Program-made: the position numbers and the translations under genes | Origin: Planctomycetales bacterium | Lineage (GTDB): Bacteria; Planctomycetota; Planctomycetia; Pirellulales; Pirellulaceae | Direction: 5' to 3' | NCBI GenBank assembly: GCA_020426845.1 | Contig: JAGQPF010000342.1 | Coordinates: 1-64,000, forward strand | DNA: 64,000 bases | Notes under the pieces: model-generated | The model's database searches: none | Told to the model about the DNA's origin: nothing | What the model saw: the letters and a program-made list of their open reading frames with translations, nothing else | Shown: positions 1 through 64,000 of the stretch, one piece after another | Numbering within the stretch: position 1 is the first letter of the stretch | Layout: every line of letters starts with the position of its first letter

Positions 1-160
1 CGCGGCATCGCCCCGGGCATACCCCACGACAATCATCTCCGAACGCTGAATGCCTTCTTCAACGTAGTCCGGGGCCTCACCCGGCATCGCCCGGCATCGC
101 CCCGGGTATGCCGCGCGACAATCACTTCCGAAGGCTGAAGGCCTTCTTCAACGTAAGGGC
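1..160. repeat. Two tandem ~89-bp units with a palindromic core
   Basis: Two similar units start near positions 5 and 94. Each begins with gcatcgccccggg, continues through a cgacaatca stretch and ends in ccttcttcaacgta. The second unit holds the palindromic core gaaggctgaaggccttc, which recurs in the cluster at 5034-5626, so both belong to one dispersed intergenic family. Positions 161-335 contain no convincing gene. Confidence 0.6.
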
Positions 161-335
161 AGAGCGAATCGCCGGCCGGGTGAGGCGTTTGCCAAGCGTG
201 ACAGAATTCAGCTGGGGCATGACTTCTTCATAGCAGCGGAGCCGGCCTCGCCATGCGGGGCCGGCTCCCGTTGTTTTCGGCGCCACGACTGTCGGGCGGG
301 AAACTCAACATCGTTGACAGGCTCGTCGACTCAAT

Positions 336-1418
336 TCAGCGCCCTGCGGCGTCCAGGTCACTGGAAGCGTCGAGGCTCACTTGGAGACGACGGTGGCGCC
401 GAGCCACGTCGAGTCCAACTGATGCACCAATGGTTGCGAAGAGTATGGCCAACACGACAAATGGTGTCGGTTCCATGTCCAGATGATACGAAAACGTGAA
501 CGCGAACATCTCGAAGGACGCTGCCATCGGAAATATGCAGTCTCGGTATCCAGCAATGAGCGTTAGCGGAAGTCGTTTTCGCTTCATCAGCCCGAGTGTT
601 CCGTAGGAAGCAATCAAGGTTGAAAGCACGAGAACACTCACTCCTCCAGTCGCCGCGGCCCAATCGCTGTTTCCCGTCACGTGCAGCGCGACGACGTAGA
701 TAATAGCCGCGACAAAAAAGCTAAACAGGAAAACCCCGCCCAGAAACAGTGTGCCACCCAGCGGCCCCATGTAGTGATGCGAGATCGTTTCAACGGAACG
801 CCGTTCAAGGAAGTCGATCCATCCTTTTCGAGTTGATTCGTCATCGCAGATAGCAATGTCTTCGCGACTCGCAGGAGACGGCAACCGGAGGACGAGTGCT
901 GCAGAGTGATCGAGAAACTGTCCGAAGCCGCTGTCCCGTCGCAGATTGCTCTCCTCCCACTGGCAATCCGCCAACGAAAAGATGCGTTCCTGGCGCGGTG
1001 TTGTTACGACAATCTTGTCCTCGTACACGGCCACTTTGCGTGGGAATTCGAGCCGCGATCGAACAATTGCCGCCAGGAGCACGGGGATCATTGTCGCAAC
1101 ACCACAAGCAGCCAACACCACCCCCGCAACTGCGACTTCCCAGAGCCGTTGGGGCAAAAGTGCAAGATTCCCTCCCATAAGCGTCAATAACATGCAGGCC
1201 GTTGATGCAGTCCCCCAAATCCCTCCCACGGCATAGCCGGTTGATCGGGCCACTCCAGGGACTATCAGACGCCAAGTTGGCTGAAACCTATCAACTGGAG
1301 GAGTTGACGAATCGCACTGTTTGTTTTGCCAAGTCAACGGCAGCTCCTGGTCGTGTTGCACCACAGATACCGCAAGTCGCGATGCCGAATGCCGCTCATA
1401 GAGATCTTCTTCGTACAT
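336..1418 (-). CDS. Multi-pass membrane protein of unknown function
   Basis: The 360-residue protein has about six hydrophobic segments in two groups. One pair spans residues ~60-120 and the others lie at ~215-325. The intervening soluble part (~130-205) contains a VAVYEDKIVVTTPRQE stretch that resembles the small beta-rich loops of PH-like or YcxB-like membrane proteins, but this is only a resemblance. The first ~45 residues are polar. It is divergent from the FwdB-like gene at 1813. I do not recognise the family. The ATG at 1418 is the first good start in an open frame with normal codon use. Confidence 0.65.
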   Translation of the reverse strand: MYEEDLYERHSASRLAVSVVQHDQELPLTWQNKQCDSSTPPVDRFQPTWRLIVPGVARSTGYAVGGIWGTASTACMLLTLMGGNLALLPQRLWEVAVAGVVLAACGVATMIPVLLAAIVRSRLEFPRKVAVYEDKIVVTTPRQERIFSLADCQWEESNLRRDSGFGQFLDHSAALVLRLPSPASREDIAICDDESTRKGWIDFLERRSVETISHHYMGPLGGTLFLGGVFLFSFFVAAIIYVVALHVTGNSDWAAATGGVSVLVLSTLIASYGTLGLMKRKRLPLTLIAGYRDCIFPMAASFEMFAFTFSYHLDMEPTPFVVLAILFATIGASVGLDVARRHRRLQVSLDASSDLDAAGR

Positions 1419-1534
1419 CGCGACAAATTCTTTTGCTTCCTGTTCCTGTTGATTGCCTGCGTTTGCAACGTCGCGCTCGCCGCAAACATCTGAGTGAATA
1501 GAAGGCTCACGGCGTCGAACTCGGTTGAAGAGCG

Positions 1535-1552
1535 TTTGAGCGGACGCTCAAA
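1535..1552. promoter_or_regulatory. Perfect 8-bp inverted repeat in divergent intergenic region
   Basis: TTTGAGCG and CGCTCAAA are separated by 2 bases, in the 1419-1812 gap between the minus-strand membrane protein and the plus-strand FwdB-like gene. The position would suit an operator or a short hairpin. No gene is visible in this gap, and there is no further evidence of function. Confidence 0.25.
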
Positions 1553-1812
1553 GTCGCCTGACGCAGCCGGTCTTCTTGCCCGTTTTTGGGGGGCCATTGG
1601 CAAGACCCGGGGAATTTGCACCATGGATGGCTGCAGTGCTCGTTGTCGGATGGCTTCGCCGACGTCACCCTTTAGAATGGACACTTGCGGGGCGGCGGTT
1701 ATTTGAGGGACCTAGCGGCTGAAGGACACCCAAACAGACAATCGAAATGCGGTGCGGCGAGTGCCGGAACCACTATTTTTTTTCGGCCTCCGTCCGAAGC
1801 GAAGGAGTAGCG

Positions 1813-3159
1813 GTGAGTATGCGTTGCGTGAATGTGCCTTGTCCGGGTTGCGGATGCGTGTGCGACGACGTGTCGCTCGCGTTTGACAAGGGAAAGTTGG
1901 TCGCCTTTGAACCACGCTGTGAGTTGGGGGAGCGGTGGTTTCGAACTCACAGCCAAGATGGCCATTCCATCGCAGCGATTGACGGGCAACCCGCGTCGAT
2001 GTCGGCCGCGTTGGATCGTGCGGCGAGCCTCCTTTCGCAGGCAGACTACCCGCTGATCTACGGACTTTCGCGCAGCGCCACGCCGGGGCAACGTGCCGCG
2101 GTCGCGCTCGCAGAACGGCTCGGCGCAGCGATCGACACAACCGCATCCTTATGCCATGGCCCCTCGATCATGGCGTTGCAGGAAGTGGGCGAAGTGACCT
2201 GCACATTGGGAGAGATTCGCAATCGTGCGGACTTGATCATCTTTTGGGGATGCCATCCTGCCGTTTCTCATCCTCGACATGCCGAGCGTTATTCGGTCTT
2301 CCCGCAAGGACGACACACTCCTTCGGGACGAACGGATCGGACCATCGTGATGGTCGGCGAAGCGGGGCAAGTCGAGCAATGGCGCCTCGACGCGGACGGC
2401 GCCAAGCCGGATTTTGTGCTCCCGATCGATTCGACCCAGAATTACGAAACGCTCTCCACGCTGCGAGTGATGTTGCGCGGAGAAACAGTCACAGGCGCCT
2501 CCCCCGAGCTTCAGCGCCTGCTGGACTGCATGTGCCGCTGCAAGTATGGGGTCATCTTCTTTGGACTGGGGATCACGGAGACCAGCATGTGGGACGGACG
2601 CCCTCATCAACCGACGGGGCACGTCAACGTTGCGGCACTCTTGCAACTCGTTGCGGATCTGAATGCCGTCACGCGGTTCACGGCCCGCCGCATGCGCATG
2701 CAGGGAGACGTCTCCGGCGCCGACAACGTGCTGTGCTGGCAGACGGGCTATCCGTTTGGCGTGGACATGTCGCGTGGCTACCCACGCTACAATCCCGGTG
2801 AATTCACCGCCAATGAGCTATTGGCCGAGCAGAACACGGACGCCTGCCTGCTGGTTGGCGCCGAAACCGTGCCGTATTTCTCCGCGCCCGCGCGACGACA
2901 CCTCGAGTCGATCCCGACCATCGTGCTCGACTATCCAGGCGCCGTGTTGGACTTTACTCCGTCCGTTCAATTCACCACGGGAGTGTATGGCATCCACGCC
3001 GCCGGCACGGCATACCGAATGGATAACGTTCCCGTCTCACTTCAGGCGCCGCTCGCCAACAACGCGCCCACCGATGAACTCGTGCTCAACGAACTCTTGA
3101 ATCGGTGTCCCATGGAGCTCACGAGAGGCAACGGACACTCGCAAGCGGATACCCCCTAG
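1813..3159 (+). CDS. fhcB: Formylmethanofuran dehydrogenase subunit B-like protein (FwdB/FhcB)
   Basis: This is homologous to the large subunit of formylmethanofuran dehydrogenase. In bacteria with tetrahydromethanopterin-linked C1 metabolism the Fhc complex interconverts formyl-methanofuran-type carriers and formate. The N-terminus has CPGCGCVCDD followed by RCELG, giving cysteines at about 10, 13, 17 and 36, which matches the C-x2-C-x3-C-x(n)-C cluster of FwdB. A later SLCHGP (Cys ~114) sits where archaeal FwdB has its Mo/W-ligating Cys or Sec, and FWGCHPAVSHPRH is a family signature. GTG 1813 is chosen because AAGGAG lies 5 bases upstream; ATG 1819 is the alternative. The gene stands alone: fhcA, C and D are not adjacent. 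The 448-residue length is normal for the family. Confidence 0.85.
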   Translation: MSMRCVNVPCPGCGCVCDDVSLAFDKGKLVAFEPRCELGERWFRTHSQDGHSIAAIDGQPASMSAALDRAASLLSQADYPLIYGLSRSATPGQRAAVALAERLGAAIDTTASLCHGPSIMALQEVGEVTCTLGEIRNRADLIIFWGCHPAVSHPRHAERYSVFPQGRHTPSGRTDRTIVMVGEAGQVEQWRLDADGAKPDFVLPIDSTQNYETLSTLRVMLRGETVTGASPELQRLLDCMCRCKYGVIFFGLGITETSMWDGRPHQPTGHVNVAALLQLVADLNAVTRFTARRMRMQGDVSGADNVLCWQTGYPFGVDMSRGYPRYNPGEFTANELLAEQNTDACLLVGAETVPYFSAPARRHLESIPTIVLDYPGAVLDFTPSVQFTTGVYGIHAAGTAYRMDNVPVSLQAPLANNAPTDELVLNELLNRCPMELTRGNGHSQADTP

Positions 3160-3200
3160 CCAATCAGCGTGTTGAATAGATCGCAAGTCCGCAGGCAACC

Positions 3201-3752
3201 ATGACCAATCGCACGAGCCAAGTCGGTGGAGAAGGACAAAGCAGTTGGGGCGGACGCTTCGTTACATTTCTTCTTTTTGGCATCGGCATCGGGTTCGGCG
3301 TACCGTCGATCTGGGTCTATGAGCAGTATAAATCACTATTTTCCGGCGAGAACATCAGTCTCAGCGAACTTCCTCTTCCGTCCCTGTTCATACCCGAATT
3401 CGACCCGCAAACCGGCGACTACAAGACAAAAGAACCGAACTATAACGTGGCAGATCGCGTGCTGTGGCGATTATTGCAGGCCAGGGGATTTGGACTGATC
3501 CTGCTTGTTGGCGGATACGTTGCACTGGTGATTCCAAGACACCGCGCAGATTACAGGATTTCTACAGCGGCAATTTTCTGCTACGTCGCTTTAGTCGCTT
3601 GCTGCATGGTCGCAAGTTTCTTGGTCATGCCGTTGGTAGCGGCGACGTTGGGAATCGTAATTTGGGGGCGCCGTGCTTTTTGGCCATCTTTTGGGGTGGG
3701 GCTTGCTAGCGAGGCGTTGGCGATGGCGGAGATCGCCTCGCTCGTGTCCTAA
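3201..3752 (+). CDS. Small membrane protein of unknown function
   Basis: The 183-residue protein has an N-terminal hydrophobic segment (~residues 20-38), a polar loop rich in acidic and aromatic residues (~40-90), and three more hydrophobic segments from ~95 to 165. It starts 42 bases after the FwdB-like gene on the same strand and could be cotranscribed, but nothing in it suggests a C1 role. Family not recognised. Confidence 0.6.
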   Translation: MTNRTSQVGGEGQSSWGGRFVTFLLFGIGIGFGVPSIWVYEQYKSLFSGENISLSELPLPSLFIPEFDPQTGDYKTKEPNYNVADRVLWRLLQARGFGLILLVGGYVALVIPRHRADYRISTAAIFCYVALVACCMVASFLVMPLVAATLGIVIWGRRAFWPSFGVGLASEALAMAEIASLVS

Positions 3753-3762
3753 CAATTGCATT

Positions 3763-4326
3763 CTATTCCGCAGAGACTTTTGAGAATGCCGTTGCCGAAT
3801 CCTTAAAGGCCGCTAGTTGCAGCGTCTTTGTCAACTCCGCCTCGCTGACGACGAATTCAACCAAAAACTTATCGTAGGTGACGCCCTCGGGTCCCCCCTT
3901 CTCTTGCCCGAGCAGCTTGCTCGAAACCGTCTTGATCGCGTCCGGCGGAACGACATGAGTGGCTACCGGCTCCGGAATGTCCGCAAACAGTGCGTCGGAG
4001 TGTTGGTTGTTGATCCACTTGTCCAAGTCGTCGGAGGTTGCGCTCTTGGCAAACACATGAACCTTGCCGCTGGTGGCAAACCCCTTCCCCTTGTCGGCGA
4101 GGTGAACCACGACAACCGCATTCTGCTTCGCCAGAGGATAAAAGACTCTCGTGTTCGAAAAACCAATCAGCGTTTGATTCGCCACGGTTCGCACGATGGC
4201 GCCACCTTCACCGCCTACCTTGAGCTTCACTGGGTCGGCGGCCTCGGACTTCCCGCCTGTTGCCCAGCAGAGCAAGGCCAAGCAGATTGCGATTCGATTG
4301 TGATTGTGATTGTGAGTGCGATTCAT
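3763..4326 (-). CDS. Exported protein of unknown function
   Basis: The 187-residue protein begins with a His/Asn-rich n-region (THNHNHNR), then a hydrophobic stretch IAICLALLCWATGG and a likely signal peptidase site near ...SEAADP. The mature part is small and soluble with no cysteine pair or known motif. Its ATG overlaps the stop of the upstream gene as ATGA at 4323-4326, so the two are probably translationally coupled. Confidence 0.6.
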   Translation of the reverse strand: MNRTHNHNHNRIAICLALLCWATGGKSEAADPVKLKVGGEGGAIVRTVANQTLIGFSNTRVFYPLAKQNAVVVVHLADKGKGFATSGKVHVFAKSATSDDLDKWINNQHSDALFADIPEPVATHVVPPDAIKTVSSKLLGQEKGGPEGVTYDKFLVEFVVSEAELTKTLQLAAFKDSATAFSKVSAE

Positions 4327-4985
4327 CGATTTCTCCCGGAAATGTTGTGGGTTTGAGAGGTTCCTTGCTCGGCTGCGGCGTCCTTGGATTTGTCCGGCTT
4401 CTTCGTATCCTTGTGGATATGAATTTCAAATGGCTGCTGAATGATCACCCGCTCCGGAGTGCCCGCTGGCTTGACTTTGGCGAAAGCCAGGAGCAATTCC
4501 TGGATAGCGACTTGGTCGTCTTCGGTTGCCTTGGCAACTTCGATCTGGCCGGCCGCCGCTGCGGACTCGACCGACTCAGCTGTCTTTCCGGCGATGGCCA
4601 GGATGAGGGACTTCTGCAGCTGCACCTGTTTCAGCAACGATCTTTGCGAGCGCAGCTTTCCGAGAAACTCCGACTGCAAGTCAGGCAGACGCCCCTTCTC
4701 GACATTGACCGCGATCTTCTTCCCGAGGGCTGCGTTTTCCTGCAGTGCCTCTTCCATCAATCCGGCTCGCGCCAAGGCGATCGCATGCGCCGCCTGAACA
4801 TCCCAGCCGAGCGGCTCGGTGGGCCGACCGTCCACCGCCATTCGGTCGCTCACGCGAATGGCCGGATAGGGCGCTGTCAGCTCAACCATCGCTTCGTTGA
4901 GATCCTCCGGATGACCGGTCGGGCCTCCATCGCCGGCGACCCTTGTAAGGCCCTGTGGACCAGCCGTCAGGAGCGGCCAGACCAT
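4323..4985 (-). CDS. Unknown protein, probably N-terminally truncated, containing a palindromic repeat
   Basis: This 220-residue ORF has a helical Ala/Glu-rich middle (~50-150) and a Lys-rich C-terminus. Residues ~9-25 (GPQGLTRVAGDGGPTGH) are the translation of the 50-bp palindromic element at 4914-4963. The reading frame stays open upstream only to a stop at 5052-5054, inside another repeat cluster, and has no alternative start there. The present gene may therefore be the 3' remnant of a longer one whose 5' end was replaced by repeats. It overlaps the next gene by ATGA. Function unknown. Confidence 0.5.
   Translation of the reverse strand: MVWPLLTAGPQGLTRVAGDGGPTGHPEDLNEAMVELTAPYPAIRVSDRMAVDGRPTEPLGWDVQAAHAIALARAGLMEEALQENAALGKKIAVNVEKGRLPDLQSEFLGKLRSQRSLLKQVQLQKSLILAIAGKTAESVESAAAAGQIEVAKATEDDQVAIQELLLAFAKVKPAGTPERVIIQQPFEIHIHKDTKKPDKSKDAAAEQGTSQTHNISGRNR
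4914..4963. repeat. 50-bp palindromic element, copy A (inside an ORF)
   Basis: CCGGTC-GGGCCTC on the left pairs with AAGGCCC and a distal GACCAG on the right. The loop contains a TCGC/GGCGA mini-palindrome. Copies B (9944-9993) and C (57361-57410, inverted) are nearly identical. The element is read through by the ORF at 4323-4985. Confidence 0.8.
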
Positions 4986-5031
4986 CGCGGCGAGCTTCGA
5001 GGCGGCATTGTAACTCGACTCATTCGGGTGG

Positions 5032-5632
5032 GCGAAGGCTGAAGGCCTTCCTCAACGTAGCCTGGGGCGAGCGCAGCGACGCCCCGGGTTGATCAACAGC
5101 GATCCATTGAAGGCTGAAGGCCTTCCTCACGAGGGGTAAGCGCAGCGCCGCCCCGGGTGGTGCCCCTCGGCTTCGTGAATTGTGCCCCGGGGGCGCACGC
5201 GACGAACCGGCGCCTGCCCGGGGCGTTGCCCCAGGATACGTTGACGAAGGCTTTCAGCCTTCAATTGAACGGGGCGGCGGCATAACCCGGGGCAGCGCTT
5301 CGCTCGCCCCGGGCTACGTTGAAATTGGCCTATGGCCAATAAATGTCGCAGGCGATATTCCGCAAGTTCGAAGGGCGCACGCGCCAAACCGGCGCCGTCC
5401 TGGACAGCGATCCATTGAAGGCTGAAGGCCTTCCTCAACGTAGCCCGGGGCGAGCGCAGCGACGCCCCGGGTTGTTCAACAGCGATCTCCATTGAAGGCT
5501 GAAGGCCTTCCTCACGAGGGACAAACGCAGCGCCGACCCGGGTGGCGCTCCTCGGCTTCGTGAATTGTGATCCTCGGTGCGCACGCGCCGAACCAGCGCC
5601 CACTCTGAGGCGTTGCCCAGGACGTGAGTGTT
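5032..5632. repeat. Repeat cluster with a ~210-bp direct duplication
   Basis: A segment starting gaaggctgaaggccttc at 5034 and running to about 5243 is repeated from 5417 to about 5626. Each copy carries two gaaggctgaaggccttc palindromes plus a GC-rich gcccgggg/ccccgggt segment. An inverted, diverged copy (gaaggctttcagccttc) lies at ~5252-5270. The same core occurs at 130-150. The stretch from 5016 to 5721 has no convincing gene; open frames there are repeat translations. Confidence 0.75.
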
Positions 5633-5721
5633 AACCAGCGATGAAAGATCTGCTGGCAGGAGTCGCAAAACTGCCATCTCGCGTCTCGTTTCGACCACTG
5701 GACCTGCCAACGTGGCCTGCA

Positions 5722-6234
5722 TTATCCGGCGTGAGACAGGATCAGGATCGAGGTGCCATACCATAAGCCAACCCCCAAGGCGGTGATAATCGCGGTGGGC
5801 AAACTGGGACGAATCCAGTGGGCGGGTGTGAAGAGCAAAGTGCCCAGCAACATCACGAGCAGGAAAACGGTGTCGCGATTCGAAGTGACGCGGTTCGTAG
5901 CGATCGAATCGAGTTGCCACTTGAGCATCTCCGCCGGCGCAACCAATACTTGAATCAGGGCGCCCAGTGGATCCGCCGCGCCCTCAAACAGCGCGAGAGC
6001 CAACAGCGCGCCGTTATAGACCAGTAGCACGGCGACCAAAGCGCTGAGTGCGTATAAATTCCAATACTTGTCAACGAAGTGGCCAATGATTCCCGCAGTC
6101 ACTGCGGCAAAGGAAAAGGTCGCGATTGCGGCAGGCTCAGCTTCCCGAAAGTGCCAGACCCAAACGGCGGCAGCGGCCGTTAACGCTGCAACCTGGCGCA
6201 GACTGAATTGGCCTTTGCGCCGATCCCCGTTCAA
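5722..6234 (-). CDS. Small integral membrane protein of unknown function
   Basis: The 170-residue protein has about five hydrophobic segments: residues ~12-27, 35-52, 58-82, 118-135 and 140-165. A connecting loop contains LKWQLDSIATNRVTS. The start is read as TTG 6234 because AAAGGAG lies 7 bases upstream and no ATG is better placed. It is on the same strand as the kinase gene and 133 bases downstream of it. Not recognised. Confidence 0.6.
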   Translation of the reverse strand: MNGDRRKGQFSLRQVAALTAAAAVWVWHFREAEPAAIATFSFAAVTAGIIGHFVDKYWNLYALSALVAVLLVYNGALLALALFEGAADPLGALIQVLVAPAEMLKWQLDSIATNRVTSNRDTVFLLVMLLGTLLFTPAHWIRPSLPTAIITALGVGLWYGTSILILSHAG

Positions 6235-6367
6235 TCTTCAGCTCCTTTCCACCGAATGGGCCGCACCGAATCCGGTGAGTGGATACGTAGTCATGCCGAG
6301 CTTATCGACGTTCAAGGCTGCCGCCAGACTCCTCCATCTGAACGACGGCACTCCTCACATTCGCGTC

Positions 6368-8863
6368 CTACGTGGGCTGCTGGCCGTTGGCCGGCCTTCC
6401 GGATTTGTCCCCTGCCGGTTCCGGCCTGTCCGGCTCGTCCTTCGCGTCCTTGCGTCGCCAGACTCCTTCGCCATCGAGGGCAAGTGCGAGGTGGCCGGGG
6501 ATGCTGAATTCGACGACCTTCATCCGCCCCGCGCCGATCTGCACGGCAAAGTTCACTCTGCCGGCATAGAGTTTTGGCGCCTCGAACTCGACCGTTCCGC
6601 GCAGTAGCTTGGCTGCGGCGTCGAGCTCAATTGTCGTGCGTTTGACGTACTCGGGCTGAATCACGGACACATAGCCATGTTCCTGGCTGAGTGACATGGC
6701 ATCGTGCAATTCACGCGGTTTCGGCGGGCGATCCGCCAGCAGGCGGAATGCCTTCAATTCCCCGGGGGCTCCACCGAGCGGAGCGCCCATCAGCAATACG
6801 ATAGAAAGTGGTTCGCCTTCGATAGCCTTTGCTGGATGGATCGCGGGCTGCGCCTTCGCCAACTTCTCCCACTGTGCGTTGGGAATGCCCGCGGCGTGGC
6901 TGAGTGCGTCGTTCAGTTTTTCTTGAAACTCCGTTTTGCTCTGCCCCGTCTTTTCGAGCATCTCGGCGATCTCCGGCCCGACGCCAAGCTGCGGGCGAGC
7001 GTCATCCCAGCTCAGCGTGATCGCCACGAACTCGAAGCCCTGCTTCGATGCTTCGAGCATGGAGGCCGTGTCGTCCGTACGGTGCGTGACGGTTCCCCAG
7101 TTGCCTCCTGCGGGAAGCAACACCATTGTGTGAACGAACTCGGTCTCCCGAGGAGAGAGGTGCTCGTCTAGGTCGACATTGACGGTCGCCCCTCCTCGCA
7201 ACATGGCTCTGGGGATCATCAGCGGGGAAGTCCGAGTGCGAACGCCATCTTTCGGGACGTCGTCAAAGGTCACGTTGAGCGACACCGAAAGCCAATCTTT
7301 TCGACTTTCCTCTGCGACGACTGCCAGCCTGCCGGTTGTCTCGCCGGAGTCTTCAGGAAACCCCAGTTCGTGTTCGCTAGCGATCGTCAGCTTGCCCTTG
7401 GAGATGTGGAGGAGGCGAACGACAACCTGCGAGAGCCGATTGCCTTGGAGTTTCCAAGATCGGCTTACCGTTCCGAGGTGCGTGGACCACGCTCCGTCAT
7501 TCGAGATCCGCAGGGAGGGCTGATCGGAGGCGATCCCCTTGCCGGAATGCGTGGCCACCGTCGACGGGTCACGCACCATCGCTTCGTTGCGGAGAACGTC
7601 CGTTGTTGGCTTTTTGTAGTCGACGTTCGGATCGCTGCGACCAAACATGAATAACCACGCGAACACAACTGCCACCGTCAATGCCGCTGCGCCCAACCAC
7701 ATGACCGCCGAGTTTCGTTGTTGCGGCGCCGTGGCTACCACAGTCCCGGGTGATCGATCGTCGACAAATGCCTGCAGCGCGACGGCCACTTCATGCGGCG
7801 ACTGAAAACGCTCGGCCGGATCCTTCGCCGTCATGCGCGCGATGACCGACTCGAGCTCCATTGGAATATCGTCTCGCAACGTTCTCAAAGCGTCGGGTTC
7901 GGCCGTTGCGTGGCTCTTCAGCTTCTGCGTGACGCTGCCATCGGCAAATGGCGGTTGGCCGGAGAGCAGAAAATAGAGTGTCGACCCCAGGCTATAGATG
8001 TCGCTGCGGATATCCGCGCTGCGGGCGTCCTCCGCCTGTTCGGGCGACATGAAATCAGGTGTGCCCATGATGGATCCGGCGGCGGTCAAATCGCCGCGAG
8101 CGGCGACCGTTTCAGCTTCTGAGACCGAGTTGGGCGCCAATGAAGCGAGACCAAAGTCGAGAATCTTGACCGTCCCATCCGCCATCACCATCAGGTTGTG
8201 GGGTTTGATGTCGCGGTGCACCATGCCTTGTTCGTGCGCGTGTTGCAGTCCGATGGCAGCTTGCCGGATGAATTCACACGCCTCGGCAACCGGCAGCGCG
8301 CCTCGCTCGTGTGCGACGTGAGCAAGGTCGACACCGTCAACGTACTCCATCACGAGAAAGTGAACGTCGCCGGCCTGCTCGGCGTCAAAAGCCGTCACGA
8401 TATTGGGGTGCGTGAGCTTGGCGGCAGCCTTCACTTCGCGATGAAATCGATCCACCGCGTCTGCCTTGCGCATAAGCTCGGGCTTGATGATCTTCAGCGC
8501 AACCGTACGGTCCATCAGCCGGTGCCTGGCCCTGTAGACGTCGCCCATGCCGCCCTTGCCAACGAGCTCGAGCACTTCATAGCGAGGGTGATCGGCCAAT
8601 TGCGCAGCCACCTCTTCATGTGACGAAGAATTGTCAGCCGCGCCATTTTCAACGGTCCGATCAACGGTCTGATCCGGCAGTTGCCTGGCTGCCTTGAGAA
8701 GTCCCACAAACGTGTCAGCCGACGAGATGCCGACGATGGTCTCGCAGCATGGCTGACACTCGCTGATGTGACCGTCGATTGCCACCGCTCGGTCGGGTGG
8801 CAACTGGCCAAGACTGTAGGCGCTGAGCTCTTCTCGCGTCGGGTGGGGCGAAGATTTGGACAT
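6368..8863 (-). CDS. Membrane Ser/Thr protein kinase with N-terminal zinc-finger-like motif
   Basis: The 831-residue protein has three parts. Residues 1-60 resemble an anti-sigma zinc-binding domain, with H32-x3-C36-x2-C39. Residues ~95-360 form a Hanks-type kinase: GKGGMGDVY glycine loop, Lys124 in VALKII, catalytic Asp218 in HRDIKPHN, DFGLA and GTPDFMSPEQ. A single transmembrane segment (VMWLGAAALTVAVVFAWLF) near residue 385 follows, then a ~420-residue, presumably periplasmic, domain of unknown type. Start ATG 8863 places the zinc-finger at the N-terminus; longer readings run into the upstream gap. It follows the ECF sigma gene by 109 bases on the same strand. I infer that it senses an envelope signal and controls or is controlled by that sigma factor; the substrate is unknown. 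Confidence 0.85.
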   Translation of the reverse strand: MSKSSPHPTREELSAYSLGQLPPDRAVAIDGHISECQPCCETIVGISSADTFVGLLKAARQLPDQTVDRTVENGAADNSSSHEEVAAQLADHPRYEVLELVGKGGMGDVYRARHRLMDRTVALKIIKPELMRKADAVDRFHREVKAAAKLTHPNIVTAFDAEQAGDVHFLVMEYVDGVDLAHVAHERGALPVAEACEFIRQAAIGLQHAHEQGMVHRDIKPHNLMVMADGTVKILDFGLASLAPNSVSEAETVAARGDLTAAGSIMGTPDFMSPEQAEDARSADIRSDIYSLGSTLYFLLSGQPPFADGSVTQKLKSHATAEPDALRTLRDDIPMELESVIARMTAKDPAERFQSPHEVAVALQAFVDDRSPGTVVATAPQQRNSAVMWLGAAALTVAVVFAWLFMFGRSDPNVDYKKPTTDVLRNEAMVRDPSTVATHSGKGIASDQPSLRISNDGAWSTHLGTVSRSWKLQGNRLSQVVVRLLHISKGKLTIASEHELGFPEDSGETTGRLAVVAEESRKDWLSVSLNVTFDDVPKDGVRTRTSPLMIPRAMLRGGATVNVDLDEHLSPRETEFVHTMVLLPAGGNWGTVTHRTDDTASMLEASKQGFEFVAITLSWDDARPQLGVGPEIAEMLEKTGQSKTEFQEKLNDALSHAAGIPNAQWEKLAKAQPAIHPAKAIEGEPLSIVLLMGAPLGGAPGELKAFRLLADRPPKPRELHDAMSLSQEHGYVSVIQPEYVKRTTIELDAAAKLLRGTVEFEAPKLYAGRVNFAVQIGAGRMKVVEFSIPGHLALALDGEGVWRRKDAKDEPDRPEPAGDKSGRPANGQQPT

Positions 8864-8972
8864 GGGGAAACTCTTGACAGTGGCAATTGCGGGCTGGGGA
8901 CAATGTCTGGGGCGGGCTCGCCGAAACGAACCCCACCCTCCTATTGCCAAGACCCGTTCTCGCAATTTCTTG

Positions 8973-9584
8973 TCAGCTGTTTTCCGAAAAACATGAAGAC
9001 GACTCGACCAATCCCTCGGATTCGGCGCGCAAACGCCTAAGGACACGAGACTTAGCGAGGCACACGGCATTCAGGGAAATCCCCAGTTCCTCCGCCACAA
9101 CGTCCGGCTTCGCCCCGTCCAACGCCACGCGACAGAACGCCGTCCAGGTGTCTGAAGTGAAATGAGGCTGGGCAAGGGTGAGCAGTTGACGAAGCACAAA
9201 CTGATCGTGCTCACGATTCCAGATCAGGCTCATTTCACTGGAGGGGTCGTCCAATTGCGCCAATCTGGCATCGATGTCCGAATCGCCTCTCGCCTGTGGG
9301 CGACGATCCCGAGATCTCCAGAACTTGCGCAGCCGGTTGACCAGGATCGCCTTGAGCCAACCGCGAAATGCGCCGGGCTGACCCGCGTGCTCGAATTGAT
9401 CGAGATCTTTCGATACGGCCAGCAGCACTTCCTGCGTAAGATCATCTGCATCGCTGACTTGGACGTCGTACTTCCGCAGCCAGGTCTGGAGCAAGGGCGC
9501 ATAGAGCTCCATCAGCCGATCCCAACTTTCGGATTCGGGGGAGCGACGAAGGCGGTTGAGCAAGCTGAGCGACGTCTCATGCAT
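8973..9584 (-). CDS. ECF-type RNA polymerase sigma factor
   Basis: The 203-residue protein shows sigma region 2 (LYAPLLQTWLRKY followed by DADDLTQEVLLAV) and sigma region 4 with a helix-turn-helix at DVVAEELGISLNAVCLAKSR. A region of ~40 residues between them is longer than a minimal linker. The arrangement, a sigma factor followed directly by a Ser/Thr kinase, is a known planctomycete pattern (ECF groups linked to kinases). No classical anti-sigma gene is adjacent; the zinc-finger-like motif in the kinase may take that part. Confidence 0.85.
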   Translation of the reverse strand: MHETSLSLLNRLRRSPESESWDRLMELYAPLLQTWLRKYDVQVSDADDLTQEVLLAVSKDLDQFEHAGQPGAFRGWLKAILVNRLRKFWRSRDRRPQARGDSDIDARLAQLDDPSSEMSLIWNREHDQFVLRQLLTLAQPHFTSDTWTAFCRVALDGAKPDVVAEELGISLNAVCLAKSRVLRRLRAESEGLVESSSCFSENS

Positions 9585-9664
9585 TTTGACCCACGACCCC
9601 TTCCGGCTGACCGCTTGGTTTCAACACGGCCGCCTCAACACACTTCAAAACGGCAAGAACAGGC

Positions 9665-10171
9665 TCAGCTCTCATCCTCCTCATGATCTTCGTGCGTGCG
9701 AACGAACATCGCGCGCTTCTGATCAGGGAGCGAGTAGTCGAAACCGCAGTCGCGCAGAAAGCTCTCCGACGAGGTGATCGCCATCAGCTCGAGCACCTGT
9801 TTGTGGCGGGCCCAGTTGACGCAGCGTTCAACCAGCTCTCGGCCGAGCCCGCGGCGTTGGAATCGCACATCCACGGCGAGACACTGCACTTCCGCGAGCT
9901 TGCGCGAGTACATTTCGACAGCGGCGAAGCCGACAATCTCGTGACCGGTCGGGCCTCCATCGCAGGCGACCCTTGTGAGGCCCGGTGGACCGGCCACCGC
10001 CACAAAGCCGGACAGAGCGAGCCGATCCAGCTCCTCGCGTGTGCGGCGCAGCAGCAGGCGGGCTTTGACAAACGGCTTCAATAGCTGCTCGACGGCGTCG
10101 ACATCGTCGAGATTGGCCTCGCGGACGTACACCTCGCCGGGCGTGTCGCTCATGTCACTCATGAAAGGCAC
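9665..10171 (-). CDS. GNAT N-acetyltransferase, N-acetylglutamate synthase-like, with an in-frame repeat insertion
   Basis: The 168-residue protein has a GNAT fold close to ArgA-type synthases: REANLDDVDAVEQLL at the N-terminus, LAEVQCLAVDVRFQRRGLG with the acetyl-CoA loop (QRRGLG, ~105-110), and a C-terminal ITSSESFLRDCGFDYSLPDQK typical of that group. Residues 61-77 (GPPGLTRVACDGGPTGH) do not belong to the fold; they are encoded by the palindromic element at 9944-9993 and sit in the turn between FVAVA and EIVGFAAVEMYS, where relatives have only about two residues. The insertion is 51 bases, so the frame is kept. The gene overlaps the 3' end of the ArgE-like gene. A role in arginine synthesis is inferred. 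Start could be M1, M4 or M7. Confidence 0.8.
   Translation of the reverse strand: MPFMSDMSDTPGEVYVREANLDDVDAVEQLLKPFVKARLLLRRTREELDRLALSGFVAVAGPPGLTRVACDGGPTGHEIVGFAAVEMYSRKLAEVQCLAVDVRFQRRGLGRELVERCVNWARHKQVLELMAITSSESFLRDCGFDYSLPDQKRAMFVRTHEDHEEDES
9944..9993. repeat. 50-bp palindromic element, copy B (inside the GNAT gene)
   Basis: The left arm CCGGTC-GGGCCTC pairs with GAGGCCC-GGTG-GACCGG on the right. The 19-base middle holds TCGC-AG-GCGA. It is translated on the minus strand in the same frame as copy A. Confidence 0.85.
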
Positions 10172-11337
10172 CAGTGTTGAATCAATTTTTGGTAAAGAGC
10201 AACGCCCGCGTCCAACTGGGAGCGTTCGATGAATTCGCCCGCCGTGTGGGCCTGCGCGATGTCGCCGGGCCCCAGCACCGCCATCTGACGCAGATCTGTC
10301 AGCACTCCGCCATCGGTGCCGTAGCAGACGGTTTGCGAGCGTTGTTGGCCCGCGAGCCCAAGCAGCTCGACGATGTAGGCGGAATTCGGGTCAGTGAACA
10401 CGGGCGCGGCGTTGTTGAAGCCCTGGAATTCGAGCCCGTTGGCCTCGGCGGCCTGCCTCGCCCGCTCAAGCAGCTGCTCGGCATCCTGTCCCGGCATGGG
10501 TCGGAAGTAGACGGTGCAGACGCTCTGTGGAGGCTTGATGTTGATGGCGTGAGTGTGGTCGTTGATGCCGATATTCCAACTCACGACGGGAGGGTCAAAT
10601 CGATCGTCTTGCCAGCCGGGGTCCGACTCCAACTCGTCGTGCATTTGTTTCATCACTTGCAGGAACGGAATCATCGCCAGATTGGCGTTGCGGCCTCGCC
10701 GGCTGCTCGAATGCGCCGACTCGCCGCGCGCGGTGGCAATCAGCCCCGCAGTGCCCTTGTGCGCGTGCACGACCTGCAGCCGGGTCGGCTCGCCAATCAC
10801 CGCCCGCGTCTGGAGCTCGCACATCTCTCCGAACAGACGCGACCGCTCGGCCACCTGGCGGGCGCCGCCGTAGCCAATCTCCTCGTCCGCCGTGGTGGTG
10901 ATGAACAGCGGCGCCTGGAGTGCGCCGAGCTCGACGCGCGAGGCGGCTGCCAGCATGCAGGCGACAGACCCTTTCATGTCACAGCTGCCGCGTCCGTACA
11001 GCCGGTCGTCGGTCAGCGTCGGCTCGAACGGCCCGCCTGGCCCGCTCCAATCGTCCGCCGGCACCACATCCGTATGGCCGAAGTAGGCCATGCCTGGAGA
11101 ACCATTCCCAACTGTTTGGGCCTCTATTGACGCCCGAGTTGGTCCCGCCCTGCCGATCACATTGCATTTGACCGTGCCATGGTCGTCCTCATAGTCGACC
11201 CGCTCGGTCTCGAACCCGAGCTCCTCGAGCCGTTGCTGCACGTAGTCGGTGACGTCGCGGTTCGAGCGGCGGCTCACGGAGTCGAAACGCACCAAGTCCA
11301 TGGTGAGCTCGACGGGGTCAATCGTTTGGCGCGTCAT
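10159..11337 (-). CDS. argE: M20 family peptidase, acetylornithine deacetylase/ArgE-like
   Basis: The 392-residue protein has the M20 metal and catalytic motifs: H88-T-D90 in GHTDVVP, D120 in GRGSCDMKG and E152-E153 in TTTADEEIGY. A GEPT motif and a C-terminal HTAGEFIE motif are also present. The dimerisation domain lies at ~190-300. The family includes ArgE, DapE and related deacylases; pairing with an acetylglutamate synthase-like GNAT favours ArgE (N-acetylornithine to ornithine), which is inference. Residues ~66-81 (TRASIEAQTVGNGSP), just before the HTD motif, look like an insertion because relatives go almost directly from the preceding strand to GMAYFGHTDVVP. The DNA there is a palindrome (see 11108-11142). 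Confidence 0.8.
   Translation of the reverse strand: MTRQTIDPVELTMDLVRFDSVSRRSNRDVTDYVQQRLEELGFETERVDYEDDHGTVKCNVIGRAGPTRASIEAQTVGNGSPGMAYFGHTDVVPADDWSGPGGPFEPTLTDDRLYGRGSCDMKGSVACMLAAASRVELGALQAPLFITTTADEEIGYGGARQVAERSRLFGEMCELQTRAVIGEPTRLQVVHAHKGTAGLIATARGESAHSSSRRGRNANLAMIPFLQVMKQMHDELESDPGWQDDRFDPPVVSWNIGINDHTHAINIKPPQSVCTVYFRPMPGQDAEQLLERARQAAEANGLEFQGFNNAAPVFTDPNSAYIVELLGLAGQQRSQTVCYGTDGGVLTDLRQMAVLGPGDIAQAHTAGEFIERSQLDAGVALYQKLIQHWCLS
11108..11142. repeat. 35-bp palindrome inside the ArgE-like gene
   Basis: CCAACT...GGGC on the left pairs with GCCC...AGTTGG on the right. The minus-strand half AATAGAGGCCCAAACAGT resembles GATGGAGGCCCAACCGGT of the 50-bp family, so this may be a shortened, diverged member. 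The reading frame through it differs by one base from that in the GNAT gene. Confidence 0.55.
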
Positions 11338-11378
11338 GGCGTCGTCCCGGGGAGAGTAGGCTGGCTGAATTGATACGC

Positions 11379-12248
11379 TCAGTTGTGGCGGATGTCCAGG
11401 CGCCCATCACGAAGCAACCCAAACAGGGCGGCCGCGATCAAGTCGGCAGTGGCGCCGGGGTTGCGGCGATTGCCGTCGCTCCGCATCCAAAAGTCCAGCT
11501 CACTCAACGCGTAGTGGTAGGACTCGCTATCCGGAGCGCCTTGGTCGAGCGCGTGCGCAGCGCGATCGCGAGCCTCCTCGGCCACTCGGTCCCCGCACTT
11601 GCGACGAATCAACGAGTCGCCACGCTGCGACAGGCTGATCAGCTGGACGTGCACAATGCCCCGCGACCACCCCATCTCGGCGCAATGCCGCTCGAGGTTC
11701 CGGGCCAGCACGTCGAGCACGTAGGCGAAGTCGGTCGCGTACTGCTCCGCCACCTGATCCCGCTCGGCCGCAGCCTGCATGGCGGCCAACAAACTGTCAG
11801 GCGCAGGCCCTTGGACATCCATCGACTCCGCGCTGCCCAGTCCTCCCGGAGCGGCGAGCCGGATCGCCTGGTAGGTCGCGCCGGCGTCTGCCGGGGTCAG
11901 TCGCCCGAGCACTTGCCTGACGGCTTCCCGCGAAAGCGGCGCCGCGTCGTCGACGGCCGCCAGCGGCGCCAACAGCAATGCGATGCCAAGATTCGGGTTG
12001 CTGCGAGTCGCGCGGGAGGTGGCTTGAACGGCCTGCAGAATCGCCGCGCCAACGCCCAGCTCGGCGACTCGTTCCAGCGGCGGCGCGATCTCGACGGCCG
12101 CCGCGCAGAAGTCGTAAAAGGTCAGGTCCGCGAAGTCGGCGCCCCGATGCACATTGCCAACCTTCGGGGCAGACGCCTCCATCAGGCAAGCCAGTGTGGC
12201 GCACCGTCCCAGATGACGTCGAAACTCGAGTTGTTCTTTGCGATCCAT
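11379..12248 (-). CDS. Triphosphoribosyl-dephospho-CoA synthase-like protein (CitG/MdcB family)
   Basis: The 289-residue protein matches the CitG fold: GNVHRGADFADLTFYDF near residue 30, SNPNLGIALLLAPLAA near 85-100 and a C-terminal NPGATADLIAAALF. Classical CitG makes the prosthetic-group precursor of citrate or malonate lyase acyl carrier proteins, but no lyase genes are present here. Homologues also occur in methanogens and in bacteria with tetrahydromethanopterin-linked C1 metabolism. The neighbouring pterin synthase-like gene and the FwdB-like gene 9 kb away point that way, but this is inference. It lies 88 bases after the pterin gene and 41 bases before the ArgE-like gene. Confidence 0.75.
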   Translation of the reverse strand: MDRKEQLEFRRHLGRCATLACLMEASAPKVGNVHRGADFADLTFYDFCAAAVEIAPPLERVAELGVGAAILQAVQATSRATRSNPNLGIALLLAPLAAVDDAAPLSREAVRQVLGRLTPADAGATYQAIRLAAPGGLGSAESMDVQGPAPDSLLAAMQAAAERDQVAEQYATDFAYVLDVLARNLERHCAEMGWSRGIVHVQLISLSQRGDSLIRRKCGDRVAEEARDRAAHALDQGAPDSESYHYALSELDFWMRSDGNRRNPGATADLIAAALFGLLRDGRLDIRHN

Positions 12249-12336
12249 TGGGCCTGGCAGGCGGTTCAGTTAGCAGCGTGTTGAACAACAACGCACCACA
12301 GGCAAGTGTCTTTTCAACGGCGTCTTATCTCATCTC

Positions 12337-12837
12337 TCATGGCTCCATCGGCCCAAGCGGACCGGAGTCCCATTCGCCCCATTGGCCGTGATTCTCGTCA
12401 ACGCCAATCGCAACTCGCGCGGGATGGATGCCGCGCTCCGCCAACGCCTTGAGCAGCAGGCCGCCAATGTGCTTGGCCAACAGCTCAGCCGTCGTGTTTC
12501 GGACCGGCAGCAGCACGCAGTCCTCGAGCGGAAACACCCAGCGGCGATCCTCGAAGGTGGCGGTCACTTCGCGTTCGGTCTGCGTGACGCGGATCGTGGG
12601 GTGCTCTGTCGGCAGCAGCACATGGTGATCCAATGCCAAAACAATGTCACGCAGCTCGTCTCGCAGGGCGATGAAGTCGACGACGTAGGCGTGCTCCTCG
12701 AGCGGCCCCCAGACGTCGGCGCGCACGCCGTAATTGTGCCCGTGCAAACGCTCGCAGATGTTGGCTCCGAACGTGATGAAGTGAGCGGCGCTGAAAACCA
12801 GCTGCTCCTTGTGGAGGTGAACGCGAAAGCTCTCCAT
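12337..12837 (-). CDS. 6-pyruvoyl-tetrahydropterin synthase / QueD-like protein
   Basis: The 166-residue protein carries the PTPS-fold signature: FSAAH with H19, then C28-x3-H32-G-H34 in ICERLHGHNY, giving three zinc-binding histidines and the nearby cysteine typical of QueD-type enzymes. A DHHVLL segment follows at about residue 70. It differs from a minimal 120-residue QueD by an extra central beta segment (TEREVTATFEDRRWVFP). Possible roles are queuosine (6-carboxytetrahydropterin) or methanopterin synthesis; next to a CitG-like gene the second is attractive but unproven. It starts 3 bases after the acyltransferase stop. Confidence 0.8.
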   Translation of the reverse strand: MESFRVHLHKEQLVFSAAHFITFGANICERLHGHNYGVRADVWGPLEEHAYVVDFIALRDELRDIVLALDHHVLLPTEHPTIRVTQTEREVTATFEDRRWVFPLEDCVLLPVRNTTAELLAKHIGGLLLKALAERGIHPARVAIGVDENHGQWGEWDSGPLGPMEP

Positions 12838-12840
12838 GCA

Positions 12841-13500
12841 TTAGACTCCGGCGCGGTGCTTGACACGGTGCACGGCATCTCGATGGCAAACGTCAATGCG
12901 TGCGGACAATTCGCAAAGCAGCTGCTCGTCGTCGCGCTGCTGGTACCACTCTTGCGAGATCGGCTCACCGACGACGACATCCACGACCGACGGCAGCGGC
13001 ATCAGTCGCTGGCGCGGCCAGGACTCGAAGGCGCCGGCGATGCCAACGGGCAGAATCGGCACCCGGCCGCGTCGCGCGAGCGAGCAGACCCCGGGCATCA
13101 TCGGCTGCAAGGCGCCGTCGCGCGAGCGCGTGCCTTCGGGAAAGACGAGCACGGGCTCGCCGCGCCGCAGACGCTTCAGCGTCTCCTTCATTCCAGCCAG
13201 GCCCAGCCCGTCGCGGTTGAGCGGAATGGCGTCGAGAAATCGGATCACCGGACCGAGCGGAAAACGGAACAGCGTCTCGCGCGCCAGGTAGTTCACTTTG
13301 CGATCGAACGTGCAGCCGATGAGAATCGGATCGAGATAGCTTTGATGGTTGGCGCAGACCAGCGCGCCGTCCAACTCGTCCAGACGCCAGCGATGGTGGC
13401 AGCGAAGACGCAAAGTCGCGACCCCCATCATGCGGCTGGTCCACCTCACGGCGCGATACCCAAGCCGCTTGTGCAGCGGCAGCTGAAACTCAGTCGGCAT
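12841..13500 (-). CDS. plsC: 1-acyl-sn-glycerol-3-phosphate acyltransferase family protein (PlsC-like)
   Basis: The 219-residue protein has the HX4D catalytic motif (H52 and D57 in NHQSYLD) and the phosphate-binding FPEGTRS motif near residue 120, followed by PILPVGI. This family transfers an acyl chain to lysophosphatidic acid at the inner membrane. The start overlaps the end of cmk by 11 bases. The coupling cmk-plsC is seen in many bacteria. Confidence 0.88.
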   Translation of the reverse strand: MPTEFQLPLHKRLGYRAVRWTSRMMGVATLRLRCHHRWRLDELDGALVCANHQSYLDPILIGCTFDRKVNYLARETLFRFPLGPVIRFLDAIPLNRDGLGLAGMKETLKRLRRGEPVLVFPEGTRSRDGALQPMMPGVCSLARRGRVPILPVGIAGAFESWPRQRLMPLPSVVDVVVGEPISQEWYQQRDDEQLLCELSARIDVCHRDAVHRVKHRAGV

Positions 13501-14152
13501 GGCGAGCCGCCTCCCGCACCACCTGCTCCAAACGCTCCACCACTTGGTCGAAGCTCATGCCGTCGGTGCAGATCCGCACGGCGTCCTCCGCCTGCATGAG
13601 TCGGCCGACCGCGCGCTGCTCGTCCTGCGCATCGCGCTGTTGAATCTGCTCGAGCAATTGGTCGCGGGGCATCTCGACGCCGTTGGCCGCCAGCTCGAGT
13701 TGCCGTCGCCGCGCTCGCTCCTCGGGGGTCGCCGTCAGAAAAATCTTGCACTCGGCGTCGGGAAACGCGACCGTGCCTTGGTCGCGTCCTTCGGTGACCA
13801 CATTGCCGAGCTCCTCTGCGAGTCGGCGCTGCAGCTCGACAAGCTGGCCGCGGATGCCGGGGTTGTCGGCGGCCAGCCGCGTCGCATTGGTGACCCGCAG
13901 CGAGCGGATCTCGCCGGTGACATCGCGTCCCTCGAGCTCCACCTTGTGCTCGCTAAACTCGAGCGTCAGCCCCTCGGCTCGCCGAGCCGCCTCATCGTGC
14001 GGCAGCTCGTCCCAGCCGTGGTTCAACAGCGCCAGCGCGACGGCCCGATACATGGCGCCGGTGTCGAGAAACCGATAGCCGAGCCGCTCGGCGAGGGCTC
14101 GGGCCACACTGCTCTTGCCGGCGCCTGCCGGGCCGTCGATAGTCACGATCAT
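13490..14152 (-). CDS. cmk: Cytidylate kinase
   Basis: The 220-residue enzyme phosphorylates CMP and dCMP with ATP. The P-loop GPAGAGKSS is at residues 7-15, followed by DTGAMYRAVA and the nucleoside-binding TEGRDQGTVAFPDA, with the family's RxxxRR-type lid (EERARRRQ). ATG 14152 overlaps the stop of the upstream gene as ATGA, which decides the start over a possible upstream one at 14182. Confidence 0.92.
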   Translation of the reverse strand: MIVTIDGPAGAGKSSVARALAERLGYRFLDTGAMYRAVALALLNHGWDELPHDEAARRAEGLTLEFSEHKVELEGRDVTGEIRSLRVTNATRLAADNPGIRGQLVELQRRLAEELGNVVTEGRDQGTVAFPDAECKIFLTATPEERARRRQLELAANGVEMPRDQLLEQIQQRDAQDEQRAVGRLMQAEDAVRICTDGMSFDQVVERLEQVVREAARHAD

Positions 14153-16929
14153 TCTGCCCACTCCGCGCGTACGATCAGCCATTCCCGTCCGGAAAGTTCG
14201 AGGTGCGCTGCGCCCTGTTCAACGCGCGCCTCGGAGATCATCTCGCCATCCAGGTTGACCACCCGGGCGCGAGCGATCGGGCGCAGCGATTGCAGACGCA
14301 CTTGCGCGGCCCGTCCGGCAGTCTCAAGCAGCCTCGCCTCAAATCCGATCACTCGGCCGTCCGCCACCAACGGCTGCCAACGGGTGGCGGTCACGTTCTT
14401 GGCCTGCAGGTGGAACAGCCACGCCGACGTGGCCGTCCCCGGGGCCGCCAGCCCGTCGCTGGAACGCGGCGGCGCCGCCAGCGCCAGCGCCTCGGCCAAG
14501 GGATAGGCGACATCCACGCCGATGCCGAGTTGAAAGGCTCGCGCCGGCTCGTTGCGGACAATCAGCAGCGTGTCGAGCGACGACAAGCCGACCCGGCGGT
14601 GGTAGGGCAAACCGCGAGGAAAGATGGTGGTCGCGTGCGCGCCGGTCCGCATCTCGATGTAGTGGGAGGCGTCGATCCGCTTGCGGTCCTCCATCGAGTG
14701 CCTCGCTTGATTGACGTCGCAGGCCAGCTCCGCCGACTCGTCGCGCCAAGCGACGCGGCTGGCGAAGTAGGAATTCCAAGGGTCAGCCCGCAACTCGGCC
14801 AGCGGATCGAGCTCAATCTCCACGCCGAGGATCCGCGAGCCCCGGACGACTCGCAGCGTCTGCTGAAAGGTCGCGGCCGTCTCGCCCTTTTCATCCAACA
14901 ACCGCCCGGTGGCGCGAATGGCCCCCTCGAGTCGCGTGGCAACAAGTGTCTCGATGTTGTCAGCAACCATGGTGGAATACTTGGCGCGCTCGCCCGACGA
15001 TCCGGAGACTCGCATTGCCAGCTGCTGTGACATGCGGTTGCCTCGAGTTTCGTAGCTCCGCACGGCGCCGATGCCGCCCGACTGCGGATTGACGGTGATT
15101 TCGAGAAACTCGTTCCGCAACATCAACCCTTCGACCAGCACCGGGTCGCTGCGCTTCGGCGAATACTGAGGGCCCGGGCGAAGGTGGACGTAGCCCATCG
15201 GGGGCAAGTCGACGACGGCGGCGGGCTCGCCCGCGTGATCAATGGCATAGACGGGCGCGACGCGCTCGGGCGGCGAGTTAAAACCAGGCAGCGGCACCAG
15301 CACCCGCCGCACCGAGGGGTACGGATTCCAGAGCATCACGCCGTCGCCGGCCGCCAGTTTCAGGGCCTCATTGGCATGCCCGGCGGCCGCGCGATGCGTA
15401 GCGGCCGCGACGGAGGCGTCGGCGTTGTCCACCAGTGCGCGAGTCTCGCACGCTGCATCGAGCTCCGCAATCGCTTCGTTTGGCAGGTCGCGTGGCCGGC
15501 GATCAATGCTGCTCGCGAGAAAACCCAAGTTGGCGGCCGCGACAAGCTCGGCCCGTTCTCGGTGATAGTCGACCCAGCGCGACAGCGGCGCCTCTTGTTG
15601 TCGGACAATCGCTTGGCGGAGGTACGGAGAGCGAAATCGCGCCGCGGCCAACCGCTCCGATTGACTGGGGCGGTCGGTGTCCGAGAAGTAAGCATCAATC
15701 GTGATCAGCTTGCCGAGAGCGGAGGTGCGACGCGCTGCGCGGCGCAAGTCTTCCAAATAAGGGCTCGCTTGTCCCGGCCAATGAGCGATCACCATGGTGG
15801 CGACGTGGTCCATGTCCATCGTCTCGCCCGTCTTCAACGCCAGCCCTAAAAACGTCTCGGGCAACGCGGCGTTCAACGGCGCCTTGGCGATGGCCTCGAC
15901 CGTTGTTCGATCGCTGCCCTCCCAGAGCGTCTTGACCTGAGCCCCCTCGGGAAACCGCCCGTCCTCAAACGTCGCGTGGAGCGCAAACGGCATCTGGAGT
16001 TTCTGCAGCAACTGGGGCAGCGTGGGCGACAGCCCGTATCGTCGCCGCCCAAACACGCGCGGACGCTGCCCGAGCCGCTCGGCGACCGCGTCGCGGCCCT
16101 GTTGCAGTTGCGTGGCAACGGCCTCCATGGGCAGCAGCGGCAGCGGCAACTCCCGAGCATCGCAAGCGATCAGGCCGACGGCGCCGTCACGCCACTGTGC
16201 CGTGAGACGCTCGGCGACAGGTGTTCCGGCCAACGCTTCCAACACTCCCGCCGATAGCAGAAAACTGACCGGGCTGCCGGAATCCAATTCCGACTCCAGC
16301 CCCGCGCCCAACGTGCCGGGGCCCAACATTACCAAATCGATAATGTAGGAGTCGACGGAATAAAATAGATCTCGCTCTTCACTAAGCAGATCGAAACAGG
16401 CCGTCAGCTTCTCCTCGGCCAGTTCAAGGTTGGCATCCGCCAGAGCGTTGGCGGCTGCGACAACCTGGTTGGCGAAGTGCACCTCATCCAGATTGCTGGA
16501 GTATCGCATCTGGCGAGTGAGAATTTGTACTTGGAGATAGGCGTACCCGAGCGCAAAGAAGTCTTTGACGTAGGCAGCGTCGAACGCTGGCCCGTCGTCC
16601 AGCGCCTCCAAGGCGATCGTAACGATCTCGTCGCGAGAATCCTTGCGGCGAATGGGACAGCCACCGCTCTCCTTGGCTCGTTGAACGAAGCCGGTCGGCA
16701 ATTCCGTGTGGCTGACGGGTGGAATCACCAGTAGTCGGCCCTCGAGTTCGTTCGGCGGATCGTCCATCCGCGACCAGGTCGGCATCGACTGGGCTGAGTG
16801 AATGAAAGCGGGGTGCCAAAGTGACGTCCAGGCGGCCAGTAGTCCGTTGGCCTCGTCGCCTTCCGTGTAAACCGGAAAATCCTCGATGCTGTGGCATGGC
16901 AGCAGGATGACCAATTCCTGAAATCTCAT
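14149..16929 (-). CDS. Large conserved protein, glycoside hydrolase GH38/GH57-like
   Basis: The 926-residue protein has no signal peptide. Its first third begins MRFQELVILLPCHSIEDFPVY and reads like a polysaccharide-processing barrel. The last ~330 residues look like the beta-sandwich end of alpha-mannosidase-type enzymes: LRNEFLEITVNPQSGGIGAV, then a long beta-rich segment ending in ...IARARVVNLDGE. I infer a carbohydrate-active enzyme but cannot name the catalytic residues. It is the first gene of the cmk-plsC string and is coupled to cmk by ATGA. Confidence 0.55.
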   Translation of the reverse strand: MRFQELVILLPCHSIEDFPVYTEGDEANGLLAAWTSLWHPAFIHSAQSMPTWSRMDDPPNELEGRLLVIPPVSHTELPTGFVQRAKESGGCPIRRKDSRDEIVTIALEALDDGPAFDAAYVKDFFALGYAYLQVQILTRQMRYSSNLDEVHFANQVVAAANALADANLELAEEKLTACFDLLSEERDLFYSVDSYIIDLVMLGPGTLGAGLESELDSGSPVSFLLSAGVLEALAGTPVAERLTAQWRDGAVGLIACDARELPLPLLPMEAVATQLQQGRDAVAERLGQRPRVFGRRRYGLSPTLPQLLQKLQMPFALHATFEDGRFPEGAQVKTLWEGSDRTTVEAIAKAPLNAALPETFLGLALKTGETMDMDHVATMVIAHWPGQASPYLEDLRRAARRTSALGKLITIDAYFSDTDRPSQSERLAAARFRSPYLRQAIVRQQEAPLSRWVDYHRERAELVAAANLGFLASSIDRRPRDLPNEAIAELDAACETRALVDNADASVAAATHRAAAGHANEALKLAAGDGVMLWNPYPSVRRVLVPLPGFNSPPERVAPVYAIDHAGEPAAVVDLPPMGYVHLRPGPQYSPKRSDPVLVEGLMLRNEFLEITVNPQSGGIGAVRSYETRGNRMSQQLAMRVSGSSGERAKYSTMVADNIETLVATRLEGAIRATGRLLDEKGETAATFQQTLRVVRGSRILGVEIELDPLAELRADPWNSYFASRVAWRDESAELACDVNQARHSMEDRKRIDASHYIEMRTGAHATTIFPRGLPYHRRVGLSSLDTLLIVRNEPARAFQLGIGVDVAYPLAEALALAAPPRSSDGLAAPGTATSAWLFHLQAKNVTATRWQPLVADGRVIGFEARLLETAGRAAQVRLQSLRPIARARVVNLDGEMISEARVEQGAAHLELSGREWLIVRAEWAE

Positions 16930-17253
16930 GGCGCGTCAAATCGGTAGGTGGGCGACGCGGTCCCGGCCCGCCAAGCGAGCCCCCAACAGGAGGGGCACGT
17001 GGCAATCGGGAGAAACGCGCGAAAGCATGGGGCGACTGGATCGGGCTGATTGGGGAGGATGACGTCGTCGGGCGCTGGGGCTCTCTGGCGACAGCGAACG
17101 AGTGATCCTCACGAGCCCACGGAAGCGTGCCGAGGGCATTGGCCGCAGGCGACTTCACGATACCGTCTGGGGCATTGGACGTCGAGTGTTGGAACAATCG
17201 TTATGTTCCTGCCAGACAATCAGTTAGCGAGGTCGCGGCGGCGGGGAGATTTC

Positions 17254-17283
17254 TTGACATTCGGGAGCGACCGTCACTAAAGT
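17254..17283 (+). promoter_or_regulatory. Possible sigma-70-type promoter upstream of the pilM-like operon
   Basis: TTGACA at 17254-17259 is followed after 18 bases by TAAAGT at 17278-17283, about 300 bases upstream of ATG 17581. Between 16930 and 17580 no gene is visible. The leader also carries short repeats of the type ggccgttgaaaaacacc (17362-17400). Assignment by eye only. Confidence 0.3.
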
Positions 17284-17580
17284 AAGTAGAGGAGCAGCTC
17301 TCCCTCTTTTCCCGTGTTCTTGTCGCGTTTGAGAAGGCCGTCAGGAGGCCGAAGGTTAGGAGGCCGTTGAAAAACACCGTTGGAAAACACCGATTAGGCA
17401 ATCGACACTGCAGTGTTGGCCGCCAGGTCGATTTCAACAGGCCGTTGGGCTCTTCGCCGTGGTTGTCCACAACTCGAGGGGCCACCGATAGTTGCGCATG
17501 GCAAAACGCCTTAAGATTGTCGGTTTGCCGGTTTGCGTGCTCGTCTTGTCATCTGCTTGCATTGCGTTAAGGAATAGGTA

Positions 17581-19926
17581 ATGGCGAAGCCCACGTCGGT
17601 TTGGGGTGTCGACCTTGGTCAATGTGCTTTGAAGGCACTGCGATGTCGTCTTGAGGACGGCAAGGTCGTCGCGGATGCGTTCGACTACATCGAATATCCG
17701 AAAATCCTGAGCCAGCCCGAGTCGGACCCGGAACAGTTGGTGGCCGACGCGTTGGAGCAGTTCATGTCTCGCAACGACGTGAAGGGCGGCAAGGTCGCGA
17801 TTTCACTGCCGGGTCAGAGCGGCTTGGCGCGGTTCTTCAAGCCGCCACCGGTCGAGGCCAAGAAGATCCCCGAGATCGTCAAGTACGAGGCCCGACAGCA
17901 GATCCCGTTCCAGCTGGATGAAGTGATCTGGGATTACCAGCAGATGGGCGGCGGCGTGGACGTCGACGGCGTGCAGGTCGACTCGGAGGTCGGTCTGTTC
18001 GCGATGAAAAAGGAGCAGGTTTACCACTTCCTGCGGCCGTATCAGAAAGCCGGCCTGGAATTGGACATCGTGCAGTTGGCGCCGTTCGCCATCTACAACT
18101 ACGTGTCCACCGAGGTGAACCCGATCGAAAACGCGGACTACGATCCGTCGAATCCGCCGGAGTCGTTGGTCGTGCTGTCGATGGGCACCGAGACGACGGA
18201 CTTAGTCGTCACCAACGGCGTGCGAGTTTGGCAACGCAGCGTGCCGATCGGCGGCAACCACTTCACCAAGCAGTTGACCAAGGAGCTGAAGCTGACCTTC
18301 GCCAAGGCGGAGCAGTTAAAACGCAACGCGCGCAAGGCGGAGGACCCGAAGAAGGTTTTCCAAGCCATGCGGCCAGTGTTTGTGGACTTGGTCAACGAGA
18401 TCCAGCGCACGGTCGGCTTCTTTCAGAACCTCGATCGCAGCGCGAAGATCAAGGGCGTGGTGATCCTGGGCAACACCGTCAAACTGCCCGGCCTGCAGGA
18501 GTACCTCTCGAAAAACCTGGGCTACGAGGTCGTGAAGTTCCAGGGCTTCGACGGCGTCGAGAAAGGCGGGGAAGTCGCCGAGGCGCCGACGTTTAAGGAC
18601 AACGCCCTGGCCTACAGCGTGGCCTACGGACTCTGCCTGCAGGGCCTGGGGCGCAGCCGTTTGCGCACAAATCTGATTCCCCGGGAGATTTTGACCGAGC
18701 GGCTCGTGCGCCGCAAAAAGCCCTGGGTCGTCGCTTCGCTCGGCGCACTGCTGATGGCGTGCACGATGAACACCTTCTTCACCAAGCAACAGTGGCAACA
18801 GGTGCATCCGGAAACGGCCACTGCGGGTGTCAGCTGGAATCAAGCCTCCCAAGTGGTGAGCCAATCCGAGTCGCAAGCGAGCGGCTGGAAGTCCAAGTTC
18901 AATGGTCAGCTGGCGACGCTTAATCTGCTCACCGAGTTGGGCAAGGAGGTGGTCGGCAACAATGATCGCCGCTTGCTATGGTTGGAGGTGCTGGCGGCAA
19001 TCAACATGGCGTTGCCGACAACGCCCGGCGTGGAGCCCGGCACGATTCCCAGCGTCGATGAAGTTCCCTTTGACAAGCGGCAAGAGCTCTACATCTCGAA
19101 GGTCGAGACGCAGCACTACGAAGACCTGAAAAAGTGGTTCACCGATCCGGTCAAGAACATCTACATCCAAGGGCGTCTGTCGAGCCTGCGGCTGCAAGAG
19201 ACGCTGGCGCGCGGCGAGCCGGCTCCCGAAACGGTGGCGCCCGCCGCGGCGCCGGAGACGACAGCGGCGGCCGATGGTGCGCCGAGCGCCGATACGAAAG
19301 CGAAGGCGGGCAAGAAGGCCGAGCCCCAAGCGACACCCGAGGAGCTGGAACGCGCCGGACTCAAGGAGCTCAAAGGCCCTGAAGGCCCCGGTTGGGTGAT
19401 TGAACTAACGGCGCACCACTTCTTCAACTCCGACAAGCGGTTCGTGGGCGACGCTCACGTCCGCCAGAAGCTGATCAAGAGCCTCGAGAAGGGCAAGATC
19501 TCTCTGCCGGTCGACCCCAACGATCCAGCCACGATGGAGACGTTCACGCTCGAGGAGCTGGGGATCGGATTCGTGATCACCGCCAAAGGAAAGCTGGATT
19601 TCAAAGCTCGGGTGAAGAACCCCAAGTTTGTCGGCAACCCCAATCAAACGGGTGGCGGCGACATGATGGAAGGCGCTCCATCGATGGAGATGGAGGGAGG
19701 CTTCAACTTCTCGGGCGCACCCAAACGGCCCCAAAAGAAACAGGACGAAGAGCCCACCGAGCCTCCCTACTTGACCGTCCCCCGCTATGACTTCATCGTG
19801 CAGATGGTGTGGCAGGAGAAGGCGCTGAGCGAGCGGCTGGAACAGCTGCGGCTGAAACGGGAAGAAGAAAAGAAAAAGGCTGAGGAAGCAGCCAAACTTG
19901 CCGCCAATAACTCAGGAGCAAACTAA
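17581..19926 (+). CDS. pilM: PilM-like actin-fold protein fused to a PilN-like membrane segment
   Basis: The first ~370 residues of this 781-residue protein match PilM, the cytoplasmic actin-like protein of type IV pilus assembly: GVDLGQCALKAL at the N-terminus, LVVLSMGTETTDLVV in the second lobe, and SVPIGGNHFTKQL. A transmembrane segment (PWVVASLGALLMACTM, ~380-397) follows, then a ~380-residue extracytoplasmic part with an Ala/Glu/Pro-rich linker (~540-590) and a charged KKKAEEAAK end. PilM is normally a separate soluble protein that binds the tail of PilN; here the two appear joined. The next gene starts 3 bases after the stop. Confidence 0.8.
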   Translation: MAKPTSVWGVDLGQCALKALRCRLEDGKVVADAFDYIEYPKILSQPESDPEQLVADALEQFMSRNDVKGGKVAISLPGQSGLARFFKPPPVEAKKIPEIVKYEARQQIPFQLDEVIWDYQQMGGGVDVDGVQVDSEVGLFAMKKEQVYHFLRPYQKAGLELDIVQLAPFAIYNYVSTEVNPIENADYDPSNPPESLVVLSMGTETTDLVVTNGVRVWQRSVPIGGNHFTKQLTKELKLTFAKAEQLKRNARKAEDPKKVFQAMRPVFVDLVNEIQRTVGFFQNLDRSAKIKGVVILGNTVKLPGLQEYLSKNLGYEVVKFQGFDGVEKGGEVAEAPTFKDNALAYSVAYGLCLQGLGRSRLRTNLIPREILTERLVRRKKPWVVASLGALLMACTMNTFFTKQQWQQVHPETATAGVSWNQASQVVSQSESQASGWKSKFNGQLATLNLLTELGKEVVGNNDRRLLWLEVLAAINMALPTTPGVEPGTIPSVDEVPFDKRQELYISKVETQHYEDLKKWFTDPVKNIYIQGRLSSLRLQETLARGEPAPETVAPAAAPETTAAADGAPSADTKAKAGKKAEPQATPEELERAGLKELKGPEGPGWVIELTAHHFFNSDKRFVGDAHVRQKLIKSLEKGKISLPVDPNDPATMETFTLEELGIGFVITAKGKLDFKARVKNPKFVGNPNQTGGGDMMEGAPSMEMEGGFNFSGAPKRPQKKQDEEPTEPPYLTVPRYDFIVQMVWQEKALSERLEQLRLKREEEKKKAEEAAKLAANNSGAN

Positions 19927-19929
19927 GTC

Positions 19930-21447
19930 ATGGATCAACTCAAGCCGATTTTGGCGGGCATTAAAACTCATCGCTTCTGGATCGTCTCCGGCATCGTCCT
20001 GGCCGCGTGCATCGGCACGTGGTACATGGAGACGAATCGACTGCGCGAAGAAACCAAGAAGCAGGTCTCCGCGCTGGATCAGCAACGCAGCCAAATGACG
20101 TTGCTCCAGGGGCAGAATCTGCATCCCAATCCCGCGATTCATAAAGGCATGGACCAACTCCTGGTCAAACAGTACCAGGAGCTCGGCAAGGCGTGGAACG
20201 AGCAGTACCAACGTCAAGAGGACGTGCTCGTCTGGCCCACTCTGCTGGAAGACGACTTTATTAACGACGTGAAACAGCTGAAGCCGATCGAGAGCAAGGT
20301 GTCGGCCACCTACGACGAGCTCCAGGAGCCGCTCAGCAAAGATTTGCGGGACCGTTACAAATACTACATTCGGGATTACTTGCCGAAGCTGGCCGACATC
20401 GTCGGGGCCCATTGGACTCCCGAAGGCAAGGCGCCCGAGGACAAGGTGATCTTGGTGGACTGGAATCCGTCCAATCAGACGGCGTTGCAGGACACGCGTT
20501 TCAGCTGGTCCAACACAACCCCCACGACGCTGGAAGTGTTGTACGCCCAAGAGGACATGTGGGTGCTGACGGCGTTGCTGGAGATCATCCGCAACGTCAA
20601 CGGCAACATCAAAGGCAAGTACCAAGCTGCCATCAAAGAGATCGACTTCCTGGAGATCGGCCCCGACGCGATGGGGCTGGCCGGCGAAGTCCAGAGTCTC
20701 GAAGCCCAGGCCCGGCCCGGAAGCGGAAGCGGCATGGGGATGGGGATGGAGAGCAGCATGGGGATGGGCATGTCGATGGATAGCGGCATGGACCCGGCAA
20801 GCAGTGGCAGCGGCAGTGGCGGTGGCGGCAATGGCAAACAGGCCGATGCCAACGACCCCGCTCAGAATCGTTATGTAGACAAGGATTTCAAACCATTGCC
20901 CGCCAAGCGGCTGCGCGAGGCGTACGATTCGGAGAAGCCCGAGGACGCGATCTACGCCGTGGCCAAGCGCATTCCGGTGCGAATGCGGCTCACCATGGAT
21001 CAGCGAAAAGTCTCGCGTCTGCTCGCCGAGTGTGCGAACTACAAGATGCAATTGGAAGTTCGCCAAGTTCGCATCAACTGTCCCTCGGGGAGCACGTTCC
21101 GCATGCGAGCCGGCGGCGGTGGCGGCGGATCCGAGGGTGGCGGTGAAATGTCCAACGAAATGATGATGGACGGCGGTTTTGGCGGCGGCGGCGGCTTCGG
21201 CGGCAGCGGCTTTGGCGAAGAGGGAGCCTCCCCCGAAATGGAAATGGGCGCCGGCTACAGTGGAGGAATGGGCGGAACCGGCAACCAGCCGCTGAAGCTC
21301 GAGGACTCCTCGCCATGGGACGTGACGGTCGAAATCTATGGCATCATTCTGTTTTACAATCCCGTGGCGATCTCGAAGATCGAAGCGAAATTGAACCTTC
21401 CCGAGCAGGGCGCCGGTGACCAGCCCGCCACGGTCGGCGCAGGTTAA
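19930..21447 (+). CDS. Single-span membrane protein, possible PilO analogue, Met/Gly-rich
   Basis: The 505-residue protein has a short cytoplasmic tail, one transmembrane segment (FWIVSGIVLAACIGTWYM, ~17-34), then a helical region (~38-75) as in PilO. Two low-complexity stretches follow: GSGMGMGMESSMGMGMSM at ~258-285 and a Gly-rich part at ~385-445 (EGGGEMSNEMMMDGGFGGGG). The C-terminus ends in a beta-type segment (WDVTVEIYGIILFYNP) of the kind found in PilO/GspM ferredoxin-like folds. Position after a PilM-N fusion supports a PilO role, but sequence similarity alone is weak. Confidence 0.65.
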   Translation: MDQLKPILAGIKTHRFWIVSGIVLAACIGTWYMETNRLREETKKQVSALDQQRSQMTLLQGQNLHPNPAIHKGMDQLLVKQYQELGKAWNEQYQRQEDVLVWPTLLEDDFINDVKQLKPIESKVSATYDELQEPLSKDLRDRYKYYIRDYLPKLADIVGAHWTPEGKAPEDKVILVDWNPSNQTALQDTRFSWSNTTPTTLEVLYAQEDMWVLTALLEIIRNVNGNIKGKYQAAIKEIDFLEIGPDAMGLAGEVQSLEAQARPGSGSGMGMGMESSMGMGMSMDSGMDPASSGSGSGGGGNGKQADANDPAQNRYVDKDFKPLPAKRLREAYDSEKPEDAIYAVAKRIPVRMRLTMDQRKVSRLLAECANYKMQLEVRQVRINCPSGSTFRMRAGGGGGGSEGGGEMSNEMMMDGGFGGGGGFGGSGFGEEGASPEMEMGAGYSGGMGGTGNQPLKLEDSSPWDVTVEIYGIILFYNPVAISKIEAKLNLPEQGAGDQPATVGAG

Positions 21448-21526
21448 GCGTGTAGGATTTGGTTTGTAGATCGGCGACAGTCCGGCTGCCGGACTCACGG
21501 GATCGAGAACGCGTCAGGAGCGTGCA

Positions 21527-23689
21527 ATGAAACTCAGCGGCGACACGATTAAGCAGTTCTTCGTCGAGCATGTCGAGAAAATCGGCTTTGGCGTCGCGAT
21601 GGCGCTGGTCGGACTGTTTGTCTACAGCGGCTTGCAGCTCGAGGGCTACAAAAACACGCCGTCCGAGCTCAAGGACCTGGCCGCCGCAGCCTCGCAGCGA
21701 GTGGCCAGCTTCAAGTGGGATGAGAAACTCGAGCAGGAGGAGCTCGATCCCAAACGCGTGTTCTCCGAGGAGGTGAAGGCGTCGTCCTTGCCCGTCGACC
21801 CAACCGGCTATTCGGCCACCAAGCCGCTGAACCCGATCCTGGATGTGCCGATCGTCAAGCGAGGCGACCCGGAAATCCTGCCGCCACGGGATCTCGAAGT
21901 GCAGGTCGCCTTCGGCCCGCTGGCCATCATCGGCGCCACCAATCCAATTGCCGACCTCGAGCCGGCCCCCAAGCCCGAGCCCAAAGTCATTCGCAAACGA
22001 GCGCCCCGGAAACGGCGGCCACGCAACCGTGGCGGCGCGGAGGGCATGAGCTCGGATATGGGCATGGGCATGGAGGACTCCATGATGATGGAGGACGAGT
22101 CCGACGCCGCTGCGGACAGCATGAGCATGGGCATGGGCGCCGGCATGGAGGGCATGACCGGATCGCAGCCGGCAGGGCCGCGCGCTCGGCGGTTCCCCAA
22201 TGCCCCGAAGTATTGGCTGAGCACCAACGCCAATGCCCCGATGTCCAGCTCTGCGCCCACCAACGTCTCCAACCGCGGTGTTGAAGGGCGGCTCGTGGTT
22301 TGCGTGACCGCGCCTGTGCCGTTCCAGGAGCAGTACGACGCGTTTGAGCGAGAATTCAAGGACTCGATCGACTATCGCCCCTCGCGCGACGAGCCTAAGT
22401 ACCTGTCGTTCATCGTTCAACGCTCGGAAGTGGGCGACGACCCGAATGACCTCAATTGGCAAACGATCTCCAATCTCGTGATGGCGCAGCAAGAGTACCG
22501 CAAGTATGCGATGCGCGGTCGAGAAGTGATTGACCCGCTGTACGCCATGGGCAATGTCTTGACCATGGAGATGCCACCGCTGTTGCTGACCGATACGGAT
22601 TACAAGATCGGCGGCCACTCCCAGATCCCCCTGAAGCGAGACAAACCGGCCTCCAAGGCGAAGTCGGACGGCGCCCATGGCGCAATCGAGGATCCCGCGA
22701 CTCCCGGCAACCCGCTGATTCCCACGAATCCTCGTGGCGGCAGCGGCATGAGCTCCGATGGCATGGGCATGAGCTCCGATGGAATGGGCATGAGCTCGGA
22801 CGGAATGGGCATGAGCTCGGATGGCATGGGCATGAGCTCCGACGGCATGGGAATGGGAATGGACGGCGGCAGCGGCGGCGGGCCACGCGTCCCCATGACC
22901 GAATTCAAGCTGCTGCGATACTTCGACACCACGGCACAGCCCGGCAAGAAATATCGCTATCGATTCCAGCTGTTGCTGGAGGATCCCAACAATCCGCGAA
23001 TGGGCGGGCCGCTGAACGATCGAATTCTCAAGGCCGAAGTGTTGGAGCGACTCAAGGAAGTCACCGCGCAGGAGCAGGCCAATAACTACAAGATCTTCTA
23101 CCGATTTTCGCCTTGGAGCGATCCGTCCCCCGTGGTCGAAATGCCGTCGATCGGCGAAGTCTATGCCGGTCCTGGCATGGAGATCGTCCGCTCCAAACAT
23201 TCGCCGCCAACCAAGACGGGCGGGGTGATCAATTTCATCCGCCCGGTCGCCAAACTCGCCGCCGTCATCTGGGGCGGGCGCCAAGTGCCCACGCGCGTGT
23301 CCTACACCGCGAATGAAGCGACCTACGGCACCGTGCTCAATACCAAGTCCGATCTCAAAATCATCGATCCGTTGACTCTGGAGCTGAAACTGGCCAAGGA
23401 CTTCCCGTTCCGTTCCGACAACGTGGTGGTGGATTTAGAGGGCGCCAATTCGCTGACACCCAACGAGCGCGAGAACCCGCAGTTGGCGCCGATGGCGTTT
23501 GCCATCACCGACGCCGCAGGGAACCTGATCGTCCGTGACGAAGTCGAGGATGCCGAGCAGTTCCATATCTTCTCGTTCGTCGACGACGAACCGCCTCCGG
23601 TCGTCGAGCAATCCGGCGGCGCCGCCGGAGGTGCTCCCGGCATGCAAATGGGCGATGGCATGGGGCTCGATTTCGGCGCCGGCTCCTAG
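21527..23689 (+). CDS. Single-span membrane protein with SSDGMGM tandem repeats, possible third pilus-complex subunit
   Basis: The 720-residue protein has one membrane segment near residues 17-35 (VAMALVGLFVYSGLQL), then mostly soluble domains. A KRAPRKRRPRNR basic patch (~165) precedes a first Met/Gly/Ser stretch. At residues ~405-445 the unit SSDGMGM is repeated about five times. A region around 460-550 reads like a fibronectin-type fold (KYRYRFQLLLEDPNNPR). It ends in another Met/Gly-rich tail. It belongs to the pilM operon (79-base gap). I do not recognise the family. Confidence 0.65.
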   Translation: MKLSGDTIKQFFVEHVEKIGFGVAMALVGLFVYSGLQLEGYKNTPSELKDLAAAASQRVASFKWDEKLEQEELDPKRVFSEEVKASSLPVDPTGYSATKPLNPILDVPIVKRGDPEILPPRDLEVQVAFGPLAIIGATNPIADLEPAPKPEPKVIRKRAPRKRRPRNRGGAEGMSSDMGMGMEDSMMMEDESDAAADSMSMGMGAGMEGMTGSQPAGPRARRFPNAPKYWLSTNANAPMSSSAPTNVSNRGVEGRLVVCVTAPVPFQEQYDAFEREFKDSIDYRPSRDEPKYLSFIVQRSEVGDDPNDLNWQTISNLVMAQQEYRKYAMRGREVIDPLYAMGNVLTMEMPPLLLTDTDYKIGGHSQIPLKRDKPASKAKSDGAHGAIEDPATPGNPLIPTNPRGGSGMSSDGMGMSSDGMGMSSDGMGMSSDGMGMSSDGMGMGMDGGSGGGPRVPMTEFKLLRYFDTTAQPGKKYRYRFQLLLEDPNNPRMGGPLNDRILKAEVLERLKEVTAQEQANNYKIFYRFSPWSDPSPVVEMPSIGEVYAGPGMEIVRSKHSPPTKTGGVINFIRPVAKLAAVIWGGRQVPTRVSYTANEATYGTVLNTKSDLKIIDPLTLELKLAKDFPFRSDNVVVDLEGANSLTPNERENPQLAPMAFAITDAAGNLIVRDEVEDAEQFHIFSFVDDEPPPVVEQSGGAAGGAPGMQMGDGMGLDFGAGS
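22741..22870 (+). repeat. In-gene tandem repeats encoding SSDGMGM
   Basis: About five copies of a 21-base unit (ggcatgagctccgatggcat and variants) keep the frame. Similar but shorter Met/Gly repeats occur in the same gene near 22048-22155 and in the preceding gene near 20731-20790. Confidence 0.75.
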
Positions 23690-23715
23690 CACTTAGAGCC
23701 AGCGCGAGCTCGGGG

Positions 23716-23834
23716 AACAGGCTGGCAGCCTGTGTTTGTTGTCCCGTTGTCGGCTGGCAGCCTGTGTTTGTTTGTCCCTTCGTTGGCCCCGAGCGCAAGC
23801 TCGGGGAACACAGGCTGGCAGCCTGTGCCACATG
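23716..23834. repeat. Three copies of an aggctggcagcctgtg palindromic repeat
   Basis: The core CAGGCTGGCAGCCTG (almost self-complementary) occurs near 23718, 23752 and 23812, with cggggaaca flanks. It lies exactly between convergent genes, where a hairpin could end transcription in both directions. Related copies are at 27338-27402, 29821-29993 and, diverged, near 30384-30440. Confidence 0.7.
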
Positions 23835-24377
23835 TCAATCCGAATCCGTGATTGCCAGGAGCGTGAAACGTCGCGCTTCCATGTCGCGAATCAGATAGGT
23901 GGTGTCCCACGCGACGTCGGCGAACCAAGGCGTCCACGGAGCGTGGCACCAGGCCGCCGACGCTTGCAGCACTCGGTCGTCGAGCAAACTGTCAATGAAT
24001 GCGCGGGCAAGCGATCGGGCTTCCTCAAGGCCGCCCTCGAAGCTGTCGTAGGCGCCGCCCATCAGCAATTGATAGGCGAGATCGCCCTCCATCGCCAGCG
24101 GGTTGGTCAACTGCCAATCCTCCGTGCACTCGACTCGCTCGGGGATTTGAAGGTCGGGCGCCGCGTCGCGCATGGCCGGGTGACAGGCGAGTTGCAGGAG
24201 TTGCTCGAGCGTAGGCAAATCGCTGAACTCAAGAGTCTCCCAGGCCGACGCATCCGCTGGCTCGAGAGAGACGCAAACGGCGCCGCCGTTGACGTGAGTG
24301 GCTTGAAGCACTTCCACCAGACGCGCGGTGGACTCGCTGCAGGACAACACCCGCAGGGGGAGCTCTGCGATTTCCAT
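23835..24377 (-). CDS. Hypothetical protein
   Basis: The 180-residue soluble protein has no signal peptide or recognisable motif. It is acidic, with Trp-rich segments (WCHAPWTPWFADVAWDTTY, ~145-165). It is the last gene of a minus-strand group after the phosphopantetheinyl transferase, 119 bases downstream. Confidence 0.55.
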   Translation of the reverse strand: MEIAELPLRVLSCSESTARLVEVLQATHVNGGAVCVSLEPADASAWETLEFSDLPTLEQLLQLACHPAMRDAAPDLQIPERVECTEDWQLTNPLAMEGDLAYQLLMGGAYDSFEGGLEEARSLARAFIDSLLDDRVLQASAAWCHAPWTPWFADVAWDTTYLIRDMEARRFTLLAITDSD

Positions 24378-24496
24378 GAGCTTTCGGGATCCTTTCGATT
24401 AAGCCTGCACCAATCTCGTCCAGCAGAATGCTATCCGAATGCCGGTGGGTGTTTTACAACAAGCTGGAAGAGTGCACTTGGTAAAGTCGGCCCAAC

Positions 24497-25357
24497 TCAC
24501 GACTCGAGTTCGTGAACTTCGGTGAATGAACGCAATGTCACACGTGGTCGACAGAGAGACTCCATGGCGACAGCGACCCGTTCCCGTGACAACAGCAGCT
24601 CGTCAAAGTGCCATCGCTCGGGGGCGCCGCGCGGCATCTTCGGACGATGGGCGTCTGGCATGTCAGCCGTGTCGGCCGGCCGTTGGCCGGGGCTTGGCTT
24701 CCAGGTCGGCACGTCATCAGCGCTGCTGGAACGGCGAAACTGCACGGACGGAGGCGCATCGTCGAACAGCTCGAAACAGAAGGTGTCGAGTCCCAGCGTG
24801 ATGCCCTGACCGACGGCTTTGACATACGCCTCCTTCAACGTCCAAAAACGCAGGAACAGCTGCTCCTTGTCCTGAACGTCCGCGTCTTCAACCACTGCCG
24901 CTTCCGAAGGCGCGAAGAATCTCCGGGCCAGGCTCCAATGCGATCCGCGCTCCAACGTTTCGACGTCGGCGCCGAGCCGGGAAACATCCGCGCTGATCGC
25001 GGCCACGGTGACCCCGCGACTATGGGATAAGTTAAAGGCCGGCGCCTCGATCCCCGAGCCATTGGTCGCCGCTTCGGGACGACCGTACGGGCCGAGCTGA
25101 AACAGCCAATGTTGAGGCGGCACGCCCGTGTGTTTCGAGAGCAGCGTTCGCAACATTCCTCGGCCGACCGCGAAACGCAGCTGGTCCTCGGGTCGGCGAT
25201 AGCGAAGTTGCCTCGTCCGCTCCTCGTCGGTGAGCCAGCTCTCGAAGCGAGCGACGACGGAGGTGTCCAGGTCCGCATGTGCGGCGCGCCACACTTCGAC
25301 TTGCGGCGACGACTCGCTGCTTGTCCGCGTTTCGTGTTGGTGAGGTTTGAGCGACAT
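24497..25357 (-). CDS. 4'-phosphopantetheinyl transferase superfamily protein (Sfp-type)
   Basis: The 286-residue enzyme would move phosphopantetheine from CoA to a carrier protein. Motifs are FNLSHSRG, the Mg-binding GADVE and FWTLKEAYVKA. N-terminal VGRGMLRTLLSKHTG is also typical. Between the last motif and the C-terminal strand there is a ~35-residue Pro/Arg-rich segment (WKPSPGQRPADTADMPDAHR near residues 215-235) that I do not expect in the family; its DNA contains ggccggccgttggcc. ATG 25357, 5 bases after the upstream stop, is chosen over an upstream TTG at 25381. Confidence 0.82.
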   Translation of the reverse strand: MSLKPHQHETRTSSESSPQVEVWRAAHADLDTSVVARFESWLTDEERTRQLRYRRPEDQLRFAVGRGMLRTLLSKHTGVPPQHWLFQLGPYGRPEAATNGSGIEAPAFNLSHSRGVTVAAISADVSRLGADVETLERGSHWSLARRFFAPSEAAVVEDADVQDKEQLFLRFWTLKEAYVKAVGQGITLGLDTFCFELFDDAPPSVQFRRSSSADDVPTWKPSPGQRPADTADMPDAHRPKMPRGAPERWHFDELLLSRERVAVAMESLCRPRVTLRSFTEVHELES

Positions 25358-25362
25358 GGAGT

Positions 25363-26691
25363 TCACCGGGCGACTCGCCAAAGCAACTTGGGCAGCTGGA
25401 TCGTGCCGATATCGTGCGCATCCTGCGAGTCGTGCGCATTGGCCGTTGCTGTTGGCTCGGTCTCAACAGCAGGCTCCGCTGAGTCGACGTCGGCTATCCC
25501 ATCGCTTGCCTCCGTCGGCGCCTCCTCGACATCTCGCACGATCTCGGCAAGGCCCAGTTCGGAAGCCAGCTCGCGGATGGCCCGCACTTCGTCGGAGCAC
25601 CGGTCCGCCACTTCATTCACTTCAAAACGGTCGGCCGGCTTGGAGTAGAGATCGGTGGTGTCGCCCTCGAGCCGCGCGAACCATGCGGCCGTGCGGAACG
25701 CAACTTGCCCCTTGCCTAGCGACACGGCGAGTTGCGAGCTCGGCGCAGCCAACGGCGGCTCGTCGAGCCACTTGGCACTTTCCCGGGGAGCGACTCGATG
25801 CCAGCGAGCGAGCAATTGGTAGAGCGTGTCGTTCTGCGCGATTCGCGAGACACGAAAGCAGGCTTGGTCGCCATGCGGATGCCGCACGATCAAGGGAGTA
25901 TGCAACAGTTCGTCGTGCAACGGCGCCTCTTCCGGACCAGCGGCGCCGTGCTCCCCCAACGGATATCCGCGCGGCGATGTGAGCACGAACAACGCCTGCC
26001 GGCGCTCCGCCCAATCCAGCAGCAACGGCAGACATTCGTCGAGAACTCGCACTTGGGCGGCGGCGCCGAGCAGCCATGTGAAGCGCACATCGGGATCGCA
26101 CTCGCCAGCCTGCATTGGCGGCGTCACGAAGCTGGGAGTGTCGCAGTCCTCTCCGACTGCCAGTTCCTCCCGTATCTCCCCGGGAGCGTCCCAAGCGCCC
26201 ATGAGACCTCGCAGGTGGAGCCAACTGCACGAGCCGTTCGGCTCGCTGGCCGCCGTGGTCATGGCATCCAAAGCGCCAGCGACCAATTGCGCGATGCCGG
26301 TCGCCGCGAGCTCACTGGCCGTGCGATTGGAATCGTGGCGAGCCTGGAGCAACACGTCACGGAAGTCGTCCGCGTCCGGCAGTTCGGAAACCTCCGGCTC
26401 ATCGGTCACCAACAAGCTCGCTTGACCGGCCGATCGCAGCAGAGCAGGCAGGGATGGGGCGGGCCGTTGCGAGCTCGAGCGCGCGGCGAGGCCACGGATC
26501 TCGCCTCGCCACCAACCGAGGTAGTTGTCGAGAAGCGATGGCCCTGGACTGTGGCACTCTTCGAAGGTCACACCGTCCGCGGCCAACTGGTTGGCCACGG
26601 GTGTATCGAACCACGTGTTGCCGTAAGGGCCGAGCCAGCCGGCGCGAAGGCCGTCGACGACGACAATCAAAGAGTGACATGAATCAGGCAT
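25363..26691 (-). CDS. Sulfatase/alkaline phosphatase-fold protein lacking the sulfatase active-site cysteine motif
   Basis: The 442-residue protein starts like sulfatases (LIVVVDGLRAGWLGPYGNTW, with TPVANQLAADGVTFEECHSPG), but where active sulfatases have CxPxR it has CHSPGPSLLDNY. RGYPLGEHG and a later LIVRHP region match the family's C-terminal half. There is no signal peptide. The last ~60 residues are acidic and Ala-rich. It is probably not a working sulfatase; it could be a phospho-transferase relative or a non-enzymatic member. It is linked to the Nudix and phosphopantetheinyl transferase genes. Confidence 0.7.
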   Translation of the reverse strand: MPDSCHSLIVVVDGLRAGWLGPYGNTWFDTPVANQLAADGVTFEECHSPGPSLLDNYLGWWRGEIRGLAARSSSQRPAPSLPALLRSAGQASLLVTDEPEVSELPDADDFRDVLLQARHDSNRTASELAATGIAQLVAGALDAMTTAASEPNGSCSWLHLRGLMGAWDAPGEIREELAVGEDCDTPSFVTPPMQAGECDPDVRFTWLLGAAAQVRVLDECLPLLLDWAERRQALFVLTSPRGYPLGEHGAAGPEEAPLHDELLHTPLIVRHPHGDQACFRVSRIAQNDTLYQLLARWHRVAPRESAKWLDEPPLAAPSSQLAVSLGKGQVAFRTAAWFARLEGDTTDLYSKPADRFEVNEVADRCSDEVRAIRELASELGLAEIVRDVEEAPTEASDGIADVDSAEPAVETEPTATANAHDSQDAHDIGTIQLPKLLWRVAR

Positions 26692-26709
26692 GGAATAGCG
26701 TCGCTCGAG

Positions 26710-27099
26710 TCATCGCTGGTGTCCGCGCAGTTCGCGAATGACAAACCGGTTGCCCGAGGGAAAGTCGCTCTCGTTCAGTTCTTGGCGAGGAACCCACCGC
26801 CAGGGTGGCGGAACCGGCGGGGGCTGTTTGCCGTGGGCAGGCACTTCCGCAGTATAGAAATGCAGCCGCAGGGCGCCGCTGCCATAATGTTCGACTTGCA
26901 CCGAGTGCACTTGGGAGACAACGATTTCCAGCCCGGTTTCTTCGAGGCACTCGCGTTGGGCGGCTCGTGCAGGGTCCTCACCGGGCTCGACCTTTCCGCC
27001 CGGAAACTCGCACTTTCCCGCCTGTGTGGCATGGTCTGGACGCCTACCGACGAGGTAAAGTTCGCCCCAATGGACGATGGCAATGGCAATTTCCTTCAT
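26710..27099 (-). CDS. Nudix hydrolase, MutT-like
   Basis: The 129-residue protein has a complete Nudix box, G-x5-E-x7-RE-x2-EE-x-G, in GKVEPGEDPARAAQRECLEE followed by TGL. The N-terminus (MKEIAIAIVHWGELYLVGRR) and WVPRQEL toward the end match 8-oxo-dGTP pyrophosphatase relatives. It would hydrolyse a nucleoside diphosphate linked to another moiety; the substrate cannot be told from sequence. First gene of the minus-strand group. Confidence 0.85.
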   Translation of the reverse strand: MKEIAIAIVHWGELYLVGRRPDHATQAGKCEFPGGKVEPGEDPARAAQRECLEETGLEIVVSQVHSVQVEHYGSGALRLHFYTAEVPAHGKQPPPVPPPWRWVPRQELNESDFPSGNRFVIRELRGHQR

Positions 27100-27337
27100 T
27101 CCCCCAAATTAAAGTGTGTTTCGCCGAGTGAGAAGAGGGAAACTCGTTGTGCCCATACTGTGAGGCATTCCCAGCTTGCCTCGCATCGGCAAAGGGTTGA
27201 ACTACGGTTTGCCGGGGTTTGCCGCTTTGCCGCGACTTCCGTCTTCCCTCGTTTTCCGTTGTCCGGCAAAATGAGCAAGCTCAGGTCTGCCGGGACTCCC
27301 CTGCCCCGCGCTGAGGCCGTTCAAAACCTTGTCGTGT

Positions 27338-27402
27338 TGCAGGCTGTCGGCCTGCAAACTGCGGTCTGAACACGTTCATCACAGGCTGGCCGCCTGTGCC
27401 AC
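27338..27402. repeat. Palindromic repeat of the caggctggcagcctg family
   Basis: Arms gttgcaggctgtcggcctgc and caggctggccgcctgtgcca flank a short spacer. It ends only ~17 bases before the acyltransferase start and produces a false 30-residue N-terminal extension of that gene. Nothing else is visible in the 27100-27418 gap between divergent genes. Confidence 0.65.
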
Positions 27403-27418
27403 GGCAAATGGAGTTGCC

Positions 27419-28363
27419 ATGAAGTCCCTGTTGCGTCCGATTCTCGATTTTGCCGTCTACTTTGTCGCGCGGTCGGCGATCTGCGTCATTCAGGCAGTTT
27501 CGATGGAGACCTGTGTCGCCTGTTCGCGAGTGCTCGCTTACACCCTCAACGACGTGCTCGGCGTGCGTCGCCGAGTGGTCGATGAGAATCTCCGGCACAC
27601 CTTCCCGCACCTGAGCGAGTCCGAGCGGCGCCTGATTTCGCGTCGCATGTGGAGTCACCTGCTGCTGTTGATCTGCGAGGTCGCCCAGGTGCCTCGCAAG
27701 ATTCATCGCACCAACTGGCGACAATATGTCCGCATCGATCAGAAGCGTGAGCTGACGCGATATTTGCTTGAGCCGCGGCCGACGATTGTCGTGTCCGGGC
27801 ATTTCGGCAATTTCGAGGTCGCCGGGTATGTCTGCGGGCTGCTTGGATTTCCCTCCTACACGATCGCCCGGACGCTCGACAATCCCCATCTAAACAACTT
27901 CATCAATCGCTTTCGCGGGGCCAACGGGCAGTACATCCTGCCCAAAAACGGCAGCGGCAAAGTGGTGGAGGCGGTGCTGGCCGATGGCGGCATCATTAGC
28001 CTGCTGGGGGATCAGCACGCCGGCAAGCGAGGCTGTTGGGTGGAGTTTCTCGGGCGCCCCGCATCTTGCCACAAGGCGCTGGCACTCTTTACATTGACCA
28101 GCAAGGCGCCCATGGTTGTGTCCTATGCCCGGCGGCTGGATCGCCCCATGCACTTCCAGTTGGGGCTGGTTGGCGCCGCCGATCCCGCGCGGCCCGACGA
28201 GCACCAAGAGAGCGTCACGACGCTGACGCAATGGTACAACCACCAATTGGAGAAGTTGATTCTTGAGACCCCCGACCAATATTGGTGGCTGCACCGGCGG
28301 TGGAAGGACCGCCCCGAGCGAGGCAAGCGGGCCAGCAAGGCCACGGCCAGCCGGGCCGCCTAA
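27419..28363 (+). CDS. Lipid A biosynthesis acyltransferase family protein (LpxL/HtrB-like)
   Basis: The 314-residue protein has the family's HX4E motif (H128 and E133 in SGHFGNFEVAG), preceded by a membrane-associated N-terminal helix (~5-30), and a C-terminal QYWWLHRRWKDRP, the typical end of this family. It transfers a secondary acyl chain to lipid A or a comparable envelope lipid at the inner membrane. ATG 27419 is chosen because GGAG lies 5 bases upstream; the frame upstream is repeat sequence. Confidence 0.85.
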   Translation: MKSLLRPILDFAVYFVARSAICVIQAVSMETCVACSRVLAYTLNDVLGVRRRVVDENLRHTFPHLSESERRLISRRMWSHLLLLICEVAQVPRKIHRTNWRQYVRIDQKRELTRYLLEPRPTIVVSGHFGNFEVAGYVCGLLGFPSYTIARTLDNPHLNNFINRFRGANGQYILPKNGSGKVVEAVLADGGIISLLGDQHAGKRGCWVEFLGRPASCHKALALFTLTSKAPMVVSYARRLDRPMHFQLGLVGAADPARPDEHQESVTTLTQWYNHQLEKLILETPDQYWWLHRRWKDRPERGKRASKATASRAA

Positions 28364-28462
28364 GAGCCTGTTCTGCCGGCTCAACCTGATCAGCCTGATC
28401 CGCGTGTTGAAACGATCCCCTCGTCCGCTGACAGTCCGTCGCCAACCGGCGAGGGCCGCGCA

Positions 28463-28804
28463 ATGACATGGCACGCCGTGGTGTCCTGGGACGATTGCCC
28501 TGAAGGAGCGACCGAGCACGTCGTGGCCGGCGAGATCGTTGCGCTCGTGCGAGTTGGCGACGAGGTGTGGGCCTTGGACGGCATCTGCGCCCACCAAGGC
28601 GGGCCGCTGGGGCAGGGCAAATTGGACCGGGACCCTCAGCAGACCGGCGGCGCCTGCTACCTGACATGTCCCTGGCACGGCTGGCAATACGATGTGGCCA
28701 CCGGCAAACATCGCACGAGTCCGATTTGCCAGGCCGTGTACGAGGTGAAAGTGGAGGCGGGGCAGGTGATGGTGCTCATCGAGGGAGGGGCCCCGGAAGC
28801 CTGA
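28463..28804 (+). CDS. Rieske [2Fe-2S] ferredoxin-type protein
   Basis: The 113-residue protein has the Rieske pair C42-x-H44 (CAHQGG) and C69-x2-H72 (CPWHGW). It has no signal peptide, so it is like the soluble Rieske electron carriers of dioxygenases or nitrite reductase small subunits. No partner oxygenase is adjacent. The next gene follows after 13 bases. Confidence 0.9.
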   Translation: MTWHAVVSWDDCPEGATEHVVAGEIVALVRVGDEVWALDGICAHQGGPLGQGKLDRDPQQTGGACYLTCPWHGWQYDVATGKHRTSPICQAVYEVKVEAGQVMVLIEGGAPEA

Positions 28805-28817
28805 GCCGGGAGCTGGC

Positions 28818-29816
28818 ATGATTGTCTTTCGCCCTTTTCGCAACACCGACCCGCCCGGACTCGTGGAGATCTGGCGCAATCAGCCGCCCCTGCGGCGCCG
28901 CGCTCAGGGCATCAACACGCAATCGCTCGAGCGATACGTGTTTAGCAAGCCGTACTTCGATCGCGAGGGACTGGTGGTCGCGGAAGAGGATCACCGTCTG
29001 TTGGGCTTTGGACACGCAGGCTTCACCGCGTCTCGCGACGGCGCGACGCTTTCCCACCACACGGGCGTCGTCGGCGCGCTGTTGCTGGCGCCAGACGTCA
29101 CCGAAGATCGACGCGCGGAGTTGCACGCCGAATTGCTGCGACGGGTCGAATCCTATCTCGTCGAACGCGGCGCCAAAGAGATCCTGGCGATGGGAGTGGC
29201 GGTTGCCTGTCCGTTCTACCTCGGACTCTACGGAGGCGGCGCCTTGCCCGGAGTGCTTGACAAGGATCCGGCGTTGCCGATGTTCGAAGCGGCGGGCTAC
29301 CAACGCACCGGGGGCACCAGCATTCTGCAGCGGTCCCTCGTCGGTTTTCGCCCGGTGATCGATCGCGTGCTGATGCAGATTCGTCGCTCGTACCACATCG
29401 AGGCGTCGCTGGACCCGCCCGCCTCCAACTGGTGGGAAGCCTGCACGACCGCCTTCATGGACCAAACCGAATTTCGGCTCGAGTCGCGGGACGATCGTTC
29501 CTTTGGCGGCCGTGTTGTGCTCGGCGAAATGGAGGCCATGTCGCACTCCTGGGGTGTGCGAGCCGGCGCCATTCAACACATCGAGCCCGCGGGCCAAGAC
29601 GATGACCCGCAACTGCTGCTGTTTCTGCTGGGCGAGGCAATGCGACAAATGCAGGGGCAAGGAGTCTCGATGGTCGAGGCGCAGCTAGCCACTCTGGATC
29701 CGTGCGCTCCTGAGCCCGGCGTCAATACGTTGCTGGCGAACCTTTTCTCGCGGCTCGGATTTCAACCGGTGGAGCGCGGCATTACGCTGTGCAAGACCGT
29801 CGCGACGGGAACGTAA
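28818..29816 (+). CDS. GNAT-like acetyltransferase family protein
   Basis: The 332-residue protein reads as two related GNAT-like halves. The first opens with IVFRPFRNTDPPGLVEIW and includes GLVVAEEDHRLLGFGHAGF; the second (~200-330) ends in LFSRLGFQPVERGITLCK. The acetyl-CoA loop is not classical in either half. GGGAG-like Shine-Dalgarno sequence lies at 28808-28812. Substrate unknown. Confidence 0.6.
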   Translation: MIVFRPFRNTDPPGLVEIWRNQPPLRRRAQGINTQSLERYVFSKPYFDREGLVVAEEDHRLLGFGHAGFTASRDGATLSHHTGVVGALLLAPDVTEDRRAELHAELLRRVESYLVERGAKEILAMGVAVACPFYLGLYGGGALPGVLDKDPALPMFEAAGYQRTGGTSILQRSLVGFRPVIDRVLMQIRRSYHIEASLDPPASNWWEACTTAFMDQTEFRLESRDDRSFGGRVVLGEMEAMSHSWGVRAGAIQHIEPAGQDDDPQLLLFLLGEAMRQMQGQGVSMVEAQLATLDPCAPEPGVNTLLANLFSRLGFQPVERGITLCKTVATGT

Positions 29817-29820
29817 TCTG

Positions 29821-29993
29821 TCGTGGTGCAGGCTGCCAGCCTGCAACCTGCGGCTCCAACCACAACAACATTCACAGGCTGGCAGCCTGTGCCACGGGCG
29901 TAGTCTGTTGCCATGTCGTGGTGCAGGCTGCCAGCCTGCAACCTGCGGTCCCAACCACAACAACATTCACAGGTTGGCGGCCTGTGCCACGGA
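29821..29993. repeat. Two direct copies (95-bp period) of a ~75-bp hairpin repeat
   Basis: Each unit starts gtggtgcaggctgccagcctg and ends caggctggcagcctgtgcca(c), which are inverted copies of each other, with about 30 bases between (caacctgcgg...acattca). The units begin at 29821 and 29916. Same family as 27338-27402. The next gene starts 12 bases later and gains a false N-terminal extension from it. Confidence 0.8.
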
Positions 29994-30005
29994 CGTTTTC
30001 GCCCC

Positions 30006-30404
30006 ATGCCCAGGTACGTAATTCTGAAACACCGGCTGCCGCCGACGTCAGAGCGGGCGGGTGTCCATTACGATCTGATGTTTGAGCTGGATGGCGAGCT
30101 GCTGACGTTCGCATTGCCCGCAGAGCCGATCGCTCCGGGATGCCAGCGAGTCGAGCCATTGCCGAATCACCGCTTGGCCTACCTCGACTACGAAGGCCCC
30201 ATCTCCGGAGGCCGCGGCCACGTGACGCGTTGGGACTGCGGCACCTATGACGGAGGCTGGCAGGGCGAGGCACGCTGGCATTGCCACTGCCAAGGCGACC
30301 GCGGCGACTTCCAAGCGACGGTGCAACGTCGAGCCGACCACACATGGCAACTGGATCTTGAGGCAACGACCTCCGAGGACGGTGGCCGTGGTGCGGGCCG
30401 CTAG
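30006..30404 (+). CDS. Stand-alone LigD-type 3'-phosphoesterase domain protein
   Basis: The 132-residue protein is built like the N-terminal 3'-phosphoesterase domain of bacterial LigD: RYVILKHRLPP at the start, HYDLMFEL, then YLDYEGPISGGRG and RWDCGTY. In LigD this domain trims 3' ends during non-homologous end joining. Here it stands alone with no polymerase, ligase or Ku in the window; a different role is possible. ATG 30006 is chosen because the upstream frame is repeat sequence. Confidence 0.7.
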   Translation: MPRYVILKHRLPPTSERAGVHYDLMFELDGELLTFALPAEPIAPGCQRVEPLPNHRLAYLDYEGPISGGRGHVTRWDCGTYDGGWQGEARWHCHCQGDRGDFQATVQRRADHTWQLDLEATTSEDGGRGAGR

Positions 30405-30480
30405 CCTGCCATTTTGTGGCCAACACCAAAACAATCACAGGCCGTTAGAAACGAGCAAGCTCCTGGATGTCGCCGTCGTG

Positions 30481-31314
30481 TCAGGGTTGAAGCGAACGCA
30501 GATGCTTCAGCAGCGACACCTCGGCGTTGGGCTCGTGTTCCAGCAGCAGTTGGGACAATTCCTCCTGCTTGCCATCCATTCGCAATCTCGCGATGTAGTC
30601 GCGCAGCAACTTTCGGCGTTCGGGCGTCGTCTCCAACAGAAAGTGGACCCAGGCCCAGGACTCGGCATAATGCAGCTGCCCCATCGCGCTGGGGAGCTCC
30701 ACCTTTTCGAGCTCTGCCAAGTCCGGCCGCCAGTCATCTTCGACTCGCCGGTGCTGCAACAGCCGGCGATGCGACAGGTTGAAGCCGTGAGCGTCGCGGC
30801 CGACTTCAAAGTATTCGGCCAGCCCCTCGTCGAGCCAGAGTGGCAGGTCATCGACCACGGCGTGCAGATAGCCGTGAGTCACTTCGTGCCGGAGATCGAC
30901 CATTACGAATTCGCTCCAATGGGCGAACACGTTCAGCTCGTCGTTGCGGTGCACAAAGCAGGCGCGCCGTTCCGGCGCCTCGGGCAGACGCGTGTCAATG
31001 TACTTGCGGTACTGCGCGGCGGTTTCGAACAGATAGACATCGATTGGCGACTCCGACTTTGGCAGATCCAACTGCTTGACGACATCGTCTTGGAGTCGCA
31101 CCAGCTCGTCCATCAGTCGATGGTGAGCGGAGATCTCGAAGTTGCTATGGACAACCAACCGCTCGCGTCGCACTTCGGATTTTTGCGGCAAGTCCGCCGT
31201 GCCGCGAAACGGCGCGCCGACGCAGCCACCTGTGAGCAGGCAGGCGCAGATCCAGACTGTCCACCAACGCCCCACCGGCGATTCCCGTGATTTTAATCCA
31301 GGCGACTCCCCCAT
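30481..31314 (-). CDS. Lipoprotein with a gluzincin metallopeptidase motif (HEVTH)
   Basis: The 277-residue protein has a hydrophobic N-terminus and lipobox LTGGC with Cys31. A zinc motif H143-E-V-T-H147 and the downstream WLDEGLAEYFE, which could supply the third ligand, identify a gluzincin-type peptidase of the kind common in planctomycetes (DUF1570-like). It would sit on the periplasmic side of a membrane. ATG 31314 puts the signal sequence at a normal distance. Confidence 0.75.
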   Translation of the reverse strand: MGESPGLKSRESPVGRWWTVWICACLLTGGCVGAPFRGTADLPQKSEVRRERLVVHSNFEISAHHRLMDELVRLQDDVVKQLDLPKSESPIDVYLFETAAQYRKYIDTRLPEAPERRACFVHRNDELNVFAHWSEFVMVDLRHEVTHGYLHAVVDDLPLWLDEGLAEYFEVGRDAHGFNLSHRRLLQHRRVEDDWRPDLAELEKVELPSAMGQLHYAESWAWVHFLLETTPERRKLLRDYIARLRMDGKQEELSQLLLEHEPNAEVSLLKHLRSLQP

Positions 31315-31489
31315 CGAGGGCGGGATTGTAGGCGTGGTCTCGCCAGGGGACAACCGCAGTTCGTGGCGAGAATGCCGCGGAAACGCGTGTTGCAAAACAA
31401 ATCGCCGCGCGTGGCGGCCACGCGCGGCGAGTGGTGTCGACTGGGTTCAACTAGCGAGGCTTCAGTGGAGTCTCGGCTTGTTCGCAGCT

Positions 31490-31564
31490 CCGATCCCTCG
31501 CTTACACTTCGGGTTCCCTTCCCTCGCTGACGCGAGGGACATCGAACGGTCGCTGACGCGAGGG
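31490..31564. repeat. Hairpins and a diverged copy of the 57-bp repeat
   Basis: CCCTCGC-TGAC-GCGAGGG (31521-31538) is a perfect 7-bp stem, and the sequence before it (ccctcgcttacacttcgggt) is a reverse copy of the 57-bp unit at 61830-61960. It lies just after the stop of the coiled-coil gene and could act as a transcription end. Confidence 0.55.
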
Positions 31565-31568
31565 CACG

Positions 31569-34500
31569 CTAAGCCGCTTTCAGTTGGCGAGCGTGGTTGG
31601 CGAAATGAATCCACTGCGTCACCTCGTCCAGATCCGGAGCGCGGCCGCCCCGCACGATTCGCTGCCCTGCCTTCGTGTCGATGAACGGAGCAACGATGGC
31701 CCACAGGTCTCGAGGGTCGTAGTTGGCCAATTGCTCGGGCTCGGTGACACCGCAGGCGACGAGGATCTGCGAGTCGTGTCCTCGCAACTCGGGCACGCGG
31801 CAGACCAAGGCCGATTGCAGTTGCCACTCGAGCACGTTGTTCGCGTTAATCCGCGGATGGTTCAGTTGCTCGGCCACCTCGGACGGCGTGGACTCGAGCA
31901 AGTGACCGACGGTGTGGATGCCGATCTCGTACAGCAGTTCGGCCGTCTTGGGGCCGATGGTGGGCGCCGCCTCGACATCGGAGTTCATGTCCAAATAGAA
32001 GGTCAACACCTGTCCGCCGCTGGTCGGCGCCGGATGGTCGTGAGATGCCGTCTCCCGCGGCAACAATCGGGCGGAGCGTCCAGCAGACGTCTGCGACGGC
32101 GATGGAGTCGTGCGAGTCCGGCTGCGTCGCGAGCGAGAGCTGCGCGAATTGGAGCGACGGGTCGAGCGTGACTGACGCTGGCGACGCTGCTGGCGATCGC
32201 GGTCATACTCGTATTCGTAATCGCGATCCTCGCCGCCTCCTTCCTCTCGGTTGTACGCCTGCGAGGTGTAGGATCGCTCGTGTGCATACCGGTCACGATC
32301 GTACTCGCGGTCATACTCGTATTCTCGGCCGGCCCGCTCCGCGGTGAATTCGCGGCTGGTGTCCGCCAGCTTGCGAGTCCGGCTGCGGCTGGAACGATCG
32401 GAGCCGCGCGAACCCGTCTTGTTCGCGGTGCTGACGCGGCGAGCGTAGCGGCCCGTGCGGTTGTCACCCTTCGACGAGCCGCTAACTCGAGCCGACTCGA
32501 TCCAACGTTGGATGCGAGAAATCTCGAACGGAGTCCCGCTTCGCACCAGATGGCGCCCGGCGGGAGTCTCGAGGAATTCACGGACCCGGCGCATCAGGCG
32601 GACCGGATCGGTCTCTTGGAGTTGGAGGGGATCGGTGATTCCGCACGCCACGAGGATCTTGGCGTCAAACGGACGCAGCCGAGCAATGCCGCACATCATC
32701 TGGCACTGAGCCTGCCAGTTGCGAATCTCGCTCACCGAGCTGTCGCCTCGCAGTTGCTGCGTCATCTCCTGAGCATCGCCGCGGATGAAGTCCGCCACGG
32801 TCCAGTAGCCGTACTGCTCGAGCCGCTCGGCGACATCGCGACCGAAGTAGGGAATGCGAGTGACGGAGTCGGCGTAGTCGAGATGATGGCGATGGCTATG
32901 TGCCTCGGCCTGAACAGCGGGGCGGTGACTGTCTTCAAAGATGCGCGACGTCTGATCGACGGTGCGTCGCAGCGTGGGGCGGCCGGTGTACGGGTGCGGC
33001 ACGGCTGTGTCCCAAACGTCCGTTTGAATCGGCGCCGTGGAGGAGACCACGCGGTGCGGAGTGACCCAGCGAGCGTCGGCCGCTGTCGAGGCGCGCCGAG
33101 CCGGCTCGTGTTGGTCGTGATAGTAGACGGGGTAGGGACGCCGCGTGGCGTCTCGGAACTCAACCTCGCGACCTTGCGGCGCGGCCCAATCGGCATGGCG
33201 AATGTCAATTTGCATTCGTTGCAAGCGATTGGCCACTTCGTTGTCGTAAACGATCGCGACGACTTGCAGGCCATCGCGACAACTATCGCGCAGCACTTCC
33301 AGGATGGAGGCGGTGGCGGTCTCCGGGGTCTCCTCGAAAATGCGGTCGAGCACCACGGGGAACTGCTTGTCGGCCACTGCGAGCAGCAGGCTGAGCGCCA
33401 CGAGCCGTTGCACGTCCAACGGCAAATCGTAGCTCGCATGCGGCTTGCCTTCATAGTCAACCACAAACAGCGTCGAGGCCGGCGCGTCGTACCGCAAGGT
33501 GACGAGCTCTCCCTCCGAGATCCGACTGAGCAATTGCGCGGCGCGATGCAAGGCAGCGTAGTCGCGGATCGGCTCCGGAGCCTTGACCGTTGCCAGTTCG
33601 CTGCGCACGTCCGCCAACTCACGCTCCGTCGCCGCGATGCGGGATGTGAGCTCTGCCGGAGGCCAAGCCACATCCACCACCGGCTCGGCGCGCCGCAGCG
33701 TCCGCATCTCGCCTTCGATCGTTCGCAGTTCGTCCAGCAGCTGTTCTCGCTGTCGTTCCCAGCTGCCCCAGTCGGCGGATGGTGCGTCCCAATAGAGTCG
33801 CTGTTCATTGCGTGCAACGATGTCCCGCTGTTCCAGCAGGCGTCGCAGTTGTTGACGCAGCGTGTTTCGGCAACGCCGCAACTGCTTGGCCTCGATACGC
33901 AGCGTTTCGAGGGTCAACGATTGCTCCTGGCGATTGATGGAGTCCACCAGGTCGGAGACAGTGCGTCGCAGCTCGCTGCTCTCGATATCCCAACGATCGG
34001 CATCGTAGGACTTCCGCATCGTCTCGCGGTCATTGTCGAGCCACGCGAGCTGCCGCTCCAACGCCACCGCGTGCTCGCGAAGCTCATCCAGCGCGTGCTC
34101 GACTCGGCTGTAGTCGCCCTGTTCATGCTGCAGCATGCGGCGATGGAGCTCTTCCTGACGAGCGTCGACGTCATCGCAAACCTGTTCGATGCGATGCACC
34201 TGAGCATCGATCGCGCGCAGTCGGCTGTCGACGTTGTAGTCGGTCTGTGGCGCCTGTCGCAGACGCTGCTCCAGCTGAGACAGGTCGTAGCGCAGCGCTT
34301 CCTGCTGGCGCGTGAGTTGGGCCAGCCGCTCGGATCGATAAGCGGGGTCCGCTCCGTAGCTGCCGCCGCGCAGGCTGCTGTGCTGATAGCTGTCACGCTC
34401 GGCGATCCAGCGAGTGAGTTGCGAATTCAGCTCACGCTCGCGTTCCAACAAGCGGCGTCGCTGCTGCTCCCATTGGTGGTCCGTGTAGCCCTCACGCCAA

Positions 34501-34922
34501 TTCGGCTGGGCCTCGAGCCGATCGATGCAGGCCTTGATGGCGACGGCCGACAATTCGTGCCCATCGCCGAAGTCCACAATCTGCTGGCCGGCGGCAGATC
34601 GAGCCATGCCGTCAAGTCGCGATTGCAGTGACTGGGATCGCCCGTCGTGCAGGCTGACTTCCAGCGGTCCGGGGCCATGCCCGACTCGCCGGCGCGAGAC
34701 ACGTCCGCTGCCGGTCTCGTCCGTCAGATCGACGCTGCCGATCAAGTGTCCGTCGGGGGTCGGCCAGCCAGCGCCGGAAAGCTCCCCGAACAAGACGGCC
34801 CGCAGCGAGTCGCTGACCGTGGCGGCGCGGTCTCCCGTCGGGCAATGCACCACATTCAGTCCCGGACCAATGGGCGCCAGAAAGACTCGAGATCCATCGA
34901 GGTGAAAGCTGGTGAGTTTCAT
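31569..34922 (-). CDS. SMC/RecN-like coiled-coil protein with degenerate P-loop and two DUF4332 domains
   Basis: The 1117-residue protein begins KLTSFHLDGSRVFLAPIG, like the ATPase head of YhaN/RecF-type proteins, but the expected Walker A reads NVVHCPTGDRAATVSD with no GKS/T. Coiled coil runs from ~130 to 460. A second head half has FPVVLDRIFEETP at the Walker B place (~540). Two DUF4332 helix-hairpin-helix domains follow (~690-830 and ~965-1115), separated by an Arg/Ser/Asp/Tyr-rich linker (EYDREYDRDRYAHERSY and similar). ATG 34922 is chosen because the sequence before it shows no coding character. It may be a DNA-binding or structural protein; ATP use is doubtful. Confidence 0.7.
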   Translation of the reverse strand: MKLTSFHLDGSRVFLAPIGPGLNVVHCPTGDRAATVSDSLRAVLFGELSGAGWPTPDGHLIGSVDLTDETGSGRVSRRRVGHGPGPLEVSLHDGRSQSLQSRLDGMARSAAGQQIVDFGDGHELSAVAIKACIDRLEAQPNWREGYTDHQWEQQRRRLLERERELNSQLTRWIAERDSYQHSSLRGGSYGADPAYRSERLAQLTRQQEALRYDLSQLEQRLRQAPQTDYNVDSRLRAIDAQVHRIEQVCDDVDARQEELHRRMLQHEQGDYSRVEHALDELREHAVALERQLAWLDNDRETMRKSYDADRWDIESSELRRTVSDLVDSINRQEQSLTLETLRIEAKQLRRCRNTLRQQLRRLLEQRDIVARNEQRLYWDAPSADWGSWERQREQLLDELRTIEGEMRTLRRAEPVVDVAWPPAELTSRIAATERELADVRSELATVKAPEPIRDYAALHRAAQLLSRISEGELVTLRYDAPASTLFVVDYEGKPHASYDLPLDVQRLVALSLLLAVADKQFPVVLDRIFEETPETATASILEVLRDSCRDGLQVVAIVYDNEVANRLQRMQIDIRHADWAAPQGREVEFRDATRRPYPVYYHDQHEPARRASTAADARWVTPHRVVSSTAPIQTDVWDTAVPHPYTGRPTLRRTVDQTSRIFEDSHRPAVQAEAHSHRHHLDYADSVTRIPYFGRDVAERLEQYGYWTVADFIRGDAQEMTQQLRGDSSVSEIRNWQAQCQMMCGIARLRPFDAKILVACGITDPLQLQETDPVRLMRRVREFLETPAGRHLVRSGTPFEISRIQRWIESARVSGSSKGDNRTGRYARRVSTANKTGSRGSDRSSRSRTRKLADTSREFTAERAGREYEYDREYDRDRYAHERSYTSQAYNREEGGGEDRDYEYEYDRDRQQRRQRQSRSTRRSNSRSSRSRRSRTRTTPSPSQTSAGRSARLLPRETASHDHPAPTSGGQVLTFYLDMNSDVEAAPTIGPKTAELLYEIGIHTVGHLLESTPSEVAEQLNHPRINANNVLEWQLQSALVCRVPELRGHDSQILVACGVTEPEQLANYDPRDLWAIVAPFIDTKAGQRIVRGGRAPDLDEVTQWIHFANHARQLKAA

Positions 34923-35038
34923 TACAAAACATCCTTGTTCTGTTCCCTGCCTGCGGGCGGCGGGGTTTGGGCCTACCCTCGCGGCGCCGCAATCGGCCCC
35001 GGGAGGGTCTTGGAGCGTCTTCAGCCAGCGGCCATGGG

Positions 35039-35266
35039 TCAACTACCGTATGTGCCTACGGTCGTCGGGAATCGACACGGTAACGCCCGCCAATGCGGTG
35101 TTGATACGGTGCCGTTCACCCTGGATCGGGCTGCCGAGAAGACGATGCATCCGGTTCCTGCCGGTTGCGGATCTTCAATGTATGCCAGGTCAAGACACGT
35201 CTCCAATAGCAATTTTCGCTGTTCCTCGAGTGCCTGAAGGTCCGGAGTGAAAGAAAAAATCGGCAA
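35039..35266 (-). other. Doubtful 75-residue ORF upstream of the coiled-coil gene
   Basis: A TTG-initiated frame has a plausible start (PIFSFTPDLQALEEQRKLLL) but a poor second half. No good ribosome-binding site was seen. Apart from this, 34923-35417 holds nothing I can support. Confidence 0.2.
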
Positions 35267-35417
35267 TGAGACGGCTCGAAGTCGGGTTTGGTCCCGCCAT
35301 TTCGGGGCGCCAGGGTGGCCAACCCCGGGCTGCGGCGCCTAGAATTCGCTTTGAAGCCCCTGGCATCAGGTGTTTTCAACTCGCCTCCACCTTCCTGCAG
35401 TCCATCCTGCTTTCGCG

Positions 35418-36464
35418 ATGAATGAATCGACAGATCCCGGACTGGCACGCTATTCCCGCCAAATGCGGTTCGCTCCCCTGGGCGAGGCGGGCCAGCGTCG
35501 CTTGTCGCAAAGCACCGCGTTAATCTGCGGCTGCGGCGCACTCGGCAGCGTGTTGGCCAACACGCTCGCTCGCGCGGGTGTGGGTCGACTGCGAATCGTC
35601 GATCGCGACTTTCTGGAGCTCAATAATCTGCAACGACAGGTGCTCTACGACGAAGCCGACGTCGAGAGCGGACTGCCCAAGGCAATCGCCGCCCGGAATC
35701 GACTGAGACGCATCAATTCGCTCATCGAGGTCGACGCTCACGTGGCGGATGTGGATGCCGACAATCTGTCCGCCCTCGCCGCTGGCGTCGACATGATTCT
35801 CGATGGCACCGACAATTTCGAGACGCGTTTCTTGCTGAACGATTTCGCCGTGAAGAACGGAGTGCCGTGGGTGTATGGCGGCTGCATCGGAGCGGAAGGG
35901 CAGTCAATGACCATTCTGCCCGGCGAGACCGCCTGCCTCCGCTGTCTGATGCGCGACGCACCACCGCCGGGGGCCACCATGACATGCGACGCCGCCGGAA
36001 TCCTCGGCACCGCCATCAATGTCATTGCTTCGATCGAGGCCACGGAAGCGATCAAGGTGCTCTCGGGCAATCGTGAAGCCGTCAGCCGTGTGTTGACGAT
36101 CATTGATCTATGGGACAATCGAGTTCGACAGGTCAAATTGGATTCGCTGCGAGAACAACACGACTGCCCCACCTGCAATGGCCTAGAGTACCCTTGGCTC
36201 GACGGCCAGCGCGGCAGCCACACGGCGGTGCTCTGTGGACGCAACGCTGTCCAACTGAGTTTTCCCGAGCCGTCGGAGTTGTCGCTGGCTGCGCTGGCCG
36301 ACAAACTGGCGCATGTCGGTGAAGTGCGGCACAATCCGCATCTGTTGCGGCTGCTGGTCGACGATTATCAACTCACCATCTTTCCCGATGGAAGAGCGAT
36401 CATTGGCGGCACCGAGGATATCGCGGAGGCGAAGACGTTGTACGCCAAGTACATTGGAGCATGA
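35418..36464 (+). CDS. ThiF/MoeB/HesA family E1-like adenylyltransferase
   Basis: The 348-residue protein has the nucleotide-binding GCGALGS (38-44), DRDFLELNNLQRQ, DGTDNFETRFLLND and two CxxC pairs (CLRC and CPTC) that bind zinc. Such enzymes adenylate the C-terminal Gly of ThiS or MoaD for sulfur transfer. The C-terminal ~80 residues end in a segment (QLTIFPDGRAIIGGTED) found in MoeB/ThiF proteins of this phylum. ThiS/MoaD partners are not nearby. Confidence 0.85.
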   Translation: MNESTDPGLARYSRQMRFAPLGEAGQRRLSQSTALICGCGALGSVLANTLARAGVGRLRIVDRDFLELNNLQRQVLYDEADVESGLPKAIAARNRLRRINSLIEVDAHVADVDADNLSALAAGVDMILDGTDNFETRFLLNDFAVKNGVPWVYGGCIGAEGQSMTILPGETACLRCLMRDAPPPGATMTCDAAGILGTAINVIASIEATEAIKVLSGNREAVSRVLTIIDLWDNRVRQVKLDSLREQHDCPTCNGLEYPWLDGQRGSHTAVLCGRNAVQLSFPEPSELSLAALADKLAHVGEVRHNPHLLRLLVDDYQLTIFPDGRAIIGGTEDIAEAKTLYAKYIGA

Positions 36465-36606
36465 GAATGACGCGTCGACGAACGGAACCGGCTGACGTCC
36501 TTCGGGAGACTTGTGCGACGAGGCACATGGGCCATCCCTCGCTCATGCTGCGGGTTTCCTGTGCAGTCGTTTGGGCTCGTGTTTGATGACTTTCGGGAGA
36601 CCAGTG

Positions 36607-38532
36607 ATGCTCGAACGGCTGCGGTTGATCGATTGGTCAGCCTACACCCATGCCTACGGGGCCGCCGACGATGTGCCGGACTTGATCACTGCCTTGACGT
36701 CCCCCAACCCCAAGGATTGGGTCGCGGCAATCGACAGCCTTCACTGGACCATCTATCACCAAGGCGCGGTCTACGACAGCACGGCGATCGCTGTCCCGTT
36801 CTTGATTGAATTGTTGCACGAGCCCTCGGTGCGCTGCCGAGGGCGCATCATGGAGTTGCTCGCGCATATCGCCACGGGCCAATCGCCCCTCGAACTGACA
36901 TCGTTCATCCTCGGAAACGAGGAGGAGGACGCGGAGCTCCACGATGAGGACGAGCAGCTGCAGCTGGAGGAGGAGCGACGGTGGGCGGCCGCATCTCGCG
37001 AGGCGGTCTGGATGGGCTGGCCCACGTATCTCGAATTAGGCGCCGACCTGGACAAGCGGCTGCGGATTGCTTCGCCCTATTTGTTGGGACAGCTGGCGAC
37101 GCTGGACATCGAATCCTTGCCGGACCCCACCGACGGCGCCCGCAAGCCCTGCTGCGAAATTCCGATGCTGCTCGCCTCTCGCCTGGAAAACGAGCCGAAT
37201 GACCTCGTCGCGGTCAGCTTGATCTTTGGACTCGAGTCGTGGGCGCACTACTGCCCGCAATACGAGAACGTGTTGCAAGAGCATGTGGAGTCCGCGAATG
37301 CATCGCCCCCGGCCCGGCTGGCCGCGGCCATGTGCACTTGCTGCCTGCCGTCCGGTCCAACGCCGGTCGCCATGGACTTGATGTTGGAGAGCCTCGCTCG
37401 AATTGAGGAGTGCTCGTGCTGGTTTGAATCGGACGAGCAATGCATCGAGGAGAAGTTTAATCCGTCGCGCGCCATGCTGATCGACTACTCGCCTTGCGAG
37501 CAGCCCGAGGCGTCCCGGCATCTCAACGCCGACGAGGATTTTGTGCTGCCGTGGCTCGAGGACGGCCTGCTGCAGGAGATTCTGGATCGCTTCACCATCA
37601 TGGATGCGCCGGCGCCCGCGAGGCTGAATCAACTGTTGATCGAGCACCTTCGACACGCCAATCAGTACACGCTGGAAACTTACGCGGAGGCGATTCGTCG
37701 GTTCGTGATGTACGGCGATCCGCTGACTTGCTCGATGACCGCGGTTCAGCTCAGTGACGACCAACGAGCTGTCATCGCCCACCTGTTTCACGACGCGTCC
37801 TACTGGGCAACCAATGTTGGCAATGTCGAGCTGGCGTTCGACGCCATGGGCGTGCCCTATTGCCGCGGCACACTGGGCTCCTGGCTGGGAGAGCCTGCGG
37901 AAGTCACCTGTCCGCGGAAAGCCGCCGCGATGCTCGAACAAGTGTTGCGTGCCGAGTGGCTCCATTGCGAGCCGGAAGCCGAGGTCGGGGAGGACACGCG
38001 CGAGCAACTGGACACGCTGATTCTAGCTCACGTCGGCTCCGACGCATTCATGCCGTTGCTGCACCAATTCCCGAATCTGCAAGTGTTGGAGATTGGCCCG
38101 TTTACGACCGACGCCGGCCTTCAACAGCTGCCCACACTGCCGTTGACCGATCTCACATTGGACGTGCGGATTGGCGACGCGGGCGTCAAGGAGCTGCTGC
38201 GATTCCCCCGGCTCAGGTCGCTAAACACCTTTGGCGCCAAGCTGACCGACGCCGCTCTCGAAACGATCGGGCAGTTGCGGCATTTGGAGTCGCTCTATCT
38301 CTCGGGACACCTGACCTTGGCCGGCCTCCACGCCTTGTTGCCACTGCAATCCTTGACCGAGCTCTCGCTGCCAAGGATGGATCTGTCGCTGGCAGTGATC
38401 CCGATCCTGCAGCAATTGCCATCGCTGAACACGCTATCGTTACACGGGCAATGCTTCAACGAGGACGAGCGGCGGCGCGTGAAGCTGGAGCTGCCGGCAT
38501 GCCACATCTGGTTCAATCACTGCGATCTGTGA
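36607..38532 (+). CDS. HEAT-repeat and leucine-rich-repeat protein
   Basis: The 641-residue protein starts MLERLRLIDWSAYTHAYGAA, followed by HEAT-like helical pairs (~20-210) with a Glu/Asp-rich insert (~100-125). A middle helical part follows, and from ~510 there are leucine-rich repeats of the type LPTLPLTDLTLDVRIGDAGV. The N-terminal part resembles HEAT proteins used as scaffolds in planctomycetes. No catalytic motif seen. Upstream starts at 36511 or 36586 are possible but less likely. Confidence 0.65.
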   Translation: MLERLRLIDWSAYTHAYGAADDVPDLITALTSPNPKDWVAAIDSLHWTIYHQGAVYDSTAIAVPFLIELLHEPSVRCRGRIMELLAHIATGQSPLELTSFILGNEEEDAELHDEDEQLQLEEERRWAAASREAVWMGWPTYLELGADLDKRLRIASPYLLGQLATLDIESLPDPTDGARKPCCEIPMLLASRLENEPNDLVAVSLIFGLESWAHYCPQYENVLQEHVESANASPPARLAAAMCTCCLPSGPTPVAMDLMLESLARIEECSCWFESDEQCIEEKFNPSRAMLIDYSPCEQPEASRHLNADEDFVLPWLEDGLLQEILDRFTIMDAPAPARLNQLLIEHLRHANQYTLETYAEAIRRFVMYGDPLTCSMTAVQLSDDQRAVIAHLFHDASYWATNVGNVELAFDAMGVPYCRGTLGSWLGEPAEVTCPRKAAAMLEQVLRAEWLHCEPEAEVGEDTREQLDTLILAHVGSDAFMPLLHQFPNLQVLEIGPFTTDAGLQQLPTLPLTDLTLDVRIGDAGVKELLRFPRLRSLNTFGAKLTDAALETIGQLRHLESLYLSGHLTLAGLHALLPLQSLTELSLPRMDLSLAVIPILQQLPSLNTLSLHGQCFNEDERRRVKLELPACHIWFNHCDL

Positions 38533-38574
38533 CGCCGACTCGCTGCCGAGTTTGCTGACTTGCCCTAGATTTTC

Positions 38575-39783
38575 TTAGAGGACATCGAGCGGCGCGTACT
38601 TGCCTTCGAGAAGCGGTTCGCTGGCCACTTTCAGCCACTTTTCAAGCACCGTGGCATAGAGCTGGCGAAAGTCGGTGTGATGTTTCAGATCGCCTTGCTG
38701 CAGGTCGGTGAGCGAGGGTTGCCGTCCGTGTATGCCGCCTTGGACCGGATCGCCGATCAGAAACGCGGGAGCGGCCGCGCCATGATCAGTGCCGGCGCTG
38801 GCGTTTTCCTGGACGCGGCGGCCGAACTCGCTGAAGCACATGAGCAAGACGCGATTCAGGCTCCCTTGCGACTCGAGATCGCGCAGAAACGCGTCCACGG
38901 CGCCGCTCCACTTGCGTAGCAGGCTCGCGTGCGCTCCCTCTTGCTCGGAGTGCGTGTCAAATCCGTCCAGGGTCAGGTAGTACACCTTGGTGCCCATGCC
39001 GGCGCTGATCAGCTTGGCGACCGTCCGCAATTTTTCGCCAAGCGCCGTTTCCGGATAAACCGCGGTTGAGCGATAGCGCTCGGCTGCCTCGCGCACGCGG
39101 CGACTCGTCTCCAGCGCCGATACGGCGTTGGTTTTGACAAACGACAACAGCGAGTCGTCGCTGTCGCCGGCGGCGCTGTCGCGAACCAGCTGAGTCACCT
39201 GCTCACGACTGCGGAGTTGGAAGTTATCCAGCTGTCCGATCGACGGGGCCGCCATCCGCTCCGCGGCCAAAGCAAATGGCTGCTTCTCCTCGCCCAGATG
39301 GATGCCGGGCACGTCGCCTTGCTGGCTGCCGAGCTGATCGAAGCAACGCCCCAGCCAGCCAGTGGTGCGAGTTTGATCTTTGCGACGGCATGAGTGCCAG
39401 ATGTCCATCGACTCGAAGTGAGAACGATTGGGATTGTCGTAGCCGATGCCCTGCACCACGGCGACTCGGCCGGCTTCAAACTGAGCCGCCAGACCGGTCA
39501 TGGCGGGGTGCATGCCATGGTCATCGGTGAGCCGCAATGTCCGCGCCTCGGGAATCGCCAGTTGCGGCCGCTGTTTGTAATACTCCTGGTCGCGAAACGG
39601 CACGATGGTGTTCAGGCCATCGTTCCCGCCCGACAACTGCAACACGACGAGAATCCTGCCGTCATCGTTGGCCTCGGCTGCGCGAGCGGCTTGTCGCAGC
39701 AATGCCGGTCCGGACAAGGAAGCGATGGCGGTCGCTCCCATGGCGCCGCGGAGAAACTGCCGGCGTTGAAAGTGGAGGCTCAT
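38575..39783 (-). CDS. DUF1501 domain protein with Tat signal
   Basis: The 402-residue protein has a twin-arginine signal (QRRQFLRGAMG), then VVLQLSGGNDGLNTIVP, the opening signature of DUF1501, SHFESMDIWHS, and GTDHGAAAPAFLIG near the C-terminus. The family has an alkaline phosphatase/sulfatase-like fold and is exported folded. It follows the DUF1800 gene by 57 bases; the two are almost always paired in planctomycetes. Function unknown. Confidence 0.9.
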   Translation of the reverse strand: MSLHFQRRQFLRGAMGATAIASLSGPALLRQAARAAEANDDGRILVVLQLSGGNDGLNTIVPFRDQEYYKQRPQLAIPEARTLRLTDDHGMHPAMTGLAAQFEAGRVAVVQGIGYDNPNRSHFESMDIWHSCRRKDQTRTTGWLGRCFDQLGSQQGDVPGIHLGEEKQPFALAAERMAAPSIGQLDNFQLRSREQVTQLVRDSAAGDSDDSLLSFVKTNAVSALETSRRVREAAERYRSTAVYPETALGEKLRTVAKLISAGMGTKVYYLTLDGFDTHSEQEGAHASLLRKWSGAVDAFLRDLESQGSLNRVLLMCFSEFGRRVQENASAGTDHGAAAPAFLIGDPVQGGIHGRQPSLTDLQQGDLKHHTDFRQLYATVLEKWLKVASEPLLEGKYAPLDVL

Positions 39784-39840
39784 GCTGGTCTGTTCCTTGA
39801 AATGGTTGACGCAACAATCGGCATAACCGGGCTGTCCGGG

Positions 39841-41187
39841 TTAGCCGAGTTGACATTGAGGCGTGGAGGCGATGCCGTGCAGCAAGCTTCGCAGCGACTT
39901 GTCGCCGAGATTGTCCGCCAAGCTGGCGAATCGCTCGCGCAGCGACTCGGTGGCTGGCGTGGCGAGCAACAGGACGTCGATCATTTCTGCCGCTTGGTCA
40001 ACGCTCGATATATCGTGCTGTTTGGCCCAATCGTCGAGCCCGCCGTCGGAAAACTGTGCCTTGAGCGAAATGTCGCGAGCCAGATTGGCGCGCCCCAGCA
40101 AGGTCGATGTATTGATCCAAGTCCGGCCACCGTCCCAGCCCTTCACGTTGGGGGGAAAATACAAGCCCTGCCCCACATCTCTCGCTTGCTTGGCTAGCTC
40201 GACCACGTTGGCCGCGGCTGAGAAGGGACGCAGCATGCCGACCACGAGCTCAATCGGCGAGCGGATTTTGCGAGCAACGGCATGCTCCGAGAAGAACAAG
40301 TTGGACCGCAAGATCCGCTCGACCAGCGGCGCCACGTGCAGGTTGGCATCGCGGAAAGTCTTGGCCAACGGCGCCAATAGCCGGGCATCGGCGGCAGGCT
40401 CGTCCATCACGAGGTATCGCACCAGCTTGCCCGCGATAAACTGCTCGACATGCGGCTGATCGAGCACAATGTTGACAGCCTGCTCGCCCGAAAAGGCTCC
40501 GCGTTGTCCCAGCAACTGCTTCTCGCCATCATCGTGCTGATATGGATTGAACTTGTACTGCCGCCGCTTGACGCCCCATCCGGTGAAGCATCTCGCCAGC
40601 TCGAGCACGTCCGTCTCGGTGTAGTTGCCTTCGCCCAAGCAGAACAGCTCCATCAGCTCGCGGGCGTAGTTTTCATTGGGGTGTGATTTGCGATTCGTCG
40701 CCGAGTCCAGATAGATCAGCATCGCCGGATCGCGAGAGATCTCCCGTGCGAGCTCGCCGAAGTCGCCCAGCGCATGAGTTCGCAGCAGGTCGTTCTGGCG
40801 CTGCATCAGCTGCACGTCCTGCACCTTCTCGTCGCCGCTGGCGAAATGTCCGTGCCAGAACAACGTCAGTTTCTCGCGAGCCTGCGCCGGAGAATGCAGC
40901 ATGCGATGCAGCCACGCTCCGGCGGCCATCTGAATCGAGTTGCCGGCCACGGCGGCCGCCCGCAGTTGCTCGGCCTCGAGCGCTTGCTGGTGATCCTCAG
41001 TCGCTTCCAGCAGGCGGCTGACCGACTCGGCGGGACCGACCTCCACCGATGCTCGCAACTGCTCCAGCGTCGCGCCGAAGCCGGCTCGGCGGTGGAGGTG
41101 CGCGGCGAGTCGCAGATCATACGGGCGCTCGCTGCTCGGCTCATAAGGGGCCCAGGCCCAATCGGGATTGACGTCGAGGTGTGGCAT
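39841..41187 (-). CDS. DUF1800 domain protein
   Basis: The 448-residue protein shows AAHLHRRAGFGAT, LTLFWHGHFAS, NENYARELMELFCLGEGNYTE and PPNVKGWDGGRTWIN, all DUF1800 signatures. There is no evident signal peptide. It is probably cotranscribed with DUF1501. ATG 41187 fits the family's typical beginning better than 41238. Confidence 0.88.
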   Translation of the reverse strand: MPHLDVNPDWAWAPYEPSSERPYDLRLAAHLHRRAGFGATLEQLRASVEVGPAESVSRLLEATEDHQQALEAEQLRAAAVAGNSIQMAAGAWLHRMLHSPAQAREKLTLFWHGHFASGDEKVQDVQLMQRQNDLLRTHALGDFGELAREISRDPAMLIYLDSATNRKSHPNENYARELMELFCLGEGNYTETDVLELARCFTGWGVKRRQYKFNPYQHDDGEKQLLGQRGAFSGEQAVNIVLDQPHVEQFIAGKLVRYLVMDEPAADARLLAPLAKTFRDANLHVAPLVERILRSNLFFSEHAVARKIRSPIELVVGMLRPFSAAANVVELAKQARDVGQGLYFPPNVKGWDGGRTWINTSTLLGRANLARDISLKAQFSDGGLDDWAKQHDISSVDQAAEMIDVLLLATPATESLRERFASLADNLGDKSLRSLLHGIASTPQCQLG

Positions 41188-41287
41188 CGGCGTTCCTGAC
41201 GTAAGACGCGTGTATGCGCGGGGAAAAGCAGGTTTCAAGGCGAAGGGAAAGACAATTCCCCACGGCGATTCGGCTTGCGTTAACTGG

Positions 41288-43075
41288 TCACTCGTTTGCG
41301 GGAGCGAATTCGACTTCCAGTGTCAGCTCAAGTTTCGACACGGCATCCGCTGGGCTGGTGGACAACGACAGCTCCACAGATCGCAACATATCGGCGACGT
41401 CCAAGATGGAGTCGATCGTTCGCTCGGCATCCTTGCGAGTGTTGCCCTCCAGCATGTTTTGCGCGATCAGTTGTCCACGGTTGTCCTCCAATGCCTTGCG
41501 TGCCGCGACGGCGCTGAGCGTGGCGAGCGTGTTCGGCGTCTCGGCGCCGTTGGCAGGCGATTGGATCAGCTTCTTCGCCAGCTCCACGGAGCTGCTGATC
41601 ACGACTCGCTCGCCGGCAAAGGCGATGCAGGGGGAGAAATTGAAGAAGATGCGGGCCGTCTCCGACTTGGCTTCGGTGGGCTCAGGCACGTAGTTGGCGG
41701 TATACAGCTTGGCATCGCCCACGGCCTCGATGTCCATGTCCAGCTGCGGGTTCCCTTGCTGCGCGCCGACGATGTTCAAGAAACCAATCAGGCTCTGGTA
41801 CGTTCGCCGCAGGTCGGGCTGCATCTTCACGGGATCGCGCAACAGTCCCACTAACGCGAACCCCGGCAGCCGCAGCGCGGGCCGAGGCAGTTGCTCGAAG
41901 GCCTGGCGGCCGACGACAAACTGCACTTGGGGCTTGAGACTGCCGAGGATGTCCTCGCCAAAGTCGCGGCCGCCGAACAGGGTGGTCAGGTTGCTGTCGG
42001 CCTCGGTGAGCGAGTCGACCATCTTGGGGGAGAACAGATCGTCGGCCTGCATCCACATCCGGCCGATCTCGCGGTAGGCCGTGAGTGACAGAATCTGGTC
42101 ATTGACTTGGGCCAGCAACTTGCCCTGCCCGCGGCTGTCGGCGCCGAAGAAGTGACGTCTCGGCTCGGGGACCCATTGATCGCGATGCGGCGCGGCGACG
42201 GACAACTTCACACCCTCAGGCGCCGCCTCGAGCCGTGCGGCGAGAAAGTCGGTGTGTTGTAGCGTGGTCAGGACGCCTCCAAACAACAACTCGGCCGCCG
42301 GATTCTCCGCCTGGCCCTGAAACAGCTGTTTGGCGGCGCCCGCGTCACGCAGCTGCTTCAAATCGACATGCGCCCAGAGGCGAGTGGCCGGAGTCGTTTG
42401 CCGGTGGAGCGAGGCAAGGGTCGGGTGGTCTGCCAGCGATTCGCCGCCATCGCGGGAGCGATCGACGACCGACTTCACGGTCGTCAGTCGATTCGAGAAA
42501 GCGATCCAGCCGTCCCAAACCGCCAAACAGGCGCCGTCGGGCCCTTGGTGAATCGTGACGCCGCGATGTTCGCTTGACTTCCACGGCGTCGCGTTCTGTT
42601 TCGCCGCGAAGTTGGCCCAATTCAGCAGCTGTTGCTCGGTCTGAGCGGCAAACTCGGGCTCAGCCGCGCGGGCGAGCAGGCAGGCTGATTGCTGCTTGGC
42701 ATCAAACGCCAGATGCACGCCGCCCCCCACCAGCCCCTCGATGGCTGCCGGCCAGCGGCGCCCCAATTGAGTTTGCGCCAAGGCGACGGCGCCCTGAAAT
42801 TTGCGATATCCCTCACTGTCCACGGCGGCTCGATAGCCCGGCAACGCTTCGACGCGGGCTCGCAGCGGGTGCTTCAGGACGTACTCCAACAACTCGCCGG
42901 GCGCGGGGGCAACCACATACGCCAGCGGTTTCGGAGGGAGTAGCTTCCATGCCTCGGGCGCCGCAGCGGCGCCGACTTGCGACCAGACTGGGAGAGGGAC
43001 CAGAAAGGGCGCCGCCACAAACACGGCGGAAAGCAAGCATGAACATCGGGAGACGCTTGGGAAGGGACGGGCCAT
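41288..43075 (-). CDS. Exported protein of unknown function
   Basis: The 595-residue protein has a signal peptide (LLSAVFVAAPFLVPLPVWSQV). The mature part looks like the DUF3352-type exported proteins of planctomycetes: alternating short beta stretches such as AFSNRLTTVKSVVDRSRDG and helical regions. No catalytic motif. It lies 100 bases upstream of the DUF1800 gene. Confidence 0.6.
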   Translation of the reverse strand: MARPFPSVSRCSCLLSAVFVAAPFLVPLPVWSQVGAAAAPEAWKLLPPKPLAYVVAPAPGELLEYVLKHPLRARVEALPGYRAAVDSEGYRKFQGAVALAQTQLGRRWPAAIEGLVGGGVHLAFDAKQQSACLLARAAEPEFAAQTEQQLLNWANFAAKQNATPWKSSEHRGVTIHQGPDGACLAVWDGWIAFSNRLTTVKSVVDRSRDGGESLADHPTLASLHRQTTPATRLWAHVDLKQLRDAGAAKQLFQGQAENPAAELLFGGVLTTLQHTDFLAARLEAAPEGVKLSVAAPHRDQWVPEPRRHFFGADSRGQGKLLAQVNDQILSLTAYREIGRMWMQADDLFSPKMVDSLTEADSNLTTLFGGRDFGEDILGSLKPQVQFVVGRQAFEQLPRPALRLPGFALVGLLRDPVKMQPDLRRTYQSLIGFLNIVGAQQGNPQLDMDIEAVGDAKLYTANYVPEPTEAKSETARIFFNFSPCIAFAGERVVISSSVELAKKLIQSPANGAETPNTLATLSAVAARKALEDNRGQLIAQNMLEGNTRKDAERTIDSILDVADMLRSVELSLSTSPADAVSKLELTLEVEFAPANE

Positions 43076-43127
43076 CGGCGACGCCTTGAGCAGAGATATG
43101 GGCGGGGACGTTCGTTGATACTCGCAC

Positions 43128-43156
43128 CGGTCAAGCCGTGTTTCAACCGTTATAAT
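43128..43156 (+). promoter_or_regulatory. Possible promoter for the YgiQ gene
   Basis: A perfect TATAAT is at 43151-43156, 62 bases before ATG 43219, in the gap between divergent genes. The -35 place has only weak matches (cggtca). By eye only. Confidence 0.3.
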
Positions 43157-43218
43157 TCTAAGGGAAGATTAAACCGTCCATCCGTTCCAATTCGCGCCCT
43201 CATTTCCCACGACGCTGC

Positions 43219-45348
43219 ATGTCACTGCCCATCTTGAATCAGCCGGCTCCCCGGATGAACCTGGGCCCCATCGATCCGCAGCGCCACTCGCGGCCCGATC
43301 CCCTGCCAATGACGATGGACGAGGCCCGTCAGCGAGGCTGGGACGAGCTGGATGTCGTGTTCGTGACGGGCGACGCCTACATCGACCACCCCAGTTTTGC
43401 GATGGCGATTTTGGGGCGCGTGCTCGAGGCGGCGGGCTTTCGCGTGGGGCTCGTCTCTCAGCCCAACTGGCACGACTGCGAGGACTGGCGCCGCTTTGGA
43501 CGGCCGCGTCTGTTCTTCGCCATCAGCGCGGGCAACATGGACTCGATGATCAATCACTACACCGCCAATCGAAAAGTTCGCAACAGCGACGCCTACTCGC
43601 CGGGAGGCCGCATCGGGCTGCGTCCCGATCGCGCAACGCTCGCATACTGCCAACGAGCGAGGCAGGCATACAAGGGCGTGCCGGTGATCGCGGGTGGCGT
43701 CGAGGCCTCGCTGCGCCGTCTGGCTCACTACGACTACTGGAGCGACAAGGTCAAACGCTCCATCCTGCTCGACAGCAAAGCCGACCTGGTCGCCTTCGGC
43801 ATGGGCGAGAACACCATCATCGAAATTGCCCAGCGGCTAGCGGCGGGAGAGTCTGTCCGCGACCTGCGGGACATGCGCGGGCTCGCCTATGCGCTGGGCG
43901 CGTCGGAAACTACGCCCGAGGATGCGTTGCAGCTGCCCACGTTCGAGGAGATCCGCGACGACAAGCTGGCGTTCTCCCGGGCGACGCGGATGTTTCACCA
44001 CGAGACGAATCCCTATAACGCTCGGCAACTTGTGCAAATGCACGACCGGCAAGCAGTGGTTTGCAATCCACCCCCGCTGCCGATTAGCCAGCAGGCCATG
44101 GATGCGATCTACAATCTGCCCTACACCCGACGGCCCCACCCCAGCTATACCGAGCCGATTCCGGCAAACGAGATCATCAAAGACTCGGTGACGATCATGC
44201 GAGGCTGTTTCGGCGGCTGCACATTCTGTTCAATCACCGCCCATCAAGGCCGCGTCATTCAGTCTCGCAGCAAGGAGTCCATCCTCCACGAGATCGAGCA
44301 ACTGAGCCGACGAGAGGATTTTAAAGGCGTTGTCAGCGACATCGGCGGACCGACGGCCAACATGTACCAGATGACTTGCACTCGCCCGGAAGTGGAGGCA
44401 GTTTGCCGCCGCCAGTCCTGCGTGCACCCAACGATCTGCAAACTGCTGGGCACCGACCACGGTCCGCTGATCGAACTGATGCGCGAGGCCCGCGACGTGG
44501 ACGGCGTCCGCAAAGTGCTGGTGGCGAGCGGCGTCCGCATGGATCTCGCGCAGCGGTCGCCCGAATACATGCGCGAACTGACGCGCCACCACGTCGGCGG
44601 CCTGCTGAAGGTGGCGCCGGAGCACGCCGATCCCGAGGTGCTCAACAAGATGCGCAAGCCGAGCATCGACGACTTCCGTGAGTTCACGGACAAGTTTATG
44701 GAAGAGTCGCGTCAAGCCGGCAAGACGCAGCACATCGTGCCATATTTCATCGCCAGCCATCCCGGCTCGGATCTCGCAGCCATGATCGAGCTCGCGTTGT
44801 TCCTGAAACGCAACGGCTACGAGCCGGATCAGGTGCAGGACTTTATTCCGGCGCCGATGGACGTCGCCACATCGATGTACTACACCGGGCTCGACCCGTT
44901 CACCAACGAGGAAGTGTTCGTGGCCCGCGGCCTGCGGGACCGCAAGCTGCAACGCGCGTTGATGCAATTCTTCAAGCCGGAGAATTACTTCGAGGTGCGG
45001 GAGGCGTTGCAGAAAGCAGGCCGACAGGACTTGATCGGCGACGGATGCGACGCGTTGATTCCGGCGCGGGCGCCCGCCGAGGCGCTGCGACAACGTCGCG
45101 ATCAGGCGAATCGAGCGATCCGCGGCGGCGATGCCAAAAGCAAAACTCGAGGGAAAAAGAGCAAGTCACGGGGGAATGTCGGCGGCCGCGCCGGCAATCA
45201 AGGATACGGCGCGAGCGGAACCGAGAATCAGTCGGAATCTCGGAGCGGCGGCGAGCGACGCGAGTCGCGCTACGAGGCAGGCCAGGGCTATCGCCCCGAC
45301 CGCAAGACGCAACGCAAAAAGTCGTCGAAGCGCCGGCGGGACTCGTGA
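43219..45348 (+). CDS. YgiQ family radical SAM protein
   Basis: The 709-residue protein has the radical SAM cysteines C330-x3-C334-x2-C337 in GCFGGCTFCS, and the N-terminal RGWDELDVVFVTGDAYIDHP signature of YgiQ. KVAPEHADPEVLNKM is also a family mark. The last ~85 residues are Lys/Arg/Gly-rich and disordered, a common tail in this family. The natural substrate of YgiQ proteins is not known. The gene ends 7 bases from the stop of a convergent gene. Confidence 0.92.
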   Translation: MSLPILNQPAPRMNLGPIDPQRHSRPDPLPMTMDEARQRGWDELDVVFVTGDAYIDHPSFAMAILGRVLEAAGFRVGLVSQPNWHDCEDWRRFGRPRLFFAISAGNMDSMINHYTANRKVRNSDAYSPGGRIGLRPDRATLAYCQRARQAYKGVPVIAGGVEASLRRLAHYDYWSDKVKRSILLDSKADLVAFGMGENTIIEIAQRLAAGESVRDLRDMRGLAYALGASETTPEDALQLPTFEEIRDDKLAFSRATRMFHHETNPYNARQLVQMHDRQAVVCNPPPLPISQQAMDAIYNLPYTRRPHPSYTEPIPANEIIKDSVTIMRGCFGGCTFCSITAHQGRVIQSRSKESILHEIEQLSRREDFKGVVSDIGGPTANMYQMTCTRPEVEAVCRRQSCVHPTICKLLGTDHGPLIELMREARDVDGVRKVLVASGVRMDLAQRSPEYMRELTRHHVGGLLKVAPEHADPEVLNKMRKPSIDDFREFTDKFMEESRQAGKTQHIVPYFIASHPGSDLAAMIELALFLKRNGYEPDQVQDFIPAPMDVATSMYYTGLDPFTNEEVFVARGLRDRKLQRALMQFFKPENYFEVREALQKAGRQDLIGDGCDALIPARAPAEALRQRRDQANRAIRGGDAKSKTRGKKSKSRGNVGGRAGNQGYGASGTENQSESRSGGERRESRYEAGQGYRPDRKTQRKKSSKRRRDS

Positions 45349-45355
45349 GCCGCGA

Positions 45356-46354
45356 TTAGATCCAGCCCCGCTGACGATAGTCGTCGTACGTGCGGGCCAG
45401 AATCGAGCTCAAGTCGTCCTTGTACTCCATGCCCAGCTCTTCGATCGACGGCTGCGTCGGGCAAACCCACCCCGCCTGACTCGCCTCGCGCACTTTGTCG
45501 GGCGTCAGCGCGATCCACTGCGGCAGCCCGCATTGATTCAACAACTTGCCCAGGCCGGCCGTTGCCCACATCGCGGGCCCGGGCAGTGGCAGCGGCGCCG
45601 CGATCCGAATTCCCATCGTGCGGCGAATCGCGTTCATCAACTGAAAGAACGTCACCGGCGTGGGGTGCGCGGCGTAATGAAATGTCGGCCGGCGCGGCAG
45701 CGTCTGAACCGTGCACCGCCCCAACAACTCCGCCAAATCGGAGACACCCACGTAGCTATAAATTTTCCAGCGGCCGAGCAGCCCCGGCATCAACATGACG
45801 CGGCTGCGCACGACTTTGAACAACTCCAACATGCCGGGATCGCGCGGCCCGATCACCATCGGCGGCCGGACGATGGCCAGGTCCCACGAATCGGGCGCCG
45901 CTTCCACCAGCACCTGCTCGCCCCGCAGCTTCGACTCGCCATAACGGCTGATGGGCCGAGGCTCGGCCCGCTCGGTGGGAGTCCGGCCCGGACCAGCGGC
46001 GGCGAGCGACGACACAAGGGTGAAACGCAATTGCGGGTGTCGCTGCCGCAGGTCGTCGACCAGCCGTCGCGTGCCGGTCTCGTTGACGTGAAAGAACTCG
46101 CTCGCGCGAAACGTCTGCGTCAGGCCCGCCACATGCACGACCGCGTCCAGATCGGACGGCAGTCGATCAAGCCAGCTGTTGGGCCGGTCGACATGGGTGC
46201 TCAGCGAGCCCTCGACGCCGTGGCCCACGGTGCCCATCGCTTCGCGTTTTTTTAGCGAGCGACAGAGGCCCCAGACTTCGTGGCCCTGCGCTTCAAACCA
46301 CTGCGTGAGATGGGAACCGACGAATCCAGTGGCGCCGGTGACAAATACTTTCAT
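45356..46354 (-). CDS. NAD-dependent epimerase/dehydratase family protein
   Basis: The 332-residue extended SDR protein has a Rossmann motif VTGATGFVGSHL (5-16), and YGESKLRGE with the catalytic Tyr and Lys. It would act on a nucleotide sugar or a related substrate. GGGGAG lies 6 bases upstream of ATG 46354, which decides the start. Confidence 0.88.
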   Translation of the reverse strand: MKVFVTGATGFVGSHLTQWFEAQGHEVWGLCRSLKKREAMGTVGHGVEGSLSTHVDRPNSWLDRLPSDLDAVVHVAGLTQTFRASEFFHVNETGTRRLVDDLRQRHPQLRFTLVSSLAAAGPGRTPTERAEPRPISRYGESKLRGEQVLVEAAPDSWDLAIVRPPMVIGPRDPGMLELFKVVRSRVMLMPGLLGRWKIYSYVGVSDLAELLGRCTVQTLPRRPTFHYAAHPTPVTFFQLMNAIRRTMGIRIAAPLPLPGPAMWATAGLGKLLNQCGLPQWIALTPDKVREASQAGWVCPTQPSIEELGMEYKDDLSSILARTYDDYRQRGWI

Positions 46355-46448
46355 CGGTTGCTCCCCGTTGCGAGCCACCCAGCTCCGGGACGCTGGGTGC
46401 TCGCCAACGGTCTCCTCAAACTGCCGGTCACGCCTCCAGGCGTTTTAC

Positions 46449-48653
46449 TCAGGCAGTCTGAGGCCTCAAGATGACAACTCCCAACGGCGGCAACGTGACC
46501 ATTGCCGAATGGGGGCGTCCGTGATGCGGGATCGCTTCGCTCTGCACTCCGTCGTCGCCGACGTTGGAGCCGCCGTAGAAGTGCGAGTCGCTGTTGAAAA
46601 CGGTGTGATAGTAATCGGCCGTTGGCAGCCCGACGCGATAGTCTCGTCGCACCACCGGCGTGAAATTGCAGCACACCAGCAGCTGCCGACCCTGCTTGTC
46701 CTTGCGGAGGTACGAGAGCACCGAATCCTCACGATTCATGCAGTCGATCCACTCGAATCCATCCGACTCGAAATCGAACTCGTGGAGCGAGGGCTCATTG
46801 CGATAGAGGCGATTGAGATCGCCAACGAGCCGCTGGATGCCCTGATGCGACTCCCATTGCAGCAGATCCCACTGCAGGCCGTGCTCGTAGCTCCACTCGT
46901 TCCACTGTCCGAACTCGCTGCCCATGAACAGCAGCTTCTTGCCCGGATGCGTCCACATGTAGGAGTACAGCAGGCGCAAGTTGGCGAACTTCTGCCATAG
47001 ATCGCCGGGCATCTGATCCAACAGCGAGCCCTTGCCATGCACCACCTCGTCGTGCGAAAGCGGCAGCGTGAAATTCTCGGTAAACGCATAGATCAGGCTG
47101 AAGGTCAGCTCGTCATGGTGATGGCGGCGGTAGATCGCGTCGCGGGCCATGTAGCGGAGCGTGTCGTTCATCCAACCCATGTTCCACTTCAGGCTGAAGC
47201 CGAGCCCGCCCGAGTAGGTCGGGTGCGACACGCCGCCCCACGAGGTCGACTCCTCGGCAATCGTCAGCACGCCGGGGAACCGCTCGTGCGACTGCTCGTT
47301 GAACTGGCGAATGAAGTGGATCGCCTCGAGATTCTCGCGGCCGCCGTGCTGATTGGGCACCCACTGGCCCTCTTCGCGGCTGTAGTCCAGATACAGCATC
47401 GAGGCGACCGCGTCGACTCGCAGCCCATCGATGTGATACTTGTCCAGCCAGAACAGCGCGTTGGCCACCAGGAAGTTGCGGACCTCGTTGCGGCCGTAAT
47501 TGAAGATCATTGTGCCCCAGTCGGGATGCTCGCCCTGACGTGGGTCGGCGTGCTCGTAGAGGGCGCTGCCGTCGAAACGTCGCAGCCCGTGGGCGTCGCG
47601 CGGGAAGTGCGCAGGCACCCAGTCGAGAATCACGCCGATGCCGTTCTGATGGCAGTGATCGACAAAGTACATCAAATCCTCGGGACTGCCGTAGCGGCTG
47701 GTGGCCGCAAAGTAGCCGACCGTCTGGTAGCCCCAGCTGCCCGTGAACGGATGCTCGCTCACCGGCATCAACTCGACGTGCGTGAAGCCCATCTCCTTGC
47801 AGTAGGCGACCAGCTCGTGGGCCAGCGTGCGATAGTCCTTCCAGCCGTGCAGCCGCTCCGGATCACGGCGCCAGCTGCCGAGGTGCACTTCGTACACCGA
47901 CATCGGCCGCTCCAAGAAGCTGCCCTCCTCGCGGTCCGCCATCCATTCGGCATCCTGCCACTTGTGCAGATTCAGATCGGCGACGACGGATCCGGTGCGG
48001 GGCGGCAGCTCGGCCGAAAACCCGAAGGGGTCCGCTTTGTCCAACACCTCGCCGTCGCGCGACTTGATCCGAAACTTGTAGATCTCGCCGGCGCCCAGGC
48101 CCGGCGCGAACAACTCCCAGAAACCGGAGGTTCCACGCCGCATCATGGGGCTGCGTCGAGCGTCCCAATGATTGAAGTCGCCCACGACCGAGACGCTTTG
48201 GGCGTTGGGCGCCCAGACCGCAAAGTTGACGCCCTGCACACCGTCCACCGTGCGCAACTGCGCGCCCAGCTTCTTGTAGCTCTCCATGTGGACGCCCTCG
48301 CCCAACAGATGGAGATCGACGTCTCCCAGCAGATGAGGAAAGGCATAGGGATCGTGCATCATGGTGTCGCCGTTGCTTTCGGATACTCGCAGTTGATACC
48401 GGGGAGCGGCAGGATGAGGCAGGGGACAAATCGCCTCATAGATCCCCGCAGGATGGAGCCGCCGCATGGGGCGCTGCGTATTGTGTGCCGGGTCGACGAC
48501 CCAGGCCTGTTTGGCATCGGGCAGGAAGGCGCGCACGGCCAGCGCTTTGCGGCCGTCCTGTTCCACCTCGTGGGGACCCAACAAATCTGCGGGATTGTCG
48601 TGGTCTCCGGCGACCAGGGCTCCCATTCCCTCCAGCGAAACGTATGTCCGCAC
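46449..48653 (-). CDS. glgB: 1,4-alpha-glucan branching enzyme
   Basis: The 734-residue enzyme makes alpha-1,6 branches in glycogen. An N-terminal domain, a CBM48 domain ([20 protein letters not shown]) and a GH13 barrel are in order. The barrel carries [23 protein letters not shown] (catalytic Asp) and [10 protein letters not shown] (catalytic Glu), and [12 protein letters not shown] follows. GTG 48653 is chosen because GGAGG lies 5 bases upstream. Neighbouring glycogen genes are absent. Confidence 0.93.
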
Positions 48654-48784
48654 GGAATCCTCCAATGCTCGGTCAGGCCACCAAAGATTGTCATCTCTGC
48701 CGGCAAGTCAGTAAATAGTACCCAGTGCCCCCATTATGGCCTGTTTGGCCATTGCCCCCAGTTGACGCATGCTCCGGCAGTTGG

Positions 48785-49423
48785 TCAGCCTCGTGCCAGC
48801 ACTACGCCCAACCAGGTTGCGGCGGCAGTCCCCACCGCAGCCGCCACTCGCGGCCAGCTTCGCTTGCGACGCGGCCAGTGCCGGTCCTCCCGACAGCTCG
48901 CCTGCCGTGACAACTCGGTGTCAGCGTCCCGCTGGGGAGCCGGGGGCAACGATTGTCCAGCCCGCGACTTGGCGATCCGTTCGTTCCCGCTGTCGACTCG
49001 GAACCGCTTGACCAATTCGACCGGCACATCCACGCCCGTCCGCACCCGGCACTCGAGCGTGTGATACTCCAGCACTTGGTCGAGCCGCCGCCACAAGTCC
49101 TCGTTCTTGATCGGGCTCATCACGCCGAACCGATCCCACTGAAAATCGGTTTGGCGCCACAGTTCAAGCCCGTGTCGCAAGCCTTGTCCGACGTACCGGC
49201 TGGATGTGACCAAGGTCACCCGAGACGGTTGGTCCAACGCTTCCAGGCCGCGAATGACCGAGAGCAATTCCAGTCGGCTGCGCGACATCTTCTCGTAGTC
49301 GGTGGCCTCGAGGCGACTGGCGCCGTCGCTGGCCCGCAGCACGAATTTCCATCGGCCCAGCTCGTCCTCGGACGGGGGCTCGGTGTCGGAATACAACAAG
49401 AAGTGAGGTGTCGGCGCGGACAT
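48785..49423 (-). CDS. RNase H-like fold protein with C-terminal membrane segment
   Basis: The 212-residue protein reads like a distant RNase HI: LLYSDTE (D13), E52 in RLELLSVIRGLEAL, and TSSRYVGQGL where RNase HI has TDSxYV, so the third catalytic Asp is Ser74. After a basic linker (HWPRRKRSWPR) there is a hydrophobic end AAAVGTAAATWLGVVLA. Loss of the Asp suggests no nuclease activity. Divergent to the PfpI gene. Confidence 0.6.
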   Translation of the reverse strand: MSAPTPHFLLYSDTEPPSEDELGRWKFVLRASDGASRLEATDYEKMSRSRLELLSVIRGLEALDQPSRVTLVTSSRYVGQGLRHGLELWRQTDFQWDRFGVMSPIKNEDLWRRLDQVLEYHTLECRVRTGVDVPVELVKRFRVDSGNERIAKSRAGQSLPPAPQRDADTELSRQASCREDRHWPRRKRSWPRVAAAVGTAAATWLGVVLARG

Positions 49424-49717
49424 TGTGCGGCTCCAAGTCGTTGACTAAACGGAGCGGCATCCTTGCGACTGTGTTTTTGACGCCCGCTGACAACAGGACA
49501 GAGGCTGTTGAGCGTCAAAATCCTTCCGTGACGGTTTGCATATCGACAAGAACGACCTATATTCCCCACTTTGGCCAGAAAATAAACTCATCCATTTCGC
49601 CATTCGCGTTCGGTTCTATCGGTTACCACGACAGCGTCGCGCGATGCCGAAAGCGCGACCAACTTGATGGTCCACGAGTGTGTCGGCGCGGATGATGCGA
49701 AGGTAAAGGAGCAAGTT

Positions 49718-50296
49718 GTGCAGCTGCCCGAATCACGCCGAGTGCTGATGCTCGTCGGCGACTTCGTCGAGGACTACGAGTGCATGGTGCCCTATCAGAT
49801 GTTGCTGATGGTTGGCCATCATGTCGACACCGTTTGTCCCGGCAAGTCGGCTGGCGACACAGTCGCCACCGCCGTTCACGACTTCGAGGGCGACCAGACC
49901 TACAGCGAGAAACCCGGGCATCGCTTCCGGATCACTGCGGCCTTCGCCGGACTCGACTGGAATTCCTACGATGGCTTGGTGATTCCCGGTGGGCGAGCGC
50001 CGGAGTATCTGCGTCTGAACGCCGAGGTGCTCGACTGCGTGCGACATTTCGACCAGCGGAAGCAGCCGATTGCGGCCATTTGCCACGGCGCCCAACTGTT
50101 GTCAGCCGCCGGAGTGCTCAGCGGCCGGCAGTGCAGCGCGTATCCCGCGGTTCAACCCGAGATCGAGTTGGCCGGCGGAACGTATGTGCCGGCGGCCGAG
50201 ACGTTCGACAACGCCCATACCGACGGCCACCTCGTCACGGCCCCTGCTTGGCCGGCACATCCCAACTGGATGCGTCAATTCCTCGCGTTGCTGTGA
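49718..50296 (+). CDS. DJ-1/PfpI family protein
   Basis: The 192-residue protein has the nucleophile elbow [10 protein letters not shown], the [13 protein letters not shown] glycine strand and an N-terminal [15 protein letters not shown]. Members act as glyoxalases, deglycases or proteases. GTG 49718 is chosen because AAAGGAG lies 6 bases upstream; ATG 49667 has no such site. No gene is visible in 49424-49717. Confidence 0.85.
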
Positions 50297-50299
50297 CGC

Positions 50300-50367
50300 A
50301 CGACGGACTTACAGTCACTTCCACTCCGTCGTTCCAGAAAGCTCTCGACGGACTGGAAGTCCGTCGT
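50300..50367. terminator. Long inverted repeat between convergent genes, possible bidirectional terminator
   Basis: ACGACGGACTT (50300-50310) is inverted at 50357-50367. Within it CGACGGACT-GGA-AGTCCGTCG (50346-50366) forms a 9-bp stem with a 3-base loop. It lies between the stops of the PfpI gene (50296) and the sulfatase (50396). There is no T-run, so the terminator role is inference; the motif may also be a dispersed repeat. Confidence 0.5.
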
Positions 50368-50395
50368 ACGTATTGCCCCGGAATTCGACCTAGAT

Positions 50396-52213
50396 CTACT
50401 TCTTCAGCACGTACGCGTAGTAGGCGCCGTGTCGGGCGCGCTCCGAGAGGAACGCCGCCTCGAGCCGCGTGCGTCCCGCGGGCAACTGGATGACAAACGT
50501 CGCTTCCAGGGCGTCGGCCGCGATCTCGGTGGAGTGCTCGCCGCCGGCGATCTTCAGTGTGGCCGTTTGCGGCTGAATCGCCTTCCCGGGGCGGGCTCGA
50601 TAGGCAATCACGCCCGGCACCTTCGCGCCCGCAGGCAACGCGGCGCCGATGGCCGCCTTGGACTCCTCGGGCCAGCGTCTCAGGCGGATCTCGTATTCCC
50701 CCGCCTCGACGACGTCGACGTTCCAGTAGCCGGTGTTGCCGGGCCCGGTCATCGCTTCCCGCACGCTGGCCTGATTCCAGGGCGTCGAGCCTGTCGTAAT
50801 CCAATCATGGCACGTGAGCCGCGCCGGGTTCTCGCGCGGATGTCCCAGGGCAATCGCCACATTCTCGGCGAAGGTCGGCTCCAATTCGGTCCACCACCGC
50901 TCGTAGTAGTCTCGCATCCGCTCAACCACTTCGGGATGCGATTTGGCCACGTTTTGCTGCTGGCCCGGATCTGCCTGGATGTCGTACAGCTCCTCGCCGT
51001 TAACGAGTCGCCAGCGGCTGCTCATGACAGCGCTTTTGCGCCATTTGATCGGATCCTTCACGCGTTGCGAGTCGGTGATCAACATCCGGTCGCCCCAACG
51101 AATTCGCGCCGCCATTTCCGGATCGAGCAACGGCGCGAGGCTGACCCCGTCGAATTTCACGTTGGCGCGATTCTCCACGTCGCACAGGTCAAGCAACGTC
51201 GGCACGACGTCCACATGGGCGGAGATCGGGCTGACGTCGCGCGGGCCCACGAGCTTGCCGCCGGGCCAGTGAATGAAAAACGGCACGCGGTGTCCGCCGT
51301 CGTACTCGCTGCCTTTTTGCCCCCGCATGCCCGCGTTGAACACGGGAGCCCCCGACGAGGTGCCGTTGTCCGTGGTGAAAATGAAGATCGTGTCTCGCTC
51401 GAGCCCCTCGTCGCGAAGGAACTGGCGCAGCTGCCCCACGTTCCGGTCGATGTTGGCAATCATGCCAAAGAAGTTCGCCACGTGCACGCTTTGCGATTGG
51501 TACGGCTTGCTGTCCTCTTCCGGCGAGTGCATCGGCCCGTGCGGCGCGTTGGTGGCGATGTACGCGAGAAACGGCCGGCCAGCCTGCTTCTGGTCGCGGA
51601 TGAACCGTTTGGCGTAGTCAAAGAACACATCCGTGCAAAAGCCGTTCACAGCCTCGGGCTTCGAGTTGTGAAAATAACTGCCGTCGAAATAGGCGTTGTC
51701 CCAATAATCGGGAGTCTGCCCGACGCCGCCACCGCCGTGCCGCATCACCTCGGTGAATCCACGGTCCTCCGCGCGGCACGGATAGTTGTCGCCCAAGTGC
51801 CACTTGCCGAACATGCCGGTGGCGTACCCGGCGTCCTTGAACATCTGCGCCATGGTCACTTCGTTCTCGCGCAACATCGACCGCCCCATGATCGTGTGCC
51901 AAACGCCCGTGCGGTTCGTCCAGTGCCCCGTGAGAAAGGCGCTGCGAGTCGGGGAGCAGGTCGGGGACACATGGTAGTCGGTCAAGCGAATCGACTCGGC
52001 ATGCAGCTTGTCGATCTCGGGGGTGCGGAGCACGGGGTTGCCGTGACAGCTCAGATCGCCATACCCCTGGTCATCGGTGATCACAATCACCACGTTCGGC
52101 TGTTTCGCGTTCGCGGCCGCGGGAACAAGGACCGATATGGCCAGGGCAAACGCCGACAGCCAGCCAGCAGAAAGCATGAGTGAGCGGTGCGGGCAGTCGA
52201 GGCTGCGAATCAT
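50396..52213 (-). CDS. Arylsulfatase, exported
   Basis: The 605-residue protein has a signal peptide (~10-36), then VVIVITDDQGYGDLSC with metal ligands D47 and D48, and the sulfatase signature CSPTRSAFLTG with C86 to be converted to formylglycine. GKWHLGDN and the later IFTTDNGT also match. A C-terminal beta domain (~480-600) is an extra module. It would act on sulfated glycans in the periplasm. The formylglycine-generating enzyme is not in this window. Confidence 0.92.
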   Translation of the reverse strand: MIRSLDCPHRSLMLSAGWLSAFALAISVLVPAAANAKQPNVVIVITDDQGYGDLSCHGNPVLRTPEIDKLHAESIRLTDYHVSPTCSPTRSAFLTGHWTNRTGVWHTIMGRSMLRENEVTMAQMFKDAGYATGMFGKWHLGDNYPCRAEDRGFTEVMRHGGGGVGQTPDYWDNAYFDGSYFHNSKPEAVNGFCTDVFFDYAKRFIRDQKQAGRPFLAYIATNAPHGPMHSPEEDSKPYQSQSVHVANFFGMIANIDRNVGQLRQFLRDEGLERDTIFIFTTDNGTSSGAPVFNAGMRGQKGSEYDGGHRVPFFIHWPGGKLVGPRDVSPISAHVDVVPTLLDLCDVENRANVKFDGVSLAPLLDPEMAARIRWGDRMLITDSQRVKDPIKWRKSAVMSSRWRLVNGEELYDIQADPGQQQNVAKSHPEVVERMRDYYERWWTELEPTFAENVAIALGHPRENPARLTCHDWITTGSTPWNQASVREAMTGPGNTGYWNVDVVEAGEYEIRLRRWPEESKAAIGAALPAGAKVPGVIAYRARPGKAIQPQTATLKIAGGEHSTEIAADALEATFVIQLPAGRTRLEAAFLSERARHGAYYAYVLKK

Positions 52214-52366
52214 GGCGGGAACCGAGGTGCGGGTGTGAGGGGATCACGGGGCCCCGAAGAGGGCCTACGAGGGTCGTCTACGAGGGAAGCCCGATTGCGT
52301 TGGATCGAGCTGATTGTAGTCGCCCCAAAGGCGCGGGGACAGCGCGACGCCGCACGGTCACTCGGG

Positions 52367-53833
52367 TCACGCCACGGGGGCCGTCCGCGCCATCTTGGTT
52401 TCGTCGGCCACTGGGCCGGATCGCATCGCCAGCCACCACAATGCGACGAGCGAATAGAACTCGTAGGAGAGCACGGTGAGCACATGCCACGTTGCGCCGA
52501 CCGAAGGAACATCGCCCGCTCGCAGCGCCAACTCACCATCGCCGGGAATCACCGCGTCCCAAATCCAGGTGGGGCGAACCGTGAACATCAGCACGATCAG
52601 CAGCAGCAAGGCCGCCTGCCTCGCCGGTGCGCCGCAAGCCTGTTGCCAGAGCAGCGCGAGAAACGGCAGCAATAAGAGAAAGTAATGGTCCCAGGTGATC
52701 GGCGATGCCAGCAGCATGGCAACCACACAGGCGGCCATCGCGGAGTCGCGTTGGCGGTCGTCTTGAGCTCGATAACAGCGAAGTCCGACGGCGATCGTCA
52801 TCGCCAGCACCGTTGCCAGCGTCAACAAACTGGCCAGCCCTGGCAGATCGGCCAAAGGCAGCGTGTGTCCGACGCTGCCGTCCAGCAACTTGCGGAAGAA
52901 GCCGCTGATCGATGCATTGGGCCAATACGACTGAAATTCGCCCGCGACAGCTGGCGCCACTTCCCGAAAGTACTCGACGTAGACGTCCACGCCGAACACC
53001 GACATCGTGACCAACGTCGTGATCGCGAAACCGGCGCCCACGCCCAGCACTCCCAGCCAGCGGCGCTGTGCCAGAAAGTACAAACCGAGATACAGGGGAA
53101 AGAGTTTGATCGCGCCCGCAACTCCAACCAACACTCCCGCCCAAGCCCAACGACCGCTCCTCGCTGTCAGCCAGAACCCTGTCAGTAACAACAGCAACAA
53201 CAGGTTCAGCTGCCCCTGCAGCATCTGTTGGGCGAGGGGATTGCTGGTCACGGTCAACGCGAACACGGGCAGCAGGTACCACGGCGACCAGCCCAATCCC
53301 GCACGGCTAAACAGCAATGCGACGGCGACGATCAGCATCGCCAGCGACAGCCCGTTCCAAATCTGCAGTGCGCGAGTGAAGGAGAACCTTGCCAGTGGCA
53401 GCGTCAGCAACACGCACGATGGCGGATGCGCATTGACCTGGATGGTCGTCAACTGCACCTCGCGACGAAAATGCCGCTTCAGCGAGTCGGCGAGCGGAGC
53501 GTAAATCGGCTCGCCAACCAAATGGTTGCGGGCCGACGTCCACTCTTGAACGAAGTCGTTCAGTCCTTTCGGCGGCCCGAACGCGTGCCTGCCGATCGAT
53601 AGGGCAAACAGCAATCCGATCGTGAGCGACACCGCAACCCAGAAAACTTTTGCGCCGGAGCTCCACTCGCACCGCTCGGAATTGAACAACTCCGCGGACG
53701 AGCCCGCGGTGGCTGAACTCCCGGATGCTACCTGGTCACCGTTCGCTGCCGGTTGGCTGTCAGATCGGCTGTCAGATCGGCTGTCAGATCGGCTATCGGG
53801 TTGGCCGTCGGTTTGACCGTCGGGAACACTCAT
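52367..53833 (-). CDS. DUF2029/GT87-type membrane glycosyltransferase
   Basis: The 488-residue protein has an Asp/Ser-rich N-terminus with four SDSR-type units, then about ten transmembrane segments. The luminal loop (GLNDFVQEWTSARNHLVGEP) and PPSCVLLTLPLARFSFTRAL resemble DUF2029 proteins, which transfer sugars from polyprenyl donors. It overlaps the upstream gene by ATGA at 53830-53833. Confidence 0.75.
   Translation of the reverse strand: MSVPDGQTDGQPDSRSDSRSDSRSDSQPAANGDQVASGSSATAGSSAELFNSERCEWSSGAKVFWVAVSLTIGLLFALSIGRHAFGPPKGLNDFVQEWTSARNHLVGEPIYAPLADSLKRHFRREVQLTTIQVNAHPPSCVLLTLPLARFSFTRALQIWNGLSLAMLIVAVALLFSRAGLGWSPWYLLPVFALTVTSNPLAQQMLQGQLNLLLLLLLTGFWLTARSGRWAWAGVLVGVAGAIKLFPLYLGLYFLAQRRWLGVLGVGAGFAITTLVTMSVFGVDVYVEYFREVAPAVAGEFQSYWPNASISGFFRKLLDGSVGHTLPLADLPGLASLLTLATVLAMTIAVGLRCYRAQDDRQRDSAMAACVVAMLLASPITWDHYFLLLLPFLALLWQQACGAPARQAALLLLIVLMFTVRPTWIWDAVIPGDGELALRAGDVPSVGATWHVLTVLSYEFYSLVALWWLAMRSGPVADETKMARTAPVA
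53757..53804. repeat. 12-bp tandem repeats at the 5' end of the DUF2029 gene
   Basis: gtcagatcggct is repeated about three to four times and encodes SDSR units; copy number could vary by replication slippage without breaking the frame. A similar short repeat (gtcagcgcc, ~53858-53881) encodes ADG units at the end of the upstream gene. Confidence 0.7.
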
Positions 53834-55266
53834 GTCGCTTCACCGACTGCGCTGTCAGCGCCGTCAGCGCCGTCAGCGCTATAATCGCTATCGGCGCCGG
53901 ACTCCAAGGGCGGCTGGAGCTTCGGCAGCGAATCGTCATTCGCCGGCTGTTTTGTATCGCTGGAAGCCGCCGGAACCTCGCCGTTATCCTGACGTTGCTC
54001 TTTTCCTGCTACCGGTTCAGTGGCTTCCGCGCGAGGTTGCTGCGCCGGGCCGAGCGGAACCTCGGGCGGCAACTTGCCTCGCCAGAGAGCGAGTGCTCGT
54101 CCGGCATGCGTCAGGTACGTGTAGTACTGGAGTGTGTCCGCGTCCGTGAGGTTGTCGATCTCGCGCACAAGCCATTGCCCGGCCGCGGCCAAGACGGGGC
54201 GCGGCGGGTGAAGCTCCGCCGGAGCAAGCGCCCACCATTCGAGCGCGTGGCCAGTGGCCAAGATGCGGTCGCCCAGCCGATCGCCCTCTTCGTCGGTAGG
54301 CGCGGCGCTGGCCGGTTTGCCGAAAGGCCAATTCTGATTCCAAAAGCCGTCGGGGTGCTGATGCGCGACCAGTTTCGCTGTTTGCTCAAGCAGATAACGA
54401 TGGATCTCCTGCTTGACGTCGTCGCTTAGGATCGGCTCCTGTTGGTCGACACGCAGGAAAACGGTCAACGTGTGCAGCCGGTGGTTCCCGAAGCAAACGC
54501 CCAAAGGCTGGCGTTCCCGCATGATGCGACGCGCAAGCGTGTCGAACGAGATCTCCTGTCCCTCGCTGGTGCGCCAATGGCGTGCGGGAGGAACGAACAG
54601 GGCGAAGGTCAGCGCCGACCATTCATATTCGATTTGGTTGAGACTGAAGTCCCGCAGGGTATGCTCCACCATTGCGCGATACGTCGTCTCGCGGCCCGGC
54701 GAGAACACGGGGAAGCTCAGCGGCGTGCCTGCCTCGGCCAGACAGGCGACGGTATGGTCGACATGCGAGCTTGTCGTCGCCCCCTCTTGGACGCGCGTGC
54801 CCACGCCAGTCGGCTCGTCGGTCAGCAATGTGACCGCTTGCTTGCCATACACTCTTTGGAACAATCGGTTGTCGGTCAACAGATGTCGCAGGTGTTCGCC
54901 CGTCAATCGCCGCGACGGCTCGCTCGCCTCCGCGTTGCTCTCGGGAGTCTCTCCCTTGGACTGAACCATGGGCTGCACGGTGAACTGTGCCTCGGGTGTC
55001 CAGAAGCGGAGCGCGTGATCGACGTGATTGATCTTGGTCGATCGTCCCGCGAATGGCGGCTGCAGCTTGGTCAGCACCCGCTGCAACTGCTCGTCGGAAA
55101 CCACGACGTCGTAGTCATATTCGGGCATGACGGCCAAAGGAGTTTCTCGCAGCTCCGGCAAGCGAGTCTCTTCCGCCCAATGGCCGGCGCGAATCAATCC
55201 ACCGACCGCCAGCACGCCCCACAAGGCGGCGTGAACTCCGACAAAGGCACCGTTGTTGATCTTCAT
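53830..55266 (-). CDS. Membrane-anchored protein of unknown function
   Basis: The 478-residue protein has an N-terminal hydrophobic segment (~6-26: GAFVGVHAALWGVLAVGGLI). The middle holds alpha-helical segments such as GHALEWWALAPAEL and THAGRALALWRG, similar to alpha/alpha-barrel repeats of terpenoid cyclase-like folds. The C-terminus is acidic and low in complexity. It is coupled to the DUF2029 gene. Function unknown. Confidence 0.6.
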   Translation of the reverse strand: MKINNGAFVGVHAALWGVLAVGGLIRAGHWAEETRLPELRETPLAVMPEYDYDVVVSDEQLQRVLTKLQPPFAGRSTKINHVDHALRFWTPEAQFTVQPMVQSKGETPESNAEASEPSRRLTGEHLRHLLTDNRLFQRVYGKQAVTLLTDEPTGVGTRVQEGATTSSHVDHTVACLAEAGTPLSFPVFSPGRETTYRAMVEHTLRDFSLNQIEYEWSALTFALFVPPARHWRTSEGQEISFDTLARRIMRERQPLGVCFGNHRLHTLTVFLRVDQQEPILSDDVKQEIHRYLLEQTAKLVAHQHPDGFWNQNWPFGKPASAAPTDEEGDRLGDRILATGHALEWWALAPAELHPPRPVLAAAGQWLVREIDNLTDADTLQYYTYLTHAGRALALWRGKLPPEVPLGPAQQPRAEATEPVAGKEQRQDNGEVPAASSDTKQPANDDSLPKLQPPLESGADSDYSADGADGADSAVGEAT

Positions 55267-55273
55267 GGCTCTC

Positions 55274-57073
55274 TTACTGCTCCGGCGAGTCGGCGGATGA
55301 TTCGGGCACGTCGCTGTTAAGGCCTCCGTCGGCCGCCTCTTTGCTCGCGTTGGTCACACTCGCAGGGCGACGCTGGAAGATAATCGCCTGCCGGTCTTCG
55401 TATGCCAGCTCCCAGTCTTCGTGCGATTTGACCGCCTTGGCGAGACGGTCTTGCTGCTGCTTGTCGAGCACCAGCATGTCGATGCGGTACCGTTTCAAGG
55501 CTCGGTTCCATCCGCTGGCCACGCGGTTCATGTTGCGGTAGTCGTCCCAGACATGCTTGGGGATCAGATGCATGTTGGTGGTGACGAACGGTTGCAAGCC
55601 GGCCGGGCCGTCCCACACCAGCCAATCGCCCCACCACTGTGGGTTGAAAATGCGAGTTTGCGGCGGGTGCTCGCGCAGATACTCGGTCACTCCCAACGGA
55701 GTGCTCTGGTCGTAAAGATTCTCGGGTTTCCGAGGCTCATCGCCCACCACCGGCCGTCCCAACGGCGACAATGCAAAGGCGATCCAAACCATGAGCATCG
55801 CCACCAATGAGTACGTCCAGGATCGCCCCATGGTGAGCTCGAGCGGATTGTCTCGCTGCTTCACCTCCGGAGTTCCTTCCAGCGGAGAGGCAAAGCGATT
55901 CCAAATATCGGTCAGGTGCGGCGCCAGGAAGACGGCGGAGACGGCGGCATACCAGCCCACCATTCGCAGCCGAGTCGCGGCCAGCACGGCGAACAGCCCC
56001 AGCATCAGCGCCTCGCCCGTCACGACCCGTTGCTTGCTATGCCGCAACACGATGGTGATTAACAGCCACGACAGCGCGAATTCACGGCCGCCAATGCCAT
56101 TGAGCGTCAGGGCTTGCCACTCCAACACATCCCCCAGGACAGCGTTCTTGGCGAAGCCGATCGAGTTCAGCAGCAGGTCGAACCCATAGGGGTTGAGCAA
56201 GGTCGCAATCGTCGCTGTCTCCAGCAGCCACACCGCGCGCCGCACGTTGGGCGCCGCGGCAACGGCCATCGCGCCGGCACTCTGCCGCCGGGCCGCCACC
56301 AACGCATCCCAGAGCTCGCCGACGAGCAAACAACCCAACGTCGCCAACCCGCAAATGAACGAGCCGTGCGTATTGGCCCACAGCCACATCGTAATAAAGA
56401 CACCAACATAGAGTTGCCAAATGGGCGGGGCATGGCTGTCAATCGCGAGCAACGAGTGATGCCGGCTCAACACCCGATGGCGGACCAGTAGCCAAAGCAA
56501 CAGGCCGAATGCGAACACTCCGAAATTCTCGGGGCGAATGGTCGTCAGCCGGCTGAATCCCACCAACAACGCAATCCAGACACCGGCCAGCGCCACGGTG
56601 ATTCGCCCCGATTGCAAAAAGCATGCGCGGCAGATCAGCGCAAAGTAGCCCACGGTGAGCAACGTGAAGGCGGCCGACAACGCCTCGGCGCCGCCGCGAC
56701 GCTCGGTGAAGGCAAACAGCACCTGGGAAAGCCACGCCGAGTCAATCAGTTTCATGCCCTCGGTCAACGACGCAAACGGGTCGACCTCGGGAAGCTGGCG
56801 GTGGTCGAGAATCCAATTGCCGTAGGAAACATGTCCCCAAATGTCCGTCCCGCGAAGCGGCAGATAGCTGACGACCATGGTCAGGACGCAGAACATCGCA
56901 ATCAACAGCAGGTGGCGGGGCGCCAGCGCCCAATGCGCACTGAGCTGCGGAGTCAGCACAATATCCGACTCGGCGGCCGGCTCGCCGCGACGACTGGCTC
57001 GCGGCGTTTGCGCTGCGGCTCGATCCTCGACGGCGTGAGTTGGGTCAGGCTCTGTCACGACAACACCAGTCAC
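55274..57073 (-). CDS. Large multi-pass membrane protein, probable GT-C-type transferase
   Basis: The 599-residue protein has about ten transmembrane segments. Between the first two is a loop DIWGHVSYGNWILDHRQLPE, of the kind that carries the catalytic Asp in GT-C enzymes (inference). A soluble C-terminal domain (~445-570) includes FNPQWWGDWLVWDG. Start is GTG 57073. It is the first gene of the three-gene group with 53830 and 52367, together likely handling a surface glycan. Confidence 0.65.
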   Translation of the reverse strand: MTGVVVTEPDPTHAVEDRAAAQTPRASRRGEPAAESDIVLTPQLSAHWALAPRHLLLIAMFCVLTMVVSYLPLRGTDIWGHVSYGNWILDHRQLPEVDPFASLTEGMKLIDSAWLSQVLFAFTERRGGAEALSAAFTLLTVGYFALICRACFLQSGRITVALAGVWIALLVGFSRLTTIRPENFGVFAFGLLLWLLVRHRVLSRHHSLLAIDSHAPPIWQLYVGVFITMWLWANTHGSFICGLATLGCLLVGELWDALVAARRQSAGAMAVAAAPNVRRAVWLLETATIATLLNPYGFDLLLNSIGFAKNAVLGDVLEWQALTLNGIGGREFALSWLLITIVLRHSKQRVVTGEALMLGLFAVLAATRLRMVGWYAAVSAVFLAPHLTDIWNRFASPLEGTPEVKQRDNPLELTMGRSWTYSLVAMLMVWIAFALSPLGRPVVGDEPRKPENLYDQSTPLGVTEYLREHPPQTRIFNPQWWGDWLVWDGPAGLQPFVTTNMHLIPKHVWDDYRNMNRVASGWNRALKRYRIDMLVLDKQQQDRLAKAVKSHEDWELAYEDRQAIIFQRRPASVTNASKEAADGGLNSDVPESSADSPEQ

Positions 57074-57360
57074 AGTGAACGGGAGGTTGGCATCCTCAAA
57101 CGGTCCATTTTAGTGCCGCAGAAGGATTTACTGAATCAATTTGAACGTTCGACAACGACACTCTGCGAGGTTTTAAGATCAAGGGAGGCACAATCGGCAC
57201 AGGCCGACAAATCGGTGCGGCGATTTGAACAGCAACCAACGTCGTGACCAACCGATCCGTTGCATTCCCGTTCGCGTCCTCCATGCTGAAGTTGAGCCCC
57301 TCGGGATTGCGATATGGAATGCAGTGAGGTCGGCCCATCGAGCTTCATAGGGATCGCCGG

Positions 57361-57410
57361 ACCAGTCCACCGGGCCTCACAAGGGTCGCCTGCGATGGAG
57401 GCCCAACCGG
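57361..57410. repeat. 50-bp palindromic element, copy C (intergenic, inverted)
   Basis: In reverse orientation: CCACC-GGGCCTC ... GAGGCCC-AACCGG, with tcgcctgcga in the middle. It lies between the divergent genes at 57073 and 57482; the rest of that 408-base gap has no gene I can support. Confidence 0.8.
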
Positions 57411-57481
57411 TCTCCATCGCCAACCGGGCACGAAGGCCGACGGGACGGTGGGCGGAGCAGTTTTCAACGCGGAGCGGGGAC

Positions 57482-57769
57482 ATGGAATTCAATCGCAATC
57501 AGTTCTTCCTCGCCGGACTGGTGCTGCTGTTTCTTGGCTACCAGTTTCGACAGATCGAGTCGTTCACGCTCAACGAGCGAGCGAGCCGATTCATCGAAGC
57601 CCGTATGCAAAGCGCGCGCGCGGCAGTCAACGAGTTCAAGGAAGTCTCCTATCGGGAGCCCGTGAAACCGTTCGACCGACAAGTCACTCCTCCTCGCTGG
57701 CTCGCCCTGGCCATGATGGCCATCGGCAGCGTGCTCTGCATGCACAGTTTTACGATGCCCAAGCCTTAG
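57482..57769 (+). CDS. Small membrane protein with two membrane segments
   Basis: The 95-residue protein has N-terminal NQFFLAGLVLLFLGYQF and C-terminal WLALAMMAIGSVLCM hydrophobic segments around a ~45-residue polar helix. ATG 57482 is chosen since the frame upstream is the palindromic repeat. Not recognised. Confidence 0.6.
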   Translation: MEFNRNQFFLAGLVLLFLGYQFRQIESFTLNERASRFIEARMQSARAAVNEFKEVSYREPVKPFDRQVTPPRWLALAMMAIGSVLCMHSFTMPKP

Positions 57770-57811
57770 CCAGCATGGCGAGGGCAGTGCTGCGCGCAAC
57801 GTGGAACAGGT

Positions 57812-58279
57812 CTACTTCGAATTGCCCGCGGGTTTCGCCAACGCGTCAAAGATCACCCGGTGCGCGGCCGCCGCGTGAGTCGCTCCTGCCGGCGCGTAGG
57901 AGTCCAGCCCGTCGATCAATGTGCGCTGTGTCTGAATTCGGCTGCTGAATGCCTTGAGTTGCGCCAGCGAAATCGGTTGACCGGCATATGACGCCTCGAC
58001 TATGGCGTGCCAAGCGATCGGCCTCAATAGGTGCACGCTGCGGCCTTCGAACCGCAGCCAAAGGTGCTGATCATCGGTCTTCTGATCCACCGGCGCCGTG
58101 AACACGCGCCCCGACTGTAAGTGCACCGTCAGACTCTCCGCTTTGACGTCATTGACGTCTTGAGCCTCAACGCGTCCGGAGATGCCCAGCGCCAGACAGC
58201 CGGCCATCAGGGTCGCAATCCGAAGGACGTTTGCGGTCGTCGCGAGAATCATTGGTTTCGTCGTGTTCGGCTTCGTCAT
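57812..58279 (-). CDS. Small exported protein of unknown function
   Basis: The 155-residue protein has a signal peptide (VLRIATLMAGCLALGISG, cut near VEAQD). The mature part has a beta-like VKAESLTVHLQSGRVFTAPV opening and LWLRFEGRSVHLLRPIAWHA, which resembles DUF2442-type small domains. Not certain. The gap from 58280 to 58783 shows no gene. Confidence 0.55.
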   Translation of the reverse strand: MTKPNTTKPMILATTANVLRIATLMAGCLALGISGRVEAQDVNDVKAESLTVHLQSGRVFTAPVDQKTDDQHLWLRFEGRSVHLLRPIAWHAIVEASYAGQPISLAQLKAFSSRIQTQRTLIDGLDSYAPAGATHAAAAHRVIFDALAKPAGNSK

Positions 58280-58783
58280 GGTCGGTTCCGTTTGTTGTGG
58301 TCTTGGTGCTCGGGCAAGGTGGTCAATCGCCGCGGCGAAACGACTTTGCAATTTGGAGGCCGAACCTGGCCGGCGCTCTGCAATTCACCGCAAACCATTG
58401 CAATCAAAGCGGTTGCGCACCAAACACAGAGTCGACGAAAGGTGTTGCCCATACGCCACATGTGGCGTTTTTGAACCGCAACGTGGCGAACCGTCAACAT
58501 TCGGGGCAGCCGAGACTATTCACGAACGGCTCGGCTTACATTAGGATCGAGAGAGTGGTCGAGGGCGATGTTCCTTCGCCACGCATTGTAAGGAGACATC
58601 CCTTTTCCTGCGGCCTTCGGGTTTCATCGTGCCGGCGATCCGCAACTTGCAAAGCGGAGCCGTACGCCCACCTGAAGGCCACTCATCCCACGGCAACCCT
58701 GGCTGCCTCGGCGGCGCGAAGCATTTGCCCGACAAATGCGATCTTTGGGGTCGCCACTAGCTTCTCATCTTGAGGGACCTATC

Positions 58784-59158
58784 ATGGCCGATCAGACAAC
58801 GACCACCCGCTGGGACGCCGGCATCGATCATCAGCAACAGTCGGGGGCAATCTGCGTCCGTTTTCGGGAACGCAAAATTGTCGACATGATGCAGATCGAA
58901 GCGATGTCGGAGGAGTTGGCTCGGCTCACCGCCGACGAAGGATCCCGATTGGTGCTCGACCTTTCGGGCGTCGAGTTTCTGGCGAGCGCTGCGTTAAACA
59001 AACTGGTCTCATTGGAGCGCCGGTTGCGAAGTCGAGCGGGCCAACTCGCCCTCTGCGGTTTGACCTCGACGGTGCAAGACGTGTTTTCGATCACTCGCTT
59101 GACGAGCGTGTTCTCGATCCACCCGGACCAAGCAGCTGCGTTGGCCGCGTTGAAATAG
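58784..59158 (+). CDS. STAS-domain protein (anti-anti-sigma factor-like)
   Basis: The 124-residue protein has the STAS core: AICVRFRERKIVD, LVLDLSGVEFLASAALNKLV. In SpoIIAA-type proteins the regulated Ser lies in the segment LASAALNKL, and Ser is present here. Partner kinases (SpoIIAB-like) are not adjacent. GAGGG is upstream of ATG 58784. It is followed by an unknown gene 33 bases later. Confidence 0.8.
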   Translation: MADQTTTTRWDAGIDHQQQSGAICVRFRERKIVDMMQIEAMSEELARLTADEGSRLVLDLSGVEFLASAALNKLVSLERRLRSRAGQLALCGLTSTVQDVFSITRLTSVFSIHPDQAAALAALK

Positions 59159-59191
59159 AACCGGCAGACAACTCCAGGGAGGGAACAGCCG

Positions 59192-59926
59192 ATGGAGCCC
59201 GAGGACCGTGGCACGCGACCCGCAGTTCCACCGCGGCCGCCGCAGAGATGGACGCAGTTCACGTTGTCGAATCTCTTCTACTTGACGCTGGGTTTGACCG
59301 CGGGGTTTGCGCCCTTGCGGATCTGGGAGTACTATCGCAGCCCGACGTCGCCCGTTGTCATGAGCATGATCCTCGTGGAGGCGCCGATCGGAAGCGGCGC
59401 GAACGTGTGGCGGCCACATGAGCACGCACTCGCTGGTCCCGAAGCGGAGCTGCGATCTCGACAATTGAGGCAGTTGCCCGGGGCGACCGTGATTTCCCGT
59501 CCCACCATGATCGGGCTTCCCGACAGCGAGGTGCGGGTCGAGGTGGGCGGAATGATGCAGATCTCCGCGAATTCGTTGGTCGCCAGAGTCGTTGACCAGG
59601 CCTCACAAGCGTCGCCCGCGACTCTCGCAATTCCATCTCTAACACCCGCGCCTCAGTACCTATCCTTCGGCAATGAAATCGTCGTCTTGCCATCGCGGTT
59701 GCGCAACGGTCGTTTCCGGATCGACCTCAAAGTCAAGTCGACCATAATCAACCAAGGCGGCACGGCAACAGCTCCTGGCTCAACGTCAGTCAGCACTTCC
59801 TCGGTGGCCGAACTCGTCTTCGGAGATTCCATGTGCGTGGTGGCGCCATCTCCCCAACCCGGCAAGGAATTGATTGCGATCTTGAAATTAGAGTCACCGA
59901 GTGGCCCGTCAACACTAAAACGTTGA
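59192..59926 (+). CDS. Single-span protein with a secretin-like segment
   Basis: The 244-residue protein has a polar N-terminus, a hydrophobic segment (LFYLTLGLTAGFAPLRI) and a following soluble part. QLPGATVISRPTMIGLPDSE resembles the secretin core motif in which a strand and a conserved Pro precede a loop, but a full secretin is much larger. It could be a remnant or an unrelated exported protein. Confidence 0.45.
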   Translation: MEPEDRGTRPAVPPRPPQRWTQFTLSNLFYLTLGLTAGFAPLRIWEYYRSPTSPVVMSMILVEAPIGSGANVWRPHEHALAGPEAELRSRQLRQLPGATVISRPTMIGLPDSEVRVEVGGMMQISANSLVARVVDQASQASPATLAIPSLTPAPQYLSFGNEIVVLPSRLRNGRFRIDLKVKSTIINQGGTATAPGSTSVSTSSVAELVFGDSMCVVAPSPQPGKELIAILKLESPSGPSTLKR

Positions 59927-60041
59927 GCGGCGCCGCCCCAAGCTCGTAGCTCGCCACGACTTCGCGAGTTCCCCAACCCCAAACTGAGACTTGACGGTCC
60001 ACTAATCTCAACCGATTCTGATTTACGGGAGCGCCGAAGAG

Positions 60042-60683
60042 ATGAGTTTGCTGTTGGAGGTGGATCGTTACCTTGCCTCCCACCAAACGTGGCACGCGGT
60101 GCTCCAAAAGCTGAGAGGCATCGTGACCGATTGCGGGCTCACGGAAGCATGGAAGTGGCGGGCGCCGTGTTACACCTATCAAGATCGCAACGTCGCCATG
60201 ATTGGCGCATTCAAGCGGTCTTGCCGCCTCAGCTTTTTTAAGGGCGCTTTGCTCGAAGATCCTGATGGCGTGTTGACCAAACCCGGCGAGAATACTCGCG
60301 CGGCACGGGTGATCGAGTTCACGGATATCGGACAAACTCTCCAACTCGAGCCCACGATCCGAACGTATGTCGCGGCGGCGATTGACTTGGAAAAGACTGG
60401 CCAAACGGTCTCCTTCCAGGAGGAGGCGGAGCTCGATCTTCCTGCCGAATTGCAGGCGAAGTTCGAGGACGATCCAGCTCTGCAGACGGCCTTCGCAGCA
60501 TTGACCCCGGGGCGGCAACGCGCCTATTTGCTCCACTTCTCCGCGGCGAAACAGGCCAAGACGAGAACGGCGAGGATTGAGAACTGCACGCCGCGGATCC
60601 TGCTTGGCAAAGGCCTGAACGATTGCCTTTGTGGGCTCTCCCAAAAGCTGCCGGCCTGTGACGGCTCCCATTCAAAACGCTGA
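60042..60683 (+). CDS. YdeI/DUF1801-like protein with C-terminal CDGSH motif
   Basis: The 213-residue protein begins as DUF1801 (EAWKWRAPCYTYQDRNVAMIG), continues with an OmdA/YdeI-like helix region (LTPGRQRAYLLHFSAAKQ, RIENCTPRILLGKGLND), and ends in CLCGLSQKLPACDGSH (195-210), which fits the CDGSH [2Fe-2S] pattern C-x-C-x2-S-x3-P-x-C-D-G-S-H exactly. The combination suggests an iron-sulfur protein fused to a YdeI-like body. Function unknown. Confidence 0.75.
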   Translation: MSLLLEVDRYLASHQTWHAVLQKLRGIVTDCGLTEAWKWRAPCYTYQDRNVAMIGAFKRSCRLSFFKGALLEDPDGVLTKPGENTRAARVIEFTDIGQTLQLEPTIRTYVAAAIDLEKTGQTVSFQEEAELDLPAELQAKFEDDPALQTAFAALTPGRQRAYLLHFSAAKQAKTRTARIENCTPRILLGKGLNDCLCGLSQKLPACDGSHSKR

Positions 60684-60741
60684 CAGCTTGCTGAACGGCC
60701 AACAGCCACGGTCGGCAAGCTCTTCACCCTTCATTCAATGC

Positions 60742-61815
60742 TCACGGCGGCAGGCGGCCGCTGAGGGGCAGGGTGCATGTCACCAGCGTTCCACCGGTTT
60801 CGACCCGAGTCACCGTCAGGCTGGCGCCAATCAGGCCCGCACGGTAGAGCATGGTTGGCAGCCCTGTCCCTTCGCTTGGCGCCATCGGATCAAATCCGTC
60901 GCCATCGTCGGCCACTTGGAGTGTCAGATCGCTGTCACCGCAATCCAAGGCGATCAGGATGTGCTCGGGGTGTGCGTGCCGCAAGGCGTTATCCACTGCC
61001 GCTTGGGCGATTCGGAAGAGGTGCGCAGCCATCCAGATGTCGGCAAAATCGCGTGGCTGTTCGCACTTGAAGGCGCAGGTGATCCCGTCCACTTCGTCCG
61101 TCCGAAAAGCGAGCTTCTGCAACGCCAGGACAAGTCCCTGCTGTTCGAGCTGAACGGTCACCGAGCCGTTGGAAAGCAATTGCACCGCTCGGTGAGCGCG
61201 GTCAATTCCCGCCACGACCTTCCACGCCATGGCGCGGTGCTTGTCGATCTCCAAACAAGAGCCCGCTGCTGCGCTGGTCAGACTCTCGAACAAGGTCCGG
61301 GCAAGCATCTCCAGCCCCGCAAGCTCTTGCTGAGCGCCGTCGCGCAGGTCACGCCCAATGCGGCGCAGCTCCTCTTCCGTGGCGACCAACACGTCGCGTT
61401 GAAGCTGCTTTCGCCGAGTGATGTCTGTGGCGGCTCCAAGCCATTCAACGATCTCGCTTTGTTCGTTCAGGATGGGAACGGCCTGCGACCTGGTCCAGCC
61501 AAGCGTCCCGTCGATGCGAATCGCGAGATGCTCCAATTCGAACACACGCTTCGCGTCGATGGCGCGCCGGATCGTCGCCAAGATTCGCGGTTGCTCCTCG
61601 GGCGGAATGGATGTCTCCAGCCAAACGCGAGTCGGGATGCTTGAATCGGGATTGAACTCGCCACCATCGAGCTGCCACATTTCGGACCAATCGGGGCTTA
61701 TTCGGTACACCACCACCCCCGAGTCGGCGCTGGTCAAGGCGCGGACTCGCTCTTCGCGAGTGCCCAGCCTTCGCGCCGACTTGTTGGGTTCCGGAATGTC
61801 GCTACGGTTCGACAT
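60742..61815 (-). CDS. PAS sensor protein of histidine kinase type lacking the phospho-acceptor His
   Basis: The 357-residue protein has a PAS/PAC domain (~30-135, ending WLGAATDITRRKQLQ), a dimerisation segment of HisKA_3 type at ~145-190, and an HATPase_c domain (AAVDNALRHA, VADDGDGFD, GTGLPTMLYRAG). In the HisKA_3 box R-x-L-H-D-G the His is replaced: GRDLRDGAQQ, with R158 (codon CGC, one base from CAC). It may bind ATP but should not phosphorylate itself there. ATG 61815 is chosen; the upstream frame is tandem repeat. Confidence 0.82.
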   Translation of the reverse strand: MSNRSDIPEPNKSARRLGTREERVRALTSADSGVVVYRISPDWSEMWQLDGGEFNPDSSIPTRVWLETSIPPEEQPRILATIRRAIDAKRVFELEHLAIRIDGTLGWTRSQAVPILNEQSEIVEWLGAATDITRRKQLQRDVLVATEEELRRIGRDLRDGAQQELAGLEMLARTLFESLTSAAAGSCLEIDKHRAMAWKVVAGIDRAHRAVQLLSNGSVTVQLEQQGLVLALQKLAFRTDEVDGITCAFKCEQPRDFADIWMAAHLFRIAQAAVDNALRHAHPEHILIALDCGDSDLTLQVADDGDGFDPMAPSEGTGLPTMLYRAGLIGASLTVTRVETGGTLVTCTLPLSGRLPP

Positions 61816-61829
61816 GACGACACATGGCA

Positions 61830-61960
61830 GTAAGCGAGGGATCGAATCGAGACTCCAGCACGGCGTCAAAAAAGGAAACCCGAAGCGTAAGCGAGGGATC
61901 GAATCGAGACTCCAGCACGGCGTCAAAAAAGGAAACCCGAAGCGTAAGCGAGGGAGCGAA
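61830..61960. repeat. 57-bp tandem repeat, about 2.3 copies
   Basis: Units start at 61830, 61887 and 61944 with gtaagcgaggga and contain gcgtcaaaaaaggaaacccg. The 57-base period (19 codons) keeps the frame open on the minus strand, giving the sensor gene a false ~60-residue extension. A diverged single copy lies near 31490-31520. The 61961-62173 gap has only a small AAACAC/GTGTTT hairpin (62037-62054). Confidence 0.85.
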
Positions 61961-62173
61961 TGCACCGCACAGCCCGCTCGCTTCCAGGACAGCATCCACT
62001 GCGCCGATTTTAATTCTCTCCCTTGCCCTCAGACATAAACACAAATTGGTGTTTCGCGATGGTGGATTCCACCATGACGCACCGAACTCGCTGTTAAACG
62101 GGCGAGTGAAATTGCGGTCCGTATGCATCGGCAGGGGGGAATGCGGAGTCAGCCAGCGAGGTATGTCGGTAGC

Positions 62174-63109
62174 ATGTTGCGTCAGAAAGTTGTAATTGCC
62201 GGTGGCAGTGGTTTTCTGGGAATCTCTTTGGCGTGCCACCTCGCCAAACACGGCGCCTCCGTCGTGATTCTTTCTCGTCGCCCACCGAAAGTGACAGGCC
62301 CTTGGCAACATGTCGGCTGGGACGGCCGATCACTGGGGCCTTGGCAACAGGAGTTGCATGAGGCCACCGGCGTGGTGAATCTTGCTGGCCGGAGCGTGGA
62401 CTGCGTAAAAACGCCTGAACATCGGGATGAGATTCTCAGGTCGCGAGTCGAAGCCACTCTTGTTTTGGGCGAGGCGATGCGCGTCGTCGAATCGCCTCCT
62501 CCCGTCTGGGTGCAGATGAGCACCGCGCACATCTACGGCGACCCGCCATCGCTAGTCTGCACGGAAACATCCCCGCCGGGCTACGGTCTCGCGCCGTTCG
62601 TGGGCCGTGCGTGGGAGGAGGCTTTTGCGAGCGGCGTCCTGCCCTCGCAGCGAGGCGTCGTACTGAGAACGAGTTTTGTGCTCGGGCGCAATCGAGGCGC
62701 TGGTGGCGGCGCGCTGACGACACTTGCGCGGTTGGCCCGGCTGGGACTGGGCGGCCGGGTCGGCCGTGGATCGCAAGGCATGAGCTGGCTGCATGAAGAG
62801 GACATGAATCGTCTCTTTGCACGTGCCTTGACCGATTCGAACATGCGCGGCGCGTATATCGCAACCGCCCCAACGCCTGTCTCTCAAGTCGATTTCATGC
62901 GCGCGATGCGTCGCGCCGTGGGGATGCCGATCGGGCTTCCCGCGCCGGCCTGGATGGTTCGCTTCGGCGCGCATTGGCTGCTACGCACCGATCCCGAACT
63001 CGCACTCTGCGGACGATACGTGGTTTCTCAACGATTGCAGTCGGAAGGCTTTGAATTCCGATTTGCCCAGCTCGCCCCGGCGCTCAAGGACTTGCTGCAA
63101 CGCCACTGA
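62174..63109 (+). CDS. TIGR01777 family epimerase-like protein (YfcH/SDR39U1-like)
   Basis: The 311-residue protein has an N-terminal Rossmann motif ([11 protein letters not shown]) and the family marks [21 protein letters not shown] and MSTAHIYGD. The SDR catalytic Tyr-x3-Lys is absent, as usual for this group. ATG 62174 fits the Rossmann start; the upstream frame is not conserved-looking. The substrate is unknown. Confidence 0.85.
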
Positions 63110-63136
63110 ACGCCGCGGGCAAGAATTGTCGAGCTC

Positions 63137-64000
63137 TTACTTTCGCGGCCGAAAATTCCACTCCGGCGTGCCTGGCGGGTCGGGCATGGAGGGAGTTTTG
63201 CCGAGCCCAAAGTCGGCCGGCCGCAGTCCATGCTTCTTCCAGTAGTCCGCCTCGCGAATGAACCCGTAGAAGCTGGGGTAGAAGGGATCGACGAAACTGA
63301 CATCCGCCTTCTCCGGCACATCGCGGCCGGTCAGGTGGTAGGCCGCATTGACAACCATCCGCCGCAGATCTTCGCTGACAAAATCCACCGACGCGCCGGC
63401 GGTGGTGCAGAACGATGTGCCTTGGGTGGCGCCGTCGGGGGCCGTGTAATGATGCAGCCAAGCCAGCGGCTGCATCGGGTCGTTCTTCGGACCTTCGATC
63501 GGTTTGGAAGCGGGATCCAACGATGACGTGACCGCGCCCCGCATGAGAATCTGATCCGCATCCGTCAAATGGGTCACCCCATAGACATCGGAGGGAGCAA
63601 ACACATCCTCCACCGAACGCAAAATCGAATGATCGCCGTGCGCCTTTTCGATGACGCCTCGCGCTCCTTCTCGCTTATGGCCACCGTGGTGGCTGACCCA
63701 CTGCTCGCCCAGAATTTTGCGTCCGAATTGTCCGAAAGCCAGTGCGCCGCCGAACGAACCGCTGCCGTTGAACGCGTGCGTCGCCGTGCGGATGCCGATG
63801 ACCGGTTTGCCCGCGTTGAGGAACGCGGTGACGTGGCTCGCCTCTTCTTCATTGGGCTGGCGAAATCGAGTGCCGATGAGCATCAGGTCGGCGGACTTCA
63901 ACGCCGATAGCCCACGGAGCCCCTGCTGATTGTTGGGGTCGATGTACTCGGCTCCATCCGGCCCATACGAGAAGACCACGGTGCATTTGAAGCCGTGCCG
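63137..64000 (-). CDS. ThuA-domain protein, 5' end beyond the window
   Basis: At least 287 residues are visible. The frame is open to the last base (reads ...RHGFKCTVVFSYGPDG), so the true start is outside. SADLMLIGTRFRQPNEEE, GKPVIGIRTATHAF and HHGGHKREGARGVIE match the ThuA/glutamine amidotransferase-like fold common in planctomycetes. The end WNFRPRK is typical for small exported members. Confidence 0.75.
   Translation of the reverse strand, partial: RHGFKCTVVFSYGPDGAEYIDPNNQQGLRGLSALKSADLMLIGTRFRQPNEEEASHVTAFLNAGKPVIGIRTATHAFNGSGSFGGALAFGQFGRKILGEQWVSHHGGHKREGARGVIEKAHGDHSILRSVEDVFAPSDVYGVTHLTDADQILMRGAVTSSLDPASKPIEGPKNDPMQPLAWLHHYTAPDGATQGTSFCTTAGASVDFVSEDLRRMVVNAAYHLTGRDVPEKADVSFVDPFYPSFYGFIREADYWKKHGLRPADFGLGKTPSMPDPPGTPEWNFRPRK

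Follow-up and report, generated by a model that had tools for sequence, protein, structure and literature searches.

A planctomycete genome carries hundreds of copies of a short palindromic element, one of them inside the coding sequence of a GNAT-family acetyltransferase. The element is depleted in genes, yet it lies in frame in many of them. Very probably, in our view, it is a short dispersed palindrome that is not autonomous but mobilised in trans, is safe for the reading frame and is purged by selection where harmful. Its mobility is inferred from the distribution of the copies.

Copies in the window and the GNAT insert

The window is a stretch of 64,000 nucleotides from contig C138, one of the 777 contigs that make up a 9.52-Mb metagenome bin. 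It contains three copies of the element, as a first-pass annotation had proposed, with cores at 4921–4953 (+), 9951–9983 (+) and 57372–57404 (–). The chance expectation for three such cores was 0 in 100 dinucleotide shuffles. Copy B (9944–9993, +) measures 50 bp with both end repeats, corresponding to one 45-bp unit plus one extra ACCGG. Its core is a 33-bp hairpin, GGGCCTCCATCGCAGGCGACCCTTGTGAGGCCC, in which 19 nt separate the arms of a 7-bp inverted repeat, and the flank profile places its left ACCGG repeat at 9944–9948; the right repeat is at 9989–9993. Copy A (4914–4963, +) has two core mismatches and the right end TGTGGACCAG. It lies in an ORF at 4323–4985 (–) and, as annotated, shares the frame of copy B. 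The first start of that ORF is only 10 codons away, however, and the copy may be 5′ of the true gene, whose start may fall downstream. Beside copy A, positions 5030–5180 hold further repeated-looking sequence, GAAGGCTGAAGGCCTTCCTCA and GTAGCCTGGGGCGAGCGCAGCGACGCCCCGG. Copy C (–) is intergenic and inverted, again as annotated, and its core is exact; the coordinates given earlier, 57361–57410, were off by one, the profile yielding 57362–57411.

The ORF at 9665–10171 (–), with an uncertain start (10171 or 10162), holds copy B antisense. It matches PF00583 at 2e-10, and the copy is translated within it as GPPGLTRVACDGGPTGH, in agreement with the claim that a palindromic element is read in frame inside a GNAT protein. 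GNAT matches occur in 103 of 149 genomes of the family (the host genome included), a few of these matches being distant GNATs. The insert peptide is absent from all 29 orthologues aligned, and in the modal class, 14 of the 29, the loop is 15 residues shorter. Deletion of the 45 nt between the ACCGG repeats gives GFVAVAGHEIVGFAAVE, equal in length to the closest relative (GFVAVAGDRVVGFAAVE, versus GFVAVAGPPGLTRVACDGGPTGHEIVGFAAVE in the window). The proposed frame-keeping addition therefore stands, but its size had been put at 51 nt and 17 residues; because the ends of the element repeat ACCGG, the net gain fits 45 nt and 15 residues. A caveat to the alignment is that the loop varies naturally among relatives, extending up to 24 residues beyond the shortest form, and some relatives have longer loops of their own, indicating that this turn tolerates insertions and deletions. 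The scenario in which distant orthologues all carry an equivalent loop can be set aside, since there are orthologues without the peptide and without the DNA. A GNAT structure predicted by AlphaFold without an alignment (pLDDT 40) was useless and was discarded.

Copy number and anatomy of the unit

The annotation had raised the possibility that the element is repeated beyond the window, and named the lack of repeats elsewhere in the genome as a result that would speak against it. Roughly 400 copies are present. A pattern search of the whole genome, with up to three mismatches allowed, returned 411 matches, divided evenly between the two orientations (205 and 206), compared to 0 for the reversed pattern. 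The own-genome listing gave at least 62 other matches beside copy B.

The consensus of 101 distinct arrays with flanks is ACCGG-TC-(33-bp core)-GGTGG-ACCGG. Each 45-bp unit consists of the near-invariant hairpin core and a variable 12-bp linker. Units are arranged head to tail between ACCGG-like ends, with 67 single, 27 double and 7 triple arrays (n = 101), and the tandem period is 45 bp in 31 cases and 40–44 bp in a few. The core is exact over all 33 bp in 101 of 142 copies and ∼98% conserved per base, values that are favoured by the initial detection of copies via the core; a further search of the fetched regions, which tolerated eight mismatches, still gave few diverged copies. Conservation is ∼73% per base in the linker, and ∼63–92% over 17 flanking positions, declining with distance from the core.

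The consensus folds into a hairpin bearing a 4-nt bulge, with a folding z score of –2.35 for the core alone and –3.36 for the core with consensus flanks. The inner 7-bp inverted repeat is conserved. For the outer one, the left and right flanks did not covary in the inverted sense across the 101 arrays, which argues that an outer stem is not maintained as structure. The flanks do correlate as direct repeats at an offset of exactly 45 bp (z = 3.1, P = 0.002). The end 5-mers are identical in only 13 of the 67 single copies and in many others differ by one or two bases, so a clean or strict target-site duplication is not supported. At four loci (L006, L024, L040, L166), the first or last unit of an array is incomplete, broken off within the loop of the hairpin (following CATCGC or CATCGCAGGCG); these partial units are possibly a trace of array joining or trimming.

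Location relative to genes and maintenance of frame

In the window and 20 fetched stretches, 31 of 40 arrays are intergenic, at a coding density of ∼86%. Among 71 arrays taken in contig order regardless of genes, 19 by a strict and 22 by a loose reckoning lie inside genes (∼27%), where "inside" means that codon usage supports coding on both sides under a home-made codon model rather than a standard gene finder. At least 23 of the 101 arrays examined sit within genes that are themselves well supported. Between genes, the distribution of arrays over convergent, tandem and divergent gaps reflects gap length with no further preference, nor was there a strand bias with respect to local GC skew of the kind that would signal lagging-strand transposition.

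The annotation described the element as open in several frames, and it is in fact stop-free in five of six. All five are used by in-gene arrays, on either strand, and the frame containing TGA never occurs among the strict in-gene cases. Because detecting genes by their open frame would be circular, arrays for the frame test were chosen by coding signal in both 150-bp flanks, in any frame. At three falling thresholds, the frame was kept without a stop in 14/14, 16/16 and 17/17 arrays; flank windows of 120 and 90 bp brought in one stop and one frame change, both in marginal cases. Of the tandem periods, 11/11 inside genes were divisible by three, versus 22/30 elsewhere (Fisher P = 0.08).

Inserts in other proteins

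Several conserved enzymes exceed their homologs by the length of one or two units. In a nicotinamidase (SSTG-RASIAGDPCEARGTG-LADYL), the insert adds 15 residues over 24 of 24 orthologues, and the protein is also 15 residues longer at this point than a solved nicotinamidase (2wt9). Its orthologues mostly retain ACC GGx codons at the T-G of the insert site. PabB is 15 residues longer than 18 of 24 orthologues, and a malonyl-CoA-ligase-like enzyme with two units has 30 additional residues relative to 3nyq and 4gxq. RfbB is 14 residues longer than 1bxk and 1g1a, a difference within loop-length noise. In two further cases, Pfam domains are interrupted: three units split the HATPase_c domain of a histidine kinase into two stretches, and two units split a DegT aminotransferase domain, of which Pfam recognises two stretches. 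The three interrupted genes for which good orthologues exist fit insertion at an ACCGG-type site, and the exact 15- and 30-residue excess in conserved enzymes lends support to the earlier suggestion of a mechanism that puts peptide inserts into proteins. Predicted peptides spanning the insert junctions are VAVAGPPGLTR, TGRASIAGDPCEAR and LVDKPVGPPSQATLVR.

Occurrence outside the host genome

The element was thought to be potentially widespread, which holds within the host genome but not across planctomycetes. A pattern search gave no match in the family's 118 other genomes, nor was any found in a further 391 from the phylum. A covariance model with strict filters likewise gave none in 145 relatives (one genome, G171, excluded), and the element was not found in viral contigs, plasmids or phages. 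A scan of genome contigs yielded at least one match. Of 195 relatives in all, only G171 (HKST-UBA47, same order, another family) had matches; these copies, one of them exact, lie near the end of contig C60. By tetranucleotide profile, this contig resembles the host genome (r = 0.78) more than the bin it was assigned to (r = 0.69), and we therefore judge it to be probably misbinned. The same contig encodes, at 1578–19943, a predicted giant protein of ∼6,100 residues.

Mechanism and alternative explanations

We propose that an enzyme acting in trans moves the element. Each joining event, at an ACCGG-like site, would lengthen the DNA by a net 45 bp, which is divisible by three, and arrays might then lengthen or shorten via slippage or unequal exchange. 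Insertion into a gene would usually leave an open frame with a loop insert, since 45 is 3 × 15 and five of six frames are stop-free. Copies harmful to proteins would be removed by selection, and the remaining inserts are predicted to be translated rather than bypassed. The core is far better conserved than the linker, which one burst of copying of a 45-bp unit would not explain. This contrast weighs against the proposal, as do the differing end 5-mers, and it suggests either that the core alone is copied and every insertion acquires a fresh linker, or that the core continues to be maintained. A mobilising gene was not found in the host assembly, which is incomplete. No autonomous parent with the same ends was seen in the ∼0.8 Mb sampled, where half-copies were truncated arrays or chance, and a k-mer search detected no longer shared flank. 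An unlikely but consequential version of the proposal is a novel system, in which an enzyme joins the 45-bp unit at ACCGG-like sites, with no classical duplication and with the core identical throughout the genome, in genes as well, while the linker drifts. If true, this would amount to a frame-safe natural peptide inserter, extending proteins in 15-residue steps.

Selection or gene conversion could preserve the 33-bp core as a functional site, for example for a nucleoid or repair protein, with nothing selfish about it. In line with this idea, 25 of 33 in-gene cores are exact while their linkers have drifted. However, a site of this sort sits poorly with the lack of gap-type preference beyond length, the lack of orientation bias, the presence of the core in unrelated genes and five frames, and its absence from the 118 other family genomes searched; we regard this explanation as improbable. 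We rate as still less probable that the element belongs to the ordinary REPs, in which case a RAYT (Y1 tyrosine transposase) encoded by the same genome would mobilise a hairpin with a GTAG/CGTC tag. The size, hairpin, high copy number and intergenic preference are all REP-like, REPs inside genes have been documented, chiefly in Opitutus terrae and R. conorii (PMC3733652), and the host genome has five Y1_Tnp genes. On the other hand, no GTAG, GGAG or CGTC tag lies by the stem (the flanks of the 101 arrays read TC...GGTG), no copy of the element is found beside any of the five Y1_Tnp genes in flanks of up to 1.5 kb, arrays are head to tail with a fixed period rather than inverted pairs, and strand bias with local GC skew is lacking. 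The Y1 search covered an incomplete assembly that could hide a RAYT. At three loci (L084, L085 and L086, on contigs C33, C72 and C737), RAYT-size Y1 genes adjoin other, GTAG/GTGG-tagged REPs (e.g. GTAGGGCGGCCCTTCCGGGCCGCC and GTAGGACGGACTTCCAGTCCGTC), separate from the 45-bp element. A different tandem repeat, with a 130-bp period and 91% matches, lies at 2067–2353 of L082 (contig C137), near an IS200-type transposase gene.

In yeast mitochondria, conserved genes contain short GC-rich hairpins, termed byps, which are skipped by the ribosome. The in-gene copies described here are also short GC-rich hairpins in conserved genes, and ribosomes might hop over them to give proteins without the insert. 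With bypassing, neither the frame nor freedom from stops would have to be preserved, and hence frame keeping speaks against it: the frame is kept without a stop in all 17 arrays, which were chosen without that criterion, and in-gene periods are multiples of three in 11/11 cases, against 22/30 outside genes. Bypass thus appears extremely improbable. An assembly or adapter artefact of the metagenome bin is barely credible. The bin is fragmented, with some contigs ending in arrays and 6.5% contamination, but the sequences on either side of an in-gene copy encode one and the same conserved protein, diverged copies exist, and neither intergenic enrichment nor frame keeping would be expected of an artefact.

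Comparison with known systems

Rickettsia is the best-known case of coding palindromes that often lie in frame. The annotation likened the element to Rickettsia palindromic elements (RPEs), in a planctomycete setting, and the comparison is supported by its repetition, its in-frame occurrence in genes and the existence of orthologues without the insert. Like RPEs and the Wolbachia palindromic elements, it is palindromic, has many copies and occurs both between genes and in frame in unrelated metabolic genes; in R. conorii, nearly half of the palindromic elements are intragenic (PMC10969869, PMC3767692). RPEs, however, are 100–150 bp long and reside in obligate intracellular alphaproteobacteria, whereas the planctomycete element is a modular, GC-rich 45-bp unit, short of that length, and the likeness drawn here is one of features. 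With REPs and BIMEs it shares a hairpin core of 20–40 bp, hundreds of copies and a mostly intergenic location with some intragenic cases (PMC3733652, PMC2817692); it differs in having a fixed 45-bp tandem period and in lacking the GTAG/CGTC tag, a flanking RAYT and inverted pairs. As in MITEs, the element is short, with imperfect terminal inverted repeats and no capacity to encode a transposase, but it is shorter than typical MITEs, and neither a parent insertion sequence nor a consistent target-site duplication was found.

Two mitochondrial systems, the byps of Magnusiomyces and the coding palindromes of Nematomorpha, also consist of palindromes inside protein-coding genes (PMC6649704). In contrast to byps, the planctomycete element keeps the frame; the Nematomorpha palindromes are long perfect repeats and not a single dispersed family. 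Given that the element is RPE-like but shorter, modular and from an unrelated host, and that it departs from REPs in tag and RAYT linkage, we place it among the protein-coding palindromes, where it forms a new variant, and count it with neither the RPEs nor the REPs. A 2024 review called the same route of protein change in other prokaryotes only conceivable (PMC10969869). The planctomycete element indicates, as judged from predicted proteins, that short selfish DNA can add peptides to proteins well beyond the parasites in which this was originally described. It makes the effects of such inserts on enzymes, and the identity of the mobiliser, testable outside that obligate intracellular group.
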